The notes beneath the pieces are model-generated. The model was not told the origin of the DNA. It saw nothing but the letters and a program-made list of their open reading frames with translations, and searched no databases. This document shows, piece by piece, positions 1 to 64,000 of a stretch of 64,000 nucleotides of DNA; position 1 is the first letter of the stretch, and each line of letters begins with the position of its first letter. The DNA is taken from NCBI GenBank assembly GCA_029959665.1, contig JASCOI010000004.1, positions 1 through 64,000 of the forward strand, read 5' to 3'. This DNA comes from Microbacteriaceae bacterium PS02333 (lineage in GTDB: Bacteria; Actinomycetota; Actinomycetes; Actinomycetales; Microbacteriaceae). The position numbers and the translations under genes are program-made.

Positions 1-7
1 CGACAGT

Positions 8-126
8 GTTCCGGTGGTCATAGCGAGAGGGAAACGCCCGGTCACATTCCGAACCCGGAAGCTAAGCCTCTCAGCGCCGATGGTACTGCAAGGGGGACCT
101 TGTGGGAGAGTAGGACGCCGCCGGAC
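8..126 (+). rRNA. rrf: 5S ribosomal RNA
   Basis: The sequence has the standard actinobacterial 5S layout. The terminal helix is formed by GTTCCGGTGGT at the 5' end and CGCCGCCGGAC at the 3' end. The conserved loop segments CCGAACCCGGAAGCTAAG and GCGCCGATGGTACTGC lie between them. The length of about 119 nt is normal. It lies at the window edge, so 23S is presumably just upstream and outside. The ends may be off by one or two bases. Confidence 0.95.
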
Positions 127-145
127 TTCTTTTGCAACACCAGGG

Positions 146-176
146 AACCCCTGACCAGTACTGGTCAGGGGTTTTC
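146..176 (+). terminator. Rho-independent terminator of the rRNA operon
   Basis: A perfect inverted repeat (AACCCCTGACCAG / CTGGTCAGGGGTT around a TA centre) is followed by TTTTCT. It starts 20 nt after the 5S rRNA, which is where an rRNA operon terminator is expected. Confidence 0.9.
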
Positions 177-266
177 TGCGTTCCAGGACCGTTCCATGAC
201 CACTCCCGGTCGTCGTCGCAAGAGGGCTGGCAATAGGATCAGCCAGGATCTGCCGACGGAGGAACG

Positions 267-1397
267 ATGACGCACACCTGGCCGGCACTGCCGGATGGCT
301 CCCGCCTGGCGTTGCGGGAGATCCTCATCCACGGGGTGCTCTCACGTGCCGAGATCGCTCGGTCACTCGGGCTCTCCAGAGCGAGTCTGACCCGTGCCAT
401 GCGGCTGCTGGTTGCGCACGGCATGGTCGTGGAGGTCGGTACCGATGTCCGCGGTGCGACCGGTCGCCCGTCGGAGCTCCTCGAGGTGAGTTCGGGGAAG
501 TGGGAGTTCCTCGGTGTGAAGCTCACGAAGGACCGGCTGTACGCGGCGGTGACGGACCTCGGTGGGCGGATCCTCGCGCTGCACGAGGAGGGTCTGGCAT
601 CCACGGTGCCGGAGGACGTCGCCGCGCAGATAACCGCCGTCACGACGCAGCTCCGGCAGGCGCACCCGGCCCTCTGCGCCATCGGGGTCTCCCTCCCTGG
701 CGACGTGCTCGTCCGTGGCGGCGAGCCGATCGTCGCCGCGTCGGTGTTCCTCGGCTGGGTCGACGTACCGTTCGCACGGATGGTGTCCGACCGCACCGGG
801 CTCGCGACGTCCACCGCCAACGACGTGCATGCCCTGACCGCGAAGGAGCACTGGTTCGGTGCCGGCGCGGGCCGGGAGTCGATGGCGCTCGTCACCGTCG
901 GAGAGGGTGTCGGGCTCGGGCTCATCGCCAACGGCCAGGTGTCGACCGGGCAGAACGGGCGGCTCGGGAGGATCGGACACCTGCCGGTCCTGGGCGGCGG
1001 TCCCGACTGCGGCCTCGGGCACCACGGGTGTGCGTCGAGCTACCTGCCGAGTCCCGTCATCGTGCGGAACTCCGGCCACGTGGGCGCGACGTACGACGAG
1101 GTGGTGGAGCTCGCACGGGACGGGGACGCGCCGGCTCTCGCGGCGTTCGCGGATGCCGGGCGCGCGCTCGGGGTCGTCCTGGCGTCGGTCGTGCACGTCA
1201 CCGACCCGTCGGCGATCGTGCTCACGGGCGACGGTCTGCCCGTGTACGACATCGCCCGGAGCGCCGTGGACGACGCACTGCGTGGTGCGCTCGTGCCGAA
1301 CACCGACGCCCTGACGATCGAGGTCCAGCCGTTCGAGTTCTCCGAGTGGGCGCGCGCGGGCGCGGTGCTCGCGATCCGCGGCCTGCTGCAGGAGTGA
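267..1397 (+). CDS. ROK-family transcriptional regulator
   Basis: The 376-residue protein has an N-terminal winged helix-turn-helix (about residues 15-65, with the helix pair around SRAEIARSLGLSRASLTRAM). A ROK sugar-kinase-like domain follows. It has the family cysteine cluster DCGLGHHGC near residues 249-257, matching the CxCGxxGC zinc motif of ROK repressors. The start is an ATG preceded by GGAGG at good spacing. It lies directly upstream of and co-oriented with GH42 and GH36 genes, so it most likely senses a sugar released by them and controls this locus. Two similar sites carrying ACTTAGTT, one 3' of this gene and one in front of the importer, are plausible targets. The kinase fold probably binds sugar without phosphorylating it, as in NagC and XylR. 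The ligand cannot be read from sequence. Confidence 0.85.
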   Translation: MTHTWPALPDGSRLALREILIHGVLSRAEIARSLGLSRASLTRAMRLLVAHGMVVEVGTDVRGATGRPSELLEVSSGKWEFLGVKLTKDRLYAAVTDLGGRILALHEEGLASTVPEDVAAQITAVTTQLRQAHPALCAIGVSLPGDVLVRGGEPIVAASVFLGWVDVPFARMVSDRTGLATSTANDVHALTAKEHWFGAGAGRESMALVTVGEGVGLGLIANGQVSTGQNGRLGRIGHLPVLGGGPDCGLGHHGCASSYLPSPVIVRNSGHVGATYDEVVELARDGDAPALAAFADAGRALGVVLASVVHVTDPSAIVLTGDGLPVYDIARSAVDDALRGALVPNTDALTIEVQPFEFSEWARAGAVLAIRGLLQE

Positions 1398-1402
1398 CGG
1401 CG

Positions 1403-1424
1403 ACTTAGTTACACGCGTTGACAA
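1403..1424 (+). promoter_or_regulatory. Candidate ROK operator and -35 region upstream of the GH42 gene
   Basis: The sequence ACTTAGTTACACGCGTTGAC is a partial palindrome centred on ACGCGT. It shares ACTTAGTT in the same register with a second site at 8282-8304. TTGACA at 1418-1423 is a perfect -35 hexamer, so repressor binding would occlude polymerase. The -10 box 17 bases later (GAGGCT) is weak. The repressor assignment is inference from gene context. Confidence 0.5.
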
Positions 1425-1475
1425 ACACCGGGCGAACCGGGAGGCTGGTGCGGTCCCACCATCGAAGGAGATGCC

Positions 1476-3497
1476 GTGACCGCTCGGACCACCCCTGCCT
1501 GGCCCACCACTGGCCTGTCGTTCGGCGGCGACTACAGCCCCGAGCAGTGGCCGCGCGAGGTCTGGCACGAGGACGTCCGGCTCATGCGCGAGGCCGGGGT
1601 GAACCTGGTCACCGTCGGGGTCTTCTCCTGGGGGCTGCTCGAGCGGGCGCCGGGGGAGTACACGTGGGAGTGGCTCGACGAGGTCCTTGACCTGCTGCAC
1701 CGGAACGGCATCGCGGTGGACCTCGCGACGCCGACCGCCGCGGCGCCGAGCTGGCTGGTCGCGGCTCACCCGGAGATCCTCCCGGTCGACCGGCAGGGCA
1801 TCGTCCGGCAGACCGGCGAACGGCTCGGCTGGTGCCCGGACTCACCGGTGTTCCGCGAGCATGCCACGCGGATCGTCGACGCCGTCGCCGAGCGCTACGG
1901 CAGCCACCCCGCCGTACGGCTCTGGCACGTCAGCAACGAGCTGGGCGGTGGCAACGCGCGCTGCACCTGCGCGGACTCCACAGCTGCGTTCCGGGACTGG
2001 CTCCGTGCGCACCACGAGTCGATCGACGCCCTCAACGACGCCTGGGGCACGGCGTTCTGGGGGCACTCGTACACGGACTTCGACGAGGTGTCGTTGCCGC
2101 GCGGGCCGCGCGACGGTGCGCCGAACCCGGGGCTGTTCCTCGACGCCGAGCGGTTCTCGTCCGACTCGCTGCTCGCTCACTACCTGCACGAGAAGACCGT
2201 CATCGAACGGCATTCCGCCGTCCCCGTCACGACGAACTTCATGGTCGGGGCCGCATCGCAGACCGTCGACTACGCGGCTTGGGCCGCGCACGTCGCGATC
2301 CCCGCGAACGACCACTACACGCTCGTGGACGACCCGCGTCGCGAGCAGGACCTCGCGGCTGCTGCCGACCGGATGCGGGGCATCACCCGAGGGCGCGGCC
2401 CGTGGCTCCTCATGGAGCACTCGACCGGCGGCCCGAGCTGGCAGGAGCGGAACCGCGCGAAGGAGCCGAGTGAACTGGTGCGGAACGCGCTCGCACACGT
2501 CGCCCGCGGCTCCGACGGCGCCCTGTTCTTCCAGTGGCGGGCGTCGACGGCCGGTGCGGAGCAGTTCCACTCCGCGATGCTGCCGCACGCCGGCACCCGC
2601 ACGCGGATCTGGCGCGAGGTCACCGCGCTCGGTCGGGCGATGCAGGCACTCGCACCCGTGCAGGGCAGCGTCGTCGAGCCGGCCAGGGTGGCGATCGTCG
2701 TCGACGACCCCTCCGGCTGGGCCGTGCAGTCCGGCCTCAAGCCGCACCGGGCACTGTCGTACGCCCGGGAACTCCGCGTGTGGCACCGTGCGTTCTTCGA
2801 CCGCCAGGTGCTCACCGACGTGCTGCCGATCGACGCGGACCTCGACGGCTACGACGTCGTGGTGCTGCCGACGCTCCTGATCGTCGACGACGCCACGGCG
2901 GCTCGGCTGTCCGCCGTGGTGGACCGGGGCGCGACGCTCGTCGTGACGTACCTGTCCGGCGTCGCCGACGAGCACGCACGCATCCGCTCGGGCGGGTACC
3001 CGGGTGCGTTCCGCGACGTGCTCGGTGCGTGGAGCGAGGAGTTCACCCCGCTGCAGCGCGACGAACGCTGGTCACTGGACGACGGTGAGGTGGTCACCGA
3101 CTGGGCCGAGGCGGTCGTCGTGGCGGATGCCGACGTCGTCCTCGCCTACACGGACGGGCCGCTCGCCGGCCGCCCGGCGGTCACCCGCCGACACGCGGAC
3201 GCCGGCGACGCCTTGTACGTCTCGGCGATGCTGTCGGACGACAGCATCCAACGGCTCGTGGACCGGATCGTGGCGGACCGGGCGATCCCGCGGACCGTCA
3301 CCGGGCCTCCAGGACTGGAGGCCGTGAGTCGCGTCGGACGCGACGGTTCCGCGTTCCTGTTCCTCCTCAACCACCGGGCGGAGCCCGTCACGGTCGTCGC
3401 GTCCGGTACGGACCTGCTCGACGGCTCCGTCCACGGACCGGAGACCGTCGTGCCGGCTGGTCGCGTCCGCGTGCTCCGCGAGGAGCGCGCGGCATGA
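1476..3497 (+). CDS. GH42 beta-galactosidase
   Basis: This 673-residue cytoplasmic glycoside hydrolase removes non-reducing beta-galactose. It has the GH42 opening with GGDYSPEQWP (residues 17-26), a TIM barrel, the acid/base glutamate in VSNELGG (E155) and the nucleophile glutamate in LLMEHSTGG (E314). A beta-galactosidase trimerisation domain (roughly 385-590) and a small beta C-terminal domain follow. The length is normal for the family, and no signal peptide is seen. The start is GTG with AAGGAG upstream. It overlaps the following alpha-galactosidase start by ATGA, so the two are translationally coupled. Some GH42 enzymes prefer arabinogalacto- or galacto-oligosaccharides over lactose. 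The alpha-galactosidase and mannosidase neighbours point to plant oligosaccharides. Confidence 0.9.
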   Translation: MTARTTPAWPTTGLSFGGDYSPEQWPREVWHEDVRLMREAGVNLVTVGVFSWGLLERAPGEYTWEWLDEVLDLLHRNGIAVDLATPTAAAPSWLVAAHPEILPVDRQGIVRQTGERLGWCPDSPVFREHATRIVDAVAERYGSHPAVRLWHVSNELGGGNARCTCADSTAAFRDWLRAHHESIDALNDAWGTAFWGHSYTDFDEVSLPRGPRDGAPNPGLFLDAERFSSDSLLAHYLHEKTVIERHSAVPVTTNFMVGAASQTVDYAAWAAHVAIPANDHYTLVDDPRREQDLAAAADRMRGITRGRGPWLLMEHSTGGPSWQERNRAKEPSELVRNALAHVARGSDGALFFQWRASTAGAEQFHSAMLPHAGTRTRIWREVTALGRAMQALAPVQGSVVEPARVAIVVDDPSGWAVQSGLKPHRALSYARELRVWHRAFFDRQVLTDVLPIDADLDGYDVVVLPTLLIVDDATAARLSAVVDRGATLVVTYLSGVADEHARIRSGGYPGAFRDVLGAWSEEFTPLQRDERWSLDDGEVVTDWAEAVVVADADVVLAYTDGPLAGRPAVTRRHADAGDALYVSAMLSDDSIQRLVDRIVADRAIPRTVTGPPGLEAVSRVGRDGSAFLFLLNHRAEPVTVVASGTDLLDGSVHGPETVVPAGRVRVLREERAA

Positions 3498-5659
3498 CGG
3501 TCGTCGATCGCGACGCGCGCCCGCTCGGTCCCGCCGAACCGGTGCGCCCGGTCCACGTCCTCCGTGCGGCAGGGGTGTCCCTCGTGGTCGCCGCCGCCGT
3601 CGACGGGCTGCCGGAGGTGCTGCACTGGGGCCGTGACGTCGGCCCGATCGCCGACGCCGACGCCGACGACGTGGTCCTGGCGCTCGGCCGCCCGATCTCG
3701 CCGAGCGCGTTCGACGCGCCGTGGCCGCTCACCGTGCTGCCGACGGAGCGGGACGGCTGGGAGGGGCGCCCAGGGATCGCCGGGCACGTCGACGGCGCGC
3801 CGCTCGTGCCACGATGGCGCGACGCCCGGGTGACCTCGGAGGGGGCGGAGCTCGTCGTCACGGCGCACTCCGACGTCCTGGCGCTCCGGAGCGTGTTCGC
3901 GCTCGACGGCGCCGGTGTGCTGCGCGTGCGGCACGCGGTCACCGGTCGGAGCGACCGGCCCGTGCACCTCCAGGCGCTCGAGGCGACGCTGCCGGTGGGG
4001 GAGTGGGTGGCGGAGGCCCTCGACCTCGGCGGCCGGTGGACCCGTGAGCGAACGCCGCAACGGCGCGCGCTGACAGCCGGGACCCACGCACGCGAGAGCC
4101 GCCGCGGACGGACGGGTCACGATGCACCGACGCTGCTGGCGCTCGGGACGCCGGGGTTCGACGACGCCGCCGGGGAGGTGTGGGCGGTGCACCTCGCGTG
4201 GAGCGCGGACGCCGTCCACCGGGTCGACGTGCTCGCCGAGGCCCGGCCGCTGCTCGGGGCGGGGGAGCTCCTGCGCGCCGGCGAGGTGGTCCTCGGTCGC
4301 GGGGAGACGTTCAACGCGCCTGATGCCGTGTTCGTCTGGAGCGACGAGGGGCTCGACGGCGTCTCCGCGCGGTTCCACGACTCGCTCCGAGCGCGACCCG
4401 GGCACCCGCGACGACCCAGGCCCGTCGTCCTGAACACCTGGGAAGCCGTGTACTACCGCCAGGGACTCGCGCCGCTCGTCGCCCTCGCGGAGACCGCCGC
4501 GGACATCGGCGTCGAGCGGTTCGTGCTCGACGACGGGTGGTTCCTCGGGCGCCGGTCCGACAGCACCTCGCTCGGCGACTGGCGGGTGGACCCCGCGGTC
4601 TGGCCGGACGGGCTCCGGCCGCTCGTCGACCGTGTCCGGGAACTCGGGATGGAGTTCGGGCTGTGGTTCGAACCCGAGATGGTGAGCCCGGTGTCCGAGC
4701 TCGCCGTCGCCCACCCGGAGTGGCTCCTGCAGCGGCCGGACGACGACGTGCGGACCTGGCGCAACCAGTACGTGCTCGACATGGCGAACGTCGATGCCCG
4801 GGCCTTCGTGCTCGAGGCCATGTCGGCGGTCATCGGCGAGCACCACGTGGAGTTCGTCAAGTGGGACCAGAACCGGGACGTCGTGCACGCGGTGCACGAC
4901 GGGCGTGCGGGCCTCGACGCCCACACCCGCGGGGTCTACACGCTGATGGACGAGTTGCGTGCCCGGCACCCGTGGCTCGAGATCGAGGCCTGTGCGAGCG
5001 GAGGGGCCCGCGTCGACCTCGGGGTGCTCGAACGGACGGACCGGGTGTGGCCGTCGGACACGAACGACGCCCTCGAACGGCTGCCGATCCAGCGCTGGAC
5101 CGAGGCACTCCTGCCGCTCGAACTCATCGGGTCGCACGTCGGCCCGGAGGTCTCGCACACCACCGGGCGGCACCTCGACCTCGACTTCCGGATGGCGGTG
5201 TCGCTGTTCGGCTCGGCCGGGATCGAGACCGACGTCACGACGCTGACGCCCGTCGAGCTCGACCGTGTCCGGGCCTGGACGGCGCTGTACCGGCGGGAGC
5301 GCGGGCTGCTGCACACCGGACGACTCCGGCACCTCGACCTCGGCGACCCCGGTCTCGCGACCACCTCGGTCGTCGCCACCGACCGGTCCCGCGCACTCGT
5401 CCGCGTCGCCAGGACGGCCACGGGGCCGCAGTCGCTCGCGGTGCCGCTCCGGCTGCGCGGGCTCGACCGGACGCGGCGCTACCGGCTCGCCCCGGTCACG
5501 GGCATCGGCGTCCCGCAGGGGCTCGACATGGTGCCGCCGCAGTGGATCGCGCGCGGGTTCCTCGAGCTACCCGGTGCCGTGCTCGAGGACGTGGGCGCGC
5601 GCCTGCCGATGCTCGCACCTGGGACCGCGATCGTGCTGGAGTGCCGCGCGCTCGACTGA
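3494..5659 (+). CDS. GH36 alpha-galactosidase
   Basis: The 721-residue protein has the GH36 domain order: an N-terminal beta-supersandwich (about 1-310), a TIM barrel with VLDDGWF, and a C-terminal beta domain. The nucleophile is the aspartate of FVKWDQNRD (D458). The acid/base is the aspartate of WPSDTNDALER (D522), preceded by the conserved CASGGAR. It releases terminal alpha-1,6-galactose, as in raffinose-family sugars or galactomannan side chains. No secretion signal is seen, so it acts in the cytoplasm on imported oligosaccharides. The ATG overlaps the upstream beta-galactosidase stop (ATGA). A second, divergent GH36 enzyme sits at the end of the importer operon. It probably handles a different substrate or chain length. 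Confidence 0.9.
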   Translation: MTVVDRDARPLGPAEPVRPVHVLRAAGVSLVVAAAVDGLPEVLHWGRDVGPIADADADDVVLALGRPISPSAFDAPWPLTVLPTERDGWEGRPGIAGHVDGAPLVPRWRDARVTSEGAELVVTAHSDVLALRSVFALDGAGVLRVRHAVTGRSDRPVHLQALEATLPVGEWVAEALDLGGRWTRERTPQRRALTAGTHARESRRGRTGHDAPTLLALGTPGFDDAAGEVWAVHLAWSADAVHRVDVLAEARPLLGAGELLRAGEVVLGRGETFNAPDAVFVWSDEGLDGVSARFHDSLRARPGHPRRPRPVVLNTWEAVYYRQGLAPLVALAETAADIGVERFVLDDGWFLGRRSDSTSLGDWRVDPAVWPDGLRPLVDRVRELGMEFGLWFEPEMVSPVSELAVAHPEWLLQRPDDDVRTWRNQYVLDMANVDARAFVLEAMSAVIGEHHVEFVKWDQNRDVVHAVHDGRAGLDAHTRGVYTLMDELRARHPWLEIEACASGGARVDLGVLERTDRVWPSDTNDALERLPIQRWTEALLPLELIGSHVGPEVSHTTGRHLDLDFRMAVSLFGSAGIETDVTTLTPVELDRVRAWTALYRRERGLLHTGRLRHLDLGDPGLATTSVVATDRSRALVRVARTATGPQSLAVPLRLRGLDRTRRYRLAPVTGIGVPQGLDMVPPQWIARGFLELPGAVLEDVGARLPMLAPGTAIVLECRALD

Positions 5660-5668
5660 CGCGTCCGA

Positions 5669-5704
5669 GCCGCGCCGCCGCGCCGGCGCTCGCGGCGGCG
5701 CGGC
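5669..5704. terminator. Convergent hairpin between the alpha-galactosidase and beta-mannosidase genes
   Basis: Two perfect 14-bp arms (GCCGCGCCGCCGCG at 5669-5682 and its complement at 5691-5704) enclose an 8-base loop. It lies exactly between two convergent stop codons. There is no T tract, as is common in high-GC actinobacteria, so it may act as a bidirectional terminator or RNA-stabilising hairpin. Confidence 0.65.
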
Positions 5705-5705
5705 G

Positions 5706-8234
5706 CTATCCGCGCAGGTCGCCGGCGTGCCGGAGCACGAGCGGTGACCCGAGCGCCGCGGTGTCGACACCAGGTGCGCCCGTGACGGTGAACGTCACGG
5801 ACTCGCCCGGCAGCAGCGACACGAGCCCGTCGTTCACGCGGGCGGCAGGCGCGACGCGGTCCGGGAAGAGCGACACGTCGCGGGCGTACGACGTGGCGGT
5901 CACGGTCACCCTGGCGCCGTCCTCGGTGGCCGTCGCCGAGACGGTCAGGGGCGCAGGCGCGAACCGCTGGTCGACCACCTCGGCAAAGTCGTGCACCGTG
6001 CGACCGAGCGGACCCGAGACGACGAGGACCTCCGCCGCGGGGTCCTCCGGAACGGCGAGCGACACGGGCAGTGCGACCCGCCCGGCATCGGCGGGCGCAG
6101 CGCCGAGGTCGAACGACCCCGTCGCGAGCACCGAGCCGTCGAACCCGACCCGCTCGACCGTCACGGTGTCCTCGACCCGGGCGCCCGACCCGTTCACCAG
6201 CACCAGGTCGAGACCGGACCCGTCCCCTGGCTGCACCGTGAGCAGCACCGTCTGGTAGGCATGCCGGACGGCGTACCAGACCGGCTTCCGGATCCCCGCG
6301 TGGTCGACGAGCGACCACGACACCACCGGCCAGTCGTCGTTCAACTGCCACACGATCGTCCCGGTGTTGTACGGGGTGCGTGACCGGAACCACTCCATGC
6401 CGAACCGGATCGCGTGCGCCTGGTTCAGCTGCGCGGACCAGTGCCAGTCCTCGATCGACGCCGGCGTCGGCAGGTGCCCGCGCATGCCGTCGGCGAGCTT
6501 CCGGTTGCCCTGGTCGGCCTTCTGGTGCACGAGCATCTCGTGCCCCTCCGGGTCGAGCGGCTCGTCGTGCACCACCGCGGTCAGGGTCGACCACGCCGGC
6601 GGCCCCTGGAACCCGAACTCCGTGACGAAGCGCGGGTCCCAGTCCCCGTACGCGCGGTAGTCCAGCCGGTTCCAGACGTCCCAGATGTGCACGCTGCCGT
6701 TCCGCTCGTCGTTCGGCGTCAGGTACTCGTCGAAGGAGAACGGGCTGCCGGGCGTGTACGGACGGGTGGGGTCGAGCTCCGACACGATCGCGGGCAGGAG
6801 CGACCGGTAGTACCCGTTGCCCCAGGTCCGGCCGACGAGCGACGGCCGCCAGCCCCACTCCGCGTACGCCACGAGGTTCTCGTTGTTGCCGTTCCACACC
6901 ACCAGCGACGGGTGCGGGGACAGTCGGGTGACGGCCTCGCGGGCCTCCGCCTCGACCTCGTCCGCGAGCCACGGCTCCTCCGCGTAGGCGGCGCAGGCGA
7001 ACAGGAAGTCCTGCCAGACGAGCACGCCGAGTTCGTCGCACCGGTCGTACAGGTCGGTCGACTCGTACACGCCGCCGCCCCAGATCCGCAGCAGGTTCAC
7101 GTTCGCCTGGACGGCGTCGTCGATCCGGTCGGCGTAGCGCTCCGGTGTCATCTCGGTCAGGAACGCGTGGTCCGGGATCCAGTTCGCCCCGCGGACCAGC
7201 ACCGGACGCCCGTTCACCCGGAGCAGGAACGGCGCGCCGTCGGCGTCTGCCGCCGTGTCGAGCGTGACCGTGCGGAAGCCGACGCGGCCGGTCCACACCG
7301 CGTCGCCGACCTCGACGCGGACGTCGTGCAGCGGCTGGTCGCCCTCGCCGCGCGGCCACCAGACCGCGACGTCCGGCACGACGACCCGGACGGTGGCCGC
7401 GCCGTCCACGACGGGACGCGAGCCGACGATCCGGACGGGAGGCTCGGTGCCGGATCCGGGGGACGTGGCGGACGCGCGGTACGGGGCCACGGTGATCCGT
7501 GCCTCCAGTCCGGTCGGTCCGTCACCGCCGGCGGACGTGACGGGTGCACCGCCGATCGCCTGCGAGAAGGCGCCGGTGGAACCGGCGTGCTCGACCTCGA
7601 CGTGTGCGGTGAGCACACCGTCGGCGCCGTCCAGGTCGACGAGGGGCCGGACGGACGCGATGCGGACGCCACTCCAGGACTCGATGCCGATCGACTTCCA
7701 GATGCCGCTCGTCGCGACGTCGATGCCCCAGTCCCAGCCGAAGTTCGACGCGTTCTTCCGCAGTGCGTTGTAGGGGTGGTGGTTGACGTGTGGGAGTTCG
7801 CCGCCGTGCAGCGCCGACTCGCGTTCGGCAGCGGGCACCGGGGCGTCGAACGTGACGACGAGCTCGTTCGTGCCGGGGCGGAGCAGGTGTCCGACGGGGA
7901 ACCGGTACGAGCGGTGCTGGTTCCTCGTGGTGCCGACGACGACGCCGTTCAGCTCGATGGTGGCGAGGGTGTCGAGGCCGTCCGCGACCAGGTCGTGGCG
8001 CTCGGCGTCGGGAGCCGCCCACTCGAACGTGCGGCGGTAGCGCCAGACGGTGTCGCCGATCCACTGCGTCGCCGCTTCGTTGTCGCCGTCGAACGGGTGG
8101 GGGACCAGGCCGGCGCGCAGCAGGTCGGTGTGTGCGCAGCCGGGGACGGTCGCCGCGATCCTCCCGCTCGGTGCCTCGGCCGGGCCGTGCACCGCCTCGA
8201 GGGTCCACGTGCCGTCCAGTGTCGTCCGCTCCAT
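5706..8234 (-). CDS. GH2 beta-mannosidase
   Basis: The 842-residue protein removes beta-mannose from the non-reducing end of manno-oligosaccharides. A GH2 sugar-binding domain with ATVPGCAHTDLL (residues 28-39) and FGWDWGID (165-172) is followed by an Ig-like domain and a TIM barrel. RIWGGGVYE, the acid/base glutamate in WNGNNEN (E452) and the nucleophile in FVTEFGFQGP (E539) are all present. WNGNNE and the WDWG motif mark mannosidases within GH2 rather than beta-galactosidases or glucuronidases. It is transcribed divergently from the importer operon and shares its regulatory region. No signal peptide is seen. Its presence is the main reason to infer a mannan or galactomannan substrate for this locus. 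Confidence 0.9.
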   Translation of the reverse strand: MERTTLDGTWTLEAVHGPAEAPSGRIAATVPGCAHTDLLRAGLVPHPFDGDNEAATQWIGDTVWRYRRTFEWAAPDAERHDLVADGLDTLATIELNGVVVGTTRNQHRSYRFPVGHLLRPGTNELVVTFDAPVPAAERESALHGGELPHVNHHPYNALRKNASNFGWDWGIDVATSGIWKSIGIESWSGVRIASVRPLVDLDGADGVLTAHVEVEHAGSTGAFSQAIGGAPVTSAGGDGPTGLEARITVAPYRASATSPGSGTEPPVRIVGSRPVVDGAATVRVVVPDVAVWWPRGEGDQPLHDVRVEVGDAVWTGRVGFRTVTLDTAADADGAPFLLRVNGRPVLVRGANWIPDHAFLTEMTPERYADRIDDAVQANVNLLRIWGGGVYESTDLYDRCDELGVLVWQDFLFACAAYAEEPWLADEVEAEAREAVTRLSPHPSLVVWNGNNENLVAYAEWGWRPSLVGRTWGNGYYRSLLPAIVSELDPTRPYTPGSPFSFDEYLTPNDERNGSVHIWDVWNRLDYRAYGDWDPRFVTEFGFQGPPAWSTLTAVVHDEPLDPEGHEMLVHQKADQGNRKLADGMRGHLPTPASIEDWHWSAQLNQAHAIRFGMEWFRSRTPYNTGTIVWQLNDDWPVVSWSLVDHAGIRKPVWYAVRHAYQTVLLTVQPGDGSGLDLVLVNGSGARVEDTVTVERVGFDGSVLATGSFDLGAAPADAGRVALPVSLAVPEDPAAEVLVVSGPLGRTVHDFAEVVDQRFAPAPLTVSATATEDGARVTVTATSYARDVSLFPDRVAPAARVNDGLVSLLPGESVTFTVTGAPGVDTAALGSPLVLRHAGDLRG

Positions 8235-8274
8235 CGCGTCTCCAGTGCTCGTCGGGCCGCGTCGTCGCTGCCTC

Positions 8275-8304
8275 TTGACCGACTTAGTTTATGCGTGTAA
8301 CAAT
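8275..8304 (+). promoter_or_regulatory. Promoter with overlapping ROK-type operator for the importer operon
   Basis: TTGACC (8275-8280) and TAACAA (8298-8303) are separated by 17 bases, a good sigma-A promoter. The spacer holds ACTTAGTTTATGCGTGTAAC, which shares ACTTAGTT with the site at 1403; the reverse strand contains GTTACACGC, also present there. The region is the common upstream sequence of the divergent beta-mannosidase gene, so one regulator could control both directions. Confidence 0.6.
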
Positions 8305-8351
8305 CACGCTCACAACGTGGACCTGCGACGACGCAGACCGAGAGGACAACG

Positions 8352-10034
8352 ATGTTCAACCCAACCCGTTCACGGCTCGCCATCGGCGGAGCCGTTCTCC
8401 TCGCAGCCGGCCTCGCGCTGAGCGGCTGCAGCTCCAGCGGCTCCGCCAGCACCGGGGACGCTGCCTCCACCCTGATCGCGTACACCGGCCAGTCCGGCGA
8501 CTACCAGATCAACTACAACCCGTGGTCGCCCTCCAACATCGGCGGCGTCGGCACGATCTACGAGTCGCTGTTCTTCATCACCAACGTCAACACCAAGGAC
8601 CCGAAGCCGCTCCTCGGCAAGTCGTACGAGTGGAACGGCGACGGCACGCAGCTGACGATCACGCTCCGCGACGGCGCGAAGTGGAGTGACGGCAAGCCCT
8701 TCACGGCGAAGGACGTCGTCTTCACGCTCGACATGCTCAAGAAGCAGAAGGCGCTGAACTCCATCGGCTACGACGGCACCGCGAAGGCCGACGGCGACGA
8801 CACGGTCGTGGTGTCCTTCGACAAGCCGTCGTTCGTGCTCGGCCCGAACCTGCTCGGCAAGACGTGGATCGTCCCAGAGCACCTGTGGAAGGACATCGAC
8901 CCGACCACGGACGTCGTCCGCAAGCCCGTCGGCACCGGTCCGTACACGCTCGGCACCTTCAAGGCGCAGGCGTTCACCCTCGAGGCGAACAAGGACTACT
9001 GGGGCGGCGCACCGGCCGTGAAGACGATCCGCTACCTGTCGCTCTCCGGCAACACCGCCGGCGCCGACGCCCTGTCGCAGGGGTCCATCGACTGGCAGAC
9101 CGGCCCGGTGCCGAACATGGACGACATCCCCGGCAAGTACCCGGGCTACGACGGCATCACCGTCGGGCAGAACCAGATGGCGCTCCTCACCTGCTCGTCC
9201 ACCGCGCTCGGCTGCTCCGGCCCGCAGACCGACCCCGCCGTGCGGCACGCCATCGCCGACGCGATCAACCGCAAGCAGCTGAACTCGCTCGCGTTCTCGA
9301 ACACGGCCAGCGAGATCTCGCCGACCTTCGCGCTCACCACGACGCAGAAGGACACCATCTCGAAGGACGTCTCGCCCGCGGTCATGCCGTCCGGCGCCGA
9401 CACGGCCGCCGCGGCGTCGACGCTCGAGGGCGCCGGGTACACGAAGGGCGCGGACGGGATCTACGCCAAGGACGGCAAGAAGCTGTCCCTGACCGTCGAG
9501 GTCGTCACCGGGTGGACCGACTACATCACCGCGATCGACACGATGACGCAGCAGCTCAAGGCAGCGGGCATCGAGCTCAAGGCGCAGCAGTCGTCGTGGA
9601 ACGAGTGGACCGACAAGAAGACCAAGGGGAACTTCGAGCTCGCGATCGACTCGCTCGGCCAGGGCCCGACCGCGAACCCGTACTACCTGTACAACAACTA
9701 CTTCTCGACCGCGAACACCGCCAAGGTCGGCGAGGCAGCCCCGATGAACATCGCCAGGTACAGCAACCCCGAGGTCGACGCCGCGCTCACGAAGCTCGCC
9801 GCGATCAACCCCGAGGACACCGCGGCGACCCAGCCCGAACTCGACGTCATCCAGCAGCACGTCGTCGAGGACATGCCCTACATCCCCGTGATGACCGGCG
9901 GCACGACGAGCGAGTTCCACGCGTCGAAGTTCACCGGCTGGCCCACCAAGTCCGACCTCTACGCCTTCCCGGCCGTCTGGGCGAGCCCGGACAACGCCGA
10001 GATCTTCAAGGCGCTCAAGCCGGCGAAGGGCTGA
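8352..10034 (+). CDS. ABC importer substrate-binding lipoprotein, family 5
   Basis: The 560-residue protein is of the SBP_bac_5 (DppA/OppA) type. It has a lipoprotein signal peptide with lipobox LSGC, so C26 would be lipidated and the mature protein anchored outside the membrane. Family features include the conserved WSDGKPFTAKDVVFTLDMLK segment near residues 114-133 and the length of about 550 residues. It heads an operon with two permeases and two ATPases. The family is named for peptides, but many actinobacterial members bind oligosaccharides such as cello- or manno-oligosaccharides. The surrounding glycosidases make an oligosaccharide the better guess. The ATG follows AGAGGACAACG. Confidence 0.9.
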   Translation: MFNPTRSRLAIGGAVLLAAGLALSGCSSSGSASTGDAASTLIAYTGQSGDYQINYNPWSPSNIGGVGTIYESLFFITNVNTKDPKPLLGKSYEWNGDGTQLTITLRDGAKWSDGKPFTAKDVVFTLDMLKKQKALNSIGYDGTAKADGDDTVVVSFDKPSFVLGPNLLGKTWIVPEHLWKDIDPTTDVVRKPVGTGPYTLGTFKAQAFTLEANKDYWGGAPAVKTIRYLSLSGNTAGADALSQGSIDWQTGPVPNMDDIPGKYPGYDGITVGQNQMALLTCSSTALGCSGPQTDPAVRHAIADAINRKQLNSLAFSNTASEISPTFALTTTQKDTISKDVSPAVMPSGADTAAAASTLEGAGYTKGADGIYAKDGKKLSLTVEVVTGWTDYITAIDTMTQQLKAAGIELKAQQSSWNEWTDKKTKGNFELAIDSLGQGPTANPYYLYNNYFSTANTAKVGEAAPMNIARYSNPEVDAALTKLAAINPEDTAATQPELDVIQQHVVEDMPYIPVMTGGTTSEFHASKFTGWPTKSDLYAFPAVWASPDNAEIFKALKPAKG

Positions 10035-10068
10035 CGCCGATGGGATCGCGACCGAGGAGCACTCGACG

Positions 10069-11058
10069 ATGACCTACTTCCTGCGCAAGATCGGCTTCTA
10101 CGTCGTCGCACTCTGGGCGGCACTGACGCTGAACTTCATCATCCCCAGGCTCCTGCCCGGGAACCCGGTGGACATCCTGCTCGCCAAGCTCCAGCAGCGC
10201 GGCGGACAGGTGACCCCGGCGACCCGGCAGGCGTACGAGCTGCTCCTCGGTGGCGATTCCTCGGAACCGATCATCGTCCAGTACGGCCGCTACCTCGGCA
10301 ACGTGTTCCGCGGTGACCTCGGCGTGTCCGTCAGCTACTTCCCGGCACCCGTCACCGAGGTCATCGCGAGCTCGCTGCCGTGGACCATCGCCCTCGTCGG
10401 CATCGCCACGATCCTCGCTGCGGTCATCGGCGTCGGTCTCGGCGCCTTCGTCGGGTGGAAGCCCGGCACCTGGCTCGACTCGTTCGTGCCCGCCACCACC
10501 CTGCTCGCCGCCGTGCCGTACTTCTGGCTCGCCCTGATCCTGGTCTACTTCTTCGCCACCGGCATGCACCTGTTCCCGGCGCAGGGCGGCTACGACGTCG
10601 TCCTGACCCCGGGCTTCAACCTCGAGTTCATCGGGTCGGCGATCAAGTACGGCGTGCTACCGGCCGCGACCATCGTGCTCGCGTCCCTGGGCGGCTGGCT
10701 GCTCGGGATGCGCAACATGATGGTGTCGACCCTCTCCGAGGACTACATCACGACCGCGCAGGCGAAGGGCCTGTCCGACGGCAAGATCCTGCGGAACTAC
10801 GCCGCCAGGAACGCCGTGCTGCCGTCCGTCGCCGGGTTCGCGATCTCCCTCGGGTTCATCGTCTCCGGGTCGGTCGTCACCGAGCAGGTGTTCTCGTACC
10901 CGGGCATCGGGTCGAAGCTCCTCTCCGCGGTGACGAACAACGACTACGCGCTCATGCAGGGGATCTTCCTGTTCATCACCCTGGCGGTCCTCGGCGCGAA
11001 CCTCGTCGTCGACCTGCTGTACGGGATCATCGACCCCCGCACGCGGGCACGGAGCTAG
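10069..11058 (+). CDS. ABC importer permease, DppB type
   Basis: This 329-residue inner-membrane protein forms half of the transmembrane channel of the importer. It opens with a membrane helix (FYVVALWAALTLNFIIPRLLPG), followed by about five further helices. The EAA-like coupling loop is around TTAQAKGLSDGKILRNY (residues 226-242), and the C-terminal DLLYGIIDPR is typical of DppB/OppB. It starts 34 bases after the binding-protein stop and is followed 12 bases later by the partner permease. The substrate is inferred from the operon, not from this protein. Confidence 0.9.
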   Translation: MTYFLRKIGFYVVALWAALTLNFIIPRLLPGNPVDILLAKLQQRGGQVTPATRQAYELLLGGDSSEPIIVQYGRYLGNVFRGDLGVSVSYFPAPVTEVIASSLPWTIALVGIATILAAVIGVGLGAFVGWKPGTWLDSFVPATTLLAAVPYFWLALILVYFFATGMHLFPAQGGYDVVLTPGFNLEFIGSAIKYGVLPAATIVLASLGGWLLGMRNMMVSTLSEDYITTAQAKGLSDGKILRNYAARNAVLPSVAGFAISLGFIVSGSVVTEQVFSYPGIGSKLLSAVTNNDYALMQGIFLFITLAVLGANLVVDLLYGIIDPRTRARS

Positions 11059-11070
11059 GGAGGAGACGAC

Positions 11071-12063
11071 ATGACCAACATCCAGGAAGAGACCGAACCG
11101 ACCATCGGGGCGCTCGCCGAGGAAGCGGACACCACCACGTCGATCGCCACCCGGCGGCAGGCCAAGGGAGGCATCCGTCGGTTCCTTCCCGCGCTCACGC
11201 CGTGGCTCGTCACCGGCATCGTCCTCGTCGCCGGCGTCACGCTGTTCGGCGTCATCGGGCCGCTGCTCGTCGGCGACCCGACCACCATCCGCGACTCCGG
11301 GCTGCAGCCGCCGAGCGCCGAGAACCTCCTCGGCACCACCCAGACCGGCCAGGACGTCCTCGCCCAGCTCGCCTCCGCCACCCGTGGGAGTCTGCAGATC
11401 GGGCTGATCGTCGGGCTCCTCGCCACCGTGCTCTCCGCGTTCTTCGGGATCCTCGGCGCGTACCTCGGCGGGATCATGGACGAGGCGTTCTCGCTGTTCT
11501 CCAACGTGTTCCTCGTGATCCCCGGGCTGCCGCTCGTCATCGTGATCTCCGGGCTCGTCCCGCGTGAGGCACGAGGGCTCTGGACCATCGCCGTCGTCCT
11601 CGCGATCACGTCGTGGGCGGGGTCCGCGCGGGTGCTCCGCGCCCAGACGATGTCGATCCGCAACCGCGACTACGTCTCGGCTGCGCGGGTCGCCGGCGAA
11701 CGGCCGTGGCGGGTGATCGCGGTCGAGATCCTGCCGAACCTGCTGCCCGTCCTGGCGTCGCAGTTCGTGTTCGCGGTCATCGCTGCGATCCTCGGGGAAG
11801 CGGGGCTGTCGTTCCTGGGGCTCGGGGCGTCGAACTCGTCGACGCTCGGCACGATGCTCTTCTACGCGCAGAACGGCTTCGCGCTGGCCAACGGCGCCTG
11901 GTGGTGGTTCGTGCCGCCCGGGCTGTTGATCGCGCTGCTCGGCATGGGCCTGTCGCTCGTGAACTTCTCGATCGACGAGGTCATCAACCCCCGCCTGGCG
12001 AACGTGCGGGCACAGCGCCGCCGGGAACGTGCCCTGCGTCGTCTGAAGGGAGCCAAGCGATGA
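11071..12063 (+). CDS. ABC importer permease, DppC type
   Basis: The 330-residue permease is the second half of the channel. It has a cytoplasmic N-terminal tail of about 45 residues rich in Glu and Thr, a first helix around residues 46-65, a periplasmic segment with LLGTTQTGQDVLAQL (the OppC_N hallmark), then about five helices. The coupling loop RDYVSAARVAGERPW contacts the ATPases. It ends with INPRL and a basic tail. The start ATG has GGGAGGAGA just upstream. The stop codon overlaps the next ATG (ATGA). Confidence 0.9.
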   Translation: MTNIQEETEPTIGALAEEADTTTSIATRRQAKGGIRRFLPALTPWLVTGIVLVAGVTLFGVIGPLLVGDPTTIRDSGLQPPSAENLLGTTQTGQDVLAQLASATRGSLQIGLIVGLLATVLSAFFGILGAYLGGIMDEAFSLFSNVFLVIPGLPLVIVISGLVPREARGLWTIAVVLAITSWAGSARVLRAQTMSIRNRDYVSAARVAGERPWRVIAVEILPNLLPVLASQFVFAVIAAILGEAGLSFLGLGASNSSTLGTMLFYAQNGFALANGAWWWFVPPGLLIALLGMGLSLVNFSIDEVINPRLANVRAQRRRERALRRLKGAKR

Positions 12064-12908
12064 CCGCCGTCCTGACCATCGACCACCTCAACGTGGTCTA
12101 CGAGACCGAACACCCCGTGCACGCCGTGAAGGACGTCTCCCTGACGCTCGCACCCGGCGAGATCCTCGGACTCGCGGGGGAGTCCGGGTGCGGGAAGACC
12201 ACCCTCGCCTACGCCATCACCCGGCTGCACCGACCGCCGGCGAAGGTCGCGTCGGGGAGCATCACGTTCCACGACCGGGACGGCACCGACATCGACCTGC
12301 TCGGGTTGCCGCACGAGCAGCTCCGGGCGGTGCGGTGGTCGAAGCTGTCGATGGTGTTCCAGGGCGCGATGAACGCGCTCAACCCCGTCACGACGATCCG
12401 TGCGCAGCTCGACGACGCGCTCGTCGAGCACCGGAAGGGCCTGTCCCGGAAGGAACGCCGGGCCATCGCCGAGGACGCGCTCAGCCGTGTCGGCGTGGAC
12501 CCGTCCCGCATCACCGCGTACCCGCACGAACTGTCCGGGGGCATGCGGCAGCGCGTGATGATCGCGATGGCGATGCTGCTCGAACCGCAGATCATGATCA
12601 TGGACGAACCGACGACCGCGCTGGACGTGGTCGTCCAGCGGGAGATCCTCCGCGAGATCGTGCGACTGCGGGACGAGCTCGGGTTCGCCGTGGTGTTCAT
12701 CACGCACGACCTGCCGCTGCTGCTCGAGATCAGCGACCGGATCGCGATCATGCTCCGCGGCGAGGTCGTCGAGTGCGACCGGGCAGCGGTGATCCAGCAC
12801 GACCCGCAGCACCCCTACACGAAGCGGCTGCTGCAGTCGTTCCCGAGCCTGTCGGGGGAGCGCGGCGCGTTCATCCGCAGCGGCGTCGATGAGGAGACCC
12901 TCGCATGA
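12060..12908 (+). CDS. ABC importer ATPase, DppD type
   Basis: The 282-residue ATPase powers the importer. It has Walker A GESGCGKTT (residues 40-48), a Q-loop near MVFQGAMNALNPV, signature LSGGMRQRV, Walker B IMIMDEPTTALD, and the switch histidine in ITHD. The C-terminal QHPYTKRLLQSFPSL is the oligopeptide-transporter extension. It overlaps the genes on both sides by four bases (ATGA), which implies tight stoichiometric coupling with its partner ATPase. Confidence 0.92.
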   Translation: MTAVLTIDHLNVVYETEHPVHAVKDVSLTLAPGEILGLAGESGCGKTTLAYAITRLHRPPAKVASGSITFHDRDGTDIDLLGLPHEQLRAVRWSKLSMVFQGAMNALNPVTTIRAQLDDALVEHRKGLSRKERRAIAEDALSRVGVDPSRITAYPHELSGGMRQRVMIAMAMLLEPQIMIMDEPTTALDVVVQREILREIVRLRDELGFAVVFITHDLPLLLEISDRIAIMLRGEVVECDRAAVIQHDPQHPYTKRLLQSFPSLSGERGAFIRSGVDEETLA

Positions 12909-13798
12909 CCAGCGTCACCGTCAGCCACCTCGGCAAGGACTTCCACACCCGCAAGGGCCTGAAGCGCACCACGCTGCGGGCCGTCGACGACGTGTCGTTC
13001 GAGCTGCTCCCCGGGCGCACCGTCGCACTCGTCGGGGAGTCCGGTTCGGGGAAGTCCACGATCGCCAGGATGCTCGCGAAGCTCGAGTCCACCACGCGTG
13101 GGTCGATCGACGTCCGACTCGAGGACGGCACGCCCGTCGTCGGCAGCATGTACCGCCGACACGTCCAGATGGTGTTCCAGGACCCCTTCGCGTCGCTCAA
13201 CCCGTTCCACTCGATCGAGCACCACATCGCCCGGCCGCTCCAGCTGCACCACCGCGCACGCGGAGCCGCCGAGACCGCCGATCGGGTCCGTGAACTGCTC
13301 GGACGCGTGAACCTGGACGAGGACTTCGCCACCAGGCGTCCGCACGAGCTCTCCGGCGGGCAGCGGCAGCGCGTCGCGATCGCCCGGGCGCTGGCACCGG
13401 GTGCGCAGGTGCTCGTCGCCGACGAACCCGTGTCGATGCTCGACGTGTCGATCCGCCTCAGCGTGCTCAACCTGATGGGGCGACTGCAGCGCGAGGACCA
13501 CCTCGCCGTGCTGTACATCACGCACGACCTGGCGACCGCGCGGCACTTCTCCGACGAGATCCTGGTGCTGTACCGCGGCCGGGTCGTCGAGCGGGGGCCG
13601 TCCGACGCCGTGATCCTCGACCCGCACCACGACTACACGCGGCTCCTCGCCGAGGCCGCCCCCGACCCGGAGCGCGGCGAACGACGGGTCACGGCCGGTG
13701 CGCCGCTCGACCGCTCCACGATCGACAACACCACCTGCTACGACCACGCCATCGGCGCGTGGGTGTCGAGCGAGCCGGCGCCGGTCGGCGCTCGATGA
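12905..13798 (+). CDS. ABC importer ATPase, DppF type
   Basis: The 297-residue partner ATPase has Walker A GESGSGKST (44-52), Q-loop MVFQDPFASLNP, signature LSGGQRQRV, Walker B VLVADEPVSMLD and switch ITHD. Such importers use a heterodimer of two ATPases. The C-terminal part has a short conserved Cys-containing tail (TTCYDHA) beyond the nucleotide-binding domain. In related DppF proteins a cysteine-rich tail can hold an Fe-S cluster; only one Cys is visible here, so that is unlikely. Its stop overlaps the start of the second GH36 gene. Confidence 0.9.
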   Translation: MTSVTVSHLGKDFHTRKGLKRTTLRAVDDVSFELLPGRTVALVGESGSGKSTIARMLAKLESTTRGSIDVRLEDGTPVVGSMYRRHVQMVFQDPFASLNPFHSIEHHIARPLQLHHRARGAAETADRVRELLGRVNLDEDFATRRPHELSGGQRQRVAIARALAPGAQVLVADEPVSMLDVSIRLSVLNLMGRLQREDHLAVLYITHDLATARHFSDEILVLYRGRVVERGPSDAVILDPHHDYTRLLAEAAPDPERGERRVTAGAPLDRSTIDNTTCYDHAIGAWVSSEPAPVGAR

Positions 13799-15930
13799 GC
13801 GCGGACACCGTCGACTGGGTCACCACCGGGTTCCGCGCCCGGTTCCGGCTCGCGCCGGACCGTCCCGCCGCCCTCGTCTCGTTCCAGCCGACCGGCGGCG
13901 TGGGCGGACCCGACGGCCAAGGCGACCCCGCCGACCTCGACGACCTCGACGACCTCGACGACCCCGCCGACCTCGACGACCCGCAACCCCTCGTCGAGCT
14001 GACCACCGTCGGCCACGGTCGGTTCCCCGGCGGGTACCGGCACGTGGACACCACCATCGGGGCGCGACTCCGCCCCGTCTCGCACCACGTGCACGTGGAC
14101 GGGACCGACCTGTGGTTCCGGATCCTGCAGGAGGACGCGGCCACGGGCCTCCAGGTCGAGTCGGTGTTCCGGGCCCGCGACGGCGTCGCCGCCTTCCGGA
14201 CGTGGACCGAGGTCTCGTCGCTCGGCGACCGCGAGCACGTCCTGGACGCGGTGTCCTCGTTCGCGACGGGTGCGTTCCTGACCGACTCGGGCCGCACCGT
14301 CGACGACCTGTCGCTGGTGCACGCCGACAACGACTGGGCCGCGGAGAGCCGGTGGCGGACCGACGCCTTGCGGGACATCGGGCTCGCCCGGATCGACCGG
14401 GAGGCCCAGCACCACCCGCCCAGGACCCGCGCCGTCGTGCAGAACCGCGGATCGTGGTCCACGGGCGAAGCGCTCCCGATCGGTGTGCTGCAGACCGACG
14501 GCTACGCGCTCGTCTGGCAGATCGAGCACAACGGGCCCTGGCTGTACGAGATCGGGGAGACCCGGCGCCATGCGTACGTCCTGCTCAGCGGACCCACCGA
14601 CCAGGAACACCAGTGGACGGCGACCGTCGCACCGGGACGCCCGTTCGTGTCCGTGCCGGTGTCCGTCGGCATCGCGGCGTCCGTCGACGGTGCGTTCGAG
14701 GTGCTCACCGCGCAACGCCGAGCGATCCGGACCGTGCGTGCCGCCGACGAGGCACTGCCGCTCGTGTTCAACGACTACATGAACACGCTCATGGGCGACC
14801 CCACCACCGCGAAGCTGCTGCCGCTCATCGACGCGGCGGCCGAGGCCGGCGCCGATCTGTTCTGCATCGACGCCGGCTGGTACGCCGAAGGGCACTGGTG
14901 GGACAGCGTCGGGGAGTGGCTGCCGGCGGCGACCCGGTTCCCGGACGGACTCGGAGCCGTCGTCGACCACATCCGGTCGCGCGGCATGCAGGCGGGGCTC
15001 TGGCTCGAGCCCGAGGTCATCGGCATCCACTCGCTCCTCGCGACGACGCTGCCCGACAGCGCCTTCGTTCAGCACCACGGCGTGCGCGTCGCCGAACACG
15101 GGCGGCACCTGCTCGACCTGCGCTCGCCGGACGCCCGGGCGCACCTCGACGAGGTCGTCGACCGGCTCGTCGGGGACCTCGGTGTGACGTTCTTCAAGAT
15201 GGACTGCAACACGATGACCGGGCCGTGGGAGGGCAGCGTCGACGGCGGGCGTGCGCTGCTCGACTGGCTCGACGACGTACAAGCCCGGTACCCGGCGCTG
15301 CTCATCGAGAACTGCGCGTCGGGAGCGATGCGCGCCGACTTCGCGATGCTCTCCCGGCTGCACATGCAGTCCACCTCGGACCAGCAGGACCCGGTGCTGT
15401 CCGCGTCGATCGCCGCGGCGGCACCCGCTGCGATGCTCCCCGAGCAGGCCGGCAACTGGGCGTACCCGGCTCCGTCGATGTCACCAGACCTGTTCACGCT
15501 GTCGCTCGTCAACGGGGTGCTCGGACGGATGTACCTGTCCGGGTACCTCAACGAGATGTCGCCGTCGCAGCGCGCGGTGGTGTCCGAGGCGATCGCGGCG
15601 CAGCGGACCGTGCTGTCCGTGATCACGTCGGCGGTACCCGTCTGGCCGCTCGGGCTCGCCGCGTGGGAGGACACCTGGATCGCGCTCGGACTCCGTGCGA
15701 CGTCCGGCGAGCTGTACCTGTCGGTGTGGTCGTTGCCGGGTGCGCCGGACGCGGTGACGCTGCCGCTCGACGGGTTCCGCGGGCGGGACGTCGTCGTCGA
15801 GCCGCTGTTCCCCGTCGAGGTGGCACCGTGGGTGCCCGCCTGGGATCAGGAGGAGGGGATCCTCCGTCTCACCAACGGCGGTGCCACCCCGACGGCGCGG
15901 GTGTTCCGCATCCGGCCTGCGGCCGGCTGA
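13795..15930 (+). CDS. GH36 alpha-galactosidase, second copy
   Basis: The 711-residue GH36-like enzyme is only distantly similar to the first copy at 3494. It has the barrel motif LFCIDAGWY, the nucleophile in FFKMDCNTMTG (D470), and ENCASGAMRAD followed by STSDQQDP with the acid/base aspartate D529. These motifs resemble clan GH-D enzymes that act on internal or branched alpha-galactosyl residues. Near residues 46-62 there is an Asp/Leu-rich insertion encoded by tandem GACCTCGAC repeats, probably a surface loop. The chosen ATG overlaps the ATPase stop (ATGA); an upstream in-frame start at 13759 is possible but lies inside the ATPase. It is the last gene of the importer operon, so its substrate is probably what the importer brings in. 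Confidence 0.85.
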   Translation: MSADTVDWVTTGFRARFRLAPDRPAALVSFQPTGGVGGPDGQGDPADLDDLDDLDDPADLDDPQPLVELTTVGHGRFPGGYRHVDTTIGARLRPVSHHVHVDGTDLWFRILQEDAATGLQVESVFRARDGVAAFRTWTEVSSLGDREHVLDAVSSFATGAFLTDSGRTVDDLSLVHADNDWAAESRWRTDALRDIGLARIDREAQHHPPRTRAVVQNRGSWSTGEALPIGVLQTDGYALVWQIEHNGPWLYEIGETRRHAYVLLSGPTDQEHQWTATVAPGRPFVSVPVSVGIAASVDGAFEVLTAQRRAIRTVRAADEALPLVFNDYMNTLMGDPTTAKLLPLIDAAAEAGADLFCIDAGWYAEGHWWDSVGEWLPAATRFPDGLGAVVDHIRSRGMQAGLWLEPEVIGIHSLLATTLPDSAFVQHHGVRVAEHGRHLLDLRSPDARAHLDEVVDRLVGDLGVTFFKMDCNTMTGPWEGSVDGGRALLDWLDDVQARYPALLIENCASGAMRADFAMLSRLHMQSTSDQQDPVLSASIAAAAPAAMLPEQAGNWAYPAPSMSPDLFTLSLVNGVLGRMYLSGYLNEMSPSQRAVVSEAIAAQRTVLSVITSAVPVWPLGLAAWEDTWIALGLRATSGELYLSVWSLPGAPDAVTLPLDGFRGRDVVVEPLFPVEVAPWVPAWDQEEGILRLTNGGATPTARVFRIRPAAG
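13933..13959 (+). repeat. Three perfect 9-bp tandem repeats in the second GH36 gene
   Basis: GACCTCGAC is repeated three times perfectly, and imperfect copies continue to about 13980. In frame it encodes Asp-Leu-Asp units. The repeat length keeps the frame, so copy-number change would alter only loop length. Confidence 0.85.
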
Positions 15931-15970
15931 CGGGCGGACGGACGCCGATGGCAGCGGCGTGCGTCGGGAC

Positions 15971-16012
15971 GGACTGGAGGCTCGTGGCGGGCAGGCACCG
16001 AGCCTCCAGTCC
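15971..16012. terminator. Convergent hairpin built from a recurring GGAGGCTCG element
   Basis: GGACTGGAGGCTCG at 15971-15984 is perfectly complementary to 15999-16012, with a 14-base loop. It lies between the convergent GH36 and UvrA-like stop codons, so a bidirectional terminator role fits. The arm sequence recurs elsewhere in the window, including inside genes. Confidence 0.6.
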
Positions 16013-16044
16013 CGTGTGGGGTCGCGTCCGGGTGCCTTCCCTGG

Positions 16045-18462
16045 TCAGGCGCCGAGCTCGGCGCGGAGCCAGCGTGCGGTGCGGCTCTCCGGGGACTGCG
16101 CGACCTCGGCGGGAGTGCCGGCAGCGACGACCCGACCCCCCTCGTCGCCGCCCGACGGGCCCATGTCGATCACATGGTCCGCCGCTGCGACGACGTTCAT
16201 CGCGTGCTCGACCACGACGACCGTGTTGCCGGCGTCCACGAGCCGCAGCAGCTGCGTCGTGAGGAGCTCGATGTCCGCGGGGTGCAGCCCGGTGGTCGGC
16301 TCGTCGAGCAGGTACAGGGTGTGGCCGGAGCGGGCCCGCTGCAACTCGGTCGCGAGCTTGATCCGCTGCGCCTCGCCGCCCGAGAGTTCCGGCGCCGGCT
16401 GCCCGAGACGCAGGTACCCGAGTCCGACTTCCCGGAGGGTCTCCAGCGCGCGGGAGGCCGCCGGCAACGACGCGAGGAACGACGCCGCGTCCGAGACCGT
16501 CATCGCGAGCACGTCCGCGATCGTCGCGTCGTGCCACCGGACCTCGAGCGTCTCGGCCGTGTACCGCGACCCGTGGCACTCCGGGCACGGTGCCCAGCTC
16601 CCCGGCAGGAACAGCAGCTCCACCGAGACGGATCCTTCGCCCTGGCACACCTCACACCGGCCGCCGACGACGTTGAACGAGAAGCGGCCGGCGGTCCACC
16701 CGCGGGCCTTCGCCTCCTCTGTGCTGGCGAACGCGGCGCGCACCGCGTCGAACAGCCCGGTGTAGGTGGCGAGGTTCGAGCGGGGTGTGCGGCCGATGGC
16801 CTTTTGGTCGACCTCGACGACCCGGTCGATGCCCGGGTGCGACAGGGCCATCGCTGGCAGGACACCGCCGACGAGCGACGACTTGCCCGAGCCGGACACG
16901 CCCGTGATCGCGGTGAGGACACCGAGCGGCAGGTCGACGTCGAGGCCCCGGAGGTTGTGCCGTGTGACGTCCCGGAGCTCGAGCGTGCCCGTCGGCGTCC
17001 GCGGAGTGCGTTCGACGGGTGGTCGCGGCTGCAGGTAGCGATGGGTGACGGATTCCTCGACGGACGCGAGCCCTGATACCGGACCGCTGTACAGCACCGT
17101 CCCGCCGGACGACCCGGCACCCGGGCCGACGTCCACGATCCAGTCGGCCTGCCGCACGATGCTCATGTCGTGCTCCACGACGAAGACGCTGTTGCCGCCA
17201 GCGCGGAGCCCGTCGAGGACCTCCACGAGCGGTTCGACGTCGGCCGGATGCAGCCCGGCGCTCGGCTCGTCGAGCACGTACACGACGCCGAACAGCCCCG
17301 ACCGGAGCTGCGTGGCGATGCGGAGCCGCTGCATCTCGCCGGGGGAGAGCGTCGGCGTCGCCCGGTCGAGCCCGAGGTACCCGAGGCCGAGCCCGGTGAG
17401 CACCTCGACCCGGGTCAGCAGGTCCTTCGCGATCGCGACGGCGACCTCGGTGCGTTCGCCCGACGACGCGCGGGAAGTCGCCGGTGCAGCATCCGTGAGT
17501 TCGGCGACAGGCCGGAGCACCTCGGCGAGTGCGGTGAGGGGGAGCGCGTGCAGCTCGGCGATCGTCTTCCCGCCGAACGTCACCGCCAGCGCCGCCTGCG
17601 TCAGGCCGGTCCCACCGCAGAGCGTGCACGGTCCGGACTCGACGAACTGCAGCACCTTCTTCCGCTGCGTCTCGCTCTGCGAGTCGGCGAGCGTGTGCAG
17701 CACGAACTGCCGTGCGCTCCAGAACCGACCCTTGTACGGCTTCGCGATCCGGTCGCGCTGCGGGTGCACCTCGACGACGGGCTGCTCCTCGGTGAACAGC
17801 AGCCAGTCGCGGTCCTCGCGGGACAGCTCCCGCCACGGTCGGTCGATGTCGTACCCGAGGACCGCCGTCACGTCGCGGAGGTTCTTGCCCTGCCACGCAC
17901 CGGGCCACGCGGTGATCGCCCCGTCGCGGATGCTCAGCGACGGGTCGTGCACGGCGGAGGCCTCGGTGACCTCGTGCGCGGTGCCGAGGCCGTGGCACCG
18001 CGGGCACGCGCCGGCGACGGTGTTCGGGGAGAAGGAGTCGGACTCGAGCCGCTCGGCCCCGGGCGGGTACGTGCCGGCGCGGGAGTAGAGCATCCGGGTC
18101 GAGTTCGACAGGGTCGTCAGCGTGCCCACCGTCGACCGGGAGCTCGGTGCGCCGCGGCGCTGCTGCAGGGCCACCGCCGGCGGGAGCCCCGTGATGGACT
18201 CCACGTGCGGGGTCGACCCCTGCGCGATGAGCCGCCGCGCGTACGGGGCGACGGACTCCAGGAAGCGTCGCTGCGCCTCGGCGAAGATCGTCCCGAAGGC
18301 GAGCGAGGACTTCCCCGAGCCGGAGATCCCGGTGAAGGCGACGATCCGGTCGCGGGGCACGTCGACGTCGACGCTCTGGAGGTTGTTCTCGCGGGCACCG
18401 CGGACGCGGATCATGCCGTCGGTCGCGGTGGGTGGGGTGGGCCGTGTGTGCGGGGCGGGCAT
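16045..18462 (-). CDS. UvrA-like ABC ATPase, drug-resistance type
   Basis: The 805-residue protein is a short UvrA paralogue. The housekeeping UvrA is about 950 residues. It keeps both ABC modules: Walker A GISGSGKSS (45-53) and GVSGSGKSS in the second half, signatures LSPGEMQRL and LSGGEAQRI, and Walker B segments VYVLDEPSAGL and LYLLDEPTTGL. It also keeps zinc-knuckle cysteines (CPRCHGLG, CTLCGGTG, CEVCQGEG with CPECHG). Such proteins (DrrC of the daunorubicin cluster, UvrA2) bind DNA and confer resistance to intercalating drugs. It starts 37 bases after the response-regulator stop on the same strand, so it is probably the last gene of the ABC/two-component operon. A general DNA-repair role cannot be excluded. 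Confidence 0.88.
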   Translation of the reverse strand: MPAPHTRPTPPTATDGMIRVRGARENNLQSVDVDVPRDRIVAFTGISGSGKSSLAFGTIFAEAQRRFLESVAPYARRLIAQGSTPHVESITGLPPAVALQQRRGAPSSRSTVGTLTTLSNSTRMLYSRAGTYPPGAERLESDSFSPNTVAGACPRCHGLGTAHEVTEASAVHDPSLSIRDGAITAWPGAWQGKNLRDVTAVLGYDIDRPWRELSREDRDWLLFTEEQPVVEVHPQRDRIAKPYKGRFWSARQFVLHTLADSQSETQRKKVLQFVESGPCTLCGGTGLTQAALAVTFGGKTIAELHALPLTALAEVLRPVAELTDAAPATSRASSGERTEVAVAIAKDLLTRVEVLTGLGLGYLGLDRATPTLSPGEMQRLRIATQLRSGLFGVVYVLDEPSAGLHPADVEPLVEVLDGLRAGGNSVFVVEHDMSIVRQADWIVDVGPGAGSSGGTVLYSGPVSGLASVEESVTHRYLQPRPPVERTPRTPTGTLELRDVTRHNLRGLDVDLPLGVLTAITGVSGSGKSSLVGGVLPAMALSHPGIDRVVEVDQKAIGRTPRSNLATYTGLFDAVRAAFASTEEAKARGWTAGRFSFNVVGGRCEVCQGEGSVSVELLFLPGSWAPCPECHGSRYTAETLEVRWHDATIADVLAMTVSDAASFLASLPAASRALETLREVGLGYLRLGQPAPELSGGEAQRIKLATELQRARSGHTLYLLDEPTTGLHPADIELLTTQLLRLVDAGNTVVVVEHAMNVVAAADHVIDMGPSGGDEGGRVVAAGTPAEVAQSPESRTARWLRAELGA

Positions 18463-18499
18463 TCGTTCGACTGTAGACGGGGGCGGCTGACCGCGATGC

Positions 18500-19123
18500 T
18501 CAGAGGATGTGGAGCTCCATCGCGCGCGTCACCGCTCGGGTGCGGTCGTTGACGCCGAGCTTCTCGAACACGTGGCCGAGGTGCGTCTTCACGGTGGTCT
18601 CGCTGAGGAACAGCGCGCGGCCGATCGCCGGGTTGCTCTGCCCCTGCGCGACGAGTCGCAGCACGTCGAGCTCCCGCGGCGTGAGCGACGGCCCGCTCTG
18701 CACGGTGCCGCTCGCCCGGCGGACCAGGGCGGCGGCCGCCGAGGGAGCCAGTGCCGTCTCGCCCCGCGCGGTCGCCCGCACGCCGGCGAGGATCTCGGAC
18801 TCGGGAGCCGCCTTCAGCAGGTACCCGGTGGCGCCGGCCTCGATCGCGGCGAGGATCTGGTCGTCGGACTCGTACGTCGTCAGGATCAGCACGCGGATCC
18901 CGGGCTCCGCGGCGAGGATCCGCGCGGTCGCCGCATCCCCGTCGATCCCCGGCATCCGGAGGTCCATGAGGACCACGTCCGGCCGCTCGGCCAGGACGGT
19001 CGACACCGCGGACTCGCCGTCCGCCGCCTGGCCCACCACCTGGACGTCGGCGGCGTCCTGCAGGAGCGCGACGATGCCCGCCCGGACGATCGGATGGTCG
19101 TCCGCCACCACGACCCGGATCAC
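18500..19123 (-). CDS. NarL/LuxR-family response regulator
   Basis: The 207-residue protein has a receiver domain (residues 1-120) with the acidic pocket DD at 8-9, phospho-acceptor D54 in VLMDLRMPG, the conserved Thr in ILTTY, and Lys in LLKAA. A C-terminal LuxR helix-turn-helix (about 145-200: LTPRELDVLRLVAQGQSN...ETTVKTHLGHVFEKLGV) follows. The start is GTG overlapping the kinase stop as GTGA, so it is made together with its sensor. It likely activates its own operon, which encodes an ABC-2 exporter and a UvrA-like protein. Confidence 0.92.
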   Translation of the reverse strand: MIRVVVADDHPIVRAGIVALLQDAADVQVVGQAADGESAVSTVLAERPDVVLMDLRMPGIDGDAATARILAAEPGIRVLILTTYESDDQILAAIEAGATGYLLKAAPESEILAGVRATARGETALAPSAAAALVRRASGTVQSGPSLTPRELDVLRLVAQGQSNPAIGRALFLSETTVKTHLGHVFEKLGVNDRTRAVTRAMELHIL

Positions 19124-20364
19124 CGGGTCACCTCCGCCACGGGGTGCTGGACAGCCGGGAGGCTCGGCGCGGCCCCGGTGGGCAGGGTCGCCTCGACGAC
19201 GGTGCCGCGTCCAGGGCCGCTGGTGATCCGGCAGGACCCGCCCGCCAGGGCGAGGCGCTCCCGGAGGCCGCGCAGCCCGTGGCCCGCCGTCGGGTCGGAC
19301 GCGTCGAAGCCGACCCCGTCGTCCGCGATCCGCAGGACGGTCTGCTCCGGCGAGGGGAGCAGTGCGACGTGCACCGAGGCGGCGCGAGCGTGCGCGCGGA
19401 CGTTGCCGAGAGCCTCCTGGGCGACCCGGAGCAGCACCACCTGCGCGTCGCGATCCAGCGCGCAGTCGGGTGCGGCCACCGTCACGGGTGTGCCGGTCTC
19501 GCGCGTGTGCCGTTCGCCGAGGCGGTGCAGCGCGCCGCCGAGGCTGTCGCGGGTGACGCCCGCGGCACCGGCGGCGATGAGGGCGCGTGACTCCTCGAGT
19601 GCTGCGCGGGCGGACTCCTCGAGGACGGTGAGGCGTTCCTCGAGCGCGTCGGTGCGGTCACTCGCGAGGTCGCTCTGCGCGCGTTCGGTCAGCATCACGA
19701 TCCCCGCGAGGTTCTGCGCCACGGTGTCGTGGATCTCCCGGGCCAGGCGCTCCCGCTCGCTGGCGATGCCTGCCGTGCGGTTCGCCTCGGCGAGGGACGT
19801 CTGCGCCGCGCGGAGCTCATCCAGGAGTCTGCGGCGCTCCTCGGACAGGCCGGCGACGCTCGAGATCCAGACGCCCATGGCGCACGCGCCGACGACGCTG
19901 ATGCCCTCGATGAGGAGGGTGCTGACGAGTGCCCCGGCGCCGCTGGAGACCTGCAGGCCGATGCCGCTCGCGACGCCGATCGCGATCGAGAGGAGGACGG
20001 CGGTCCTGATGCGTTCGAACTGGCACCAGACCAGCGGGAACAGGATGCACTGCACGAACGCGGTGCTCGGGGCGACGGCGGGCAGGACCAGCGCGGCGGC
20101 GACGAGGAGGGGGAGGAACGCCGCTGCCGCACAGCGCTCGTCGTACCCACGGTGCCCGAACGCCGCGTACGCGACGACCAGGACGGCGATCGCGGCGTAC
20201 GCGGGCCAGCGGGTGCTCCACGGGGACCAGCCGTAGGCGGTGATGAACGCCGTGAGGGCCATCGTCGCGGCGAAGAAGGCGTGCAGCCACCGGTTGCGCA
20301 CCCAGGTCTCGCCGGTCATGCGGGTTCTGCCCATGGTCCGAGCATCCCACTTCGGGGCCAGCAT
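19120..20364 (-). CDS. Sensor histidine kinase, HisKA_3 type
   Basis: The 414-residue protein has five or six membrane helices in residues 25-160, a coiled linker, and a HisKA_3 dimerisation domain with phospho-acceptor H212 in LAREIHDTVAQNLAGIV. A C-terminal HATPase domain has an N box-like AQEALGNVRAHA and G boxes IADDGVGFD and GHGLRGLRERL. There is no large extracellular domain, as in intramembrane sensors that watch the membrane or an adjoining transporter. The chosen ATG overlaps the permease stop (TGATG). It also overlaps the response regulator by four bases. Confidence 0.9.
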   Translation of the reverse strand: MLAPKWDARTMGRTRMTGETWVRNRWLHAFFAATMALTAFITAYGWSPWSTRWPAYAAIAVLVVAYAAFGHRGYDERCAAAAFLPLLVAAALVLPAVAPSTAFVQCILFPLVWCQFERIRTAVLLSIAIGVASGIGLQVSSGAGALVSTLLIEGISVVGACAMGVWISSVAGLSEERRRLLDELRAAQTSLAEANRTAGIASERERLAREIHDTVAQNLAGIVMLTERAQSDLASDRTDALEERLTVLEESARAALEESRALIAAGAAGVTRDSLGGALHRLGERHTRETGTPVTVAAPDCALDRDAQVVLLRVAQEALGNVRAHARAASVHVALLPSPEQTVLRIADDGVGFDASDPTAGHGLRGLRERLALAGGSCRITSGPGRGTVVEATLPTGAAPSLPAVQHPVAEVTR

Positions 20365-21152
20365 CACGCGTCCTTGCGGTTCCACCGGAACGTGAGCGCA
20401 CAGGCCACCGTCCCGAGGACCAGCCATGCACCCAACACGAGCGTTCCGAGGCCCAGCTGCCACGAGCCTCCCGGCTCGGCGGACGCGAACGCGTCCGGCA
20501 GGAAGACCGAGCGCATCCCGCTCGCCATCCACCGCAACGGGAAGACCGACGCCACGTTCTGCAGCCAACCGGGGAGCTGCGTAAAGGGGAGGTAGACGCC
20601 GGAGATGAACTGCAGGACCAGGACCACGGGGACGATCGTCGCGGTGGCGCGGCGGCCCTCGCGGGGGAGTGCAGAGATCGCGATGCCGAGGACGCAGCTC
20701 GTCGCGATGCCGAGCAGCATGATGCCCGCGAAGCGAGCCCACTTCTCGGGGTCGGTCGGCAGGTCCACGCCGAAGACGATGCTCGCGATGCCGATGAGCA
20801 ACGCCGTCTGGAGGATCGTCGTGACGAGGACCATGCCGATCTTGCCGATGAAGTAGCTCAGCACCGGGAGTGGTGTGCCGCCGAGGCGCTTCAGGGTGCC
20901 GTCGCTGCGCTCGGTCGCGATGTCGACGCCGAGCGACTGCGTGCCGGAGAGGAGGAAGCCCGTCGCCACCAGGCCGGGGAGGTAGTACGTCGCGTAGTCG
21001 ACGCTGGCGCTTCCTGCTCTGATCTCGGCGGCGCTGCTGAAGGCGACCGAGAAGAGGGCCAGCATGATGATCGGGAAGAGGAAGGTGAAGAACACCGCGT
21101 CGGGGGCGCGGAAGTAGGAGCGGATCTCGTAGGTGATGCGGGCGGTGTTCAC
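20364..21152 (-). CDS. ABC-2 type export permease (DrrB-like)
   Basis: The 262-residue membrane protein has about six helices (the first around AVFFTFLFPIIMLALFSVAF) and the ABC-2 hallmarks TERSDGTLKRLGGTPLP and FISGVYLPFTQLPGWLQ...PLRWMASGMR. It forms the channel of an exporter with the upstream ATPase. The start is GTG overlapping the ATPase stop as GTGA; longer in-frame extensions upstream lie inside the ATPase gene and are rejected. The substrate is unknown. Adjacent DrrC-like and sensor genes suggest an antibiotic or intercalator. Confidence 0.88.
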   Translation of the reverse strand: MNTARITYEIRSYFRAPDAVFFTFLFPIIMLALFSVAFSSAAEIRAGSASVDYATYYLPGLVATGFLLSGTQSLGVDIATERSDGTLKRLGGTPLPVLSYFIGKIGMVLVTTILQTALLIGIASIVFGVDLPTDPEKWARFAGIMLLGIATSCVLGIAISALPREGRRATATIVPVVLVLQFISGVYLPFTQLPGWLQNVASVFPLRWMASGMRSVFLPDAFASAEPGGSWQLGLGTLVLGAWLVLGTVACALTFRWNRKDA

Positions 21153-21985
21153 TTCTTTTCGACCATTTCCAGGTAGACGTCCTCGAGGGACGGGCGGATG
21201 ACTTCGAGATCGCGCATCGGGTCGTTCGTCCTTCGGATGAGCGTTGCCGGGTCTTCTGTGCGTGTTTCGTGCAATTGGCTCTGGCTCGTCCACCTGACTC
21301 TCGGGGTGCGGGCCTCGGCGCCACCCAGCTCGTCGATCGGGGCGAGGTCGAGGAGCCTGCCGTCCGCGATCACCGCTGCCCGGTCCGCCAGGTGTGCGGC
21401 CTCGTCGAGGTAGTGCGTGGTGAGGAGGATCGTCGTGCCCTCCTGCTGGACCTGGTTCAGGAGGTCCCAGAACTGGCGGCGGGCCTCCGGGTCGAAGCCG
21501 GTCGTCGGTTCGTCGAGGAAGAGGACCTCGGGACGGCCGATGATGCCGAGAGCGACGTCGACGCGGCGGCGTTGGCCACCGGAGAGCCGCGCTATGCGGG
21601 TGTTGCGCTGTTCCGCGAGCCCCGTGGCGTGCAGGGTCTCCTCGACGTCCCGACGCCTCGGGTAGAGCGCTGCGAAGTGGCGCAGTTGCTCGGCCACCGT
21701 GACGTTCGGGGACTCCGCGCTGGACTGCAGGACGATGCCGATCCGGGCGTTGTGGCTGCGGCTCGTGCGGGCGGGGTCGTGGCCGAGGACCGTGACCGTG
21801 CCGTCCGTGCGCGATCGGTAGCCCTCGAGGATCTCGACCGTGGTGGACTTGCCGGCGCCGTTGGGGCCGAGGAGGGCGAAGGTCTCGCCGGCCTCGATGG
21901 TGAAGGAGACGTCGTCGACGGCGAGCTTGCCGGTGGGGTAGCGCTTCGTGAGGTGGTGGACCTCGATGGCGGGGGTGGCGGGCAT
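21149..21985 (-). CDS. ABC exporter ATPase (DrrA-like)
   Basis: The 278-residue ATPase has Walker A GPNGAGKST (about residues 39-47), Q-loop VLQSS, signature LSGGQRRRV, Walker B VLFLDEPTTGFD and switch TTHY. A C-terminal extension of about 60 residues is typical of multidrug DrrA-type ATPases. It is the first gene of a five-gene minus-strand unit: ATPase, permease, kinase, regulator, UvrA-like protein. The ATG is in a GGCATG context, and the reading frame upstream runs into the broken alcohol dehydrogenase, which sets the 5' limit of the operon. Confidence 0.9.
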   Translation of the reverse strand: MPATPAIEVHHLTKRYPTGKLAVDDVSFTIEAGETFALLGPNGAGKSTTVEILEGYRSRTDGTVTVLGHDPARTSRSHNARIGIVLQSSAESPNVTVAEQLRHFAALYPRRRDVEETLHATGLAEQRNTRIARLSGGQRRRVDVALGIIGRPEVLFLDEPTTGFDPEARRQFWDLLNQVQQEGTTILLTTHYLDEAAHLADRAAVIADGRLLDLAPIDELGGAEARTPRVRWTSQSQLHETRTEDPATLIRRTNDPMRDLEVIRPSLEDVYLEMVEKK

Positions 21986-22059
21986 GAGACCAGCGTGGTG
22001 GGTCCTCGTCACTGGCGGATCGGTGGACGGGGTGTGGTTTGTATCCTCCGGTCGGAGGA

Positions 22060-22765
<706 letters not shown>

Positions 22766-22860
22766 CGCTGTGGGCTCGAGGACCTCGTTGAGGGTTGCTG
22801 CGCTTGGCCTACCAATCGCAGCGACTCCGGGTGAGTTCTCGTTGGCTCGCCCAGGTATTG

Positions 22861-22889
22861 TTGCGTCACATCTGAGATATCAGTAGGTT
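22861..22889 (+). promoter_or_regulatory. Candidate promoter of the Sdp-like operon
   Basis: TTGCGT (22861-22866) and TAGGTT (22884-22889) are separated by 17 bases. The transcription start would fall about 35 bases before the sdpC-like ATG. A short palindrome, CTGAGATATCAG, fills the spacer and could be an operator. No regulator gene is adjacent. Confidence 0.45.
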
Positions 22890-22931
22890 CGCTCTGAGCA
22901 GGGCAAGGTGGCGCCGCCGGGAGGGAAGAAC

Positions 22932-23645
22932 ATGCTCATCGAGGGAAACCGTGGATCCAGGAGCGCCGCACTTGGTCTTGTGACGGTGGGGTTGCTCATA
23001 TCGGCGGCGCTCATCGGTTCGCCGGCTCAGGCTGCTGGAGACGATCCAGTCCTTTCGTCCGAGAGCGCCGGCGCGCTCACGGAGCAGGACATCCGCCTCG
23101 TCGACGGGGCGCTGTTCGGAGTCGGACCAATCGCCGCCCAGCTCGGCACGAGCATCGAGTCCGCCTTGTCCGGCGAGGAGCTCGAACGCGTCACCGCATA
23201 TGCGCGTGACGCGCGCGAAGGGCTCGTCGCAGCGAGCCCCGAGGTCGTCGATCGAGCCGTGGACAACATTCGGTCCGGCTCAGTGAACTCCGTCTCCGAT
23301 GGCTTCAAGGAACTCGGAACGGCGTTCAACGCGTACATCAGTGAGACGTACACCGAAGAGGAACTGAAGGCGGCGACCGAGGAGTACAACTCGACTCCGG
23401 TTGTGCCGATGTGCGGCGCGGTCGCGGTGTGTGTCGCAGCGGTTGCAGTGGCCGCGTACGCGGCAGCAGCTGTCCACAACGCAGCAGTCCTCACGGCAGC
23501 TGCCGCGGTGGTGGTGTCCGTGTACCTCTGGTGTGGGGCATGGACCGGATGCGGGCGTGGGACCGAGGTCACTGGAAGCGAACGTGTGAAGCAGGAGAAG
23601 TTGCTGGCCAACGCAACCCGCGTCGGTCAGTCGCTGCCCGCATGA
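22932..23645 (+). CDS. SdpC-family antimicrobial peptide precursor
   Basis: The 237-residue secreted precursor resembles the sporulation-delaying (cannibalism) toxin SdpC. The Sec signal peptide has a hydrophobic core at residues 12-29 and cleavage near AQA-AG (33-36). A helical acidic middle region (40-150) follows, then a very hydrophobic segment from 157. The segment starts with CGAVAVC (C161, C167), the two-cysteine spacing of the Bacillus SDP peptide. It continues as an Ala/Val-rich helix (168-198) and ends with a second pair, CGAWTGC (C201, C207). In Bacillus the mature toxin is the excised hydrophobic fragment, which collapses the proton motive force of neighbouring cells. Here the core would be about 47-50 residues. 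ATG follows GAGGGAAG; a GTG eight codons upstream is less likely. Its stop overlaps the SdpA-like start (ATGA). Confidence 0.82.
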   Translation: MLIEGNRGSRSAALGLVTVGLLISAALIGSPAQAAGDDPVLSSESAGALTEQDIRLVDGALFGVGPIAAQLGTSIESALSGEELERVTAYARDAREGLVAASPEVVDRAVDNIRSGSVNSVSDGFKELGTAFNAYISETYTEEELKAATEEYNSTPVVPMCGAVAVCVAAVAVAAYAAAAVHNAAVLTAAAAVVVSVYLWCGAWTGCGRGTEVTGSERVKQEKLLANATRVGQSLPA

Positions 23646-24211
23646 ACATGAGACTCGCCGGGCGCGTCGTGGTCTCTGTCGCGACCTTTGCCGTGGCCAC
23701 GGTCGGCTTCGCCTCCCTCCCCGTCGGCATTCATGCGTCCGGCTTCGTTGCTGACGGTCTGCATGCGGTTCAAGAGATCACGCCCCAAGGCTGGGGGTTC
23801 TTCACCCGTGACCCCCGTTCTCCGATCACGCAGGCTTGGCTCATGACCTCGGGTGGGGAGTGGGAAAACGTGACTCGGGGTCCGAACGCGACGTTGCGGA
23901 ACGCGTTCGGGTTCAATCGCTCGTCACGACTCGATGAATACGACGTCTCACAGGTCACGGGCTCACGCGATGTCGATGAACTCTGGACGGACTGCACCGG
24001 TCGCTCGATCGCTCAGTGTGCGGGGCGTGCGGCTTCCAACCGCGGAGTACAACAGTGGACGGCCGGAGGGTACGACCTCCGGCTCTGCGGCGAAGTTCTC
24101 CTGCTCGCCATGGATCCGGTACCGATCGACTTCGCGGGCCTCCAGTACGAGCCCGCGACCAAGGCCATCCGCGCGACAGTTCGATGCGATTTTCTGGACG
24201 GGCGCAGATGA
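23642..24211 (+). CDS. SdpA-family toxin maturation protein
   Basis: The 189-residue protein has one N-terminal membrane helix (residues 8-27) and the SdpA family signature PQGWGFFTRDPRSP (about 43-56). It also has WTDCTGRSIAQC with paired cysteines, and a C-terminal VRCDFL. In Bacillus subtilis SdpA and SdpB are needed to turn SdpC into active peptide. The exact chemistry is not settled. The start ATG overlaps the toxin stop, and its own stop overlaps the SdpB start (both ATGA). So the three are made together, in the order C-A-B rather than the A-B-C of Bacillus. Bacillus SdpA is described as soluble, and here the N-terminus looks membrane-anchored. Confidence 0.78.
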   Translation: MNMRLAGRVVVSVATFAVATVGFASLPVGIHASGFVADGLHAVQEITPQGWGFFTRDPRSPITQAWLMTSGGEWENVTRGPNATLRNAFGFNRSSRLDEYDVSQVTGSRDVDELWTDCTGRSIAQCAGRAASNRGVQQWTAGGYDLRLCGEVLLLAMDPVPIDFAGLQYEPATKAIRATVRCDFLDGRR

Positions 24212-25185
24212 CCTCCAGTGCTCTGCAAAACCACCGCCGCGGCGGGCAATCTCGGGGAGCATCCTGGGAGCGCTACATCTCGGCCATCAGTCCGTTCACT
24301 CCGGTGCTCGGACTTGTGCGGTCTCTGCTGGCAGCGGCCGCCTTGCTGACACTCGTGCTCACTCCGACTGATCAGCTGTTCTTCCGGAGTTCGACGTTTC
24401 CGAGCGGTGCGAACTGCGGAAACAGCACGTCGTGGATGTCGCTGTTCTGCATCGGTGCCGCGAACGGACATCTCGAAGTGACGAAGTGGGTCGCGGTGTT
24501 CGTACTCGGCGTCGTCGTCACCGGGCTGCTGCCGGCGATCACTGCCGTTCCGCATTGGTGGGTCACCTGGAGCCTGATGGCGTCGAGTACCGATGTTGAT
24601 GGCGGCGACCACCTCGCCGCGAACCTGGCTCTCATCCTCGTTCCGCTCGTGCTACTCGATCGACGCCGCTGGCACTGGATGCGAGACGGGCAGTACTCCG
24701 GTCGGAGTTCGTGGGTCGTCGTGATCGGGTACGCCTGCCTCGGCCTCTGGTGTCTCCAGATGATGGGGGTGTACTTCCAAGCGAGCGTCGCGAAATTCGC
24801 CGTGCTCGAATGGTCGGACGGGACGGCGCTCTGGTACTGGATGCAGAACCCGGTGTTCGCCCCAGCCGGAGCTGTGGGAGAAGTCGTCCGACTGGCTCTG
24901 CAGTGGTTGCCAGTCACGATCGCCGCGACGTACGGCACGCTGGTGCTGCAACTGGGACTGGTCGGCGCCGTCTTCATGCCCGAGCGAGCTCGACGCCTGC
25001 TCCTGGCCTTGGCAGTCGTGTTCCACCTTGCCATCGCTTTGTTGATGGGGTTGTGGAGCTTCTCCATCACCATGATCGCCGCTGACCTGCTGCTGCTCCG
25101 CCGTCCTCACGAGTCGCGGAGCCTCACGAGCGTGACGCACTGGAGGTCACCACTGGAGAGGATCCCGCACAATGTCAGTGCCTGA
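24208..25185 (+). CDS. SdpB-family (HTTM-type) membrane maturation protein
   Basis: The 325-residue integral membrane protein has six to eight predicted helices (around residues 35-52, 95-117, 132-147, 173-190, 235-255, 270-290). It also has the SdpB features NCGNSTSWMSLFCIGA in the first loop, HLAANLALILVP, and YFQASVAKFAVLEWSDGTALWYWMQNP. The last motif is shared with the HTTM family, named for its relation to vitamin K-dependent gamma-carboxylase. Conserved His and Lys residues in these segments may be catalytic. It is required with SdpA for toxin maturation in Bacillus. It overlaps the SdpA-like gene by four bases and the next gene by 14 bases. Confidence 0.8.
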   Translation: MTSSALQNHRRGGQSRGASWERYISAISPFTPVLGLVRSLLAAAALLTLVLTPTDQLFFRSSTFPSGANCGNSTSWMSLFCIGAANGHLEVTKWVAVFVLGVVVTGLLPAITAVPHWWVTWSLMASSTDVDGGDHLAANLALILVPLVLLDRRRWHWMRDGQYSGRSSWVVVIGYACLGLWCLQMMGVYFQASVAKFAVLEWSDGTALWYWMQNPVFAPAGAVGEVVRLALQWLPVTIAATYGTLVLQLGLVGAVFMPERARRLLLALAVVFHLAIALLMGLWSFSITMIAADLLLLRRPHESRSLTSVTHWRSPLERIPHNVSA

Positions 25186-25663
25186 CAAAGAATTCTCCAG
25201 CCCGGCGGACCGGGGGGTCGTCGTCGGAACACTGATGGTGCTCATGCCCATCGCCGTGATCGGGCTCGCGGGCGCCGCTGTCCGGCGATTCGATGCGCCT
25301 TCGCTCGTCGTGCTCGTTCTGCTCTTCAGCGCGTTGATCTGGATGACGGCGCTTGCCACGAGAGCAGCCGCATACGTCAAGTGGTCGCAGGAGCAGGTCA
25401 CCGTCGGTCTGGCCCCCTTCTGGCGGAATCGTTTGAGACGTTCTGACATCGTCGAGGTCACCGTCGTCCGGATCGACGCCTATGCCGACTACGGCGGATG
25501 GGGGATCAAGGGCTCCGCGCGCAGTGCGCACGGGAGGCTGTACTCGGTGGGCGGGGACTCTGCCGTGCGTATCCTGGCGCGAGACGGCCGAACGTTCGTC
25601 ATCGCGTTCAAGGACGGGGAAACACCGGCCCGTATCCGCGGCGCGTTGCAATCCGCCGATTGA
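25172..25663 (+). CDS. Small membrane protein with PH-like domain, candidate immunity protein
   Basis: The 163-residue protein has two membrane helices (residues 15-35 and 43-68) and a cytoplasmic domain of about 95 residues with alternating short strands (VTVGLAPFWRNRLRRSDIVEVTVVRIDAY, then GWGIKGS and FVIAFKDGE). That layout looks like a DUF3093/bacterial PH fold. No catalytic motif is visible. It overlaps the SdpB-like gene by 14 bases, so it belongs to the toxin operon. Bacillus immunity is given by SdpI, a membrane protein from another family. No SdpI or SdpR homologue is encoded within this window. The fourth operon gene is therefore the best candidate for self-protection, by position only. 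It could equally be an unrelated membrane protein that hitchhikes in the operon. Confidence 0.6.
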   Translation: MSVPDKEFSSPADRGVVVGTLMVLMPIAVIGLAGAAVRRFDAPSLVVLVLLFSALIWMTALATRAAAYVKWSQEQVTVGLAPFWRNRLRRSDIVEVTVVRIDAYADYGGWGIKGSARSAHGRLYSVGGDSAVRILARDGRTFVIAFKDGETPARIRGALQSAD

Positions 25664-25782
25664 CGTGCCGGACCCTCGAACCGACGGGAACCGCGCTGTT
25701 CCGTGCACGCTCGGCGCTGAGAACTCACGCGCTTGTCGGGCCGTCTGCCGGGGCGTTCAGTGGGTGGGTCGCGCGGTCCTTG

Positions 25783-27150
25783 TCAGCTGCCGGCGCGACC
25801 GAGCGCGCCCACCCACAACCCGTCCCGCGCTCGCGTCATCCCGACGTACAGCTCGCGGCGGTCGAGCTCTCGACGCTCGCGAGCGGCAACGGATTCGGTG
25901 TCGGGAGCGTCCGCGAGGAGCTTCGCAGGGACGTGCGGCAGCAGGACCTGCTTGAACTCGAGGCCCTTCGCGCGCTTGATGGTGCCGACGCGGACCATGT
26001 CCGAGCTCTTGCCCGCGTAGTTCTTCAGCGAGACGGACGGCACACCGGCAGCATCGAGGACCGCCTTGACCTTGTCGGCCTGCGGGTTCGTCGCGGTGAG
26101 GATCCCGACGTCACCGCGGCCGGTCCCGACCCGACGGAGGACCTCGTCCACGCGTGCGAGCAGCGCGGCGTCGTGCTCGTCACGACTCACGAAACGGTGG
26201 ACCCCAGGCTGCGGGCCCGAACGGGTGACCGCAGAGACCGCGTCGCCGGCGCCGTCCACGCCTTCGATGTCCACGAACTGGTCGTCCGCGACCATCTGCT
26301 TGGCGAAGTCGAGGATCTCGGCGGTGTTGCGGTGGTTGACGTCGAGGACCACACCGCGACCGGCCAAGCTGATCCCGACCTCACCGAGCGTGTAGCCGCC
26401 CGGGTAGATCGTCTGCTGGCCGTCACCGATGAGCGTGAGTCCGTCGGGGCGATCGCCGACGAGACCGTGCAGCAGTGACACCATTGCGCACGACAGGTCC
26501 TGCGCCTCGTCGACGATCACCGCGTCGTACCGGTCGAGCACCTGGTCACGCAGCGCATCGCGGGCGAGCAGGACCAGGTCCTGGAAGTCGCAGACACCCC
26601 GGCTCCGCAGGTTCGTCGAGTAGGCCTCGTACAAGTCCCACACCGCCTGCCGGACTTCGACCGGCAATGCGTGCTTCCGCCCGACGCGTGCCAGGTCGGC
26701 GTACTCGTCGAAGTGCGTCAGCCCTCGGCCCTTGATGACGTGGCTGATCTCCTCCTCCCAGTACCGGCGCGTGAAGCGCGCGGCGCGCAGTGGACTGGAG
26801 GTTCCGATGACGTTCCACGCATCGGCGAACGCGCGCTGGGCCTCCAGGCTGTCGATGCGGAACGCGACCCCGCGCTCCTTCAGAAGCTGGCTGGCGAACG
26901 CGTGGACGTTGACGAAGTCGACGCGGTCGACCATGTCGGGCGCGAGACGTTCGAGGAGTGAGTGCAGGACCGCGGGGAGGGTGCGGATGTAGGTGGTGAA
27001 GAGGACGCGGACTCCGGTCGCGCGCGCCAGGTATGCGGCGCGGTGCAGGCCGACGACGGTCTTGCCGGTGCCGGCGGCACCGCGGATGCGTGCGGGGCCG
27101 TTGAAGCTGCGGCGGACGAGTTTCGCCTGGACGGGGTCGAGGAAGGCCAT
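25783..27150 (-). CDS. UvrD/Rep-like SF1 helicase, probably 5'-truncated
   Basis: The 455-residue protein starts almost directly at the ATPase core. Motif I is GAAGTGKTVV (about residues 23-32), followed by CDFQDLV, motif II VIVDEAQDLS, motif III LIGDGQQTIY and motif IV near VNHRN. Motifs V and VI are TIKRAKGLEFKQV and LYVGMTRARDGLWV. Homologues usually carry 200 or more extra N-terminal residues. Here an in-frame TAA lies seven codons before the ATG, yet the intervening codons (GAVEPW) still look like family sequence (an EPW/ESW before the FLDPVQ segment). The gene therefore appears cut at its 5' end. The ATG has only a distant AAGG as ribosome binding site. It may be non-functional. It lies convergent to the Sdp-like operon and next to gene remnants. 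Confidence 0.7.
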   Translation of the reverse strand: MAFLDPVQAKLVRRSFNGPARIRGAAGTGKTVVGLHRAAYLARATGVRVLFTTYIRTLPAVLHSLLERLAPDMVDRVDFVNVHAFASQLLKERGVAFRIDSLEAQRAFADAWNVIGTSSPLRAARFTRRYWEEEISHVIKGRGLTHFDEYADLARVGRKHALPVEVRQAVWDLYEAYSTNLRSRGVCDFQDLVLLARDALRDQVLDRYDAVIVDEAQDLSCAMVSLLHGLVGDRPDGLTLIGDGQQTIYPGGYTLGEVGISLAGRGVVLDVNHRNTAEILDFAKQMVADDQFVDIEGVDGAGDAVSAVTRSGPQPGVHRFVSRDEHDAALLARVDEVLRRVGTGRGDVGILTATNPQADKVKAVLDAAGVPSVSLKNYAGKSSDMVRVGTIKRAKGLEFKQVLLPHVPAKLLADAPDTESVAARERRELDRRELYVGMTRARDGLWVGALGRAGS

Positions 27151-27910
27151 CCACGGTTCGACAGCGCCTTAAGGACACGGTGGAGGAAGGGTCCTGGATT
27201 TACTCGGGCTTGATGACAGGGGCGGTCGCGGGCGAGGACCGTGGCGGGTACGACTATCGGCGTTAGTGCCTACTGCTCGGGCGTCTGTCGCTAGCCGGCG
27301 ATGGTGGGGAGAAGTGCGAGGACGGCGGCGAAGAAATGGTCGACGCGAGTGGCTAACAGGCGCCGGCCCCGCTTCGTGACCTCTGCGGTGAGGTCGTGGA
27401 CGCCGACGACATCGACCGATGCGACCTCGCTATGCACCCACGTCTGACCCGCGAGGGCGACAACGGCGTGAACCTCTCCGGGCGGAAGGCCGATCTCCGC
27501 CAGGGTGGCGAGGTTCGCGACGTCGTCCTGGCCGCGGGAGATTCTGCCTGGTGCCGGAGGACCTACTCCTGGTTGCGTTAGCGAGAGGTTTCCACGGGTG
27601 CCGGATCACCGGCGATTATGACCGTTTGTCGCCCCGACGGGCGTCCGACTGCCCGGAGCGTGCGGTCCTAAACGACGTCCGGCATGTCTGGCAAGCACCG
27701 ACGTCCGCATCCTGGTCCGCTAATCGAGCCTTGTTCCAGGACGCATCACGAGGAAGTGCGGAACCGCGGCGCTCAAGAGACCTAAGTCGTTGTGTTGGTC
27801 GAGCTGAAACCGCGCGACGTATCAGCTGCGCGTTGACGGGCGATGCCCGGGCAGCACCTCGCTTTGTGAATGTGCTCGGTCAAGCGTGTCGTCGACCGGC
27901 TGGACGATGA
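27151..27910. other. Gene-free stretch with remnants, left edge of the defence island
   Basis: No open frame here has a start, ribosome site and family similarity. GC is lower than in the flanking glycosidase region, and stop codons are frequent in all frames after about 27560. It contains one probable gene remnant (27291-27560) and otherwise nothing I can name. No integrase, tRNA or clear insertion-sequence end was found. Confidence 0.6.
27291..27560 (-). pseudogene. Remnant of an unidentified gene (3' end only)
   Basis: Read on the minus strand and ending at TAG (27291-27293), about 85 codons give a natural-looking protein tail: DVANLATLAEIGLPPGEVHA, then TKRGRRLLATRVDHFFAAVL and LLPTIAG. 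Codon use is actinobacterial. No start codon with a ribosome site precedes it, and the frame closes at a TGA near 27606. I do not recognise the family. It is either a decayed gene end or a chance frame. Confidence 0.35.
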
Positions 27911-28429
27911 TCACCCGTTCTTGTCGCCCTGCTCGATGCCGAACTTCCCGCCTGTCACCGCCACTACAACGGTTCCGATCAGAGCCAAGGAAGCGACCGC
28001 TACGGTACCGAGTGCCGCGGCTTTCGCTCGGTGGTTCTGTGCTTGCAAAGTGGCCTGCTCTCGCACTGTCTGACCGATCGCCTCGGTGACGCGGAGCTTC
28101 TCGTCGAGTGAGATTGCGGGATCATCGAGCACTTTCCGAAGAGCGGATCTCCACTCCTCAAACGCCTCGTGCAGCTGATCCTCGTTATGGCTCATCGACC
28201 GCAATGTCTCTCGATGAGCCTCGGTCAGCTTCTCTAGAGCGCCGGAGGCAAGCTTTTGAAACTCGGGGAGCTGAGCAATGAGCTTCATCTGGGCCTCGGT
28301 GCTGAGGTGTTCCACCTGGAGCGCAAACTTCGAGAAGTTGCTGGCAGCCATCTTCTTGAGCTTTGCTACCTTCCGAGCGCTCGTTTCTTCGGGAGAGTCG
28401 TTCGTCATGTCCTTCTTTCCGTCTTTCAT
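27911..28429 (-). CDS. Coiled-coil protein with C-terminal membrane anchor
   Basis: The 172-residue protein of unknown family is last on the minus strand of the DISARM island. It starts with a charged Lys-rich tail, then about 120 residues of predicted helix rich in Glu, Gln and Leu (VEHLSTEAQMKLIAQLPEFQ region and LTEAHRETLRSM), and one hydrophobic helix near the C-terminus (ALGTVAVASLALIGTVVVAV) before a short tail. There is no signal peptide, so the bulk should face the cytoplasm from a tail anchor. The start is ATG with GAGG upstream; an internal ATG seven codons later with AAGGA is an alternative. It lies 307 bases beyond the Vsr gene. It could be a defence accessory or unrelated. Confidence 0.6.
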   Translation of the reverse strand: MKDGKKDMTNDSPEETSARKVAKLKKMAASNFSKFALQVEHLSTEAQMKLIAQLPEFQKLASGALEKLTEAHRETLRSMSHNEDQLHEAFEEWRSALRKVLDDPAISLDEKLRVTEAIGQTVREQATLQAQNHRAKAAALGTVAVASLALIGTVVVAVTGGKFGIEQGDKNG

Positions 28430-28736
28430 CGAGAGCCTCGCAACAACGCGATCGGCCCAGGCCGCCGAGACTATGACCGGCGTCTGGACCTGCCAGAGGC
28501 ACGACACTGACGCTTCGGAGCGTACGGGCCAGGCACGGAGGCGCTGTACCATACTGTCCGCTTCGCGGACCCGTGACCCGTGGATCAACAGACAAGCTGA
28601 AGTCCTAGGCCCCTCATGCCACGGAGGCAGACTGTGATTGCGAACCTCGTGACACTCCTCGTCGACTTGAATCGCCACTGACCTCGAAATCGTAGCTGTG
28701 CGCTGGAGGGTTCCTCTTGCAGTCGTGGAGCAATCG
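28430..28736. other. Intergenic region between the coiled-coil protein and the Vsr gene
   Basis: I see no supported gene. A long minus-strand frame continues upstream from the coiled-coil protein, but it lacks family similarity and crosses antisense into the Vsr gene. The region probably holds the promoter of the coiled-coil gene and the end of the DISARM transcript. No clear terminator hairpin was found. Confidence 0.5.
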
Positions 28737-29159
28737 TTAGACTGCTCCTCCGCGCACAGCGCGCTCGATTCGCATTGCGACATCCTTCGGTGCTTCATGT
28801 TCCCAGTAGCGCAACACTCGCCACCCTGCGTTCTCGAGAGCGGCGTTCGTGTCCGCATCCCGCTCGGTATTGCGAGCGAGCTTTGGCGCCCAGTACTCGG
28901 CGTTCCGTTTCGGCTGGGTCGCGTGCTTGGGGCATCCGTGCCAGAAGCATCCGTCGATGAAGACGGCGAGGCGGGCTCGGGTGAACACGATGTCCGCACG
29001 ACGCCTCAGAAGCGACGGTAATGGCGCGTAGTCGACCCGGTAGCGCAGGCCCCACGCGTGCAGCAGCCTGCGTACCGCGAGCTCCGTCGTTGTGTTTCGC
29101 CGCCTGTTCGCGAGCATCGACTTCCTCGTGCCTTCCGAGGTCGCCCAGGATTCAGACAT
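28737..29159 (-). CDS. Vsr-type very short patch repair endonuclease
   Basis: The 140-residue protein fits the Vsr family, which nicks DNA at T:G mismatches left by deamination of 5-methylcytosine. Visible motifs are RSMLANRRRNTTTELAVRRL, the catalytic aspartate in RRADIVFT, the zinc/active-site segment VFIDGCFWHGCPKH, and KLARNTERDADTNAALENAGWRVLRYWEHE. The length is typical. It overlaps the DrmC stop by eight bases and is the last gene of the DISARM transcript. Its natural partner is the C5-cytosine methyltransferase at the 5' end of the same gene run. A closely linked DUF559-type nuclease role is a less likely alternative. Confidence 0.88.
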   Translation of the reverse strand: MSESWATSEGTRKSMLANRRRNTTTELAVRRLLHAWGLRYRVDYAPLPSLLRRRADIVFTRARLAVFIDGCFWHGCPKHATQPKRNAEYWAPKLARNTERDADTNAALENAGWRVLRYWEHEAPKDVAMRIERAVRGGAV

Positions 29160-29880
29160 CCGCGACCTTCGATGCCGCCGTGGGTTCGATCGGGAAAAGG
29201 TGTCCCTCCGAATAGAGCATCGAGAACCGCTGTCGCAGCCCCGATGCGAAGTCGGCGTCGCGGATGATCACGCCGGCTTCGAGATTCCGCTCGTGGGCGG
29301 CCTCCGAGAGATTGGCGCTGGTGATGAACGCGACTCGCGAGTCGACGATGACGACCTTCGAGTGCTGAATCCCACCGTCGGGTCCTGGTCTGAAGCCGAG
29401 AAACCGAGCCCCTTGGAGCTGCTCCTGCATCCATGCCGCCGTCTTGCTGCCGTTCAGCTTCGGGTCGACGAGCACGGTGGTTCTCACACCACGGGCAACA
29501 GATCGCCACAGCGCCTTGAGATATGCCGAGGCCGGGCTCGCCGAGTAGGTCGACGCGAAAACTTCGTCGATGGCCTCGTCGACGAGATGGGCGATCGCGG
29601 CGGTTGTGTGATCACCGTCGCCTGGGAAGGTCGGTCCACTCCAAACCGCGCGCAGATCTGTGCCTCCGGCTCTTGAGGCCGCAGCAAAGCCGCGGAGCAC
29701 GGCGGCCAGATGCCCGGCGCCGAGCGCGTCGAAACACTCGCTGAAGAGCTTCCGGGAGGCCTCGTCGGGCAGCTTCGCCGCCGCCTTCACGGGGCTCCCG
29801 TCGATTTCCAGACTTGAAGCGAGCTTGAGCGCGAGCGAGGGCGAAACCTTGCCGGCTAACTTCTCGATCGTATCGCCCAT
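29152..29880 (-). CDS. drmC: DISARM protein DrmC (phospholipase D-like)
   Basis: The 242-residue protein has a single PLD-type active site: QHSKVVIVD near residues 169-177 (H-x-K-x4-D), followed by AFITSANLSEAAHERNLE. One HKD motif means it works as a dimer, as for DrmC. The N-terminal 100 residues are helical (KLAGKVSPSLALKLASSLE). In DISARM, DrmC was found dispensable for protection in one tested system. It starts one base after the DrmB stop and overlaps the Vsr start by eight bases, so it is co-translated with both. Confidence 0.88.
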   Translation of the reverse strand: MGDTIEKLAGKVSPSLALKLASSLEIDGSPVKAAAKLPDEASRKLFSECFDALGAGHLAAVLRGFAAASRAGGTDLRAVWSGPTFPGDGDHTTAAIAHLVDEAIDEVFASTYSASPASAYLKALWRSVARGVRTTVLVDPKLNGSKTAAWMQEQLQGARFLGFRPGPDGGIQHSKVVIVDSRVAFITSANLSEAAHERNLEAGVIIRDADFASGLRQRFSMLYSEGHLFPIEPTAASKVADV

Positions 29881-29881
29881 C

Positions 29882-31981
29882 TCACCCCGCCTGGTTCTCG
29901 GTCACGACCGCCCCAAAGAGCGGAGCGACACCCAGCGATCCTTCGTGCAGGTCGAGCACGAGGCGTCGGTCTATGAATCGGTTGGCGCGTTCGCACGAGG
30001 TCTCCGATAGGAAGCCGCAGAAGTGGCAAGCGGCACCGTGCAGGAAGTCCTCCTGATCCTTTGGCACGCGGTGCGCGCAGATCGGGTCGGAGGAGCAGCG
30101 CTGTGCCCGATGCAACGCCTCATGCACTACGCCCTCAAGGCGTGCGGTGCGGGCGAGATCGACAAGCCCGCCGAGCGTGCCTTCGCTATCCGGCGAGGTA
30201 GTCGTGATGAGAATGCCCGCGGCAGGGTCGCGACCGTCGTCCTCCCGCCACGCGTAGATACGCTCTGCCAACGATGCGGATCCGTACCCGCTCGACATCG
30301 CCATTTCGCGGATGAGTAGGTGGGAGATCGTGTGCAGCGCCCAATAGCGGGGTGGGGGCATCCGCTCGTCGGCATCGAGCTCGGCTGCGGTTCGGCTCTG
30401 GCGTCGAGCGAGGTTGCGTTCGTGCGCTGCGACGTGCGATGCCCACACCTCGCTGTTGAGCACGCCGGCCTCCCACCGGGCAACCATTTCCTCCGAGAAG
30501 CGAATGAATACTCCTTCGCCGCGGTCTTCGGTGGCCGGCACCCATTTGGGCTTACCCGAAATCGAGATCGGTACGATCCGTGCCGCATCGTCGCCGACGC
30601 GATCGAGCGCGTCGATGCGGGTAAAGCCGACGAAGGCGTTCGCCTTGCGGATGCGGTCGACAGCGACGACTTCCTGCACGACAGGGCCGAGGGTGAGTGC
30701 TACGGGGACGGGGTGCACTTTGAACCCGTTGCGTCGATCCTCGGCGAGGAAGTCGTCAGGATGTGTGAGCGTGCTCCACTCGGGAACGAGCAGATGGTTC
30801 GGATCGTACCCGGCCGGCCCTGCGGCAGCCGCGATGAGCGGCGGGAGGTCGCCCTTTGCAACCTGGATTGCCAGCCAGAGGTCTTCGTCCGAGGTGCCGT
30901 CGAACTTGGCCGTCATGCTCTCGGGGGCGAATTCCCGCCAGTTCGCGACCGAAGCGGCCGACGTGAGCTTGACCAGTTGTGCTGGCGGCAGCCCAAACAC
31001 CTCCTCGACGATGTCGAAAGGCTTTGGCTCTTTCCGCGAAGGCAGCACGAGCACGCTGATCGTTGCGGGGAACCACTGGTTCGCCGCACCCAGCAGCATC
31101 AGCCGCACTTCTCCCTGGCACGGCTCGTCAGGCGAAGCGAAGGTCGGTAGATGCGGGTGGCGTCCTCGACAATTCGGGAGGGACGCCTCCCCGCCGCCGC
31201 GTGTGAGCTCGGCGACGTTGCGCGAGGCGTCGCACTGCTGGCATTTGATCGACACCTGCGGGCCGAGATTCGAGCGCCACTCCATCATCCGTAGCTGCGG
31301 GTTGGCTACGCAATCCCTGCGGTTTCCGTCAGCGCCGTGCACCCAGTCGTTGTAAGGGAACTCGTCGAGGTGCCCGTTGGTGCAGGCGATGAGGTACCGT
31401 GCGGGCACCGCGATGCGGTCGCGCCCGTCGCCCTTGAATCGTCCCTTGCACTTTCGGTGTACGAAGCGCGCTAGATCGGGCCGGTGCTTGCGTGTGTTCT
31501 CGAATCGGAACATATTCGCCGACACGGGAGCGAGCAGGTCGCAGCCGGTACAGCGTAGCCACTGCGGGAAGACGCGAGTCGGGATTCCGATTGGCGTCGA
31601 GTCGCCGCCGAGTTCGTCCGCCAGCCACGGCGGCTGGCGCAGCTCGCCGACCTGCTGCCCGAGCTGGCGGCGTACCGCCTCGAGCAGCCGGGGCACGAGT
31701 ACAAGCTCGGGCTCACCACCCATGCGGGCGTACGCCTTGTCCCACGCGTCGATGCCCTGCGGCATCACCGCGAGATGCGGCAGGTCGACAGATGCCCCGA
31801 TGCCCGACGTGTAGAGCATCGCGTTGGGCCGGATCGACCCGATGCGCGCCCGGTTCTTTCCCTTTTGGGAAGCTTCGCCGAACGGGTCGGCGACTTCCCC
31901 TGGCACCCCCACTATTGCATCGGCGCCGGTCTCGCCGGCACCGACTTCAGCGGCGGAGGTCATGCTCTGGTCGTCGGTCAC
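29882..31981 (-). CDS. drmB: DISARM protein DrmB (DUF1998)
   Basis: The 699-residue protein has cysteine pairs for zinc: CTGCDLLAP, CQQCDAS, and a C-terminal cluster CSSDPICAHR with HGAACHFCGFLSETSCE. The C-terminal part is the DUF1998 domain with HTISHLLIREMAMSSGYGSASLAERIYAW. DrmB forms a complex with the helicase DrmA that loads on DNA and is needed for phage restriction. The chosen start is GTG overlapping the DrmA stop (GTGA). A downstream ATG six codons later is possible; longer frames upstream run into DrmA and are rejected. Confidence 0.9.
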   Translation of the reverse strand: MTDDQSMTSAAEVGAGETGADAIVGVPGEVADPFGEASQKGKNRARIGSIRPNAMLYTSGIGASVDLPHLAVMPQGIDAWDKAYARMGGEPELVLVPRLLEAVRRQLGQQVGELRQPPWLADELGGDSTPIGIPTRVFPQWLRCTGCDLLAPVSANMFRFENTRKHRPDLARFVHRKCKGRFKGDGRDRIAVPARYLIACTNGHLDEFPYNDWVHGADGNRRDCVANPQLRMMEWRSNLGPQVSIKCQQCDASRNVAELTRGGGEASLPNCRGRHPHLPTFASPDEPCQGEVRLMLLGAANQWFPATISVLVLPSRKEPKPFDIVEEVFGLPPAQLVKLTSAASVANWREFAPESMTAKFDGTSDEDLWLAIQVAKGDLPPLIAAAAGPAGYDPNHLLVPEWSTLTHPDDFLAEDRRNGFKVHPVPVALTLGPVVQEVVAVDRIRKANAFVGFTRIDALDRVGDDAARIVPISISGKPKWVPATEDRGEGVFIRFSEEMVARWEAGVLNSEVWASHVAAHERNLARRQSRTAAELDADERMPPPRYWALHTISHLLIREMAMSSGYGSASLAERIYAWREDDGRDPAAGILITTTSPDSEGTLGGLVDLARTARLEGVVHEALHRAQRCSSDPICAHRVPKDQEDFLHGAACHFCGFLSETSCERANRFIDRRLVLDLHEGSLGVAPLFGAVVTENQAG

Positions 31982-34900
31982 TTCGCGTCCTTCCTCGGAG
32001 CGAACGTCCACTTCGGCGTCGCCGTCGTGACGAGTTCGGTGAGGTTCAGCGGCGAGACGAGCAGGTCGATCTCGGGCTGCACTTCGCGCATTGAGTTCGC
32101 GACTCGGAACAGCCGGTCGCCGTCTTCGCCGAGCGAGTCCTCGGGGCTCGCAAGCAGCGGCACGACGTGCTGTTTCGGCAGCGTTTTGCGGACGTACGTA
32201 AGTCCGCCGCCGTTGAGGTCGGCGCGCTCTGTCCACTCGTCGAGCCGCAGCACGAGCTTGCTCTTCGCGAGCTTCGCGGCTGCGTCGTCGCCGGCTTGAG
32301 CGACACGCGCGACAAACCGATCGACGAGTTCATCGACGGAAGCTCGTCGGTGCGCGATCTGCCCGGCACCAGCAGTGGAATCAGGCGACAGCGATTCGCT
32401 CGCTGCGCGCCCCGCGTCGAGGACGCGCGCCGCCGAGACGATGAGTCCAGTGAGTCCGCGCTCAAGCGATGCCTCGGAGAACGGCGTCACAGACAGCGCC
32501 TCGACATTGGCGTAGAATGTATCATGATAGTACCCAAATTGCTCGTAATGAGCCATGTCGCGCGGGCGGGACCGGTTCGCAAGCGTCACCACGAGACCCG
32601 GCTTGGATGCCGTGCGGCCGACGCGCGACGAGGCCTGGATGTACTCGGCGGTGTTCTTCGGCTGACCGACGATGAGCATGAGTCCGAGGCGCGGCACGTC
32701 GACACCGACCTGTAGCATCGAGGTGGCGAGCACGACATCGAACGGTAACTCACGATCCGGCAGCTTGCCACCGGCCCTCAGCTTCACGGCGATCTCTGCT
32801 CGGCCGGCGGTGGTATCGAGCGCCCCGTCGAAGGGCGACGCGAGGTGCGTCAGCGTCCGACCGATCTCCGACGAGGAAACGCGCGACGTGAGCTCGCCGA
32901 GCCGGAGCGGGGTGCGACGGCGCGAATACCCCGTCGACTTGTCGGGGCTGCTGACGCGCGTCGTGACGTCGTCTTCGAGATATCGGCGCATGCCGGCGAG
33001 CTCGCGAGTCGCCGAGAAGTAGTCCACCAAGGTCATGTAAGGCTCGGCGGCGGCGCCGTGCTCGTCGAAGACCTTCTGCCCGGCAAGCAGCAGTATCTCG
33101 CTGAGCCGGATTTCGGCGAGGGTGAGTCTCGCCCCGTGCAGGCAGGCGCCGAGGTACTGCCGGCCGGGCTCTTCGTCGAGCGGCACCTCCTTCGAGAAGA
33201 ACGTGTCGCTCACCGACAGGACCTGCGGCGGGAACACCTCGACGTCACGTGCGTAAAGCCGCTGCACCTGCTCGCCGGCCCTGCGGACTGTCGCGGTAGA
33301 GGCGATCACCAGCGGCTTGACGGGCTTCGCGTATGCCTCGGCGCCGAGTTCCCAGCTTGAGAGCACATCGATCGCGCCCTCGAAGAGCCCGACCGCGGTC
33401 CCGAGCGCGCCACTGATGAGGTGGAGCTCGTCTTGGATGATGAGGTCGGGCGGACGGAGCCGACCGACGGGCAGTACCTGTGTCGGCGGATAGCTGCGAC
33501 CGTTCTTCGTGCTCTCGTTGTGACGGTCCGCTCCGCAGACGTTGGCCTCTGAGTCGGCATGCTTGTAACCGTGCCGTGGGCACTTTCGCGAGACGTAGCC
33601 AAAGAGGCTTGCAGCTTCGCCTTCGCGCGCGAGCCGGGCGAATTTGTCGACCGTGGCAAGCAGGAACGTCGGCGGATGCCGGTAGATCTCGTCGTCGACC
33701 GTAAGCACCGGCAGGCCCTCAACGGCTTCGCCTCCGGCGGCGAACGGGCAGCCCGAGCGGCGGTCGCCGCAGTAGACACGGATGCGCTTCTCGACATCGT
33801 CGGCCTCGACGTCCGCTTTGGGGTTGATCGGCGCTCCGCACCAGGGGCAGTGGTCGAGCTGAAGCACCGATAGCCCGTAAGCGGAGTTGCCCTCACTCTC
33901 GCGCACGTCCTTCACCTGTTCAGATGCCTCGGAGTAGCGCTTCGGACTGACGCTTGAGCCGACCCAGAGGCCGATTCGGAACGGCGCCAGGCCCCACCTG
34001 GTCGGATCTTCGCGGCGAACGAGCTCGGCGGCGCACATGAGGGTCGTCGCACGGATGAACTGCTGCGAGGTGAGTAGTCGCAGCGTGTATCGCATGAGCA
34101 CGGCGACGCCGTCACCGCCGTCGAGTATCCCTTGGGGGGTCTCGACTTTCCCCTGCAAGCGACGAATGCCAAACGTGAACGCCGCGAGGCCGAGGTAGGC
34201 CTCGGTCTTGCCTCCACCGGTGGGGAAGAATAGGAGTTCGGCGCGTGGGAAGTCCGAGGATCGTCGCACGTGTGTCGGATCAACCACGGCAGGCAGCTGC
34301 ATGAGGATGAACGCGAGTTGGAACGCGCGCCAGGACGCGACTTTGTCGCCAAGGGCGTCAACCTCGCTTACGGCTGCGCCGATCTTTACCGACTTCTGCT
34401 CGATGCGCAGCGCAGCAACCTGCGAGCGAAGACGCTGGTCGCGCATCGTGCGATTCATGAACCAGAACGCCTGTTGGGCCTGTTCGTTCGACTCGAGAAG
34501 ATCGAGACCTAGTGTCAGCCGGTGCAGCGCCGCAGTCGCATCCTCGATGCCGACCTCGCCCTCCTTCCTGAGCCAGGCGGGCAGTTGTGCGTTTGCGGCG
34601 GATTGCTTCGCGATCCAGTCGGAGTATGCGTCAACGAGCGGCTGCAGACCTATGCGGAGTTCGGCGGGCGACGACTCCATGAGCATCCGCATGCTCAGCA
34701 CCGCGCCCGCAACCTCCGGCGCGCGAGTCTGCGGCACCTCGGCGGTCGGTAGCCACGTCGTACGCACCGCGGTCACACGACGCGGGTCGTCCTCGGCGAC
34801 GTCCCAGGCGACGGAAGCGGTACGGCCGACGGCGAACTCGAGCCGGTCGCGGTAGAGCAGGTCGAGGCGGCGCACCTCTGGGTCGCGCGCGCCACGATCG

Positions 34901-35664
34901 TGCACGAGCGCGTCGCGGGCTGGAAGGAACACCGCCGCGCCGTCAGGCGCCGACACTTCGAGCTCGGCCTGGAAGAGCCAGAGCCTCGGCGGCAGTTCGC
35001 GATCCGTGACGGCGGTGTTGAGCAGCGCGGCCTCGACCACGCGGCGCCCCTCAAGGTCGAACACCTCAAGCGAGATCGCGACGTCGTCTTCGAGCTCTGC
35101 CCGATGAGATCTACCGTTCAGGAGGCTCGCGAGGTCGACCTCGACGGGCACCTCGAACGGCGTGCGGTCGTAGAAGGTCTGGACGCGGCCCGTGGCGGGG
35201 TCGGTCTCGCGACGAGCGGCGTAGCGCCCCCATCGGCCGGTGAACCGCAATGTGCCCGTGTCGGCCGCCACTTGAAAGCGGAGGCCCATGGATGACGGTG
35301 CGATGATCTTCGACTCCGGCCCCCGGTCTTCATCGGGCTCCGAGGGCGACGCGTCGCCGACGGATTCCTCTTCATCGACCGGCACACCCGCGGACTCGTG
35401 CGCGCCGGTGAGGTCGAAGACCGCGAGCGATTCGTCCCCGCGCACGTCGTCGAGTGTCGTCGCCGGCGGGCTCGCCGTGTTGGCAATGGATGTCCGGCCC
35501 TCAGATAGCGAGATCGGCGCGAGAGCCCCGGCGAGATAGCGGGCGCGAGGGGTGCCGACAATCTCCTCGGTCGGGCCACCCCAAGGTCCGACGAGGTCTC
35601 GGCCGAGCATGTCGAGCAGTTCAGCACGCACCTGCGCTGATGTGGTGGTGGACGCATCGGGCAT
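31978..35664 (-). CDS. drmA: DISARM helicase DrmA
   Basis: The 1228-residue SF2 helicase has Walker A LLFFPTGGGKTEAYLG near residue 480, a DEAH-variant box LIIQDELHLISG near 742, ASTATVRRA, and the C-terminal helicase domain with TSMLQVGVDVPRLGLMLI and motif VI QASSRVGRTASKPG. There is a zinc-finger-like set CPWCG and CPRHGYKHAD between motifs. DrmA with DrmB recognises and translocates on DNA, giving methylation-independent and methylation-dependent phage restriction. It starts at ATG overlapping the DrmMI stop (TGATG). The N-terminal 400 residues are a poorly conserved region including an acidic linker (VDEEESVGDASPSEPDEDRG). Confidence 0.92.
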   Translation of the reverse strand: MPDASTTTSAQVRAELLDMLGRDLVGPWGGPTEEIVGTPRARYLAGALAPISLSEGRTSIANTASPPATTLDDVRGDESLAVFDLTGAHESAGVPVDEEESVGDASPSEPDEDRGPESKIIAPSSMGLRFQVAADTGTLRFTGRWGRYAARRETDPATGRVQTFYDRTPFEVPVEVDLASLLNGRSHRAELEDDVAISLEVFDLEGRRVVEAALLNTAVTDRELPPRLWLFQAELEVSAPDGAAVFLPARDALVHDRGARDPEVRRLDLLYRDRLEFAVGRTASVAWDVAEDDPRRVTAVRTTWLPTAEVPQTRAPEVAGAVLSMRMLMESSPAELRIGLQPLVDAYSDWIAKQSAANAQLPAWLRKEGEVGIEDATAALHRLTLGLDLLESNEQAQQAFWFMNRTMRDQRLRSQVAALRIEQKSVKIGAAVSEVDALGDKVASWRAFQLAFILMQLPAVVDPTHVRRSSDFPRAELLFFPTGGGKTEAYLGLAAFTFGIRRLQGKVETPQGILDGGDGVAVLMRYTLRLLTSQQFIRATTLMCAAELVRREDPTRWGLAPFRIGLWVGSSVSPKRYSEASEQVKDVRESEGNSAYGLSVLQLDHCPWCGAPINPKADVEADDVEKRIRVYCGDRRSGCPFAAGGEAVEGLPVLTVDDEIYRHPPTFLLATVDKFARLAREGEAASLFGYVSRKCPRHGYKHADSEANVCGADRHNESTKNGRSYPPTQVLPVGRLRPPDLIIQDELHLISGALGTAVGLFEGAIDVLSSWELGAEAYAKPVKPLVIASTATVRRAGEQVQRLYARDVEVFPPQVLSVSDTFFSKEVPLDEEPGRQYLGACLHGARLTLAEIRLSEILLLAGQKVFDEHGAAAEPYMTLVDYFSATRELAGMRRYLEDDVTTRVSSPDKSTGYSRRRTPLRLGELTSRVSSSEIGRTLTHLASPFDGALDTTAGRAEIAVKLRAGGKLPDRELPFDVVLATSMLQVGVDVPRLGLMLIVGQPKNTAEYIQASSRVGRTASKPGLVVTLANRSRPRDMAHYEQFGYYHDTFYANVEALSVTPFSEASLERGLTGLIVSAARVLDAGRAASESLSPDSTAGAGQIAHRRASVDELVDRFVARVAQAGDDAAAKLAKSKLVLRLDEWTERADLNGGGLTYVRKTLPKQHVVPLLASPEDSLGEDGDRLFRVANSMREVQPEIDLLVSPLNLTELVTTATPKWTFAPRKDAK

Positions 35665-38600
35665 CAGAACATCGCTCCTTCGGGCTTCTCGGTTTCCTCA
35701 AGGCCCTTGCCCTTCTTGGCCTTTTTCGGATACTGCTGCGCTTCGACCGCCGCGCGCCGATGGTTCTCCTTAAGCAACCGGTCGAGGATCTCGACTCGCG
35801 CCGCCGGACTCACCGTCCACCGCTCCATTTGTCGGTACGCGTGGAAGCCGTGGTCGAGCGGAACGTCTGTCCAGCCGTACGCCTCCGTCACCGCCTCATC
35901 AATCTGCGCATGAATGGATCGGATGAAATCGACATCGACATCGCCCTCAACTTTGCTGTTGTTCACCAACTTGTACAACGCGGTCAAGTTTAGCCGTCGC
36001 TCGATCATGATCGCGCGGCGTCGGTCATCGAGTTCTTGACCAAGATTGCCCATCCTGCCGGTAGTGGTCGGCCGGGGCAGCGTTTCGAACACATCTGACG
36101 GCGTGTAACGAGAGGCGGCGTCGAGGCTCGACCCCCACCGCATCGCCCAGAGTTGGTGGATAGACGAGCTCAGGAGACTTAAGGTGCCAAAATCGTCGAA
36201 GAGCATCACGCCAAGTGAATTGCTAAATACGGCCGCTGAAGGAAGGCGTACCGGCATGAGCGTGTCACTAGTAAGGACGATCACGATGGCAGCGTCAATC
36301 TCGCTCAGTCCCTGGCTTAGGCCTGGCGCGCGCTCAGCAAACTGCCACCAGCGTTCTCTGTACTGCTTCTTGCGGACCTTGTCTCTCGCGGGCTTTACAA
36401 GTTGGCGGATTCGAGCGAGCGCCTCCGGATACGCGCTAGCCGCAGGGAGGGACATGGTGCCAAAATCGATGACGTACTTGGTTGATCCAGGTGTAGGCGT
36501 CCCGTTGACATCTTCACCGGTGATGAATGGGCGGCAGATTGCCGCTGATGCCGCGTCTCGGTCAACGAGTTCTTTCCAGTCCTCCGGCTCAAGAATGAAT
36601 CCCTTGCCGGAGAGGATTGCGCCCATGTAGCTCCGGCCCGCATTGCTAATTAGCCGAACGGGGGGAGCGATGGCCTTCACGGCTGGCTCGAGCGCCGAAG
36701 ATATTTCCGCGACGCGTTCTCCGTCACAAATGGGTTTTGAGGCTGACGAGCGATCAGTGAGCCAAATAAGCGATACGTGAACGCTTGCCTCTGTTGGCCA
36801 TTTGCGGCGTTTGACTGCCATGAAAACGCTCCACTTAGCGCGCAATAGCGGGTCCAGCGTGACTCGACGGCCATCGCCTTCCGCAAGCGACTCAGACACG
36901 ATCAGGCCCGTTACCGAATCAGATCGAAGCAGTTGTATAACGCGCAGAAGGAAGTAACCGACTAGGTCTGCCTCGCCCTTGCGGTGATCTGCGAGTGTCG
37001 CAACTAAAAACTCGCGGAAATTCGATCCGGAGCTCCCCGAAATCTTTTTGCCGCCGAGGAATGGCGGGTTTCCGACGACTGCGTCGAAGCCGCCGTGGTC
37101 GTGGATCACGTCGGGTACTTCAAGGATCCAATGGAGCGGCTTCCAGCGAGAATCGCCGGTGTCGACTTTCGGTTCCAACCCGGCGTCGATGATCATCTGG
37201 AGTCGGCGTCGGTCGCCGCCCGGTCCATCCGTCGGGTAGGCATCGCGCAGCGCGTCCGCGAGTTCGTCATAGCGCGCTTCGAGCTTGCGGCCCGGCTTGC
37301 CGCCCTCAAGCAAGGCTGTCGCGATGATGCCGTCGGCGGCGTCTCGAAGCTTCGCTGTGGCGAGCTTCGACTGTTCGAGCAGGGCGCGTTTCATGCGCGT
37401 CGAGCGCATGCGGTCGGCGTCGTCGACCTGCCCGGAGGCGAGTTCGCGGCGGAGGCGCGTGGCATCCTCGAGGTCCTTCGCGACGTCGAACGCGGCGAGC
37501 TGGCGCTTCATCGATCCCTTCGGGTAGATGTGCTGCGCCTTGAGCTGCGCTTCTGTCGTCACGCCCAGCAGCGAGTTACCGTGGAAGACGCGGTCATCGA
37601 CGAATGAGAACGGCTTGTACGGGTCCATAGAGATAAGCCAGAGCGAGAGCTTGCACATCTCGACGGCCATGCCGTTGATGTCGGCGCCGTAGAGGCAGCG
37701 GGCGACGATCTCGCGCACAGCGAACCGCCTCGGGTCATCATCTCGGATCGGTACGCCCTCGATTTCGCGCGCCTCTATGAGCCGATCGGCGAGGTACCTC
37801 GCCGCGGCGACGAGGAACGCGCCGGAACCGGCGGCGATATCGGCGACCTTGAGATCGAGGATCTCGGCCGACGACTTCAGCACCCACTCGTCGGAATCCT
37901 CCGTGTCGAGCGGCCCCGGCGAATAAACAAGAGGCTGAAGTGCGTTTGATACGACCTCCTGAGCCAACGACTTGGGTGTGTAATGCGTCCCAGTATTCGC
38001 CCGCTGCGACGACTCCGTCATAACGAGGCCGCCCGCAGGTACGACGTACGGGAAACCGCGCAGGTCGTCGCGGATGAGGGCGTGAAATGGTTCGAGACGC
38101 GCGGCGAGTTCGTCGTCGCCCAGCAGCGCGTGCCGCAGTCTGGTGCGGGCGTCGGCCGCGGCATCCCTGTCGATCGTGCCGTAGGCTTTCGCGATCCGAC
38201 CCGCGCTGCGGGACCTCGCGCGGTCCTGCGTTGTCTTCAGATGAGCGACAAGCCTCTCTCCGAATTCCTTCGGCGACGAGGAATTCGTTGCGAGTGCGTC
38301 GAGTTCGTCAAGTTCGATCTCGGGCTCGAACCCTGGCCTGCCGTGGAGCCCGACCGTCAGACGTTCCACGTATGTGGCCGAGTAGCCGAGCAGACCCTCG
38401 TACACGTAGCCGATCTGCTCGACATCGAGGTCGCGAAACGACAGCTGCATCGCGCCATCTTCGATGGTCTGCACAGCGCGAAGCACCGCGAGCATCGCGC
38501 GGTCGGAGAGTCGAACCCGTAGGCGCCCTTGCGTGTCCGTCGATTGCAGCCACGAGAAGCGATCCGGGTCAAAAAGCGAGCCGCCGTAAGCGGGCATCCG

Positions 38601-39674
38601 CATGTCCTCGAAGCTCGCTCCCCCGTAGACGGCGTTGCTCGCCGCGAGCAGCCGGTGCCACGCCTCCCATGAGTGGTCAAGCGCTTCCTCAGCGGCCGAG
38701 GTGGCCTTCAGCTGCAACTGCTCGCGGATACCGGCGATCGCGTACGAGGAGCGGTAGAGCTCATGCTCGGGTAGTAATCCGCGCTCCTCGGCGAAGAGCA
38801 GGAACACGATACGCATGAGCATCGTGGCCGCGCCTTCGTAGACCGCTCGAGGATCTTCAGGGAGCGGCGACGCAGCACCTTGGGTGACGGCACGCAGGTG
38901 AGTGTCCGACATCGACTGCAGTACGAGCTCGACCGCGCGGCGCACCTGATCGCCGAGCGCCGCGGTGATCTGTTCGGCGCTCGCTACCGACTCGGCAAAA
39001 AGCAGCGGCAGGCGCAGCTCCGCCTTGCCGCCGGCGAGCGAGGTGAAGCTCGCGAGCGCGAGGAATGCGTTGCGACTTGGGAGCTCCTCCCGCCAGAGCA
39101 ACGCGTCCCAGACGCCGCTTGCCGTCGTCACTCCCATTGCCGCCGACACGAGCGACCACCAACGCCCGTCGGTGACAATACCGATCGTCGCACCGGTCTC
39201 GTGCAACAGCACCGCCATACGATCGATAGCATTCGCGGCCCAGCCGTCGGCGCCGACGGCACGCAAATCATCGGTGCGATCCACGAGCGAAACGAGCGCA
39301 GCAGGGGCGGGGCTGTCGCTGCAGAGAACGGCGAACGGCTCGATGACCACCGCGCCGTCCGGCGACTTCGCCGAGAGCCCCGTGGGCGCGAGCTCGAGGC
39401 CGTCGTTCCAGTCGAGCAGGGTGCGAAGCACGACCTCCACCCAGCGGTCGCGAGTGGCGGAGTAGACCTCTGGCTCGGCCGACCATGCCGACGACCAGCG
39501 GTCGAATTCGTCGGCGAACGTCGAACCGATGTCGTCGACGGAGGCGTGCGCCCTCGGCAGTCCGCTCGGGTAGAACGACTTGAGCGCCGCCTTCGACAGG
39601 AACGGGCCGTCGGCGTCGACGAGCGACAGCCACTCCCACTCAGCGTCTTGCGGCTTCCGCTTCCTAACGGCCAC
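35664..39674 (-). CDS. drmMI: DISARM N6-adenine methyltransferase DrmMI (type IIG-like)
   Basis: The 1336-residue protein methylates host adenines to mark self DNA. The N-terminal region (about 550 residues) has no clear motif. The methyltransferase core has NTGTHYTPKSLA, the SAM-binding motif VADIAAGSGAFLV near residue 610, ADINGMAVEMCKLSLWL, and catalytic NPPF in VVGNPPFLGGKK near 868-871. A target-recognition region follows (about 880-1230), then a helical C-terminus. The start is GTG overlapping the DrmD stop; a longer frame upstream is antisense-free but lies within DrmD. DNA from about 36000 to 37020 is clearly richer in A and T than the rest of the gene, as if the recognition domain had been exchanged. 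Confidence 0.88.
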   Translation of the reverse strand: MAVRKRKPQDAEWEWLSLVDADGPFLSKAALKSFYPSGLPRAHASVDDIGSTFADEFDRWSSAWSAEPEVYSATRDRWVEVVLRTLLDWNDGLELAPTGLSAKSPDGAVVIEPFAVLCSDSPAPAALVSLVDRTDDLRAVGADGWAANAIDRMAVLLHETGATIGIVTDGRWWSLVSAAMGVTTASGVWDALLWREELPSRNAFLALASFTSLAGGKAELRLPLLFAESVASAEQITAALGDQVRRAVELVLQSMSDTHLRAVTQGAASPLPEDPRAVYEGAATMLMRIVFLLFAEERGLLPEHELYRSSYAIAGIREQLQLKATSAAEEALDHSWEAWHRLLAASNAVYGGASFEDMRMPAYGGSLFDPDRFSWLQSTDTQGRLRVRLSDRAMLAVLRAVQTIEDGAMQLSFRDLDVEQIGYVYEGLLGYSATYVERLTVGLHGRPGFEPEIELDELDALATNSSSPKEFGERLVAHLKTTQDRARSRSAGRIAKAYGTIDRDAAADARTRLRHALLGDDELAARLEPFHALIRDDLRGFPYVVPAGGLVMTESSQRANTGTHYTPKSLAQEVVSNALQPLVYSPGPLDTEDSDEWVLKSSAEILDLKVADIAAGSGAFLVAAARYLADRLIEAREIEGVPIRDDDPRRFAVREIVARCLYGADINGMAVEMCKLSLWLISMDPYKPFSFVDDRVFHGNSLLGVTTEAQLKAQHIYPKGSMKRQLAAFDVAKDLEDATRLRRELASGQVDDADRMRSTRMKRALLEQSKLATAKLRDAADGIIATALLEGGKPGRKLEARYDELADALRDAYPTDGPGGDRRRLQMIIDAGLEPKVDTGDSRWKPLHWILEVPDVIHDHGGFDAVVGNPPFLGGKKISGSSGSNFREFLVATLADHRKGEADLVGYFLLRVIQLLRSDSVTGLIVSESLAEGDGRRVTLDPLLRAKWSVFMAVKRRKWPTEASVHVSLIWLTDRSSASKPICDGERVAEISSALEPAVKAIAPPVRLISNAGRSYMGAILSGKGFILEPEDWKELVDRDAASAAICRPFITGEDVNGTPTPGSTKYVIDFGTMSLPAASAYPEALARIRQLVKPARDKVRKKQYRERWWQFAERAPGLSQGLSEIDAAIVIVLTSDTLMPVRLPSAAVFSNSLGVMLFDDFGTLSLLSSSIHQLWAMRWGSSLDAASRYTPSDVFETLPRPTTTGRMGNLGQELDDRRRAIMIERRLNLTALYKLVNNSKVEGDVDVDFIRSIHAQIDEAVTEAYGWTDVPLDHGFHAYRQMERWTVSPAARVEILDRLLKENHRRAAVEAQQYPKKAKKGKGLEETEKPEGAMF

Positions 39675-42600
39675 CGGCGGCCTCCAGCTTCTCGATGTCC
39701 CCGGGCGTAAGGGCGAACACGAGTGCAGCCACAAACACGTGAGCCTGTACATCGCGGTAGCGGCGTTCGATAGAGGCACGCTCGGCGAGCTGCTCCTCGT
39801 CGAGCATCGCGAGACGAGTGCGCACGCGAGCGAGATCCTGCTCGCGCTGCCGCTTTTCATCGGGGAACTGGAACAGCATTTCGTCGCCAGCACGATTGGC
39901 CTCCTCGGCGGCGTCGAGGGTGCTCCGCAGCGTGCCGCGGAAACGGTCAAAGATCTGATCGACTGCCACGAGGTCAGACTCGCGACGGGCATCCAGATTT
40001 GTCTCGACCTCGCGTCGCAGTCTGTCAGCGCGTCGGTCGACGGCTCCTGCAACGCGGGCGCGTATGCCCTCTTCGTAGGGCATACCCGAGTTCCAGTGCT
40101 CCACGATGCGATCGAGCGCGCCCGAGCCGGGCAGCGAGATGCGCAAGCCGTCGAGGGCGGTGACCAGCAGGTCCTCCGCCTTTTCGATGCCGAGCTCCTG
40201 GCGACGGTAGAGGCGCGTGCCCGCAAGGAAGACCTCCTCGTGCAGGCGCACGCCGCCCTCGCCGACGAGCACGAGCCTCGCCACACCAGCTGCGAAGGAT
40301 TGGTCGAGCCCGTCGACCACGACGGCGCTGATGCCGCGCACCTGATCGGTGCGCGTCCATACCTGGCCGCGGAGCTCGCGGGCCGCGCGCTGCACGAGCG
40401 GATGCCCAAGGTGGGCGTAGACGACGTCGGACTGCTGACGGGCGCGCCCCTCGTCGAAGGTGATGGGACGCTGGATGTCGCGGTGCAGTCGCATCTCCAG
40501 TCCGGACTGCTGCAGCGTCTGCTGCCATGAACGGGAAAGATTTCGTGGCACTTCGAAGACGCGAGCCTCCTGCCGAGGATCGGCGATTTCGATCAACTGC
40601 GGTTGCCCCGAAATTCGGAGTCCCTCCTCAATGACTCTCAAGAGATTGTCCTCGTGCAGGTGCATGCCGTCTCGCGAGTTCTCGAGGCGTTCGGCGAGTC
40701 GCGTGAGCTCACGACCCAAATCTCGCTCGCCCTGCAGAGCGGTGTTGATCACCTGCTCGCCACGGCCAAGCTTTGCGGCGCGCATCCGACCGGCGCCGAA
40801 CCCGAGTTCGCGCTGCAGGTTGGGAGCGATGATGTCAGCCGCTGGAACACCGTCGTGTTCAGAGTTCGAGATCTTGCTCGCCAAGCGGGCGAGGAGGTCG
40901 GTGTCCTGCGCGAACGGCGTCGAATTCGTGGTAGTTGCTCGCGGATACCAGATTAAGGGGGTCTCCTGCTGGCCGAACCGGTCGATCCGACCGATGCGTT
41001 GCTCAAGCCGATTCGGATTGAACGGGACGTCGAAACTGACCAGACGGTGGCAGTAATTTTGCAGATCGATACCTTCGCCCGCGGCGTCCGTCGCGAGCAG
41101 GATGCGAACCGGCTCCTCGGCCGGCGACGCAGTGAAGCGGGCGCGGATGTCCTCCCGAGTCTCGGCATCGGTCGAGCCGTCGATGATTTCGAGCCGATCG
41201 CCGCCGAGACCTTCGGAATCGAGCACATCGCGCAGCCACGCGAGCGTGCTGACGTACTCGGTGAAGACGACGATGCGCTCGTCGCCCCACCCACCATCAG
41301 GGAGGAGCAGCTCTCCGCGGATCAGTTCGAGCAATGCGGAGAGCTTGGAATCGGGGCGGCCTTGGTAGCGGTTACCCCAGGCGATGAGGGAGCGCAGATC
41401 CGCCTCGTCCTCGCTCGTGAGCGCCAATTGCAGCCGCTTTGTCGCGCGGAGCGCGTCGAGCTCGGGCTGCTCGAGGCGGCCCTCCTCCTCGTCTGAGGAT
41501 TCGTCGCCGAGCACATCGTCGTATTCGGGCAGTCGGGCATCACAGTCCCCGTGTGAAGCCAGGTGACCCTCGGCCGTCGACGCGAACGCTACCGGCGACG
41601 AAAAGAAGCGCTTCTTCAGGATGAGGGTTGCCAGATCGGAGGCCTGTTTGCTCTTCTCTTGCTTCACCGCGGCGTTACGGCGCCGCGTGAACGCGATTAG
41701 CCGGTCGTACGCCTCTGATTCGTCCGCCGCAGGATCGAAGCGGAGCTCGCGCACTTCCCGGAGCCGGAACCCGAGGTCGGGGAGATCCCGCTTCAACCGA
41801 CGCACCGCCACCTGCCGCAGTGCTCGCTCGTCGAGATCCGCTCCACGGGCGAAGCGCTGCGGGTCGATCATCTCGAGTAGCGCCGTGAACGACTCGGTAT
41901 AGCCGTTGTGCGGAGTCGCGCTCAGGAAGAGCCGATGCTCGCAGACTTCGGCGAGACGGCGCACCGCGATTGTGCGCTGGCTGTCGACCGCATAGCCGGG
42001 GCGGCCGGAGCCCGATCGGCTGGGCGTCGCCGGCGCTGCGTGATGCGCCTCGTCGACGACGAGCACGTCGAAGGCGCGCTGTGTCGCCGTTCTCGCATCC
42101 TTGATGCTCGAGTACACCTCTTCGAGCATTCGCTCGGCGCGTGGTTGCGGAAGCCATGACATGGAGACGATCACGCGCGGATACACGCGGAAAGGGTTGG
42201 CGTGCACGCCGAACTTGCGGCGGAACGTCTTCATCGTCTCGGAATTGACGATCTCGAACTGCAGACCGAACTTGTCGCTCAGTTCCTCTTGCCACTTGAT
42301 GACGAGACCCGCGGGGCAGATGATGATTACCGAACGGGCTCGGTGGCGCAGCAACAGCTCTTGTATGACCAGACCGGCCTCGATCGTCTTGCCGAGGCCA
42401 ACGTCGTCGGCGAGGAGCATGTTCGCGCGAGGGGAGTCGATCGCGCGGCGGAGCGGTTCGAGCTGATAAGCCTGAATGGAGACGGAGCTACGAAACGGGG
42501 CCTGCAACGTGCGCGGGTCGGCGCTCGTAAGGGCGCCCCAGCGCAGCGCATCGACGTACGCGGCGAAGGTCCTCGGCTCGTCGAACTGCTCGGAGCGGAT

Positions 42601-42867
42601 CGTATCGGGCAGCCCCTGCTCGCGCACCACGCTGCGACCGGGCTCAAGCTCCCAGAGAACCGTGAGCGCAAGGCCGTAGCGCTCCTCCTCAACAGACTGC
42701 ATCGTCACCGCGTGCTGCAGCTCGGCGGTGCCGTCGTCGGCGCTCGACCTCGGCAACGACTGTGCGACAACGTCGGTGACGATCCACCGTTCGCCGCGCA
42801 CGTTCACGAGCAGTCCGGGTTCCGGCACTTCCGGGACAGCGCGATCCGTCTCCGCGATCGATTCCAC
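39664..42867 (-). CDS. drmD: DISARM SNF2-like helicase DrmD
   Basis: The 1067-residue SF2/SNF2 protein has motif I ADDVGLGKTIEAGL near residues 153-166, PAGLVIKWQEEL, the DEAH box VLVVDEAHHAA near 270, SATPHNG, and the C-terminal helicase domain with VVFTEYVST, ATDAAGEGIDLQ and the motif VI region FNPNRLEQRIGRIDRFGQ. The C-terminal 250 residues are helical and charged. DrmD together with DrmMI defines class 1 DISARM. It is followed without a gap by DrmMI. It starts 61 bases after the cytosine methyltransferase stop, so a separate or shared promoter is possible. Confidence 0.9.
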   Translation of the reverse strand: MESIAETDRAVPEVPEPGLLVNVRGERWIVTDVVAQSLPRSSADDGTAELQHAVTMQSVEEERYGLALTVLWELEPGRSVVREQGLPDTIRSEQFDEPRTFAAYVDALRWGALTSADPRTLQAPFRSSVSIQAYQLEPLRRAIDSPRANMLLADDVGLGKTIEAGLVIQELLLRHRARSVIIICPAGLVIKWQEELSDKFGLQFEIVNSETMKTFRRKFGVHANPFRVYPRVIVSMSWLPQPRAERMLEEVYSSIKDARTATQRAFDVLVVDEAHHAAPATPSRSGSGRPGYAVDSQRTIAVRRLAEVCEHRLFLSATPHNGYTESFTALLEMIDPQRFARGADLDERALRQVAVRRLKRDLPDLGFRLREVRELRFDPAADESEAYDRLIAFTRRRNAAVKQEKSKQASDLATLILKKRFFSSPVAFASTAEGHLASHGDCDARLPEYDDVLGDESSDEEEGRLEQPELDALRATKRLQLALTSEDEADLRSLIAWGNRYQGRPDSKLSALLELIRGELLLPDGGWGDERIVVFTEYVSTLAWLRDVLDSEGLGGDRLEIIDGSTDAETREDIRARFTASPAEEPVRILLATDAAGEGIDLQNYCHRLVSFDVPFNPNRLEQRIGRIDRFGQQETPLIWYPRATTTNSTPFAQDTDLLARLASKISNSEHDGVPAADIIAPNLQRELGFGAGRMRAAKLGRGEQVINTALQGERDLGRELTRLAERLENSRDGMHLHEDNLLRVIEEGLRISGQPQLIEIADPRQEARVFEVPRNLSRSWQQTLQQSGLEMRLHRDIQRPITFDEGRARQQSDVVYAHLGHPLVQRAARELRGQVWTRTDQVRGISAVVVDGLDQSFAAGVARLVLVGEGGVRLHEEVFLAGTRLYRRQELGIEKAEDLLVTALDGLRISLPGSGALDRIVEHWNSGMPYEEGIRARVAGAVDRRADRLRREVETNLDARRESDLVAVDQIFDRFRGTLRSTLDAAEEANRAGDEMLFQFPDEKRQREQDLARVRTRLAMLDEEQLAERASIERRYRDVQAHVFVAALVFALTPGDIEKLEAAGGR

Positions 42868-42928
42868 TGGGCGTTCCTCTCCTCCGTCTGTGAGCAGCTC
42901 TTCAGTATCTCCCTAATGGTGAAGAAAA

Positions 42929-44167
42929 CTATGCGGACCGAGAACGCCTCAAAGCCTCTTCCGAGGCTTCCTCGCCCGGAACCTCGCACAGTTCCAGTAC
43001 TCGCTGCAGGATGGCGCTCCCCAGTTGTGGGGGTACTGCGTTCCCGATCATGGTGGCAAGGGCGGTGCGCGTCGGGCAACCTGAGAAATCGAAGTAGTCG
43101 GGGAACCCCTGGATGCGAGCCGCCTCGTGGGCCGTGAGCGCTCGGGGCAGATCCGGGTGCATGAAACGGCCCTGACCGATGCTGCCGAAGCCGCTCGTGA
43201 TGGTTTGGGCCGGCTGATTCCAATTCAGGCGGCCGTACATCGACTTGTAAGAATGCGTATCATTCTGGTGACACTTCGGCCGGCGGTCGTTCGGCAGGTC
43301 GTATTCGTTTTCCTGGAGCATCCACTCCATGCGCGCGAGATTATCGGCTTTCGCTTGCGGTGCGCGGTCGCGGAGGGTGCCATCATCAACGCCAAGCAGG
43401 TCGTAGATCGCCCAACGCAGGTCGTGACGATCCTCGGCATGCGCAAGGCTGTCGAAGATCGTCTCAGGATCGATGCTCTTTGCGCGCGTCGCCAGCATGA
43501 GGTGCCGGCGGCGGGTCTGCGCAGCACCGATCGTCTCGACGGCGACGACCTCGTGCGCCACGTTGTAGCCAAGTCCGCGCAGGTGGCGTTCTGCCCGCGT
43601 CACGACGCCCTCGCCATCATGCCGATCACGGAGCACCGCGGGCACGTTCTCGATCAGTACGATCTCGGGCTCGAGGATCTCGGCTGCCCGCGCCATTCGC
43701 AGGTATAACGCGTTCTTCATATCGACCCGACGAGTGTGATTGTTGAGGTTGCTGTGCCCTTGGCATGGCGGCCCCCCAGTGAGGACGGTCACTTCGCCGA
43801 CGTCCGCCTTCGTTCGACTCTCGACAAACGTGCTGGGTGCGCTCAAGTCGCCGTCGAAAAAGTCCTCGACGGGAGCAGTCTCGACGCGCTCGGCGAACGG
43901 ATAGTTCTCTCGGTAGACCTGCATCGCCAGCGCTTCGAAGTCGATTGCAAGCGGAATTTCGACCCGTCGCCCGCGTTTCGCTGCAGCCTGCGCCAACCCG
44001 AGCGTCAGCCCGCCACACCCGGCGAACAGATCCACGATCCGCACGGGCGGCCCATCGCCGAGCTCGAAGGCAGGCCGAACCCGCTCCCGTAACGGGTGTT
44101 CTTCGTTACGCGCGCCCGTCTCCACGGGTGCTAACTCTAGCTTGGAAGCTGTGTCGGTCCGGCGCAC
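42929..44167 (-). CDS. C5-cytosine DNA methyltransferase
   Basis: The protein of about 412 residues makes 5-methylcytosine in a specific site. Motif I is VDLFAGCGGLTLGL (about 43-57), motif IV TGGPPCQGHSN with catalytic Cys near 135, motif VI ENVPAV, motif VIII QTRRRH, and motifs IX-X with RALTAHEAARIQGFPDYF and MIGNAVPPQLGSAI. The target recognition region (about 250-330) is less GC-rich than its surroundings. The start is uncertain: GTG at 44167 lacks a ribosome site and is followed by rare CTA and TTA codons, so a GTG about 16 codons later may be used. It precedes the class 1 DISARM genes and probably pairs with the Vsr enzyme at the other end. The equivalent DrmMII belongs to class 2 DISARM. 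Confidence 0.9.
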   Translation of the reverse strand: MRRTDTASKLELAPVETGARNEEHPLRERVRPAFELGDGPPVRIVDLFAGCGGLTLGLAQAAAKRGRRVEIPLAIDFEALAMQVYRENYPFAERVETAPVEDFFDGDLSAPSTFVESRTKADVGEVTVLTGGPPCQGHSNLNNHTRRVDMKNALYLRMARAAEILEPEIVLIENVPAVLRDRHDGEGVVTRAERHLRGLGYNVAHEVVAVETIGAAQTRRRHLMLATRAKSIDPETIFDSLAHAEDRHDLRWAIYDLLGVDDGTLRDRAPQAKADNLARMEWMLQENEYDLPNDRRPKCHQNDTHSYKSMYGRLNWNQPAQTITSGFGSIGQGRFMHPDLPRALTAHEAARIQGFPDYFDFSGCPTRTALATMIGNAVPPQLGSAILQRVLELCEVPGEEASEEALRRSRSA

Positions 44168-44229
44168 CGGACGGCTGGGCCAGGCCTAATCGATGCCCTG
44201 GCCAGACGGCTCGCGTCCGGGACCGGTGC

Positions 44230-44428
44230 AGGTTCAGTTGACTCCTGACGGGTAGGGGCAGGCGCTCCTGCTGGGAGGACGTGCGTCGTGGTCAAGGCGT
44301 TTCCGGAAAAATTCCGGCGTGACGCGATCGCAGATGCCCCGAGCGTTGCACTTCGAGTCGAAGTTGATGCAAGGCAGGAATGCGACCACGTTAGCAAGCC
44401 GTTGGTTGATAGGTAAAGGTTCAGTTGA
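44230..44428. repeat. 12-bp direct repeat flanking an insertion-sequence remnant
   Basis: AGGTTCAGTTGA occurs at 44230-44241 and again at 44417-44428 in the same orientation. The 175 bases between hold the IS3-type remnant. The pair may be a target duplication, or scars from deletion of a larger element at the right edge of the defence island. Confidence 0.6.
44288..44341 (+). pseudogene. IS3-family transposase OrfA remnant (N-terminus only)
   Basis: GTG preceded by GGGAGG opens a frame reading VVKAFPEKFRRDAIADAP. It matches the usual beginning of IS3-family OrfA proteins (a short Lys/Pro stretch, then FRRD and a helix-turn-helix). The similarity stops after about 18 codons, and no OrfB is present. 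It marks past mobile-element activity at the island boundary. Confidence 0.55.
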
Positions 44429-44463
44429 GTGGCCGGTCGGGGCGGCTCCCTACGATCGGCAGG

Positions 44464-44691
44464 GTGACGAACGACGTGACCCCCGGCCGCTACCGCCACT
44501 TCAAGGGCGGCAAGTACGATGTCCTGTTCATCGCCCGCGACACCGAGACCGAGGAGCCCGTCGTCGTGTGCCGGGCCCTCTACGGGGAACGCGGCCATTG
44601 GGTTCGGTCACTTGCCGACTTCACCACGCACGTGACACGCGGTGACTACGACGGCCCGCGATTCAGCCGTGTTGAACCGGACCGGACCTGA
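44464..44691 (+). CDS. DUF1653 family protein
   Basis: The 75-residue protein shows the DUF1653 pattern: PGRYRHFKGGKYDVLFIARDTETEE, then VVCRALYGERGHWVRSLADFT. That is a small beta-barrel-like domain often found alone or fused to Nudix or acetyltransferase domains. Its function is unknown. The GTG start at 44464 is chosen because the family begins just before PGRYRH; an upstream ATG would add 13 unrelated residues. It lies directly beyond the insertion-sequence remnant and marks the return to core genome. Confidence 0.75.
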   Translation: MTNDVTPGRYRHFKGGKYDVLFIARDTETEEPVVVCRALYGERGHWVRSLADFTTHVTRGDYDGPRFSRVEPDRT

Positions 44692-44735
44692 CCGCCCGGA
44701 TCAACCCGGTCCTCCAGTCCGCGCCCAGACCGCGT

Positions 44736-45548
44736 CTATCGCGCGGACGTCAGCGCCCTCACGAACGGCCCAACCGCCTCCTCCGACCGCCCGACCACCA
44801 CGATGTCGCGATGGAGTCGCGGTCGGAGCCGCGACCGCTCCGCGTCGCCCGTCAGCGTCGACTCCGGCACGACTGCGAGCCCGAACCCGGCCGAGGCAAG
44901 CGCAGCAGCGGCGGCGGGGGAGCCGACGAGGGTCGTGACGATGGGCACGAGCCCGCGCTCGACGAACAGCCTGGCGAGCCAGCTCCCGTAGCCCGTGTCG
45001 CCGGAGATCCCGATGAGCGGACCGGTCGCCACGGTCTCGAGGGTCACGTCCGGGTCGGGCGAGCCGATGACGACGATCTCCTCCGTCCCGACCTCCCGAA
45101 CGACGAGGTCGGGAGCATCCACCGGTCCGGGCACGATCGCGACGTCCTGCGTCCCACGACGGACCTCGTCCACCATCTCGAGTGCGCTCGAGCCCTCACT
45201 GAGCTCGGGAAGCGCGCCACCGAGGACACGGAGTGCCGGCACCACGAACGGCACCGTGAAGGTCTGCGCCACGACGAGTCGGATCGGTGCTGCGCCACGT
45301 GCCGCTTTCTCCGCCCGGAGTGCGGCGTCGAGGGCATCACGCGCGAGAGGAGCGAACGCACGACCAGCGGGCGTGAGGGTCGCGCCACGACGTCCTCGGT
45401 CGAACACCGCGACGCCCAGGTCCCGTTCCAGGCTCGACACCTGGTGTGAGACGGCCGGCTGCGTGAGGTGCAGCTTCCGAGCGGCGCGGGAGATCGACCC
45501 GGCGTCGACGACCGCTAGGAAGACCTCGAACGCTCGGAGGTTGGGCAT
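44736..45548 (-). CDS. LysR-family transcriptional regulator
   Basis: The 270-residue protein has an N-terminal helix-turn-helix (residues 1-60: FLAVVDAGSISRAARKLHLTQPAVSHQVSSLERDLG) and a periplasmic-binding-like effector domain. It is slightly shorter than the usual 300 residues. It is divergent from an SDR oxidoreductase gene. A perfect palindrome between them (45573-45592) is a likely binding site. LysR regulators often activate the divergent gene and repress their own. The effector is unknown. Confidence 0.9.
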   Translation of the reverse strand: MPNLRAFEVFLAVVDAGSISRAARKLHLTQPAVSHQVSSLERDLGVAVFDRGRRGATLTPAGRAFAPLARDALDAALRAEKAARGAAPIRLVVAQTFTVPFVVPALRVLGGALPELSEGSSALEMVDEVRRGTQDVAIVPGPVDAPDLVVREVGTEEIVVIGSPDPDVTLETVATGPLIGISGDTGYGSWLARLFVERGLVPIVTTLVGSPAAAAALASAGFGLAVVPESTLTGDAERSRLRPRLHRDIVVVGRSEEAVGPFVRALTSAR

Positions 45549-45572
45549 AGAAGCAGTCTATGGAAGCCAGAA

Positions 45573-45592
45573 CAAACATCGACCGATGTTTG
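45573..45592. promoter_or_regulatory. Palindromic operator between the LysR and SDR genes
   Basis: CAAACATCG and CGATGTTTG are perfect 9-base arms around AC. The site lies 25 bases from the LysR start codon and 75 bases from the SDR start, a typical place for control of a divergent pair. Confidence 0.65.
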
Positions 45593-45666
45593 GGACTGGT
45601 GCGCAGGAAGGGCTGGTTCTCGTCCATGTGCAGCAAACGCTGTACACCAGAACGGAAGGAATCGAC

Positions 45667-46359
45667 ATGACCAAGCGCATCCTCATCATCGGCGGCGGGT
45701 CCGGAATCGGGCGTGCCCTCGCGAGTGAGCTCACGGCCCGCGGTGACGACGTGCTCATCGGCGCGCGTGACACCGCACGGGCTGCAGCGGATCTCCCGGA
45801 CCTCGACGTGGCGCACGCCGACCTCGGCGACGAGGCTTCGATCGCCGCTCTCGCGGAGATGGGCCCGTTCGACGCGGTCGTCTCCCTCGCTGCGGCGCAT
45901 GCCAACGGCCCCGTCGGCGACCTCGACCGCCAGGCTGTGGAGGGCGCGTTCGGAGCCAAGGTCGTCGGGCCGATCCTGCTCGCGAAGCACCTCGCCCCGG
46001 TGATGCGGCCCGGCGGCGTCCTCGTGCTCTTCTCGGGTGTCGCAGCCTGGAAGCCCGCGCCGGGACTGGCGGTGATGGCGACGACGAACGGCGCGGTGTC
46101 GTTCCTGGTCGAGGCGCTCGCGGTCGAGCTCGCTCCGCTGCGCGCGGTGGCCGTCTCTCCGGGGATCATCGACTCCGGCGCGTGGGACGGCATGGGCGAC
46201 GACGCCAAGCGGCAGATGTTCGAGGAGACGGCAGGAGCGAACCCGGTGGGCCGTGTCGGGGCTCCAGCCGACGTCGTGTCGGCGGTCCTGCTGGCGATCG
46301 ACAACACGTTCGTCACCGGGACCACGCTGCACGTCGACGGGGGTGGCCGCCTGCGGTGA
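45667..46359 (+). CDS. SDR-family protein with atypical active site
   Basis: The 230-residue Rossmann-fold protein has the glycine-rich nucleotide loop GGGSGIGRAL (residues 9-18), an acidic residue in DLGDEA, an NAG-like position replaced by SLAAAHANG, and the C-terminal FVTGTTLHVDGGGRL that is common in SDR proteins. The usual catalytic Tyr-x-x-x-Lys is absent: the aligned segment reads MATTNGAVSFLV. It may be non-catalytic, or use another residue. It is divergent from the LysR regulator across a palindrome, so it is probably its target. The ATG follows GGAAGGAATCGAC. Confidence 0.85.
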   Translation: MTKRILIIGGGSGIGRALASELTARGDDVLIGARDTARAAADLPDLDVAHADLGDEASIAALAEMGPFDAVVSLAAAHANGPVGDLDRQAVEGAFGAKVVGPILLAKHLAPVMRPGGVLVLFSGVAAWKPAPGLAVMATTNGAVSFLVEALAVELAPLRAVAVSPGIIDSGAWDGMGDDAKRQMFEETAGANPVGRVGAPADVVSAVLLAIDNTFVTGTTLHVDGGGRLR

Positions 46360-46382
46360 GCCGCCGGGGTCGTGCGGTGCCT

Positions 46383-46408
46383 GCCGGGGGTGAGGCGAGC
46401 CTCCCGGC
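46383..46408. terminator. Hairpin between the convergent SDR and NrtR-like genes
   Basis: GCCGGGGG and CTCCCGGC form an 8-base stem (one G-T pair) around a smaller GAGGC/GCCTC hairpin. It lies 24 bases after the SDR stop and before the convergent regulator stop. There is no T tract. Confidence 0.5.
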
Positions 46409-46481
46409 CGGGTCGGTTGCCGAACTTGCGACGGACGCAATCGGAGCGACGCGGGCGGATCCGGAGGGCGGCGCGGCCGCC

Positions 46482-47117
46482 CTACCGCCGGTACAACGTC
46501 GCCGGCTTCCCCGGACCCTCCGCAGCCTTCGCGTCCGTCGCCGTCAACAACGGCACCATCGCCCGCCGGAACGAGTCCGGCAGCAGCCGCTCACCGAGGA
46601 CGGCCTCGTGCAGCGCCCGGAGCGCCGACATGGTGAACGGCGACGGCAGGAGCCCGTGCGGGTCCGGCGCCCCACGGTGATCGGCACGGAGCCGATCGAC
46701 CGCGAACCCGAGGATGTCGTCGTGCCCGTGCACCATGCCCGTCGCCTCGCCGATCGGCACGAGTCGCGCGTCGTCCCCGAGGTCGAGTGACGCCGCAGGA
46801 ACGACGTCGAGGTGCGCCACGGACAGCACCCACCCGCGGTCGTCCCGCGAGGGCTCGTCGAACACGTGCAACTGCCGCGGCGCGAGCCCGGTCACGCTCG
46901 CTTTGTCGCGAAGCGATCGGAGCACCGCGTCCGCGAGCCGCTCACCCTCGTGCACGAACGTCCCCGGCAATCGCCAGTCGCCGTCCGTCTGGTCCCGGAC
47001 CTGCACGACCGAGAGCGCCCCGCCGACCGGAACGGTGAGCACAGCGGTGTCGACCGCGACGGAGGGTCGCGGGTAGTCGGACAGGCGCTTGCCGTTCGCG
47101 TCGCGGTACTCGGTCAC
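46482..47117 (-). CDS. NrtR-like regulator (degenerate Nudix plus winged helix)
   Basis: The 211-residue protein has an N-terminal Nudix-like domain (about 18-140, WRLPGTFVHEGERLADAVLRSLRDKAS) and a C-terminal winged helix (about 150-205: TMSALRALHEAVLGERLLPDSFRRAM). The Nudix box lacks the REUxEE glutamates (it reads LRDKAS), so hydrolysis is unlikely. This combination is the NrtR type: a repressor that senses ADP-ribose through the dead Nudix domain and controls NAD metabolism. It is divergent from an ADP-ribosylglycohydrolase, with palindromes carrying TTTACGC arms in between. That makes autoregulation and control of the neighbour likely. Confidence 0.82.
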   Translation of the reverse strand: MTEYRDANGKRLSDYPRPSVAVDTAVLTVPVGGALSVVQVRDQTDGDWRLPGTFVHEGERLADAVLRSLRDKASVTGLAPRQLHVFDEPSRDDRGWVLSVAHLDVVPAASLDLGDDARLVPIGEATGMVHGHDDILGFAVDRLRADHRGAPDPHGLLPSPFTMSALRALHEAVLGERLLPDSFRRAMVPLLTATDAKAAEGPGKPATLYRR

Positions 47118-47125
47118 GGCACGAG

Positions 47126-47188
47126 TTTACGCATGCTTGCGCAAACCTGTCGACAGGTGCATGCTGGATTTACGCGAACCTGCGTAAA
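47126..47188. promoter_or_regulatory. Three palindromes between the NrtR-like and ADP-ribosylglycohydrolase genes
   Basis: Site 1 (47126-47145) has TTTACGC and GCGCAAA arms. Site 2 (47169-47188) has perfect TTTACGC and GCGTAAA arms. Between them lies ACCTGTCGACAGGT (47145-47158), a perfect 14-base palindrome of different sequence. Sites 1 and 2 are 43 bases apart centre to centre, about four helical turns, and flank both start regions. They fit a dimeric regulator such as the NrtR-like protein. Confidence 0.7.
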
Positions 47189-47200
47189 ACTGGAGGGGCC

Positions 47201-48145
47201 ATGACGAACACCACCGACCGAGCCATCGGAGCAGTCCTCGGATCCGCGGCGGGCGACGCGCTCGGCGCCGGCTACGAGTTCCAGCCGCCCGCCCCGGAGT
47301 CCACGCCCATCCGCATGAAGGGCGGTGGCGCGTTCAACTGGGCACCGGGGGAGTGGACTGACGACACGAGCATGGCCGTCCCGATCCTGCGGACCGCCGC
47401 TCGCGGCGGCTCGTTCGCGGACGACTCTGCGCTCGACGGGCTCGTCGCGGCCTGGGCGGATTGGGCGCGGACCGCGCCGGACGTCGGCATCCAGACGCGC
47501 AGCGTCTTGGCCGGTCTGGAGGCTCGGACCGCGTCCGCCTCGCGGGCGTCGGCCCGACAGGTCCACGACCAGAGCGGTCGTTCCGCTGGCAACGGATCGC
47601 TGATGCGGACGGCGCCGTTGGTGCTCGCGTACCTGGACCCGGCGGAAGACACGGATCGTCGGCTCGCCAACGCTGCCCGGGCGGTCAGTGACCTGACCCA
47701 CTACGAGGCCGATGCCGGCGATGCATGCGTACTCTGGTGCGTCGCCATCCGACACGCGGTGCTGACGGGGTCCCTCGACGTTCGGCGTGGACTCGACCAG
47801 CTGCCGACGGACCGCCGACGGGTGTGGGCTGAGCGACTGTCCGCTGCCGAGGCCGGGCAGCCCGTCGACTTCACCGCGACGAACGGCTGGGTCGTGTCCG
47901 CCCTGCACGCTGCGTACGCCGCGGTGCTCCGGAGCGACTCGCTCGAGAGCGCCCTCGTCGCCGCGGTCCGATCGGGCAACGACACCGACACCGTGGCAGC
48001 GATCGCCGGAGGACTCGCTGGGGCGCTGTACGGCGCGTCCGCGCTGCCGGGTGACTGGCGGGAGCTGCTGCACGGCTGGCCCGGGCTCCGCGTAGACGAC
48101 CTCGTCGCACTGAGCTCGCAGGCGGTCCGCGTCCGAGCGGCCTGA
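47201..48145 (+). CDS. ADP-ribosylglycohydrolase family protein
   Basis: The 314-residue all-alpha protein has the family motifs: GAVLGSAAGDALGAGYEF at the start, the metal-binding WTDDTSMA (about residues 50-57), and the second metal site SGNDTDTVAAIAGGLAGALYG near 262-282. It removes ADP-ribose from proteins, nucleic acids or ADP-ribosyl compounds, using two Mg ions. ATG follows TGGAGGGGCC. The NrtR-like regulator on the other strand suggests expression responds to ADP-ribose or NAD status. Confidence 0.9.
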   Translation: MTNTTDRAIGAVLGSAAGDALGAGYEFQPPAPESTPIRMKGGGAFNWAPGEWTDDTSMAVPILRTAARGGSFADDSALDGLVAAWADWARTAPDVGIQTRSVLAGLEARTASASRASARQVHDQSGRSAGNGSLMRTAPLVLAYLDPAEDTDRRLANAARAVSDLTHYEADAGDACVLWCVAIRHAVLTGSLDVRRGLDQLPTDRRRVWAERLSAAEAGQPVDFTATNGWVVSALHAAYAAVLRSDSLESALVAAVRSGNDTDTVAAIAGGLAGALYGASALPGDWRELLHGWPGLRVDDLVALSSQAVRVRAA

Positions 48146-48146
48146 C

Positions 48147-48181
48147 CTCGGCGGTGTTCTCGGCGGTGTTCTCGGCGGTGT
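48147..48181 (+). repeat. 12-bp tandem repeat, about three copies
   Basis: CTCGGCGGTGTT is repeated twice perfectly with a third nearly complete copy, directly after the ADP-ribosylglycohydrolase stop and before the GrpB-family gene. Function is not apparent. Confidence 0.85.
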
Positions 48182-48240
48182 CGGAGGCTTCGATGGGGGG
48201 AGCCTCCGGCGCCGCCGTGCACGTCGATAGGCTGCGGGTG

Positions 48241-48765
48241 ATGGTCGAGCTGGTGGAGCACCGAGCGGAGTGGAGCGCGTTGTTCCGTTCGGAGGCCGAT
48301 CGGCTCGCTCCCGTGCTGGGCCCGGTCGTCACCGCGATCGAGCACATCGGGAGCACTGCGGTCCGGGGGCTCGTGGCGAAGCCGATCATCGACCTCGCGG
48401 CTCGTGCTGCCGTAGGCGTCAACCCGTTCGTGCTGTCGTCCCTCGTGGCACCGCTCGGGTACGAGCAACACCGTCGAGGCCCGAAGAACCACGGCGTCTA
48501 CGTCCGCTCGACAGGGGAGCGACGGTCGCACATCCTGCACGTGTTCGCGGCGGACGAGTGGGAGACCTGCAATCAGCGGCTCTTCCGCGAAGCACTGCTC
48601 CGGGATCCCGAGGCTCGAGCGCGGTACGGGGCGATGAAGCGGGCGCTCGTCGGCGCCGACGACGGGCGGGACTACACAGCGGGGAAGCGGGACCTCGTGG
48701 AGGAGATCCTCAACGCCGAGCGTGCACGACGCGGGCTACCGCCGACGTCGGCGTGGGACAAGTGA
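48241..48765 (+). CDS. GrpB family (UPF0157) protein
   Basis: The 174-residue protein has a nucleotidyltransferase-like fold: VEHRAEWSALFRSEADRL, then IEHIGSTAVRGLVAKPIIDLAAR, which is the family signature, and a late HILHVFAADEWE. Members are short stand-alone proteins of unknown reaction, sometimes fused to CoaE. I chose the ATG at 48241, which begins exactly where the family does; an in-frame start upstream would run through the tandem repeat. Confidence 0.85.
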   Translation: MVELVEHRAEWSALFRSEADRLAPVLGPVVTAIEHIGSTAVRGLVAKPIIDLAARAAVGVNPFVLSSLVAPLGYEQHRRGPKNHGVYVRSTGERRSHILHVFAADEWETCNQRLFREALLRDPEARARYGAMKRALVGADDGRDYTAGKRDLVEEILNAERARRGLPPTSAWDK

Positions 48766-48805
48766 GCGTCGGAGTCACTCGCGTTCCGTCTGGCAGGCTG
48801 CTGCC

Positions 48806-49606
48806 GTGACGTCGAAGCTCCCTCGCGGCCTGATCGGATGGGCCGCTGCGGCGTCGGTCGGCACCGGCATCGGACTGGCGCTGCAGCTCTGGATCTGGAT
48901 CGTGCTCGCGCTGCGGCCGGTCAGCCATGGGAGCGGGGACTACCTGGGCTACCAGTACGCTGCGCTGGTCCTCGCAACCCTGCCGTCCGTGATCGCGTTG
49001 GGTGTCGTGATCCGGTTCATGCTCCGGCACGGTCGGCGTCGGTCATCTGTGTGGTTGCTCGTCACTGACATCGTCTGTCTGACGCTCGTGGGAGTGCTGA
49101 TCGTGCCCCCGGCTCTCACGGTCTTCCGGTTCGCGCCAACCGACGATGCGGTCTTCCGTGAGCGCGCACGCCTCGGCTACTTCGCCCACGGCGATCCGGG
49201 CTCGGAGTTCAGGCCGGACGACGCGCAGTACGCGTTGCAGAAGCGGGTCGACGCCATCGCGCACGACTTGGGGTTCGAGGACGATGACATTCCGTACGTC
49301 AAGGCGCCCGGTGACGCAACCCATCATCCCCGTCCGGGAACCAGTCCCGCGGGGAACCCGTGCACGACCTACTTCGAGTCCTTCACCCTGCCGTCGTCCG
49401 TCGACCAGGGCCGAGCTCAGGCCGAGGTGTCGGCGACGTGGGCGAAGCAGTCGGCTGCCGGCGTGGGCGACTTCGTCGAGGGGCAGAGGTGGCTCGTCCT
49501 CACGCTGAACGCCGGTGGGTCCATCAAGTACACGCCGGAGAACCGGACCTTCGTCACGCGGACGGAGTGCTTGATCGATGAGCCGGCTCGGCCGATGGGT
49601 CAGTGA
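48806..49606 (+). CDS. Hypothetical membrane protein
   Basis: This 266-residue protein has no family that I recognise. Three membrane helices lie in the first 105 residues (about 8-33, 45-66 and 77-98). A soluble extracellular-type domain follows, with an acidic stretch (EDDDIPYV), a His/Pro-rich loop (THHPRPGT) and two cysteines (NPCTTYFESF and TECLID) that could form a disulfide. The last part (GQRWLVLTLNAGGSIKYTPE) looks like an antiparallel sheet. GTG is the likely start, with GGCAGGCTG upstream. It shares the two-Cys pattern with the lipoproteins encoded next to it on the other strand, but not their sequence. Confidence 0.7.
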   Translation: MTSKLPRGLIGWAAAASVGTGIGLALQLWIWIVLALRPVSHGSGDYLGYQYAALVLATLPSVIALGVVIRFMLRHGRRRSSVWLLVTDIVCLTLVGVLIVPPALTVFRFAPTDDAVFRERARLGYFAHGDPGSEFRPDDAQYALQKRVDAIAHDLGFEDDDIPYVKAPGDATHHPRPGTSPAGNPCTTYFESFTLPSSVDQGRAQAEVSATWAKQSAAGVGDFVEGQRWLVLTLNAGGSIKYTPENRTFVTRTECLIDEPARPMGQ

Positions 49607-49676
49607 GGTCTCGCGGTCCGCGGTGCCGACGTTCCATCGGCCGATGCTGCGTGTGCGAGACATCGCCGCCACGACG

Positions 49677-50171
49677 TCATCCCTGTTCGGCAACAGACGC
49701 ACACATCGACTCGACGGTGACGGTTGACGTCCGAGGGTTCGCAGTCACCGCAACCATCGGCTTGCCGTCCTCGTCTGCAATCGCCTGATACAGCGTTCCG
49801 TACTTCCCGCCATCGGCTGACCGCACGGCGACGGTTCGATCGTGTTCGCGCAGCATGTTCGCGACGGACTCGATGTACGCCTTCGGGTCACTCGGCGCTG
49901 AGCCCATGGCGTTCCAATGGTCCCGTCTTCCACCATGCGGATCGTCATCGGCCGTGCACTCCGCGTGCGCCGGCTCAGCGTTGCGGTCATCTTCTGGCCA
50001 CTCGGATCCGTCGACCTCGAACACCTGGTGCAACACCTGCTCGGCGGCCTGTCTGCTCTGCTTCTCGTCCACGGCGATCCCACCTCGCGGAGGTGCCGAG
50101 CACCCCGACATCGTCATGGTCAGTGCGACGGCGACGCCTAAGGCGGCAACCATCGATCTTCGCTGGATCAT
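49677..50171 (-). CDS. Lipoprotein paralogue 6 (family C) of the hydrolase locus
   Basis: This 164-residue lipoprotein has a signal peptide and lipobox MSGC (C24 lipidated). The mature domain has FEVDGSEWPEDDRNAEPAHAEC, then DDPHGG, WNAMGSAPSDPKAYIESVANMLRE, YGTLYQ and a C-terminal VTVESMCA. It shares this pattern with paralogue 4 (50694), so the two form family C of the array. The internal and C-terminal cysteines may form a disulfide. It is the last gene of the minus-strand operon headed by the ESX-like protein and the DUF1023 hydrolase, 34 bases after paralogue 5. Function is unknown; immunity to the hydrolase is an inference. Confidence 0.75.
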   Translation of the reverse strand: MIQRRSMVAALGVAVALTMTMSGCSAPPRGGIAVDEKQSRQAAEQVLHQVFEVDGSEWPEDDRNAEPAHAECTADDDPHGGRRDHWNAMGSAPSDPKAYIESVANMLREHDRTVAVRSADGGKYGTLYQAIADEDGKPMVAVTANPRTSTVTVESMCASVAEQG

Positions 50172-50205
50172 GCATTCACCACGAGTCGAGGGTCCCGAAA
50201 TGACG

Positions 50206-50697
50206 TCATTGCTCGTAGTCGGCAACGTTCCCGGTGCCACAGGACGACTCGACTTGGATCGATGTTCGGTGTTCGGAGGCGTTGAACGAGATGGTGCGAA
50301 CCGGGTCGCCTTCGGCCGCAACGGTGTACAGCGTGAGGCCGTCCTTGCGTTTGCCGTCCCGATGAGACAGCGACAGGCCGCTGGCTTCCCACTCGGCGCC
50401 GACCTTCTTCACGAGCTCGCCAGGCTGCTCAACCCCTGACGCGAGCTGGTTCCACGAGAAGGCAACCCCGGCGCCGCCCTCGCTGGTGCCGCACTCGAAC
50501 GCGATCGGTGAGCCACCGTCGCTGACCCAGTCAAGACCTGTCAGGTCCATCGTCGACTGCACGAAGTCACGCATCTGCCTGCGTGCCTGATCTGCGTCCA
50601 CGGTGTTCCCCCGACCGTCAGGTTGAGCGCATCCGGCGAGAGTGGCCATCGCTCCGATCAGAAGCACTGCAATGACGGCCCGGAAGCGACGACTCAA
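50206..50697 (-). CDS. Lipoprotein paralogue 5 (family A), TTG start
   Basis: This 163-residue lipoprotein has lipobox LAGC (C23). Family A features shared with paralogue 1 (52444) are CAQ at the lipid site, VDADQARRQMRDFVQSTMDL, FSWNQLASGV, DGLTLYTV, EGDPVRTIS and ASEHRTSIQVESSCGTG. The start must be TTG: AGGAG lies seven bases upstream, and TTGA overlaps the stop of paralogue 4. Paralogue 1 uses the same TTGA junction with the hydrolase gene. Cys in FECGTSE and the C-terminal SSCGTG may pair. Confidence 0.75.
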   Translation of the reverse strand: MSRRFRAVIAVLLIGAMATLAGCAQPDGRGNTVDADQARRQMRDFVQSTMDLTGLDWVSDGGSPIAFECGTSEGGAGVAFSWNQLASGVEQPGELVKKVGAEWEASGLSLSHRDGKRKDGLTLYTVAAEGDPVRTISFNASEHRTSIQVESSCGTGNVADYEQ

Positions 50698-51191
50698 TGC
50701 TCGACTCCTAAGTCGTTCCGGTCGTGATCCGCGAGATCGCCGGCTGCGCACACCGAATCGACGGTGAGAGAAGAGGTCTGCTGGTTCGCGGTCGCTGATA
50801 CCGCCGGGCGGTCCTCGTCCCTGGTGTGTACCTGGTAAAGAACGCCGTACCTGCCAAAGTCCGTGCTTCGGGTGGACACCGAGTAGGCCTCTTCCCGAAG
50901 TTTGGCAGCGACCGCGTTGATCCAAGCCTCGGGATCGGGCGGAGGGGTGCCGCGAGAGTTCCAGTGGAATTGCACCCCACCATGCGGGTCTCCGCTCTGG
51001 CTGCACTCGGTCGGAGCCGGGATCGCAGTGCGAGCAGCCGAAGGCCACTCGGAACCCGGAACGTCGAGCACCAGTTCGCGTGCGGTCGCTGCGGCCTGGC
51101 GATTTCGTTCGACGTCAGCAGTGTCTGCTTCCGTTGCTGAGCAGCCAGCGATCAGTGTGGTGGCGGTGATGAGGGTGGCTGTGAACGGCAT
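50694..51191 (-). CDS. Lipoprotein paralogue 4 (family C)
   Basis: This 165-residue lipoprotein has lipobox IAGC (C17). It resembles paralogue 6: LVLDVPGSEWPSAARTAIPAPTEC, then GDPHGG, HWNSRGTPPPDPEAWINAVAAKLREE, YGVLYQVHTRDEDRP and LTVDSVCAAG. Its stop overlaps the TTG start of paralogue 5. Identity to paralogue 6 is moderate, so the duplication is not recent. Role as for the other members: unknown, surface-exposed. Confidence 0.78.
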   Translation of the reverse strand: MPFTATLITATTLIAGCSATEADTADVERNRQAAATARELVLDVPGSEWPSAARTAIPAPTECSQSGDPHGGVQFHWNSRGTPPPDPEAWINAVAAKLREEAYSVSTRSTDFGRYGVLYQVHTRDEDRPAVSATANQQTSSLTVDSVCAAGDLADHDRNDLGVEH

Positions 51192-51286
51192 CCTCAAGGC
51201 CCGGGTGAGTGTCGCCTTCGTGTCACAGCCTCTGGCCCGGACGTGACCCGCCAGGTCAGTCTTCGCTCGCGTGTCGACCACCGGAA

Positions 51287-51787
51287 TCAACCGCCCTCGT
51301 TGACGAAGTCGTCGACGATGCCCGCACCGCAAAGCGACTGCACGTTGATGGACATCCTGTCCGTGATGGCGTTGAACTGGATCGAGTCGACTTCATGCCC
51401 CATTGAGTCGACCCGGTGCAATGTCTCGCCGTCTGCCCGCTTGACGCTTTGTGTCGTCGTCGGGAGGCCATGGTCCCGCCACGCGCGGTCGACCCGTAGC
51501 ATCACGGCCTTCGGATCGCTCACGCCGTCGGCGTCCTGATCCCACGAAAACCAGACTCCCTCGTCACCCTCCGGAGTGGTGCAGGGGTCCGCTGCAGGAC
51601 CGTTGCTCGTGCTCGTCCAATGTCCTCCAGCGGCTTCCATCGTGACGCGCACCAACGACTGCATCTGCTCGGAAGCCCGTTCGGCGTCCACAGGCGGTGG
51701 CCCCTTCGTTGAGGAGCATGCGGCGATGGAGCATGCGACCGCCACGATGAGCGCGGCGGTCGCTGTGCCGCGGATGAAGGAAGTCAT
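51287..51787 (-). CDS. Lipoprotein paralogue 3 (family B)
   Basis: This 166-residue lipoprotein has lipobox IAAC (C24). Family B features shared with paralogue 2 are SEQMQSLVRVTMEAAGGHWTS, SNGPAADPCTTPEG, WFSWDQDADGV, VDRAWRDHGLPTTTQSVKR, LHRV, and the tail INVQSLCGAGIVDDF. The strong similarity to its neighbour paralogue 2 suggests these two came from the most recent tandem duplication in the array. Confidence 0.78.
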   Translation of the reverse strand: MTSFIRGTATAALIVAVACSIAACSSTKGPPPVDAERASEQMQSLVRVTMEAAGGHWTSTSNGPAADPCTTPEGDEGVWFSWDQDADGVSDPKAVMLRVDRAWRDHGLPTTTQSVKRADGETLHRVDSMGHEVDSIQFNAITDRMSINVQSLCGAGIVDDFVNEGG

Positions 51788-51841
51788 CGGGTCAGGAGGT
51801 TTCCGGTCGTGGCTTGAGTCGTGCTGCCGAGGGATTCGAAT

Positions 51842-52315
51842 TCACGTGAAGTCGTCGACCTTGCCTTCACCACAGAGTGACTGGACCTCGATCGTCACAC
51901 GACTCGTCGTGGCCGCGAACAGGATCGAGTCGACATCTTTCCCCGTCGAGCCGACTCGGTGCAGGATCTTGCCGTCTCCCCGCTTGACGCTCCGCGTGTT
52001 GGTCCTCAGCCCCCCATCGCGCCAGGCTTGATCCACCCGCTCCATGACCGCTTGAGGATCGTCAACTCCAGCAGCGGTCTGATCCCACGAGAACGTGACC
52101 CCGTCCTTACCGGCGGGAGTGCTACAGGGATCGGGAGCGGGGCCATTGCTTGCACTCGTCCACTCCCCGCCCGCGACCTTCATAGTGTCGCGTACCAAGC
52201 TCTGCATCCGTTCGGAAGCCTGTTTCGCGTTCAATGAATCTCCCGGAGTCGAAGTGCATGCCGTCGCGGTGACGGCCAGCGTCAGGATCAGCGCCGCAGA
52301 GCCGATGGACCGCAT
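51842..52315 (-). CDS. Lipoprotein paralogue 2 (family B)
   Basis: This 157-residue lipoprotein has a signal peptide ending TATAC (C20). It shares SERMQSLVRDTMKVAGGEWTS, SNGPAPDPCSTPAG, FSWDQTAAGV, VDQAWRDGGLRTNTRSVKR and the tail IEVQSLCGEGKVDDF with paralogue 3. The chosen ATG is the one directly before the hydrophobic signal; the frame is open 41 codons further upstream without signal-peptide character. A 128-base gap separates it from paralogue 1, long enough for an internal promoter. Confidence 0.75.
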   Translation of the reverse strand: MRSIGSAALILTLAVTATACTSTPGDSLNAKQASERMQSLVRDTMKVAGGEWTSASNGPAPDPCSTPAGKDGVTFSWDQTAAGVDDPQAVMERVDQAWRDGGLRTNTRSVKRGDGKILHRVGSTGKDVDSILFAATTSRVTIEVQSLCGEGKVDDFT

Positions 52316-52443
52316 CGTGGAGCCGTCCGAGTTCGGGCACGTGTCACCGTTGGCAAATAGATCGTGCCTGGTGACATCGAGCATGCCTGGGTCCCGCCAT
52401 GCGCCAGCATGCGGCGTTCTCCATCGAGACCGCTGCACCAGCC

Positions 52444-52956
52444 CTATCCGTTGTTGTCACGATCGACGTAGTCCAAGACATCTCCGGTCCCGCACAGGGA
52501 CTCCACCTGGATCGAGGTCCGGTGTTCGCTCGCGTTGATCGAGATGGATCGAACGGGGTCGCCTTCTCCGACCACCGTGTAGAGGGTGAGCCCATCCCCT
52601 CGCTGACCCTGCCGTTCCGAGTTCGCGAGACCCTGCGCTTCCCAGTACTTCTCGATCCGACGGACCAACTTCTCCGGGTCCGCGACGCCTGAGGTCTGCT
52701 GGTTCCAGGAGAACGAAACACCAGAGTCTCCGTTGTCCAGACCACAGCTGTCCGGAGAGGGAGCGCCGCCCACGCTGGTCCATTCACCGCCGACTTCAGA
52801 CATCGTGTCCCGCACGAATCGTTGCATCGCAGAACGAGCTTCATCAGCGTTCATCACGTCTCCATCTCCATGCGACTGGGCGCAGCCGGTCACCGCCAGC
52901 GCTGTGGCAAGTGTCATCGCTCCTGAAATCAGCAGGGCTCTGCGTCTGATCGTCAA
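52444..52956 (-). CDS. Lipoprotein paralogue 1 (family A), TTG start
   Basis: This 170-residue lipoprotein has an Arg-rich start (TIRRRALL) and lipobox VTGC (C25) followed by AQ, as in paralogue 5. Other shared parts are MNADEARSAMQRFVRDTM, VSFSWNQQTSGV, RIEKYWEAQGL, DGLTLYTVVGEGDPVRSISI and ASEHRTSIQVESLCGTGDV. TTG is the only start near the hydrophobic segment, and it overlaps the hydrolase stop as TTGA. It is the lipoprotein translationally coupled to the hydrolase, so it is the best candidate for the cognate partner. Confidence 0.78.
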   Translation of the reverse strand: MTIRRRALLISGAMTLATALAVTGCAQSHGDGDVMNADEARSAMQRFVRDTMSEVGGEWTSVGGAPSPDSCGLDNGDSGVSFSWNQQTSGVADPEKLVRRIEKYWEAQGLANSERQGQRGDGLTLYTVVGEGDPVRSISINASEHRTSIQVESLCGTGDVLDYVDRDNNG

Positions 52957-54638
52957 TTCGGGAAGCTCTTCGTCGTGGCACGGGCGATGTTGTCGAGGGA
53001 TTCGGTGTTCATGTCAAAGTACCCGTACTCGTCCGGATGGCGCGGGCCATGGATGAGGGGATCGTGTGTCGTGACTCCGTGCATCTGCGGGTCGCCAGGT
53101 TGTCCTGCTGTGGGGAGGTACGTCGCGCCGAAGGACGGGACCGCTGGATCGGTGCGGGTCATGCTGAATGCCTGCCCGATCGAGGACCACTGATCGCCCT
53201 TACCGCCGATGAAGGGCAGCACTCGCGGCGCTTGCGCCGCATAGACCACGCCCGCGTGGATGTCTTGCGCGTCGGCGATCCGACGCTCGATACCCGCTGA
53301 GCCTGCCATCACGAAGGAATCCACACCGAGGTCGTGATCGGCCAGTGTCAGGGACGACGTCGTACTGCCGTAGGAATGCGCGACGACGTTGAGCGATCCC
53401 TTGCCGTCACCTCGGGTGGCGTTGAACCCGGCGAGGTCGTCAGCCAGGCGGACCGAGCCCGTCCGAGCAAGGTCTCCGTGAAGCACCGTAGTAGGTGTCG
53501 GGGTCGCGTAGTTGATCCAGGCCACGACAGCCGTCGTGTCGTCCGCCCAGTCGCCTTGTTTCGTGCGCAGGTTGTAGGCGGCCCGCTCCACGACGGTCAT
53601 GTTCCGGGTGTCTGAGTTCATGCCCGGGACCACATAGGTCACGTTCTCCGCTGTGTCCAGGTCACCCATCGCGACTGCGGCGAGGGGCGGGTGCTCGGGA
53701 TACAAGCTGATCAGCGACGCGTCGTCGTACTTCTTCAAAGCAGCTTCAATGTTGCTGTAAGCGGCCGCATCAGCACCTCCTGCTCTCCGGAGCTCAGTCT
53801 TGAGCGTTGTCCGATTCGCCTTGTCTCGCGCCCAGTACGCGACACCGTTGAGGTTGCCGATCAACGACGGGATGCCGCTTATCAGGGCCTGCTGCACGGC
53901 GCTGTGCTTCGCCGAGGTTCCCTTGCCGTCCGCACCACCGAGCGAGTTCCACCAGTCAGCGATGACCTGCGGGTCCTTAATCTGACCGAGCCGATCGGCC
54001 ACGGCCTTGTCGAGTCCGATCCGGGGGAGCGCATCTGCCGGTTGACTCGCGAGCCACGCGAGGAACGCGGTGTCGCTCATGCCATTGAGCGTCGCGGCCG
54101 ACGGAGGCGGCGTGCCGAGGACTGCGTCGCCGTGGAGCTTCGCGACGACGGCTGCATCGGCGGACTGACGGCGGGCGACGAGGTCCGTCCACGACCGGTC
54201 GAGTGCGAGCTTCGTAGTCTGGTACGCAACCCCGAGCGCCGATGCCGTGACGACCTTCGTCATCGAATCCTCGTCGTCCGCGGAGTTCAACCGATCGAGC
54301 GCGCGGGCGTTGGAGGCGATGTCCTGGTCGTTCCGGAGCTGTGCGGCGCGGACGGTCCGTGCGTCCGTCTGGATCTGGTCGAGCTTCGCTGCGTACTCCG
54401 ACAGCGCGACGGCGACGTTTTCGATCCGGCTCGACACCCGACCGACCTGCGTCTGCAGCTCCTGAGCCTTGGAGGTGAATGCCGTCCGCGAGGCGGCTTC
54501 CCACACGCTGCTGGTCGCCGAAGACGAAGCCGAGCTGATCGAGTCCCCAGCCGTGTCGACGGAGATCGACCGCTGTTCGAGTACCTGGGCAAGCCGCCGG
54601 ATCGAGTCGACGTCGCCGGCCATCGGGTCGACGCTCAT
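52953..54638 (-). CDS. DUF1023 alpha/beta hydrolase with ESX-like N-terminus
   Basis: The 561-residue protein has two parts. Residues 1-140 are helical and look like a WXG100/ESX secretion partner domain, although the turn reads VWEAASRTAF, with Ala in place of the WXG glycine. Residues about 320-540 form a DUF1023-type alpha/beta hydrolase with nucleophile elbow VVAHSYGST (S422) and a late region PLIHGPRHPDEYG that could supply the catalytic His. Similar proteins are esterases or lipases associated with type VII secretion. No Sec signal peptide is present, so export would need an ESX-type system, which is not encoded in this window. It overlaps the small ESX-like gene (ATGA) and lipoprotein 1 (TTGA). 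Substrate is unknown. Confidence 0.8.
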   Translation of the reverse strand: MSVDPMAGDVDSIRRLAQVLEQRSISVDTAGDSISSASSSATSSVWEAASRTAFTSKAQELQTQVGRVSSRIENVAVALSEYAAKLDQIQTDARTVRAAQLRNDQDIASNARALDRLNSADDEDSMTKVVTASALGVAYQTTKLALDRSWTDLVARRQSADAAVVAKLHGDAVLGTPPPSAATLNGMSDTAFLAWLASQPADALPRIGLDKAVADRLGQIKDPQVIADWWNSLGGADGKGTSAKHSAVQQALISGIPSLIGNLNGVAYWARDKANRTTLKTELRRAGGADAAAYSNIEAALKKYDDASLISLYPEHPPLAAVAMGDLDTAENVTYVVPGMNSDTRNMTVVERAAYNLRTKQGDWADDTTAVVAWINYATPTPTTVLHGDLARTGSVRLADDLAGFNATRGDGKGSLNVVAHSYGSTTSSLTLADHDLGVDSFVMAGSAGIERRIADAQDIHAGVVYAAQAPRVLPFIGGKGDQWSSIGQAFSMTRTDPAVPSFGATYLPTAGQPGDPQMHGVTTHDPLIHGPRHPDEYGYFDMNTESLDNIARATTKSFPN

Positions 54639-54916
54639 CCGCGCGCCTTCTTCGCGAGGTCCTCGTCGGCGCGGGTGAAGCTCGTGACCGTTGCTCGAAC
54701 GCCAGAAGCGAGTGCAACGGCGGACGACGCCACCGACTGCACCATCGCCGACTGGATCCGGACCGCGTCCTCGATCGCGGCTGTGACGGTCGGACTGCCG
54801 GTGTCCGCGCCCCCGGCTCGTGCGCTCAGCGTCACCGCGGACAGATCGTCGCCGCTCTTGCTGACCTTGTCCGCGATGTGACCGACGGCCCCCTTGTCGA
54901 ACACCAGTTTTGCCAC
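54635..54916 (-). CDS. Small helical ESX-like protein
   Basis: The 93-residue protein has two long predicted helices, a Gly/Thr-rich turn (GGADTGSPTVTAA) and a Lys/Arg tail. That is the size and shape of WXG100 proteins, but no WXG is present. It starts with AKLVFDKGAVGHIADKVSKSGDDLS. It is the first gene of the unit and overlaps the hydrolase by four bases, so it may be its secretion partner or chaperone. The divergent gene on the plus strand (55000) leaves an 83-base promoter region. I cannot assign a specific family. Confidence 0.7.
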   Translation of the reverse strand: MAKLVFDKGAVGHIADKVSKSGDDLSAVTLSARAGGADTGSPTVTAAIEDAVRIQSAMVQSVASSAVALASGVRATVTSFTRADEDLAKKARG

Positions 54917-54999
54917 GAAATCGCCTTCCCCCGAAGTGGTACGTCCGGCAGCATATCAGCCACGGTCCCGGTGTCGGGCGCCGCTGTTACGGTGCAGCC

Positions 55000-57900
55000 A
55001 TGCAGATCACGCCCGAGGGCCACGCGCTCCTCAGCCCGAGCGACCTCACCACGTGGGCGTCGTGCGAGTGGGCGTTCCTCCGCAGACTCGACGCCAAGCT
55101 CGGCCGTGGGGAGCCCCTGCCCGAAGCACACGACGACATGCTCGACCGGACGGCGAAGCTCGGGGACAAGCACGAGCTCGACTACCTCGAGATCCTCAAG
55201 GCCACCCACGACGTCGTGGAGTTCGACCGCCCGGCACCGCCGGAGTACAGCGCAGCAGCCGAAGCGGCACTGCAGACCATGCGCACGGGTGCGGACGTCC
55301 TCTACCAGCCGACGTTCCACCGACCTCCGACCGCGGACGAGGCGGGCTTCATCGGCTTCGCGGACTTCATCATCCGCAACGACCGCGGCGAGTACGAGGT
55401 GTACGACACGAAGCTCGCCCGGCACGCCAAGATCAGCGCCCTCCTGCAGCTCGCCGCCTATGCCGAGCAGATGCGCGCGCACGACATCCCGACGGGCGAG
55501 CAGGTGCACCTGGTCCTCGGCGACCGCACCACGACCACGCACGACCTCGCCGACATCACGCCGGTGTACCGCACGCAGCGCGCCGAGCTCACACGGGTGA
55601 TCGCCGAACGGATCGCAGCGGACGAACCCCTGCGGTGGGGCGATCCGCGGTACAGCAGCTGCGGTCGCTGCTCCGTCTGCCAGACCCAGGTGGAGCAGCA
55701 CCGCGACCTGGTCCTCGTCGCCGGGATGCGCCTCGACCAGCGGACGAAGCTGATCCGGCAGGGGGTGCTGACGATCGACGACCTGGCGGTCCGCACCGCA
55801 CCGGTGCCCGGCATGTCGAGCACGACGCAAGGTCGCCTGGTCCGTCAGGCGAGCCTCCAGGTCGAGTCGGAGCGGACGGCGACGAAGAAGCCGGCATGGG
55901 AGCTGGTAGACGCAAGAGCCCTCGACGCGATCCCCGTACCGGACGCGGGCGACGTGTTCTTCGACTTCGAGGGGGACCCGCTCCACACCGAGGACGGCGT
56001 GCACTGGGGACTCGACTACCTCTTCGGCCTGGTCGACGACCGCGCGGAGTTCACGGCATTCTGGGCGCACACGATCCGAGACGAACGACAGGCCCTGGTG
56101 GACTTCCTCGCGTTCATCGAGGAGCGTCGGCGGGAGCACCCCGGCATGCACGTCTACCACTACGCCGCCTACGAGCGGACGCACCTGCTGTCCCTCGCCG
56201 CGCGGCACGGTGTCGGCGAGGAAGCCGTCGACGACCTGCTGCGCGCGGGCGTGCTCGTCGACCTGTACCCGATCGTCCGCAAGGCGCTCGTCGTCGGCAG
56301 CCACAGCTACTCGATCAAGAAGCTCGAGCCGCTGTACATGGGCGAGGACCTGCGCCTGAGCGACGTGACGAACGCCGCGGACAGCATCACGGCCTACGTC
56401 GACGCGATCGAGGAACTCCGCACTGGCGACGCCGCCGAGGGCCAGCGGATGCTCGACCAGGTCGCGGACTACAACGCCTACGACTGCCGCTCGACCCTGC
56501 GCCTGCGCGACTGGCTGCTGTCGCTCCGGCCGCCGTCCACGGACGCGCCGGCCGAACTCGACCTCCCGTCGATCCCCGTCGAGCGCGAACCGAACCCCGT
56601 GTACGTCGCCCTGGCGTCCGAGCTCGAGCACGTCGAGGCGCTCGACCGCACCCCTGACCAGACCGCCCTGGCGCTCGCCGCGGCCGCGATCGACTACCAC
56701 CGCCGCGAGGCCAAGACCTTCTGGCAGGACCATTTCGACCGGCTCCGCAACCCGGTCGACGAGTGGGCGGACACCCGCGACGTCCTCGTCGTCGAGCGTG
56801 CGTCCGTGGAGCGCGACTGGGACACGCTGCCGCGTGCCCGCTCGCAGTCCCGAGAACTCCGGTTGTCGGGGACGCTCGCGCCCGGCAGTCGGCTCCGGCC
56901 TGGAGGCTCGCCCCACCTCGTCTACGACGACCCGCCTCCGCCATCGGTCGGTTCACCGGGCCCCGGGTCGAAGGGAGCGACGGACCGCGCCGTGATCCTG
57001 GACGTCCACGACAACGGCGAAGCGACAGAAGTCGTCGTACTCGAACGCCTGCCCGTCGGTGGGGAGCCGCACCACGAGTTCCCGGTCGCGCTCGCACCGT
57101 CGTCGCCGCCGCGCGCGAAGCCCCAGCCCGAGGCGATCGCCGAGTGGGGTGCCGAGGTCCTCGACGCCCTGCCGGAGATGCTGCCGGACCCGGCGTTCGA
57201 TCTGCTCCGACGGGTGCCGCCGCGCGGTGCGATCTCGCCCGTCGTCGGGGATGACACCGTCACCGCGGTGGTCTCGACGCTGCTCGGGCTCGACCGGTCG
57301 TACCTGGCGATCCAGGGCCCTCCCGGAACGGGCAAGACCTACGTCGGGTCGAACGTCGTCGCGCGACTCGTCCGTGAGCACGGCTGGCGCGTGGGCGTCG
57401 TCGGACAGTCGCACGCGACGAGCGAGAACTTCCTGTCCTCGGTCGTGCGAGCGGGCGTGCCGGCCGACCGCGTCGTGAAGCAGCCGAAGGCCGGTGCCGA
57501 GGCCGACGAGATCGAGGCGGCGGCGTGGACCCCCGTGAAGAACGGTGCCGCGATCGCCGCGTTCCTGGAGTCGTGCGAGCAGAGCGGCACCGGGGGAGTC
57601 GTCGGCGGCACCGCGTGGACGTTCGCGAACGAGTCGACGATCGCGCGGCGCTCACTCGACCTGCTCGTCGTCGACGAAGCCGGACAGTTCTCGCTCGCCC
57701 CCACGATCGCGTCCTCGATCGCCGCGACCCGGCTGCTCCTGCTCGGTGATCCGCAGCAGCTGCCGCAGGTCTCGCAGGGATCGCACCCCGAGCCCGTCGA
57801 CGAGTCGGCACTCGGGTGGCTGGCGGACGGCGAGCACGTGCTGCCTGCCGAGTTCGGGTACTTCCTCGCTCGGACCCGGCGGATGGAGCCGGCGCTGACG

Positions 57901-58455
57901 TCGGCCGTGTCGGGGCTGTCCTACAACGGGCAGCTCACGTCGATGGCGACGGGGCGGTACCTCGACGGCATCGACGCCGGTGTGCACCCGGTGCCGGTCG
58001 TACACGCGGGCAACACCACGTCGTCGCTCGAGGAAGCTGCACGCGTCGTGTCCCTGGCGAAGGACGTCGTCGGCCGGTCGTGGACTGACGGCGACACCGT
58101 CCGGACCCTGTCCGACGAGGACGTCATCGTCGTCGCGCCCTACAACGCGCAGGGCGCAGTGATCCGCCACGAGCTCGACCGAGCTGGGCTCACGGGCACG
58201 CAGGTCGGGACGGTCGACATGTTCCAGGGGCGGGAAGCCGTCGTGTCGATCGTGTCGCTCGCTGCGTCGAGCGCGGCCGACATCCCACGGGGGCTCGACT
58301 TCCTGCTGATGCCGAACCGCCTGAACGTGGCGCTCTCGCGTGCGAAGTGGGCGGCGTACCTCGTGCATTCGCCCGCGCTGACGACGGCCCTACCGCCCTC
58401 GATCCCCGGCCTGTCCCTGCTGTCCCGCTTCATCGAGCTGGTCGCCCCGCGCTGA
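55000..58455 (+). CDS. TM0106-type RecB nuclease fused to SF1B helicase
   Basis: The 1151-residue protein combines a Cas4/RecB-like nuclease, an RNase H-like domain and a Dna2/Upf1-type helicase. The nuclease has an N-terminal Cys (SCEWAF, C22) and CGRCSVC near residues 221-227, suggesting an iron-sulphur cluster. GFADFII and YEVYDTKLA supply the PD-(D/E)XK acids and lysine. DVFFDFEGDPL near 317 opens the RNase H-like domain. Helicase motifs are Walker A GPPGTGKTYVG (about 773), LLVVDEAGQFS, GDPQQLPQVSQG, QVGTVDMFQGRE and LNVALSRAKW. It likely processes DNA or RNA ends in repair. ATG at 55000 matches the family start, with no leader. Confidence 0.9.
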   Translation: MQITPEGHALLSPSDLTTWASCEWAFLRRLDAKLGRGEPLPEAHDDMLDRTAKLGDKHELDYLEILKATHDVVEFDRPAPPEYSAAAEAALQTMRTGADVLYQPTFHRPPTADEAGFIGFADFIIRNDRGEYEVYDTKLARHAKISALLQLAAYAEQMRAHDIPTGEQVHLVLGDRTTTTHDLADITPVYRTQRAELTRVIAERIAADEPLRWGDPRYSSCGRCSVCQTQVEQHRDLVLVAGMRLDQRTKLIRQGVLTIDDLAVRTAPVPGMSSTTQGRLVRQASLQVESERTATKKPAWELVDARALDAIPVPDAGDVFFDFEGDPLHTEDGVHWGLDYLFGLVDDRAEFTAFWAHTIRDERQALVDFLAFIEERRREHPGMHVYHYAAYERTHLLSLAARHGVGEEAVDDLLRAGVLVDLYPIVRKALVVGSHSYSIKKLEPLYMGEDLRLSDVTNAADSITAYVDAIEELRTGDAAEGQRMLDQVADYNAYDCRSTLRLRDWLLSLRPPSTDAPAELDLPSIPVEREPNPVYVALASELEHVEALDRTPDQTALALAAAAIDYHRREAKTFWQDHFDRLRNPVDEWADTRDVLVVERASVERDWDTLPRARSQSRELRLSGTLAPGSRLRPGGSPHLVYDDPPPPSVGSPGPGSKGATDRAVILDVHDNGEATEVVVLERLPVGGEPHHEFPVALAPSSPPRAKPQPEAIAEWGAEVLDALPEMLPDPAFDLLRRVPPRGAISPVVGDDTVTAVVSTLLGLDRSYLAIQGPPGTGKTYVGSNVVARLVREHGWRVGVVGQSHATSENFLSSVVRAGVPADRVVKQPKAGAEADEIEAAAWTPVKNGAAIAAFLESCEQSGTGGVVGGTAWTFANESTIARRSLDLLVVDEAGQFSLAPTIASSIAATRLLLLGDPQQLPQVSQGSHPEPVDESALGWLADGEHVLPAEFGYFLARTRRMEPALTSAVSGLSYNGQLTSMATGRYLDGIDAGVHPVPVVHAGNTTSSLEEAARVVSLAKDVVGRSWTDGDTVRTLSDEDVIVVAPYNAQGAVIRHELDRAGLTGTQVGTVDMFQGREAVVSIVSLAASSAADIPRGLDFLLMPNRLNVALSRAKWAAYLVHSPALTTALPPSIPGLSLLSRFIELVAPR

Positions 58456-58505
58456 CGCCCAGACGGGGGCGTGTCCACCGTCGCCGTCGCTCCTAATCTT
58501 GAGGG

Positions 58506-58880
58506 GTGATCGATTTCAGTAACGGCTCCGTCTTCAAGCTCGCGCAGTGCGATCCCGCGGAGATCGCGCCCCAGGTTTCGGCGCTGCTGCTCGACGGTGA
58601 ACAGATCCTCGTGGCCGCGAAGACCATCCGTGATTTCGTCGTCTTCACGGACAAGCGCGTCATCGCGGTGAACGTGCAGGGCATGACCGGGAAGAAGCGC
58701 GATTTCACCTCGCTGCCGTACAGCAAGATCCAGGCGTTCTCCGTGGAGACTGCGGGCACGTTCGACCTCGATGCCGAACTCGAGCTCTGGTTCAGCGGAC
58801 TCGGCAAGGTGAAGCTCGAGTTCAAGGGCAGGTTCGACATCACCTATCTCGGCAAGCTCATCGCGCACCACGTGCTGTAG
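58506..58880 (+). CDS. Bacterial PH domain protein (DUF1696 type)
   Basis: The 124-residue protein matches the usual length and pattern of the bPH_1 family: LLDGEQILVAAKTIRDFVVFTDKRVIAVNVQGMTGKKRDF, then SLPYSKIQAFSVETAGTFDLDAELELWFSG. It is a stand-alone pleckstrin-homology fold that forms ring oligomers in known members. Function is unclear. GTG at 58506 follows GAGGG at unusually short spacing. It lies eight bases before the next gene. Confidence 0.8.
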   Translation: MIDFSNGSVFKLAQCDPAEIAPQVSALLLDGEQILVAAKTIRDFVVFTDKRVIAVNVQGMTGKKRDFTSLPYSKIQAFSVETAGTFDLDAELELWFSGLGKVKLEFKGRFDITYLGKLIAHHVL

Positions 58881-58888
58881 GCAGAACA

Positions 58889-59368
58889 GTGAACGGGAAC
58901 GATCGAATCCCCGCCGACGGCTGGGACCTGCCGTCACCCGAACCGTTGGCGGACGCTTCGGTGCCACGCGGGGACTTCAGTGCTCGGCCTGTTCCGTCGG
59001 CGCAGCCGATTGCGTTCCCGATTCCCGGCCCCGGCGTTGCGTCGATCAACGGCCTGCCCATGCACCAGACGCCATGGGGGTTCGTCCCGCTGGTCGCCGT
59101 TGCGCCGCTCCCGACGAACGGGATCGCCGTGGCAGGTATGGTGCTCGGGATCATCGGAGCCGGCACCTCCTTCAGTCTCGCGCTCACGTGGTGGCTCGCC
59201 GCGCCCATGGCTGTCCTCGGTCTCGTCTTCGGGATCGTCGGTCTCCGTCGTGCGCCGAGCCGCGGCAACCGTGGCCGGGGTCAGGCGATCACGGCGATCG
59301 TGCTCTGCGGCATTCCCGTCGCTTTCTTCGTGCTCCTGATGGCCGGGCTTGCCGGAACGACCGATTGA
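58889..59368 (+). CDS. DUF4190-type membrane protein
   Basis: The 159-residue protein has an N-terminal Pro-rich cytoplasmic segment (about 1-70) and three hydrophobic helices (about 73-95, 100-120 and 130-155). The second half is typical of DUF4190 proteins (NGIAVAGMVLGIIGAG, GLVFGIVGLRRA, GRGQAITAIVLCGI). GTG is used as start, eight bases after the PH-domain protein, so the two are probably one transcript. Its stop is separated by one base from the start of the next gene. Function is unknown. Confidence 0.75.
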   Translation: MNGNDRIPADGWDLPSPEPLADASVPRGDFSARPVPSAQPIAFPIPGPGVASINGLPMHQTPWGFVPLVAVAPLPTNGIAVAGMVLGIIGAGTSFSLALTWWLAAPMAVLGLVFGIVGLRRAPSRGNRGRGQAITAIVLCGIPVAFFVLLMAGLAGTTD

Positions 59369-59369
59369 C

Positions 59370-60218
59370 GTGGCAGTCGATCTGGAAGCGACCCGCCCGC
59401 GTGGAGCGGCGCCACTGACGCTTCGTGCTCGGAAGCCCGGGTACGCGGTCATGCAGCAGTGCCTCGCGATCCAGGCCGACGGACCGGCAAGGTCGGGTTG
59501 GGCGCGACTCTGGGGGCACCGCCCGCTCCGACCCGAGGCGGAGTCCTGGTTCAAGGGCGCGCAGGGTGAGCGGCAGGTCGCGGCACAGCTCGAGATGCTC
59601 GGACCGGAGTACACGGTCCTGCACGCGGTTCCGATCGGCACGGGTGACGGTGACATCGACCACGTCGTCGTCGGTCCGACCGGGGTGTTCTCGATCAACA
59701 CGAAGAACCACGCCGATCATCATGTGTGGGTCGGCGGTCACTCGCTCTCGATCAACGGCCGGAAGCTGCCGCACGTCCAGAAGTCACTGAAGGAGGGCTC
59801 CAGGGCGAGTCAGTTGCTCTCGGCCGTCGCCGGTGGTCCGGTCCGGGTGCAGCCGCTGATCGTGGTCGAGTCGGCCCGCCTGAAGTTCGGGCACACGCCG
59901 CCGCCGATACCGGTGCTCCGTCCGAACGAAGTCGGCCGCCACATCAACTCGCAGGCGCGCATCCACTCCGATGAAGCGGTCCGGTACCTGGCGATGCTCG
60001 CCGAGGAACGCGGTACGTGGCACGTGGAGGCGGTCGTCATCAACGACACCCTCCGGCACGTGCAGCGCTTCGAGCGACTCGAGCGTGAGATCGCCCAAGC
60101 CGCGCGCCAACGGCGGTTCATGCGTCGAGCGGTCGCGCTCGCGCTGCTCGCGGCGCCCGCCGGGGCCGTCCTCGGCTATTGGTGGGCTCAAGCGGCGCAG
60201 GCGCTCGCAAGCACTTGA
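59370..60218 (+). CDS. NERD-domain membrane protein
   Basis: The 282-residue protein has a NERD nuclease-related domain (about 62-175): GAQGERQVAAQLEMLG, IGTGDGDIDHVVVGPTGVFSINTKNH, and VQPLIVVESARLKF. It ends with a membrane helix (RAVALALLAAPAGAVLGYWWA), so the NERD domain is tethered to the membrane from the cytoplasmic side. The GTG start is one base after the upstream stop. An ATG at 59451 is an alternative. NERD domains are predicted PD-(D/E)XK relatives of uncertain activity. Confidence 0.8.
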   Translation: MAVDLEATRPRGAAPLTLRARKPGYAVMQQCLAIQADGPARSGWARLWGHRPLRPEAESWFKGAQGERQVAAQLEMLGPEYTVLHAVPIGTGDGDIDHVVVGPTGVFSINTKNHADHHVWVGGHSLSINGRKLPHVQKSLKEGSRASQLLSAVAGGPVRVQPLIVVESARLKFGHTPPPIPVLRPNEVGRHINSQARIHSDEAVRYLAMLAEERGTWHVEAVVINDTLRHVQRFERLEREIAQAARQRRFMRRAVALALLAAPAGAVLGYWWAQAAQALAST

Positions 60219-60221
60219 GAA

Positions 60222-60270
60222 TTGGCCGATCCGGTTCAGATCGCCGGCTTCTGAGAACCGGATCGGCCAA
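60222..60270. terminator. Long perfect hairpin after the NERD gene
   Basis: TTGGCCGATCCGGTTC (60222-60237) and its exact complement (60255-60270) enclose a 17-base loop, starting four bases after the NERD stop. A 16-base perfect stem without a T tract suits a terminator or an extragenic repeat. Related ACCGGAAACGTCC units recur at about 60476-60523. Confidence 0.65.
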
Positions 60271-60475
60271 ACCGGAAACCGCAACACGGCTCGTACCGAG
60301 CGCCGTGCGCGTCAGTCCGCCGTTGCGTGCAGGCATGCGCCCCGGGAAGAAGACGCAGACGGTGGTCATGCTCCGGCCCGAAGAACCTGGCCGGTGGATC
60401 AGCGATGCAGAACCAACTCTGACGGATCTGGTTCGCAAAACCCGCGGTTCGGGAACCGGATTCGTCATCGGGCCG

Positions 60476-60523
60476 ACCGGAAACGTCCGTCGACCGGAAA
60501 CGTCCCTCGACCGGGACGTCGGG
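60476..60523. repeat. Short direct repeats upstream of the SseB-like stop
   Basis: CGACCGGAAACGTCC occurs twice in tandem (about 60476 and 60492), followed by a partial CTCGACCGGGACGTC copy. These lie in the intergenic space between the NERD gene hairpin and the convergent SseB-like gene. From 60271 to 60475 I see no gene. Confidence 0.6.
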
Positions 60524-60952
60524 TCAGCCTTCGTCCGCCTCGTCGTCGAGGGCGGCCGCGCCACGGAGCTCGGCGCGGATGGCGGCGAGGGCGTCTGCGT
60601 GCAGGAAGTTCGCCGCGTCGCTGCTGGTCGGGTCGATCACGATGCCGAACTCGTCGGGCACCGCGGTCACGAGCTCGGCCATCCGGACCGGGCGTGCCTC
60701 GGCGTCCGGAAGACCCGCGGCGAGCTCAGCTGGGTCGGTGAACACCGGCACGAAGGGCAGGTCGCGGATCATCACGTGGGCGATGCTCCCGCCGTCCGGG
60801 TCATCCGCTGACTTCCACGGGACCCAGGCCGCACTGCCGAGGAACCCGGCCGCCGACGACGCCATGCGCCGCCGGAGCTCGGTCGCTGCGGTCGACGCGG
60901 TGTTCTCGACTCCGCGTCCGAATGCCGAGCCGCTCGACTGGTCGTTGCTCAT
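60524..60952 (-). CDS. SseB-family protein
   Basis: The 142-residue protein resembles the N-terminal domain found in SseB (enhanced serine sensitivity) proteins: FVPVFTDPAELAAGLPDAEARPVRMAELV, then FGIVIDPTSSDAANFLHADALAAIRAE. The first 50 residues are helical and Ala-rich. Function is unknown. The ATG at 60952 has AGGAGCACG upstream. It is divergent from the sugar-binding protein gene, with a 145-base shared upstream region. Confidence 0.75.
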   Translation of the reverse strand: MSNDQSSGSAFGRGVENTASTAATELRRRMASSAAGFLGSAAWVPWKSADDPDGGSIAHVMIRDLPFVPVFTDPAELAAGLPDAEARPVRMAELVTAVPDEFGIVIDPTSSDAANFLHADALAAIRAELRGAAALDDEADEG

Positions 60953-61016
60953 CGTGCTCCTCCGAGTGGTGGACGGCCATGGTCCCACGCGCGATGTCCA
61001 CGGGCCTGGATGCGCA

Positions 61017-61037
61017 CTCCGGACACCGGTGTCGGAG
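61017..61037. promoter_or_regulatory. Candidate operator upstream of the sugar importer
   Basis: CTCCGGACACC and GGTGTCGGAG form an inverted repeat with one unpaired base, centred on the perfect palindrome ACACCGGTGT. It lies about 60 bases before the binding-protein start. No regulator gene is visible in the window. Confidence 0.4.
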
Positions 61038-61097
61038 CCGGGGCATACAGTCCGATCCAATGCCCAGTTCCAGTGCCGACGTCGTCCGAGGAGTTCC

Positions 61098-62447
61098 GTG
61101 CCACCATCGCAGTTGACCCGCCGATCGCTGCTCGCTGGCGCGTTCGGAGTCGCCGCCGCGACGGCGCTGAGCGGGTGCGTCGCGAACAACGGCCCGGCGC
61201 CGAGCAGTGCCGCAGCGGGGTCGAAGGCCGACATCGGCGAGGTCGAGGGCACACTGCGGTTCGCGTTCTGGGGCGGCAGCGACGGCGAGAACACCGGGTT
61301 CGCCCGGGTCAAGAAGGCGTTCGAGGCGCGGCACCCGAAGGCCACGGTTGAGCTGCAGACCCTGCCGTACGACGGGTTCTTCTCGGGCATTGATCGCGGC
61401 ATCCTCTCGCGGACGGCGCCGGATGTGTTCCGTGTCGACTACACCAGCATCGGTAAGTACACCTCGCACGGGGTGCTGCTCGACATGACGCCGTACCTGA
61501 GCGCGACGGAGTCGGAGGCCTTCCTGCCGGCGCTGTACGACGCCGTCCGGTTCGAGGGACGCACCTACGGCGTGCCGCACCAGACCGACACGTCGGCGAT
61601 CGCGTTCAGTCGCACAGCACTCGACGAGGCGGGCATCGGCGCGGTGCCCGACCGGCTCGAGGACGCGTGGACCTGGGACGAGTTCGCGGCGGTGAGCACG
61701 AAGCTGCGGAAGACGCTGCCCGACGACAAGTACCCGTTCGCGTACGACTGGACGGCAGCGGGCGCCTACCGGTGGGCGAGCTTCCTCTACCAGGCGGGTG
61801 GATCGCTCCTGACGCCGTCGCTGAAGCACTCGGCGGTCGACGGTGACCCCGGCCGGAAGGCGATGGCGTTCACGCAGCGGTTCTTCGACGAGCGCTGGGT
61901 CCCGGCGAACAACACCATCAAGACGACGGTCTACTCGGACAACTTCTTCCTGAACCAGACGGTCGCGATGACGTTCATCGGTGACTTCCTGGTGCCGGAA
62001 CTCGCGGACACCGCGAACGGGTACCAGGGCGGCGAGTGGGCGACGACCTACATGCCGCGTGACCGGGCAGCGGCGTCCGACCTCGGCGGCAACGCGATCG
62101 TCGCGACCCGCGACACCGCGAACCCCGAGCTCGCGGCCGCCTTCCTGAAGTTCCTGGTGGAGGAGGACCAGATGCGCGACTTCTGCCAGCGGGCCAACGA
62201 GCTGCCGACGCTCCGGAGCCTGGCATCGACCGACCTGGACTACGCCGTGCGACCGGACGTGATGGACGTCTTCACGCAGCAGGCGACGACGATCACCGAG
62301 ACCGCGGTGCGTGAGACCGTGGTCCCGGGGTTCGCGTCGGTGAACACGGCCCTGCAGGACCAGCTCGAACTCGCCTTCCACGGCCGGAGCACCGATGCCG
62401 CCGTGCGGGCGATCGACGCCGCGGTCGATGCGGCGGTGTCCGCGTGA
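61098..62447 (+). CDS. Sugar ABC importer substrate-binding lipoprotein (family 1)
   Basis: The 449-residue protein has a twin-arginine-like start (LTRRSLLAGAFG) and lipobox LSGC (C27), so it is probably a Tat-exported lipoprotein. The mature domain follows the SBP_bac_1 pattern: LRFAFWGGSDGENTGFARVKKAFEARHP, then APDVFRVDYTSIGKY and GRTYGVPHQTDTSAIAFSRTAL. It captures a sugar or sugar derivative for the two permeases that follow. The start is GTG with GAGGAG upstream. It overlaps the next gene by four bases (GTGA). The ATPase is not in view and may be the shared MsmK type. Confidence 0.88.
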   Translation: MPPSQLTRRSLLAGAFGVAAATALSGCVANNGPAPSSAAAGSKADIGEVEGTLRFAFWGGSDGENTGFARVKKAFEARHPKATVELQTLPYDGFFSGIDRGILSRTAPDVFRVDYTSIGKYTSHGVLLDMTPYLSATESEAFLPALYDAVRFEGRTYGVPHQTDTSAIAFSRTALDEAGIGAVPDRLEDAWTWDEFAAVSTKLRKTLPDDKYPFAYDWTAAGAYRWASFLYQAGGSLLTPSLKHSAVDGDPGRKAMAFTQRFFDERWVPANNTIKTTVYSDNFFLNQTVAMTFIGDFLVPELADTANGYQGGEWATTYMPRDRAAASDLGGNAIVATRDTANPELAAAFLKFLVEEDQMRDFCQRANELPTLRSLASTDLDYAVRPDVMDVFTQQATTITETAVRETVVPGFASVNTALQDQLELAFHGRSTDAAVRAIDAAVDAAVSA

Positions 62448-63403
62448 CGGGCGCGGCGGAGCGCATCGGAGGCGCCACGGCGGGTGGAGCCGTGCGGCGC
62501 GGACCGCGGCGGACCGCCGGGCCGTTCCGGGCCTCCAGTGGGGCTGCGGCGACCGCGTTCCTGGTGCCGAACGTCGTGCTCATCGTCGTCTTCACGCTGT
62601 TGCCACTGGTCTACGCGCTCGTCATCAGCTTCCAGGACCTCGACTCGCTCGGCGGCTCGAAGTGGGCCGGGCTCGGCAACTACGCCAAGCTGCTCGCCGA
62701 CCCGGTGTTCTGGCAGTCGGCAGCGAACACCGGCGTCTTCACGCTCTTCACCGTGCCGGTGGGCATGGCGATCGGCCTCGGCGTCGCGGTCCTGCTGAAC
62801 GGCGTGCTGCCGGGGCGGGCGCTCTTCCGGACGATCATCTTCCTGCCGCTCGTCGTGTCCGGCGTCGCCACGGGGGTGCTCGGCGCGTGGATGTTCGACC
62901 AGAACAACGGCTTCATCGACAAGTTCCTGCACGTGCTGGGGCTGCCGCAGGTGCAGTGGCAGTCCAGTGGCGGCTGGGCGATGACCGCGGTGATCCTGAT
63001 GACGCTGTGGCAGCGCATCGGCTTCGACATGCTCATCTACCTCGCCGGACTGCAGGGCGTCGACCCGGCTGTTCAGGAAGCGGCGACGACCGACGGGGCG
63101 AGCGGGTGGCAGCGCTTCCGGCTGATCACCTTCCCGCTGCTCGGACCGTCGACGTTCTTCCTGCTCGTGATGAACCTCATCTACTCGTTCCAGGTGTTCG
63201 ACACCGTGTGGGCGATGACCCGTGGTGGCCCCGGGTACGGCACGACGACGATCGTTTCGTACGCCTACCGGGTGGCGTTCGACGAACACGGGCCGCAGCT
63301 CCTCGGCTACGGCGCGGCCGTCGGCATCGTGATCTACCTCGTGACCCTGCTGATCACGGGGCTGCAGTGGCGCTTCAACGCCGGACGGGACCAGGCCGAC
63401 TGA
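62444..63403 (+). CDS. Sugar ABC importer permease, MalF/UgpA type
   Basis: The 319-residue permease has six membrane helices, the first near residues 38-62 (FLVPNVVLIVVFTLLPLVYAL). The coupling loop is EAATTDGASGWQRFRLITFPLL near residues 213-234. The first helix is preceded by a basic tail. The GTG start overlaps the binding-protein stop, and its stop shares a base with the next ATG (TGATG). Confidence 0.9.
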   Translation: MTGAAERIGGATAGGAVRRGPRRTAGPFRASSGAAATAFLVPNVVLIVVFTLLPLVYALVISFQDLDSLGGSKWAGLGNYAKLLADPVFWQSAANTGVFTLFTVPVGMAIGLGVAVLLNGVLPGRALFRTIIFLPLVVSGVATGVLGAWMFDQNNGFIDKFLHVLGLPQVQWQSSGGWAMTAVILMTLWQRIGFDMLIYLAGLQGVDPAVQEAATTDGASGWQRFRLITFPLLGPSTFFLLVMNLIYSFQVFDTVWAMTRGGPGYGTTTIVSYAYRVAFDEHGPQLLGYGAAVGIVIYLVTLLITGLQWRFNAGRDQAD

Positions 63404-64000
63404 TGACCTCCTCCACCTGGGACACCGGCGCAGCCGCCGCGCCGCGGAAGCGTCGCGGTCGCCTGCTCTGGCTGCGGCTCACCGTCGCCGTGATCGTCAC
63501 CGTGGTCATGGCGTTCCCGCTGTACTGGATGCTGCTCACGGCGTTCTCGACGCGCGCCGACCTCTACGCGCCCGGGCTGCAGCTCTGGCCGGCCCACCTC
63601 ACGTTCCAGAACTTCGTGCGACCGTTCCAGGAGTTCCCGGTCTGGCGGTGGTTCGGGAACTCGCTCGTCGTCGCGGTCGTCGTCACGGTCATCACCGTCG
63701 TGTGCAACCTGCTCGCCGGGTACGCGTTCGCGAAGCTCCGGTTCCGTGGGCGCAACGCGCTGTTCCTGGTGCTGCTGTCGACGCTGATGATCCCGCCGCA
63801 GGCGATCATCGTGCCGCAGTTCTTCATCTCGATCGGCCTGCACCTCTACGGCGGGCTGTGGGCGGTCATCCTCCCGGAGGCCGCAGCGATCTTCGGGGTG
63901 TTCTTAGCGCGGCAGTTCTTCCTGGCCGTGCCCGACGAACTCATCGAGGCCGCGCAGCTCGACGGCGCCGGGCGCTTCCGCGCGTTCGTGTCGGTGGTGC
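63403..64000 (+). CDS. Sugar ABC importer permease, MalG/UgpE type (partial)
   Basis: The open frame runs off the window end after 199 residues. It has a first helix near residues 26-45 (VAVIVTVVMAFPLYWMLLTAF), a periplasmic segment with NFVRPF, further helices, and the EAAQLDGAGRFRAF coupling loop at the very end. A full protein would be about 280 residues. One rare TTA leucine codon occurs at about 63904. It pairs with the upstream permease. Confidence 0.9.
   Translation, partial: MTSSTWDTGAAAAPRKRRGRLLWLRLTVAVIVTVVMAFPLYWMLLTAFSTRADLYAPGLQLWPAHLTFQNFVRPFQEFPVWRWFGNSLVVAVVVTVITVVCNLLAGYAFAKLRFRGRNALFLVLLSTLMIPPQAIIVPQFFISIGLHLYGGLWAVILPEAAAIFGVFLARQFFLAVPDELIEAAQLDGAGRFRAFVSVV

What the first reader, a model, noticed from the sequence alone, without database searches (positions are those of the whole stretch)
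49677..54916. Type VII-like hydrolase with six tandem lipoprotein paralogues
A small ESX-like protein and an ESX-like/DUF1023 hydrolase are followed by six lipoproteins in three families, ordered A-B-B-C-A-C. All have a lipobox, an internal Cys and a C-terminal Cys-containing motif. Staphylococcal type VII lipase toxins are paired with lipoprotein immunity proteins, and arrays of variants protect against rival effectors. This may be an unrelated actinobacterial version of that arrangement.
Basis: partly seen in the sequence, partly recalled or inferred. Interest (0 to 1): 0.8.

Follow-up and report, generated by a model that had tools for sequence, protein, structure and literature searches.

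The report
Secreted hydrolase toxin with immunity lipoproteins
This bacterium carries what looks like a weapon gene, an enzyme probably exported by a type VII secretion system, followed by six related lipoproteins that probably protect cells from that enzyme and its variants; similar gene pairs occur in other actinobacteria, and the lipoproteins resemble an unexplained lipoprotein of the tuberculosis bacterium.

Summary
On the minus strand a 93-aa ESX-like gene (54916-54635), a 561-aa helical-N-terminus/Abhydrolase_8 hydrolase (54638-52953) and six lipoprotein genes (52956-49677) run head to tail. The lipoproteins are one family in three subgroups, ordered A-B-B-C-A-C. The organism is probably a Curtobacterium. 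Among loci fetched from its genus, 50 of 51 full-length hydrolases of this kind have 1-6 lipoproteins directly downstream, against 0 of 21 core hydrolases of the same Pfam family. In this genome (a second locus) and three relatives the set follows a type VII ATPase gene and a WXG100 gene. At the window's chromosomal site, six genomes differ in toxin allele and in lipoprotein number or order; in one the toxin is wrecked and lipoproteins remain, in another the toxin was replaced while two lipoproteins were kept. Beyond that reading, the lipoprotein model matches the fold of M. tuberculosis LppA (Z 10.0) and of a DUF4853 protein (Z 10.9), and in 19 of 20 LppA-family regions fetched the same type of hydrolase lies next door. 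Toxicity, secretion and protection are inferred, not shown. New variant of a known kind.

The parts
54635..54916 (-). small ESX-like partner protein, 93 aa, GTG start; F-x-x-x-D near the C-terminus
   Evidence: homologues precede the hydrolase in L035, L037, L095 (83-84% identity); F/YxxxD/E in the last 22 residues of 15 of 27 partner ORFs counted, 4 of 31 dropped as overlong frames or truncated
52953..54638 (-). hydrolase, 561 aa: helical N-terminal (ESX-like) region plus C-terminal alpha/beta hydrolase; nucleophile Ser422 in H-S-Y-G; Asp482 and His525 candidates for the triad
52444..52956 (-). lipoprotein A1 (170 aa, TTG start overlapping the hydrolase stop); best candidate for the cognate immunity protein
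51842..52315 (-). lipoprotein B1 (157 aa)
51287..51787 (-). lipoprotein B2 (166 aa)
50694..51191 (-). lipoprotein C1 (about 165 aa, start ATG at 51191)
50206..50697 (-). lipoprotein A2 (163 aa, TTG start overlapping the stop of C1)
49677..50171 (-). lipoprotein C2 (164 aa)
54994..58455 (+). conserved flanking gene, divergently transcribed, marks the chromosomal site; not part of the system
   Evidence: 86-88% identical beside the same site in L051, L037, L095 and L080; not found in the L035 region
46482..48145 (.). two conserved flanking genes on the other side of the site (47201-48145 + strand; 46482-47117 - strand); not part of the system
   Evidence: 75-89% identical in L080, L095, L051, L037, L035

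Best explanation
The locus is a polymorphic toxin-immunity island. The hydrolase is probably exported by a type VII secretion system, its helical N-terminus pairing with the small ESX-like protein as targeting signal, and its C-terminal serine hydrolase (probably a lipase or esterase) attacks an envelope component of neighbouring bacteria. The lipoproteins are anchored on the outer face of the membrane, where they bind and block the enzyme before it acts. Lipoprotein A1 is probably the cognate immunity protein. The B, C and A2 lipoproteins are immunity proteins kept from earlier toxins or gained against rivals' variants. Shown: gene order, family relationships, conserved nucleophile, link of homologues to type VII operons, site-specific turnover of toxin and lipoproteins, lipoprotein fold by prediction. 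Inferred: secretion, toxicity, target, binding and protection.
For: (1) Association: 50 of 51 full-length hydrolases of this kind have 1-6 lipoproteins directly downstream, 0 of 21 core hydrolases do. (2) Type VII: in L005 (own genome, contig C55) and in L118, L119, L120 the order is EccC/EssC-type ATPase, WXG100 gene, small ESX-like gene, hydrolase, lipoproteins; the own genome has two further ATPase loci of this kind, C289 and C19. (3) One chromosomal site, six genomes (both flanks shared by five of them, one flank by L035): window = hydrolase + A B B C A C; L095 = 87% identical hydrolase + A B B; L035 and L037 = 74% identical hydrolase + B B C A C D; L051 = 37% identical hydrolase + six lipoproteins including B B; L080 = truncated ESX-like gene, hydrolase remnant, B and B kept. 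L095 and L051 have flank dS 0.17 and B-lipoprotein dS 0.08 and 0.20, but hydrolase domains only 47% identical: the toxin was replaced and these lipoproteins kept. (4) Subgroup A lies in all four loci with the window-type hydrolase and in neither of the other two. (5) Hydrolase and first-lipoprotein identities correlate: Mantel rho 0.88 in 23 single-lipoprotein loci, 0.81 in 31 multi-lipoprotein loci, 0.67 for the last lipoprotein of the latter. (6) Ser422 is invariant in 95 of 95 hydrolases aligned. (7) Seven loci with truncated or split hydrolases still carry lipoproteins (L055, L057, L062, L070, L080, L085, L093).
Against: No experiment, and no complex could be predicted. The hydrolase model was poor (mean pLDDT 42.8). 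Of 11 fetched loci with the closely related type VII ATPase (L005, L118-L120, L122-L128) only 4 carry the hydrolase set, and the window hydrolase itself is not next to a secretion locus. dN/dS is below 1 in all 13 gene pairs computed (11 lipoprotein, 2 hydrolase), so no diversifying selection is visible at gene level. F/YxxxD/E is in only 15 of 27 small partners. The column of His525 is His in all 54 Curtobacterium hydrolases but not in the core or LppA-locus groups as aligned. The identity correlation may reflect shared descent of neighbouring genes rather than co-adaptation, and its p-value is the floor of 500 permutations. 23 of 51 loci have a single lipoprotein, as expected of any obligate partner. 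Some broken hydrolases could be sequencing or assembly errors.
Confidence: 0.78

Rival explanations
1. The lipoproteins are accessory factors of an envelope enzyme (foldase, activator, lipid-presenting or anchoring subunit) rather than immunity proteins; the hydrolase does housekeeping or nutritional lipid hydrolysis at the cell surface.
For: Tight physical association, often one to one (23 of 51 loci; most LppA-family regions); the model has weak similarity to lipid-binding START domains (Z about 5.5, a level that may mean only a common arrangement).
Against: Up to six divergent copies per enzyme, 17-66% identical within the four six-copy arrays; lipoproteins kept beside wrecked hydrolases, and 43 of 181 outside any hydrolase chain; hydrolase replaced while lipoproteins stay.
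Confidence: 0.12
2. The hydrolase is aimed at a eukaryotic host or at other microbes in general, and the lipoproteins protect only the producer's own membrane; the extra copies are gene-dose or expression variants.
For: Type VII effectors of actinobacteria are best known from host interactions (recalled); the genus Curtobacterium includes plant pathogens (PMC8830320, abstract start in a search listing).
Against: Allelic turnover at one site and retained lipoproteins without an intact hydrolase point to contest among kin. Copies are divergent, not duplicates.
Confidence: 0.08
3. The lipoproteins are variable surface antigens or phage decoys, and their position next to the hydrolase is secondary; antigenic variation is how lppA/lppB variation in M. 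tuberculosis has been read.
For: PMC4770551 (passages) reports recombination and diversifying selection at lppA and lppB and suggests antigenic variation.
Against: The association with one hydrolase type recurs in several families of actinobacteria and is absent from the core hydrolases.
Confidence: 0.04

Closest known systems
TslA/TilA of Staphylococcus aureus (type VII-secreted phospholipase A with DUF576/Lpl immunity lipoprotein; PMC10730906: abstract and the sections on the locus, on TilA and the discussion read)
   Same: Lipolytic enzyme, small helical partners, lipoprotein genes next to the toxin-domain end of the gene, variable copy number of non-identical lipoproteins, lipoprotein clusters without the toxin.
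   Different: Here the helical region is N-terminal (TslA is reversed), lipoproteins follow the toxin in the operon, one small partner gene rather than two, enzyme is Abhydrolase_8 (activity untested), lipoprotein model has an LppA/DUF4853 fold. No experiment here. TilA's fold was not compared.
Type VII toxins with strings of immunity genes: EsaD/EsaG, TspA/TsaI, TelC/TipC (PMC9484751, abstract read)
   Same: Type VII-secreted toxin with multiple non-identical immunity paralogues whose number changes.
   Different: Bacillota T7SSb; different toxins. In those the paper finds recombination between paralogues for esaG and tipC; intragenic recombination was not tested here, where turnover of whole toxin alleles is seen.
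LppA family PF16708 (M. tuberculosis LppA, structure 2v7s)
   Same: Lipoprotein with the same predicted fold (Z 10.0 over 130 residues); profile-profile E 3e-05, probability 73; next to an Abhydrolase_8-type hydrolase in 19 of 20 regions fetched.
   Different: Sequence too distant for PF16708 to detect in the window's genome; mostly single copies, though a three-gene tandem occurs (L167).
DUF4853 protein of Actinomyces odontolyticus (4mjg)
   Same: Best fold match: Foldseek E 2.7e-04, Z 10.9 over 126 residues.
   Different: P0003 scores only E 0.015 against PF16145, below cut-off; its gene neighbourhood was not seen; no genome over the cut-off among 296 of the class.
Polymorphic toxin systems (PMC3482391, passages only)
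   Same: Alpha/beta hydrolases were proposed there as possible lipid-attacking toxin domains (Tox-ABhydrolase-1 and -3).
   Different: That survey names Imm65 as the only lipoprotein immunity protein in its collection; DUF1023 (recalled as the old name of Abhydrolase_8) and LppA are not found in the held text (first 300,000 characters).

Membership tests
PF06259 Abhydrolase_8 (the hydrolase) | Match above the curated cut-off with the nucleophile motif | tested here: met
   80.1 bits against cut-off 20.5; Ser422 invariant 95 of 95
Type VII secretion substrate | WXG100/LXG-type N-terminal domain or small partner above a curated cut-off | tested here: not met
   WXG100 15.7 bits against 44.85; Hydro_N_hd E 0.73. 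Two hydrolases of LppA loci, L168 and L172, do match Hydro_N_hd (E 3e-84, 1e-55). So it works like a substrate by context, not by a curated domain.
Type VII secretion substrate | Homologue encoded beside a secretion ATPase and WXG100 gene | tested here: met
   L005 (own genome), L118, L119, L120; 4 of 11 fetched loci with this ATPase
Type VII secretion substrate | Export lost without the ATPase | not testable with these tools
   needs bench work
Toxin-immunity pair | Partner gene adjacent, variable, decoupled from the toxin in some genomes | tested here: met
Toxin-immunity pair | Toxicity and its neutralisation by the partner | not testable with these tools
   needs bench work
TslA/TilA | Reversed arrangement with C-terminal targeting domain and immunity gene 5' of the toxin | tested here: not met
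   Hydrolase domain C-terminal, lipoproteins 3'
TslA/TilA | DUF576 (Lpl) lipoprotein | tested here: inconclusive
   no such model among the Pfam matches with E up to 1 for the six lipoproteins; TilA fold not compared
PF16708 LppA | Match above the curated cut-off | tested here: not met
   no LppA match for the six lipoproteins at E up to 1 or in the own genome
PF16708 LppA | Same fold and profile relationship | tested here: met
   Z 10.0, hhalign E 3e-05 with probability 73: probable remote relative, not a member by cut-off
PF16145 DUF4853 | Match above the curated cut-off | tested here: not met
   15.8 bits against 34.8 for P0003; fold match only

The most novel reading that the evidence does not exclude
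The Curtobacterium arrays and the LppA family of mycobacteria are one actinobacterial system: a type VII-exported Abhydrolase_8 toxin with an LppA-fold immunity lipoprotein. LppA and LppB of the tuberculosis bacterium, whose recombination and diversifying selection have been read as antigenic variation, would then be immunity proteins to the neighbouring hydrolase (Rv2542, whose hydrolase nature is recalled, not tested), and type VII systems of actinobacteria would serve contests between bacteria as they do in Bacillota.
Probability: 0.45. Interest if true: 0.92.

Novelty: new variant of a known kind. Interest (0 to 1): 0.8.

Why it matters
Antibacterial type VII toxins are worked out in Bacillota. 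In the listings of the ten literature searches made here (open-licence papers only) I saw no description of a type VII hydrolase toxin with lipoprotein immunity in actinobacteria. If right, it gives a testable function to a large family of unexplained lipoproteins, probably related to one with a solved structure and a puzzling record of variation, and a natural set of toxin-immunity combinations at one chromosomal site in which cognate and accessory immunity can be told apart.

Tried and rejected
Led nowhere or weak: family libraries for the lipoproteins (no match above cut-off in Pfam or NCBIfam). AlphaFold of the hydrolase with two sequences (pLDDT 42.8) was not used for a fold search. Search of DUF4853 in the class (0 of 296 genomes over the cut-off). 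Profile search of 57 lipoproteins against PDB sequences found 4mjg only at E 0.047, after a de novo design at 0.034, and did not list LppA. One LppA-family protein (L140) searched alone did not find the solved LppA, another (L144) did. dN/dS showed no value above 1.

Considered and rejected: three unrelated lipoprotein families (they are one family); chance adjacency (0 of 21 core hydrolases); a window-specific oddity (36 of 40 regions in other genera of the family).

Limits of the counts: the Curtobacterium regions were picked by me from the hit lists, not drawn at random, and the 'core' controls were picked as the two recurrent classes of hits (frames of about 475 and 625 codons). One search covers the regions fetched up: 85 hydrolase ORFs, of which 21 core, 51 full-length others and 13 with a shorter frame or domain match (12 of these 13 also have lipoproteins). 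The one full-length exception (L064) has a lipoprotein about 520 bases downstream of the hydrolase frame, beyond my chain rule. A few of the 181 lipoprotein ORFs are pieces of split genes. A last set of 20 further regions, not added to these counts, held hydrolases with lipoproteins in L247, L250, L252, L253 and weakly L255, and hydrolases without them in L248, L249, L251, L254, L257, L258, L259, L262, L263, L264 and L265; L257-L259 and L262-L264 look like the core kind by profile score and frame length, but L248, L249, L251, L254 and L265 were not classified. L256 is a fragment; L260, L261 and L266 had no hydrolase match. In some searches a hydrolase was counted if it matched anywhere in the region; the printed coordinates put it beside the lipoprotein.
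Full report
WHAT IS THERE. On the minus strand, from 54916 down to 49677, eight genes run head to tail: a 93-aa ESX-like protein, a 561-aa hydrolase and six lipoproteins. The first three overlap by a few bases (the ESX-like stop with the hydrolase start; the hydrolase stop with a TTG start of the first lipoprotein), as do the fourth and fifth lipoproteins. The hydrolase has PF06259 Abhydrolase_8 at residues 318-471. Its N-terminal third is predicted helical at moderate confidence in an otherwise poor model and only brushes the WXG100 model (E 0.013). Ser422 in the motif H-S-Y-G is invariant in all 95 hydrolases aligned (54 Curtobacterium, 21 core, 20 from LppA loci); Asp482 is in 83-100% of each group; His525 is in all 54 Curtobacterium sequences, but that column is not His in the other two groups as aligned.

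THE LIPOPROTEINS. All six have a lipobox and share an internal and a C-terminal Cys. They form one family: every pair is significant by BLASTP, with subgroups A (52-55% identity), B (62%) and C (44-46%), transcribed as A-B-B-C-A-C. In 57 diverse members the three Cys are the only invariant columns. The two non-lipobox Cys probably form a disulphide (inference). No curated family claims them.

THE ORGANISM AND ITS RELATIVES. The nearest named relative found is Curtobacterium sp. GC_Cur_3 (L095, hydrolase 87% identical), so I take it as a Curtobacterium. A search with the hydrolase matched 38 of 59 genomes, own included: all 36 of the genus and 2 of 23 others. The profile of the six lipoproteins matched 32 of 59, all of the genus. 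I fetched regions around many of these hits. By a fixed rule (same strand, steps of at most 700 bases between matched domains), 50 of 51 full-length hydrolases of this kind carry 1 (23), 2 (8), 3 (8), 4 (6), 5 (1) or 6 (4) lipoproteins directly downstream, while none of 21 core Abhydrolase_8 hydrolases does (7 of the 21 were checked against Pfam and match PF06259). Of 181 lipoprotein ORFs in those regions, 138 lie in such chains and 43 do not; the 43 include lone genes and small clusters. Truncated or split hydrolases at seven loci still have lipoproteins.

LINK TO TYPE VII SECRETION. A second hydrolase in the window's own genome (contig C55, locus L005) lies in the order: a 1510-aa ATPase related to EssC/EccC (TIGR03928 E 2e-160, below its equivalog cut-off), a WXG100 protein (PF06013 E 7e-14), an ESX-like protein, the hydrolase and three lipoproteins. 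The six-member lipoprotein profile does not find these three; the first iteration finds two of them (E 3e-07 and 5e-07, before they were included), and the third follows at E 2e-09 once those two are in. The same gene order occurs in L118, L119 and L120, so in 4 of 11 fetched loci with this closely related ATPase. The own genome has two more ATPase loci of this kind (C289, C19). The window's own copy stands apart from any such locus.

ONE SITE, MANY ALLELES. The genes on both sides of the window's island are conserved in four other genomes (L095, L037, L051, L080), and those on one side in a fifth (L035, whose other side differs). Between the flanks lie different contents. L095 has the 87% identical hydrolase with three lipoproteins, A-B-B. 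L035 and L037 have a 74% identical hydrolase with six, B-B-C-A-C-D. L051 has a hydrolase only 37% identical with six downstream, two of them B. L080 has a truncated ESX-like gene, a hydrolase remnant and two B lipoproteins. Synonymous divergence sets the clock: the flanks differ by dS 0.41-0.52 between the window and L095, L037 and L051, and by 0.12-0.19 among those three. Between L095 and L051 the two B lipoproteins differ by dS 0.08 and 0.20, like the flanks, but the hydrolase domains are 47% identical. So the toxin allele was replaced and the B lipoproteins were kept. Subgroup A lies in all four genomes with the window-type hydrolase and in neither of the two without it; between the window and L095 it diverges (dS 0.47) roughly as the hydrolase does (0.34). 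I take A1 as cognate and the rest as accessory. Six genomes are few, and the comparison is between species.

CO-VARIATION. Across 54 loci, identity of hydrolase domains and of first lipoproteins correlates (Mantel rho 0.88 for 23 single-lipoprotein loci, 0.81 for 31 multi-lipoprotein loci; last lipoprotein of the latter 0.67; p 0.002, the floor of 500 permutations). Shared descent alone could give part of this. Six locus pairs break it: lipoproteins 73-93% identical beside hydrolases 31-44% identical. dN/dS lies between 0.09 and 0.57 in 13 pairs, 11 of lipoproteins, so the lipoproteins are maintained, but no positive selection is visible at this level.

BEYOND THE GENUS. A wider profile matched 67 of 249 genomes sampled in the bacterial family, own included, in 36 of 85 genera. 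Of 40 regions fetched there outside the genus, the hydrolase lies beside the lipoprotein in 19 of the 20 top-ranked (one per genome) and in 17 of 20 others that I chose.

THE LPPA CONNECTION. The mature lipoprotein A1, aligned with the five other window copies and three from L095, gave a confident model (mean pLDDT 87.6, nine sequences). Foldseek's only match with E under 0.001 is 4mjg, a DUF4853 protein (E 2.7e-04). VIA-align 2, a second look at Foldseek's list, ranks 4mjg (Z 10.9, rmsd 3.2, 126 aligned) and 2v7s, LppA of M. tuberculosis (Z 10.0, rmsd 4.1, 130 aligned), well above the next row (Z 6.9). Profile-profile comparison with the LppA family gives E 3e-05, probability 73: supportive, not conclusive. 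Searching PF16708 in 394 genomes of the class found 17 over the cut-off. Of 20 regions fetched around these, 19 hold a hydrolase of this kind next to the lipoprotein, 18 directly upstream on the same strand; in L185 the order is reversed and L173 has none; L168 has a FtsK/SpoIIIE-type ATPase next door. L144, a close relative of the solved LppA (E 3e-54), comes from such a locus (L176). So the lipoprotein-hydrolase pairing is not confined to Curtobacterium or its family. lppA and lppB (Rv2543, Rv2544) are reported as recombination and diversifying-selection hotspots (PMC4770551, passages) and as positively selected (PMC11056549, passages). Rv2542, next by number, is named among genes with independently arisen frameshift scars (PMC8339072, one passage). 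That Rv2542 is an Abhydrolase_8 protein is my recollection; no call tested it.

HOW IT PROBABLY WORKS. Helical N-terminus plus small partner form a targeting unit for a type VII ATPase (inferred from operons and from the LXG and TslA systems). The hydrolase reaches the envelope of a neighbour and acts on lipid or another ester there (inferred from fold and active site). Lipoproteins on the outer membrane face bind and block it (inferred from lipobox, order and genetics). The array combines the cognate blocker with others retained or acquired. Likelihoods, my judgement: type VII export 0.85, antibacterial action 0.75, lipoproteins as immunity 0.8, target being phospholipid 0.5.

COMPARISON. In what it does it resembles staphylococcal TslA/TilA (PMC10730906, parts read), but it is not a member: the domain order and gene order are the usual ones for type VII toxins, and the lipoprotein fold is LppA/DUF4853-like. 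In the held text of the 2012 survey of polymorphic toxins, Imm65 is named as the only lipoprotein immunity protein, and neither DUF1023 nor LppA is found (PMC3482391, passages). [quoted passage not shown]

VERDICT. It is a new variant of a known kind, with a lead to a long-unexplained lipoprotein family. Interest 0.8.

Noticed in passing
   Followed up: partly
L129 15858-17675 (own genome), L131, L260, L261, L266: Frames of about 450-625 codons share the N-terminal helical region of the window-type hydrolases and sit near a WXG100-like gene (in L129, L131 and L266 also a type VII ATPase) but match neither the hydrolase nor, in these regions, the lipoprotein profile: probably other substrates with the same targeting region.
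   Followed up: no
L005 7633-9384: The hydrolase in the type VII operon of this genome has no Pfam match for its catalytic part and is found by the window hydrolase and the iterated profile; it has G-H-S-W-G and may be a separate toxin type.
   Followed up: partly
window 24001-44000: G+C is 61-67% over 20 kb against 67-74% in the rest of the window, apart from 63-64% at 50001-54000: possible acquired DNA.
   Followed up: no
L169 and L167: L169 has two LppA-family hydrolase loci in tandem, one with two lipoproteins and one with one; L167 has three tandem lipoproteins: arrays occur in the LppA family too.
   Followed up: partly
L036, L044, L046, L051, L052, L091: Further lipoproteins of the family lie on the opposite strand next to the main array.
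   Followed up: no
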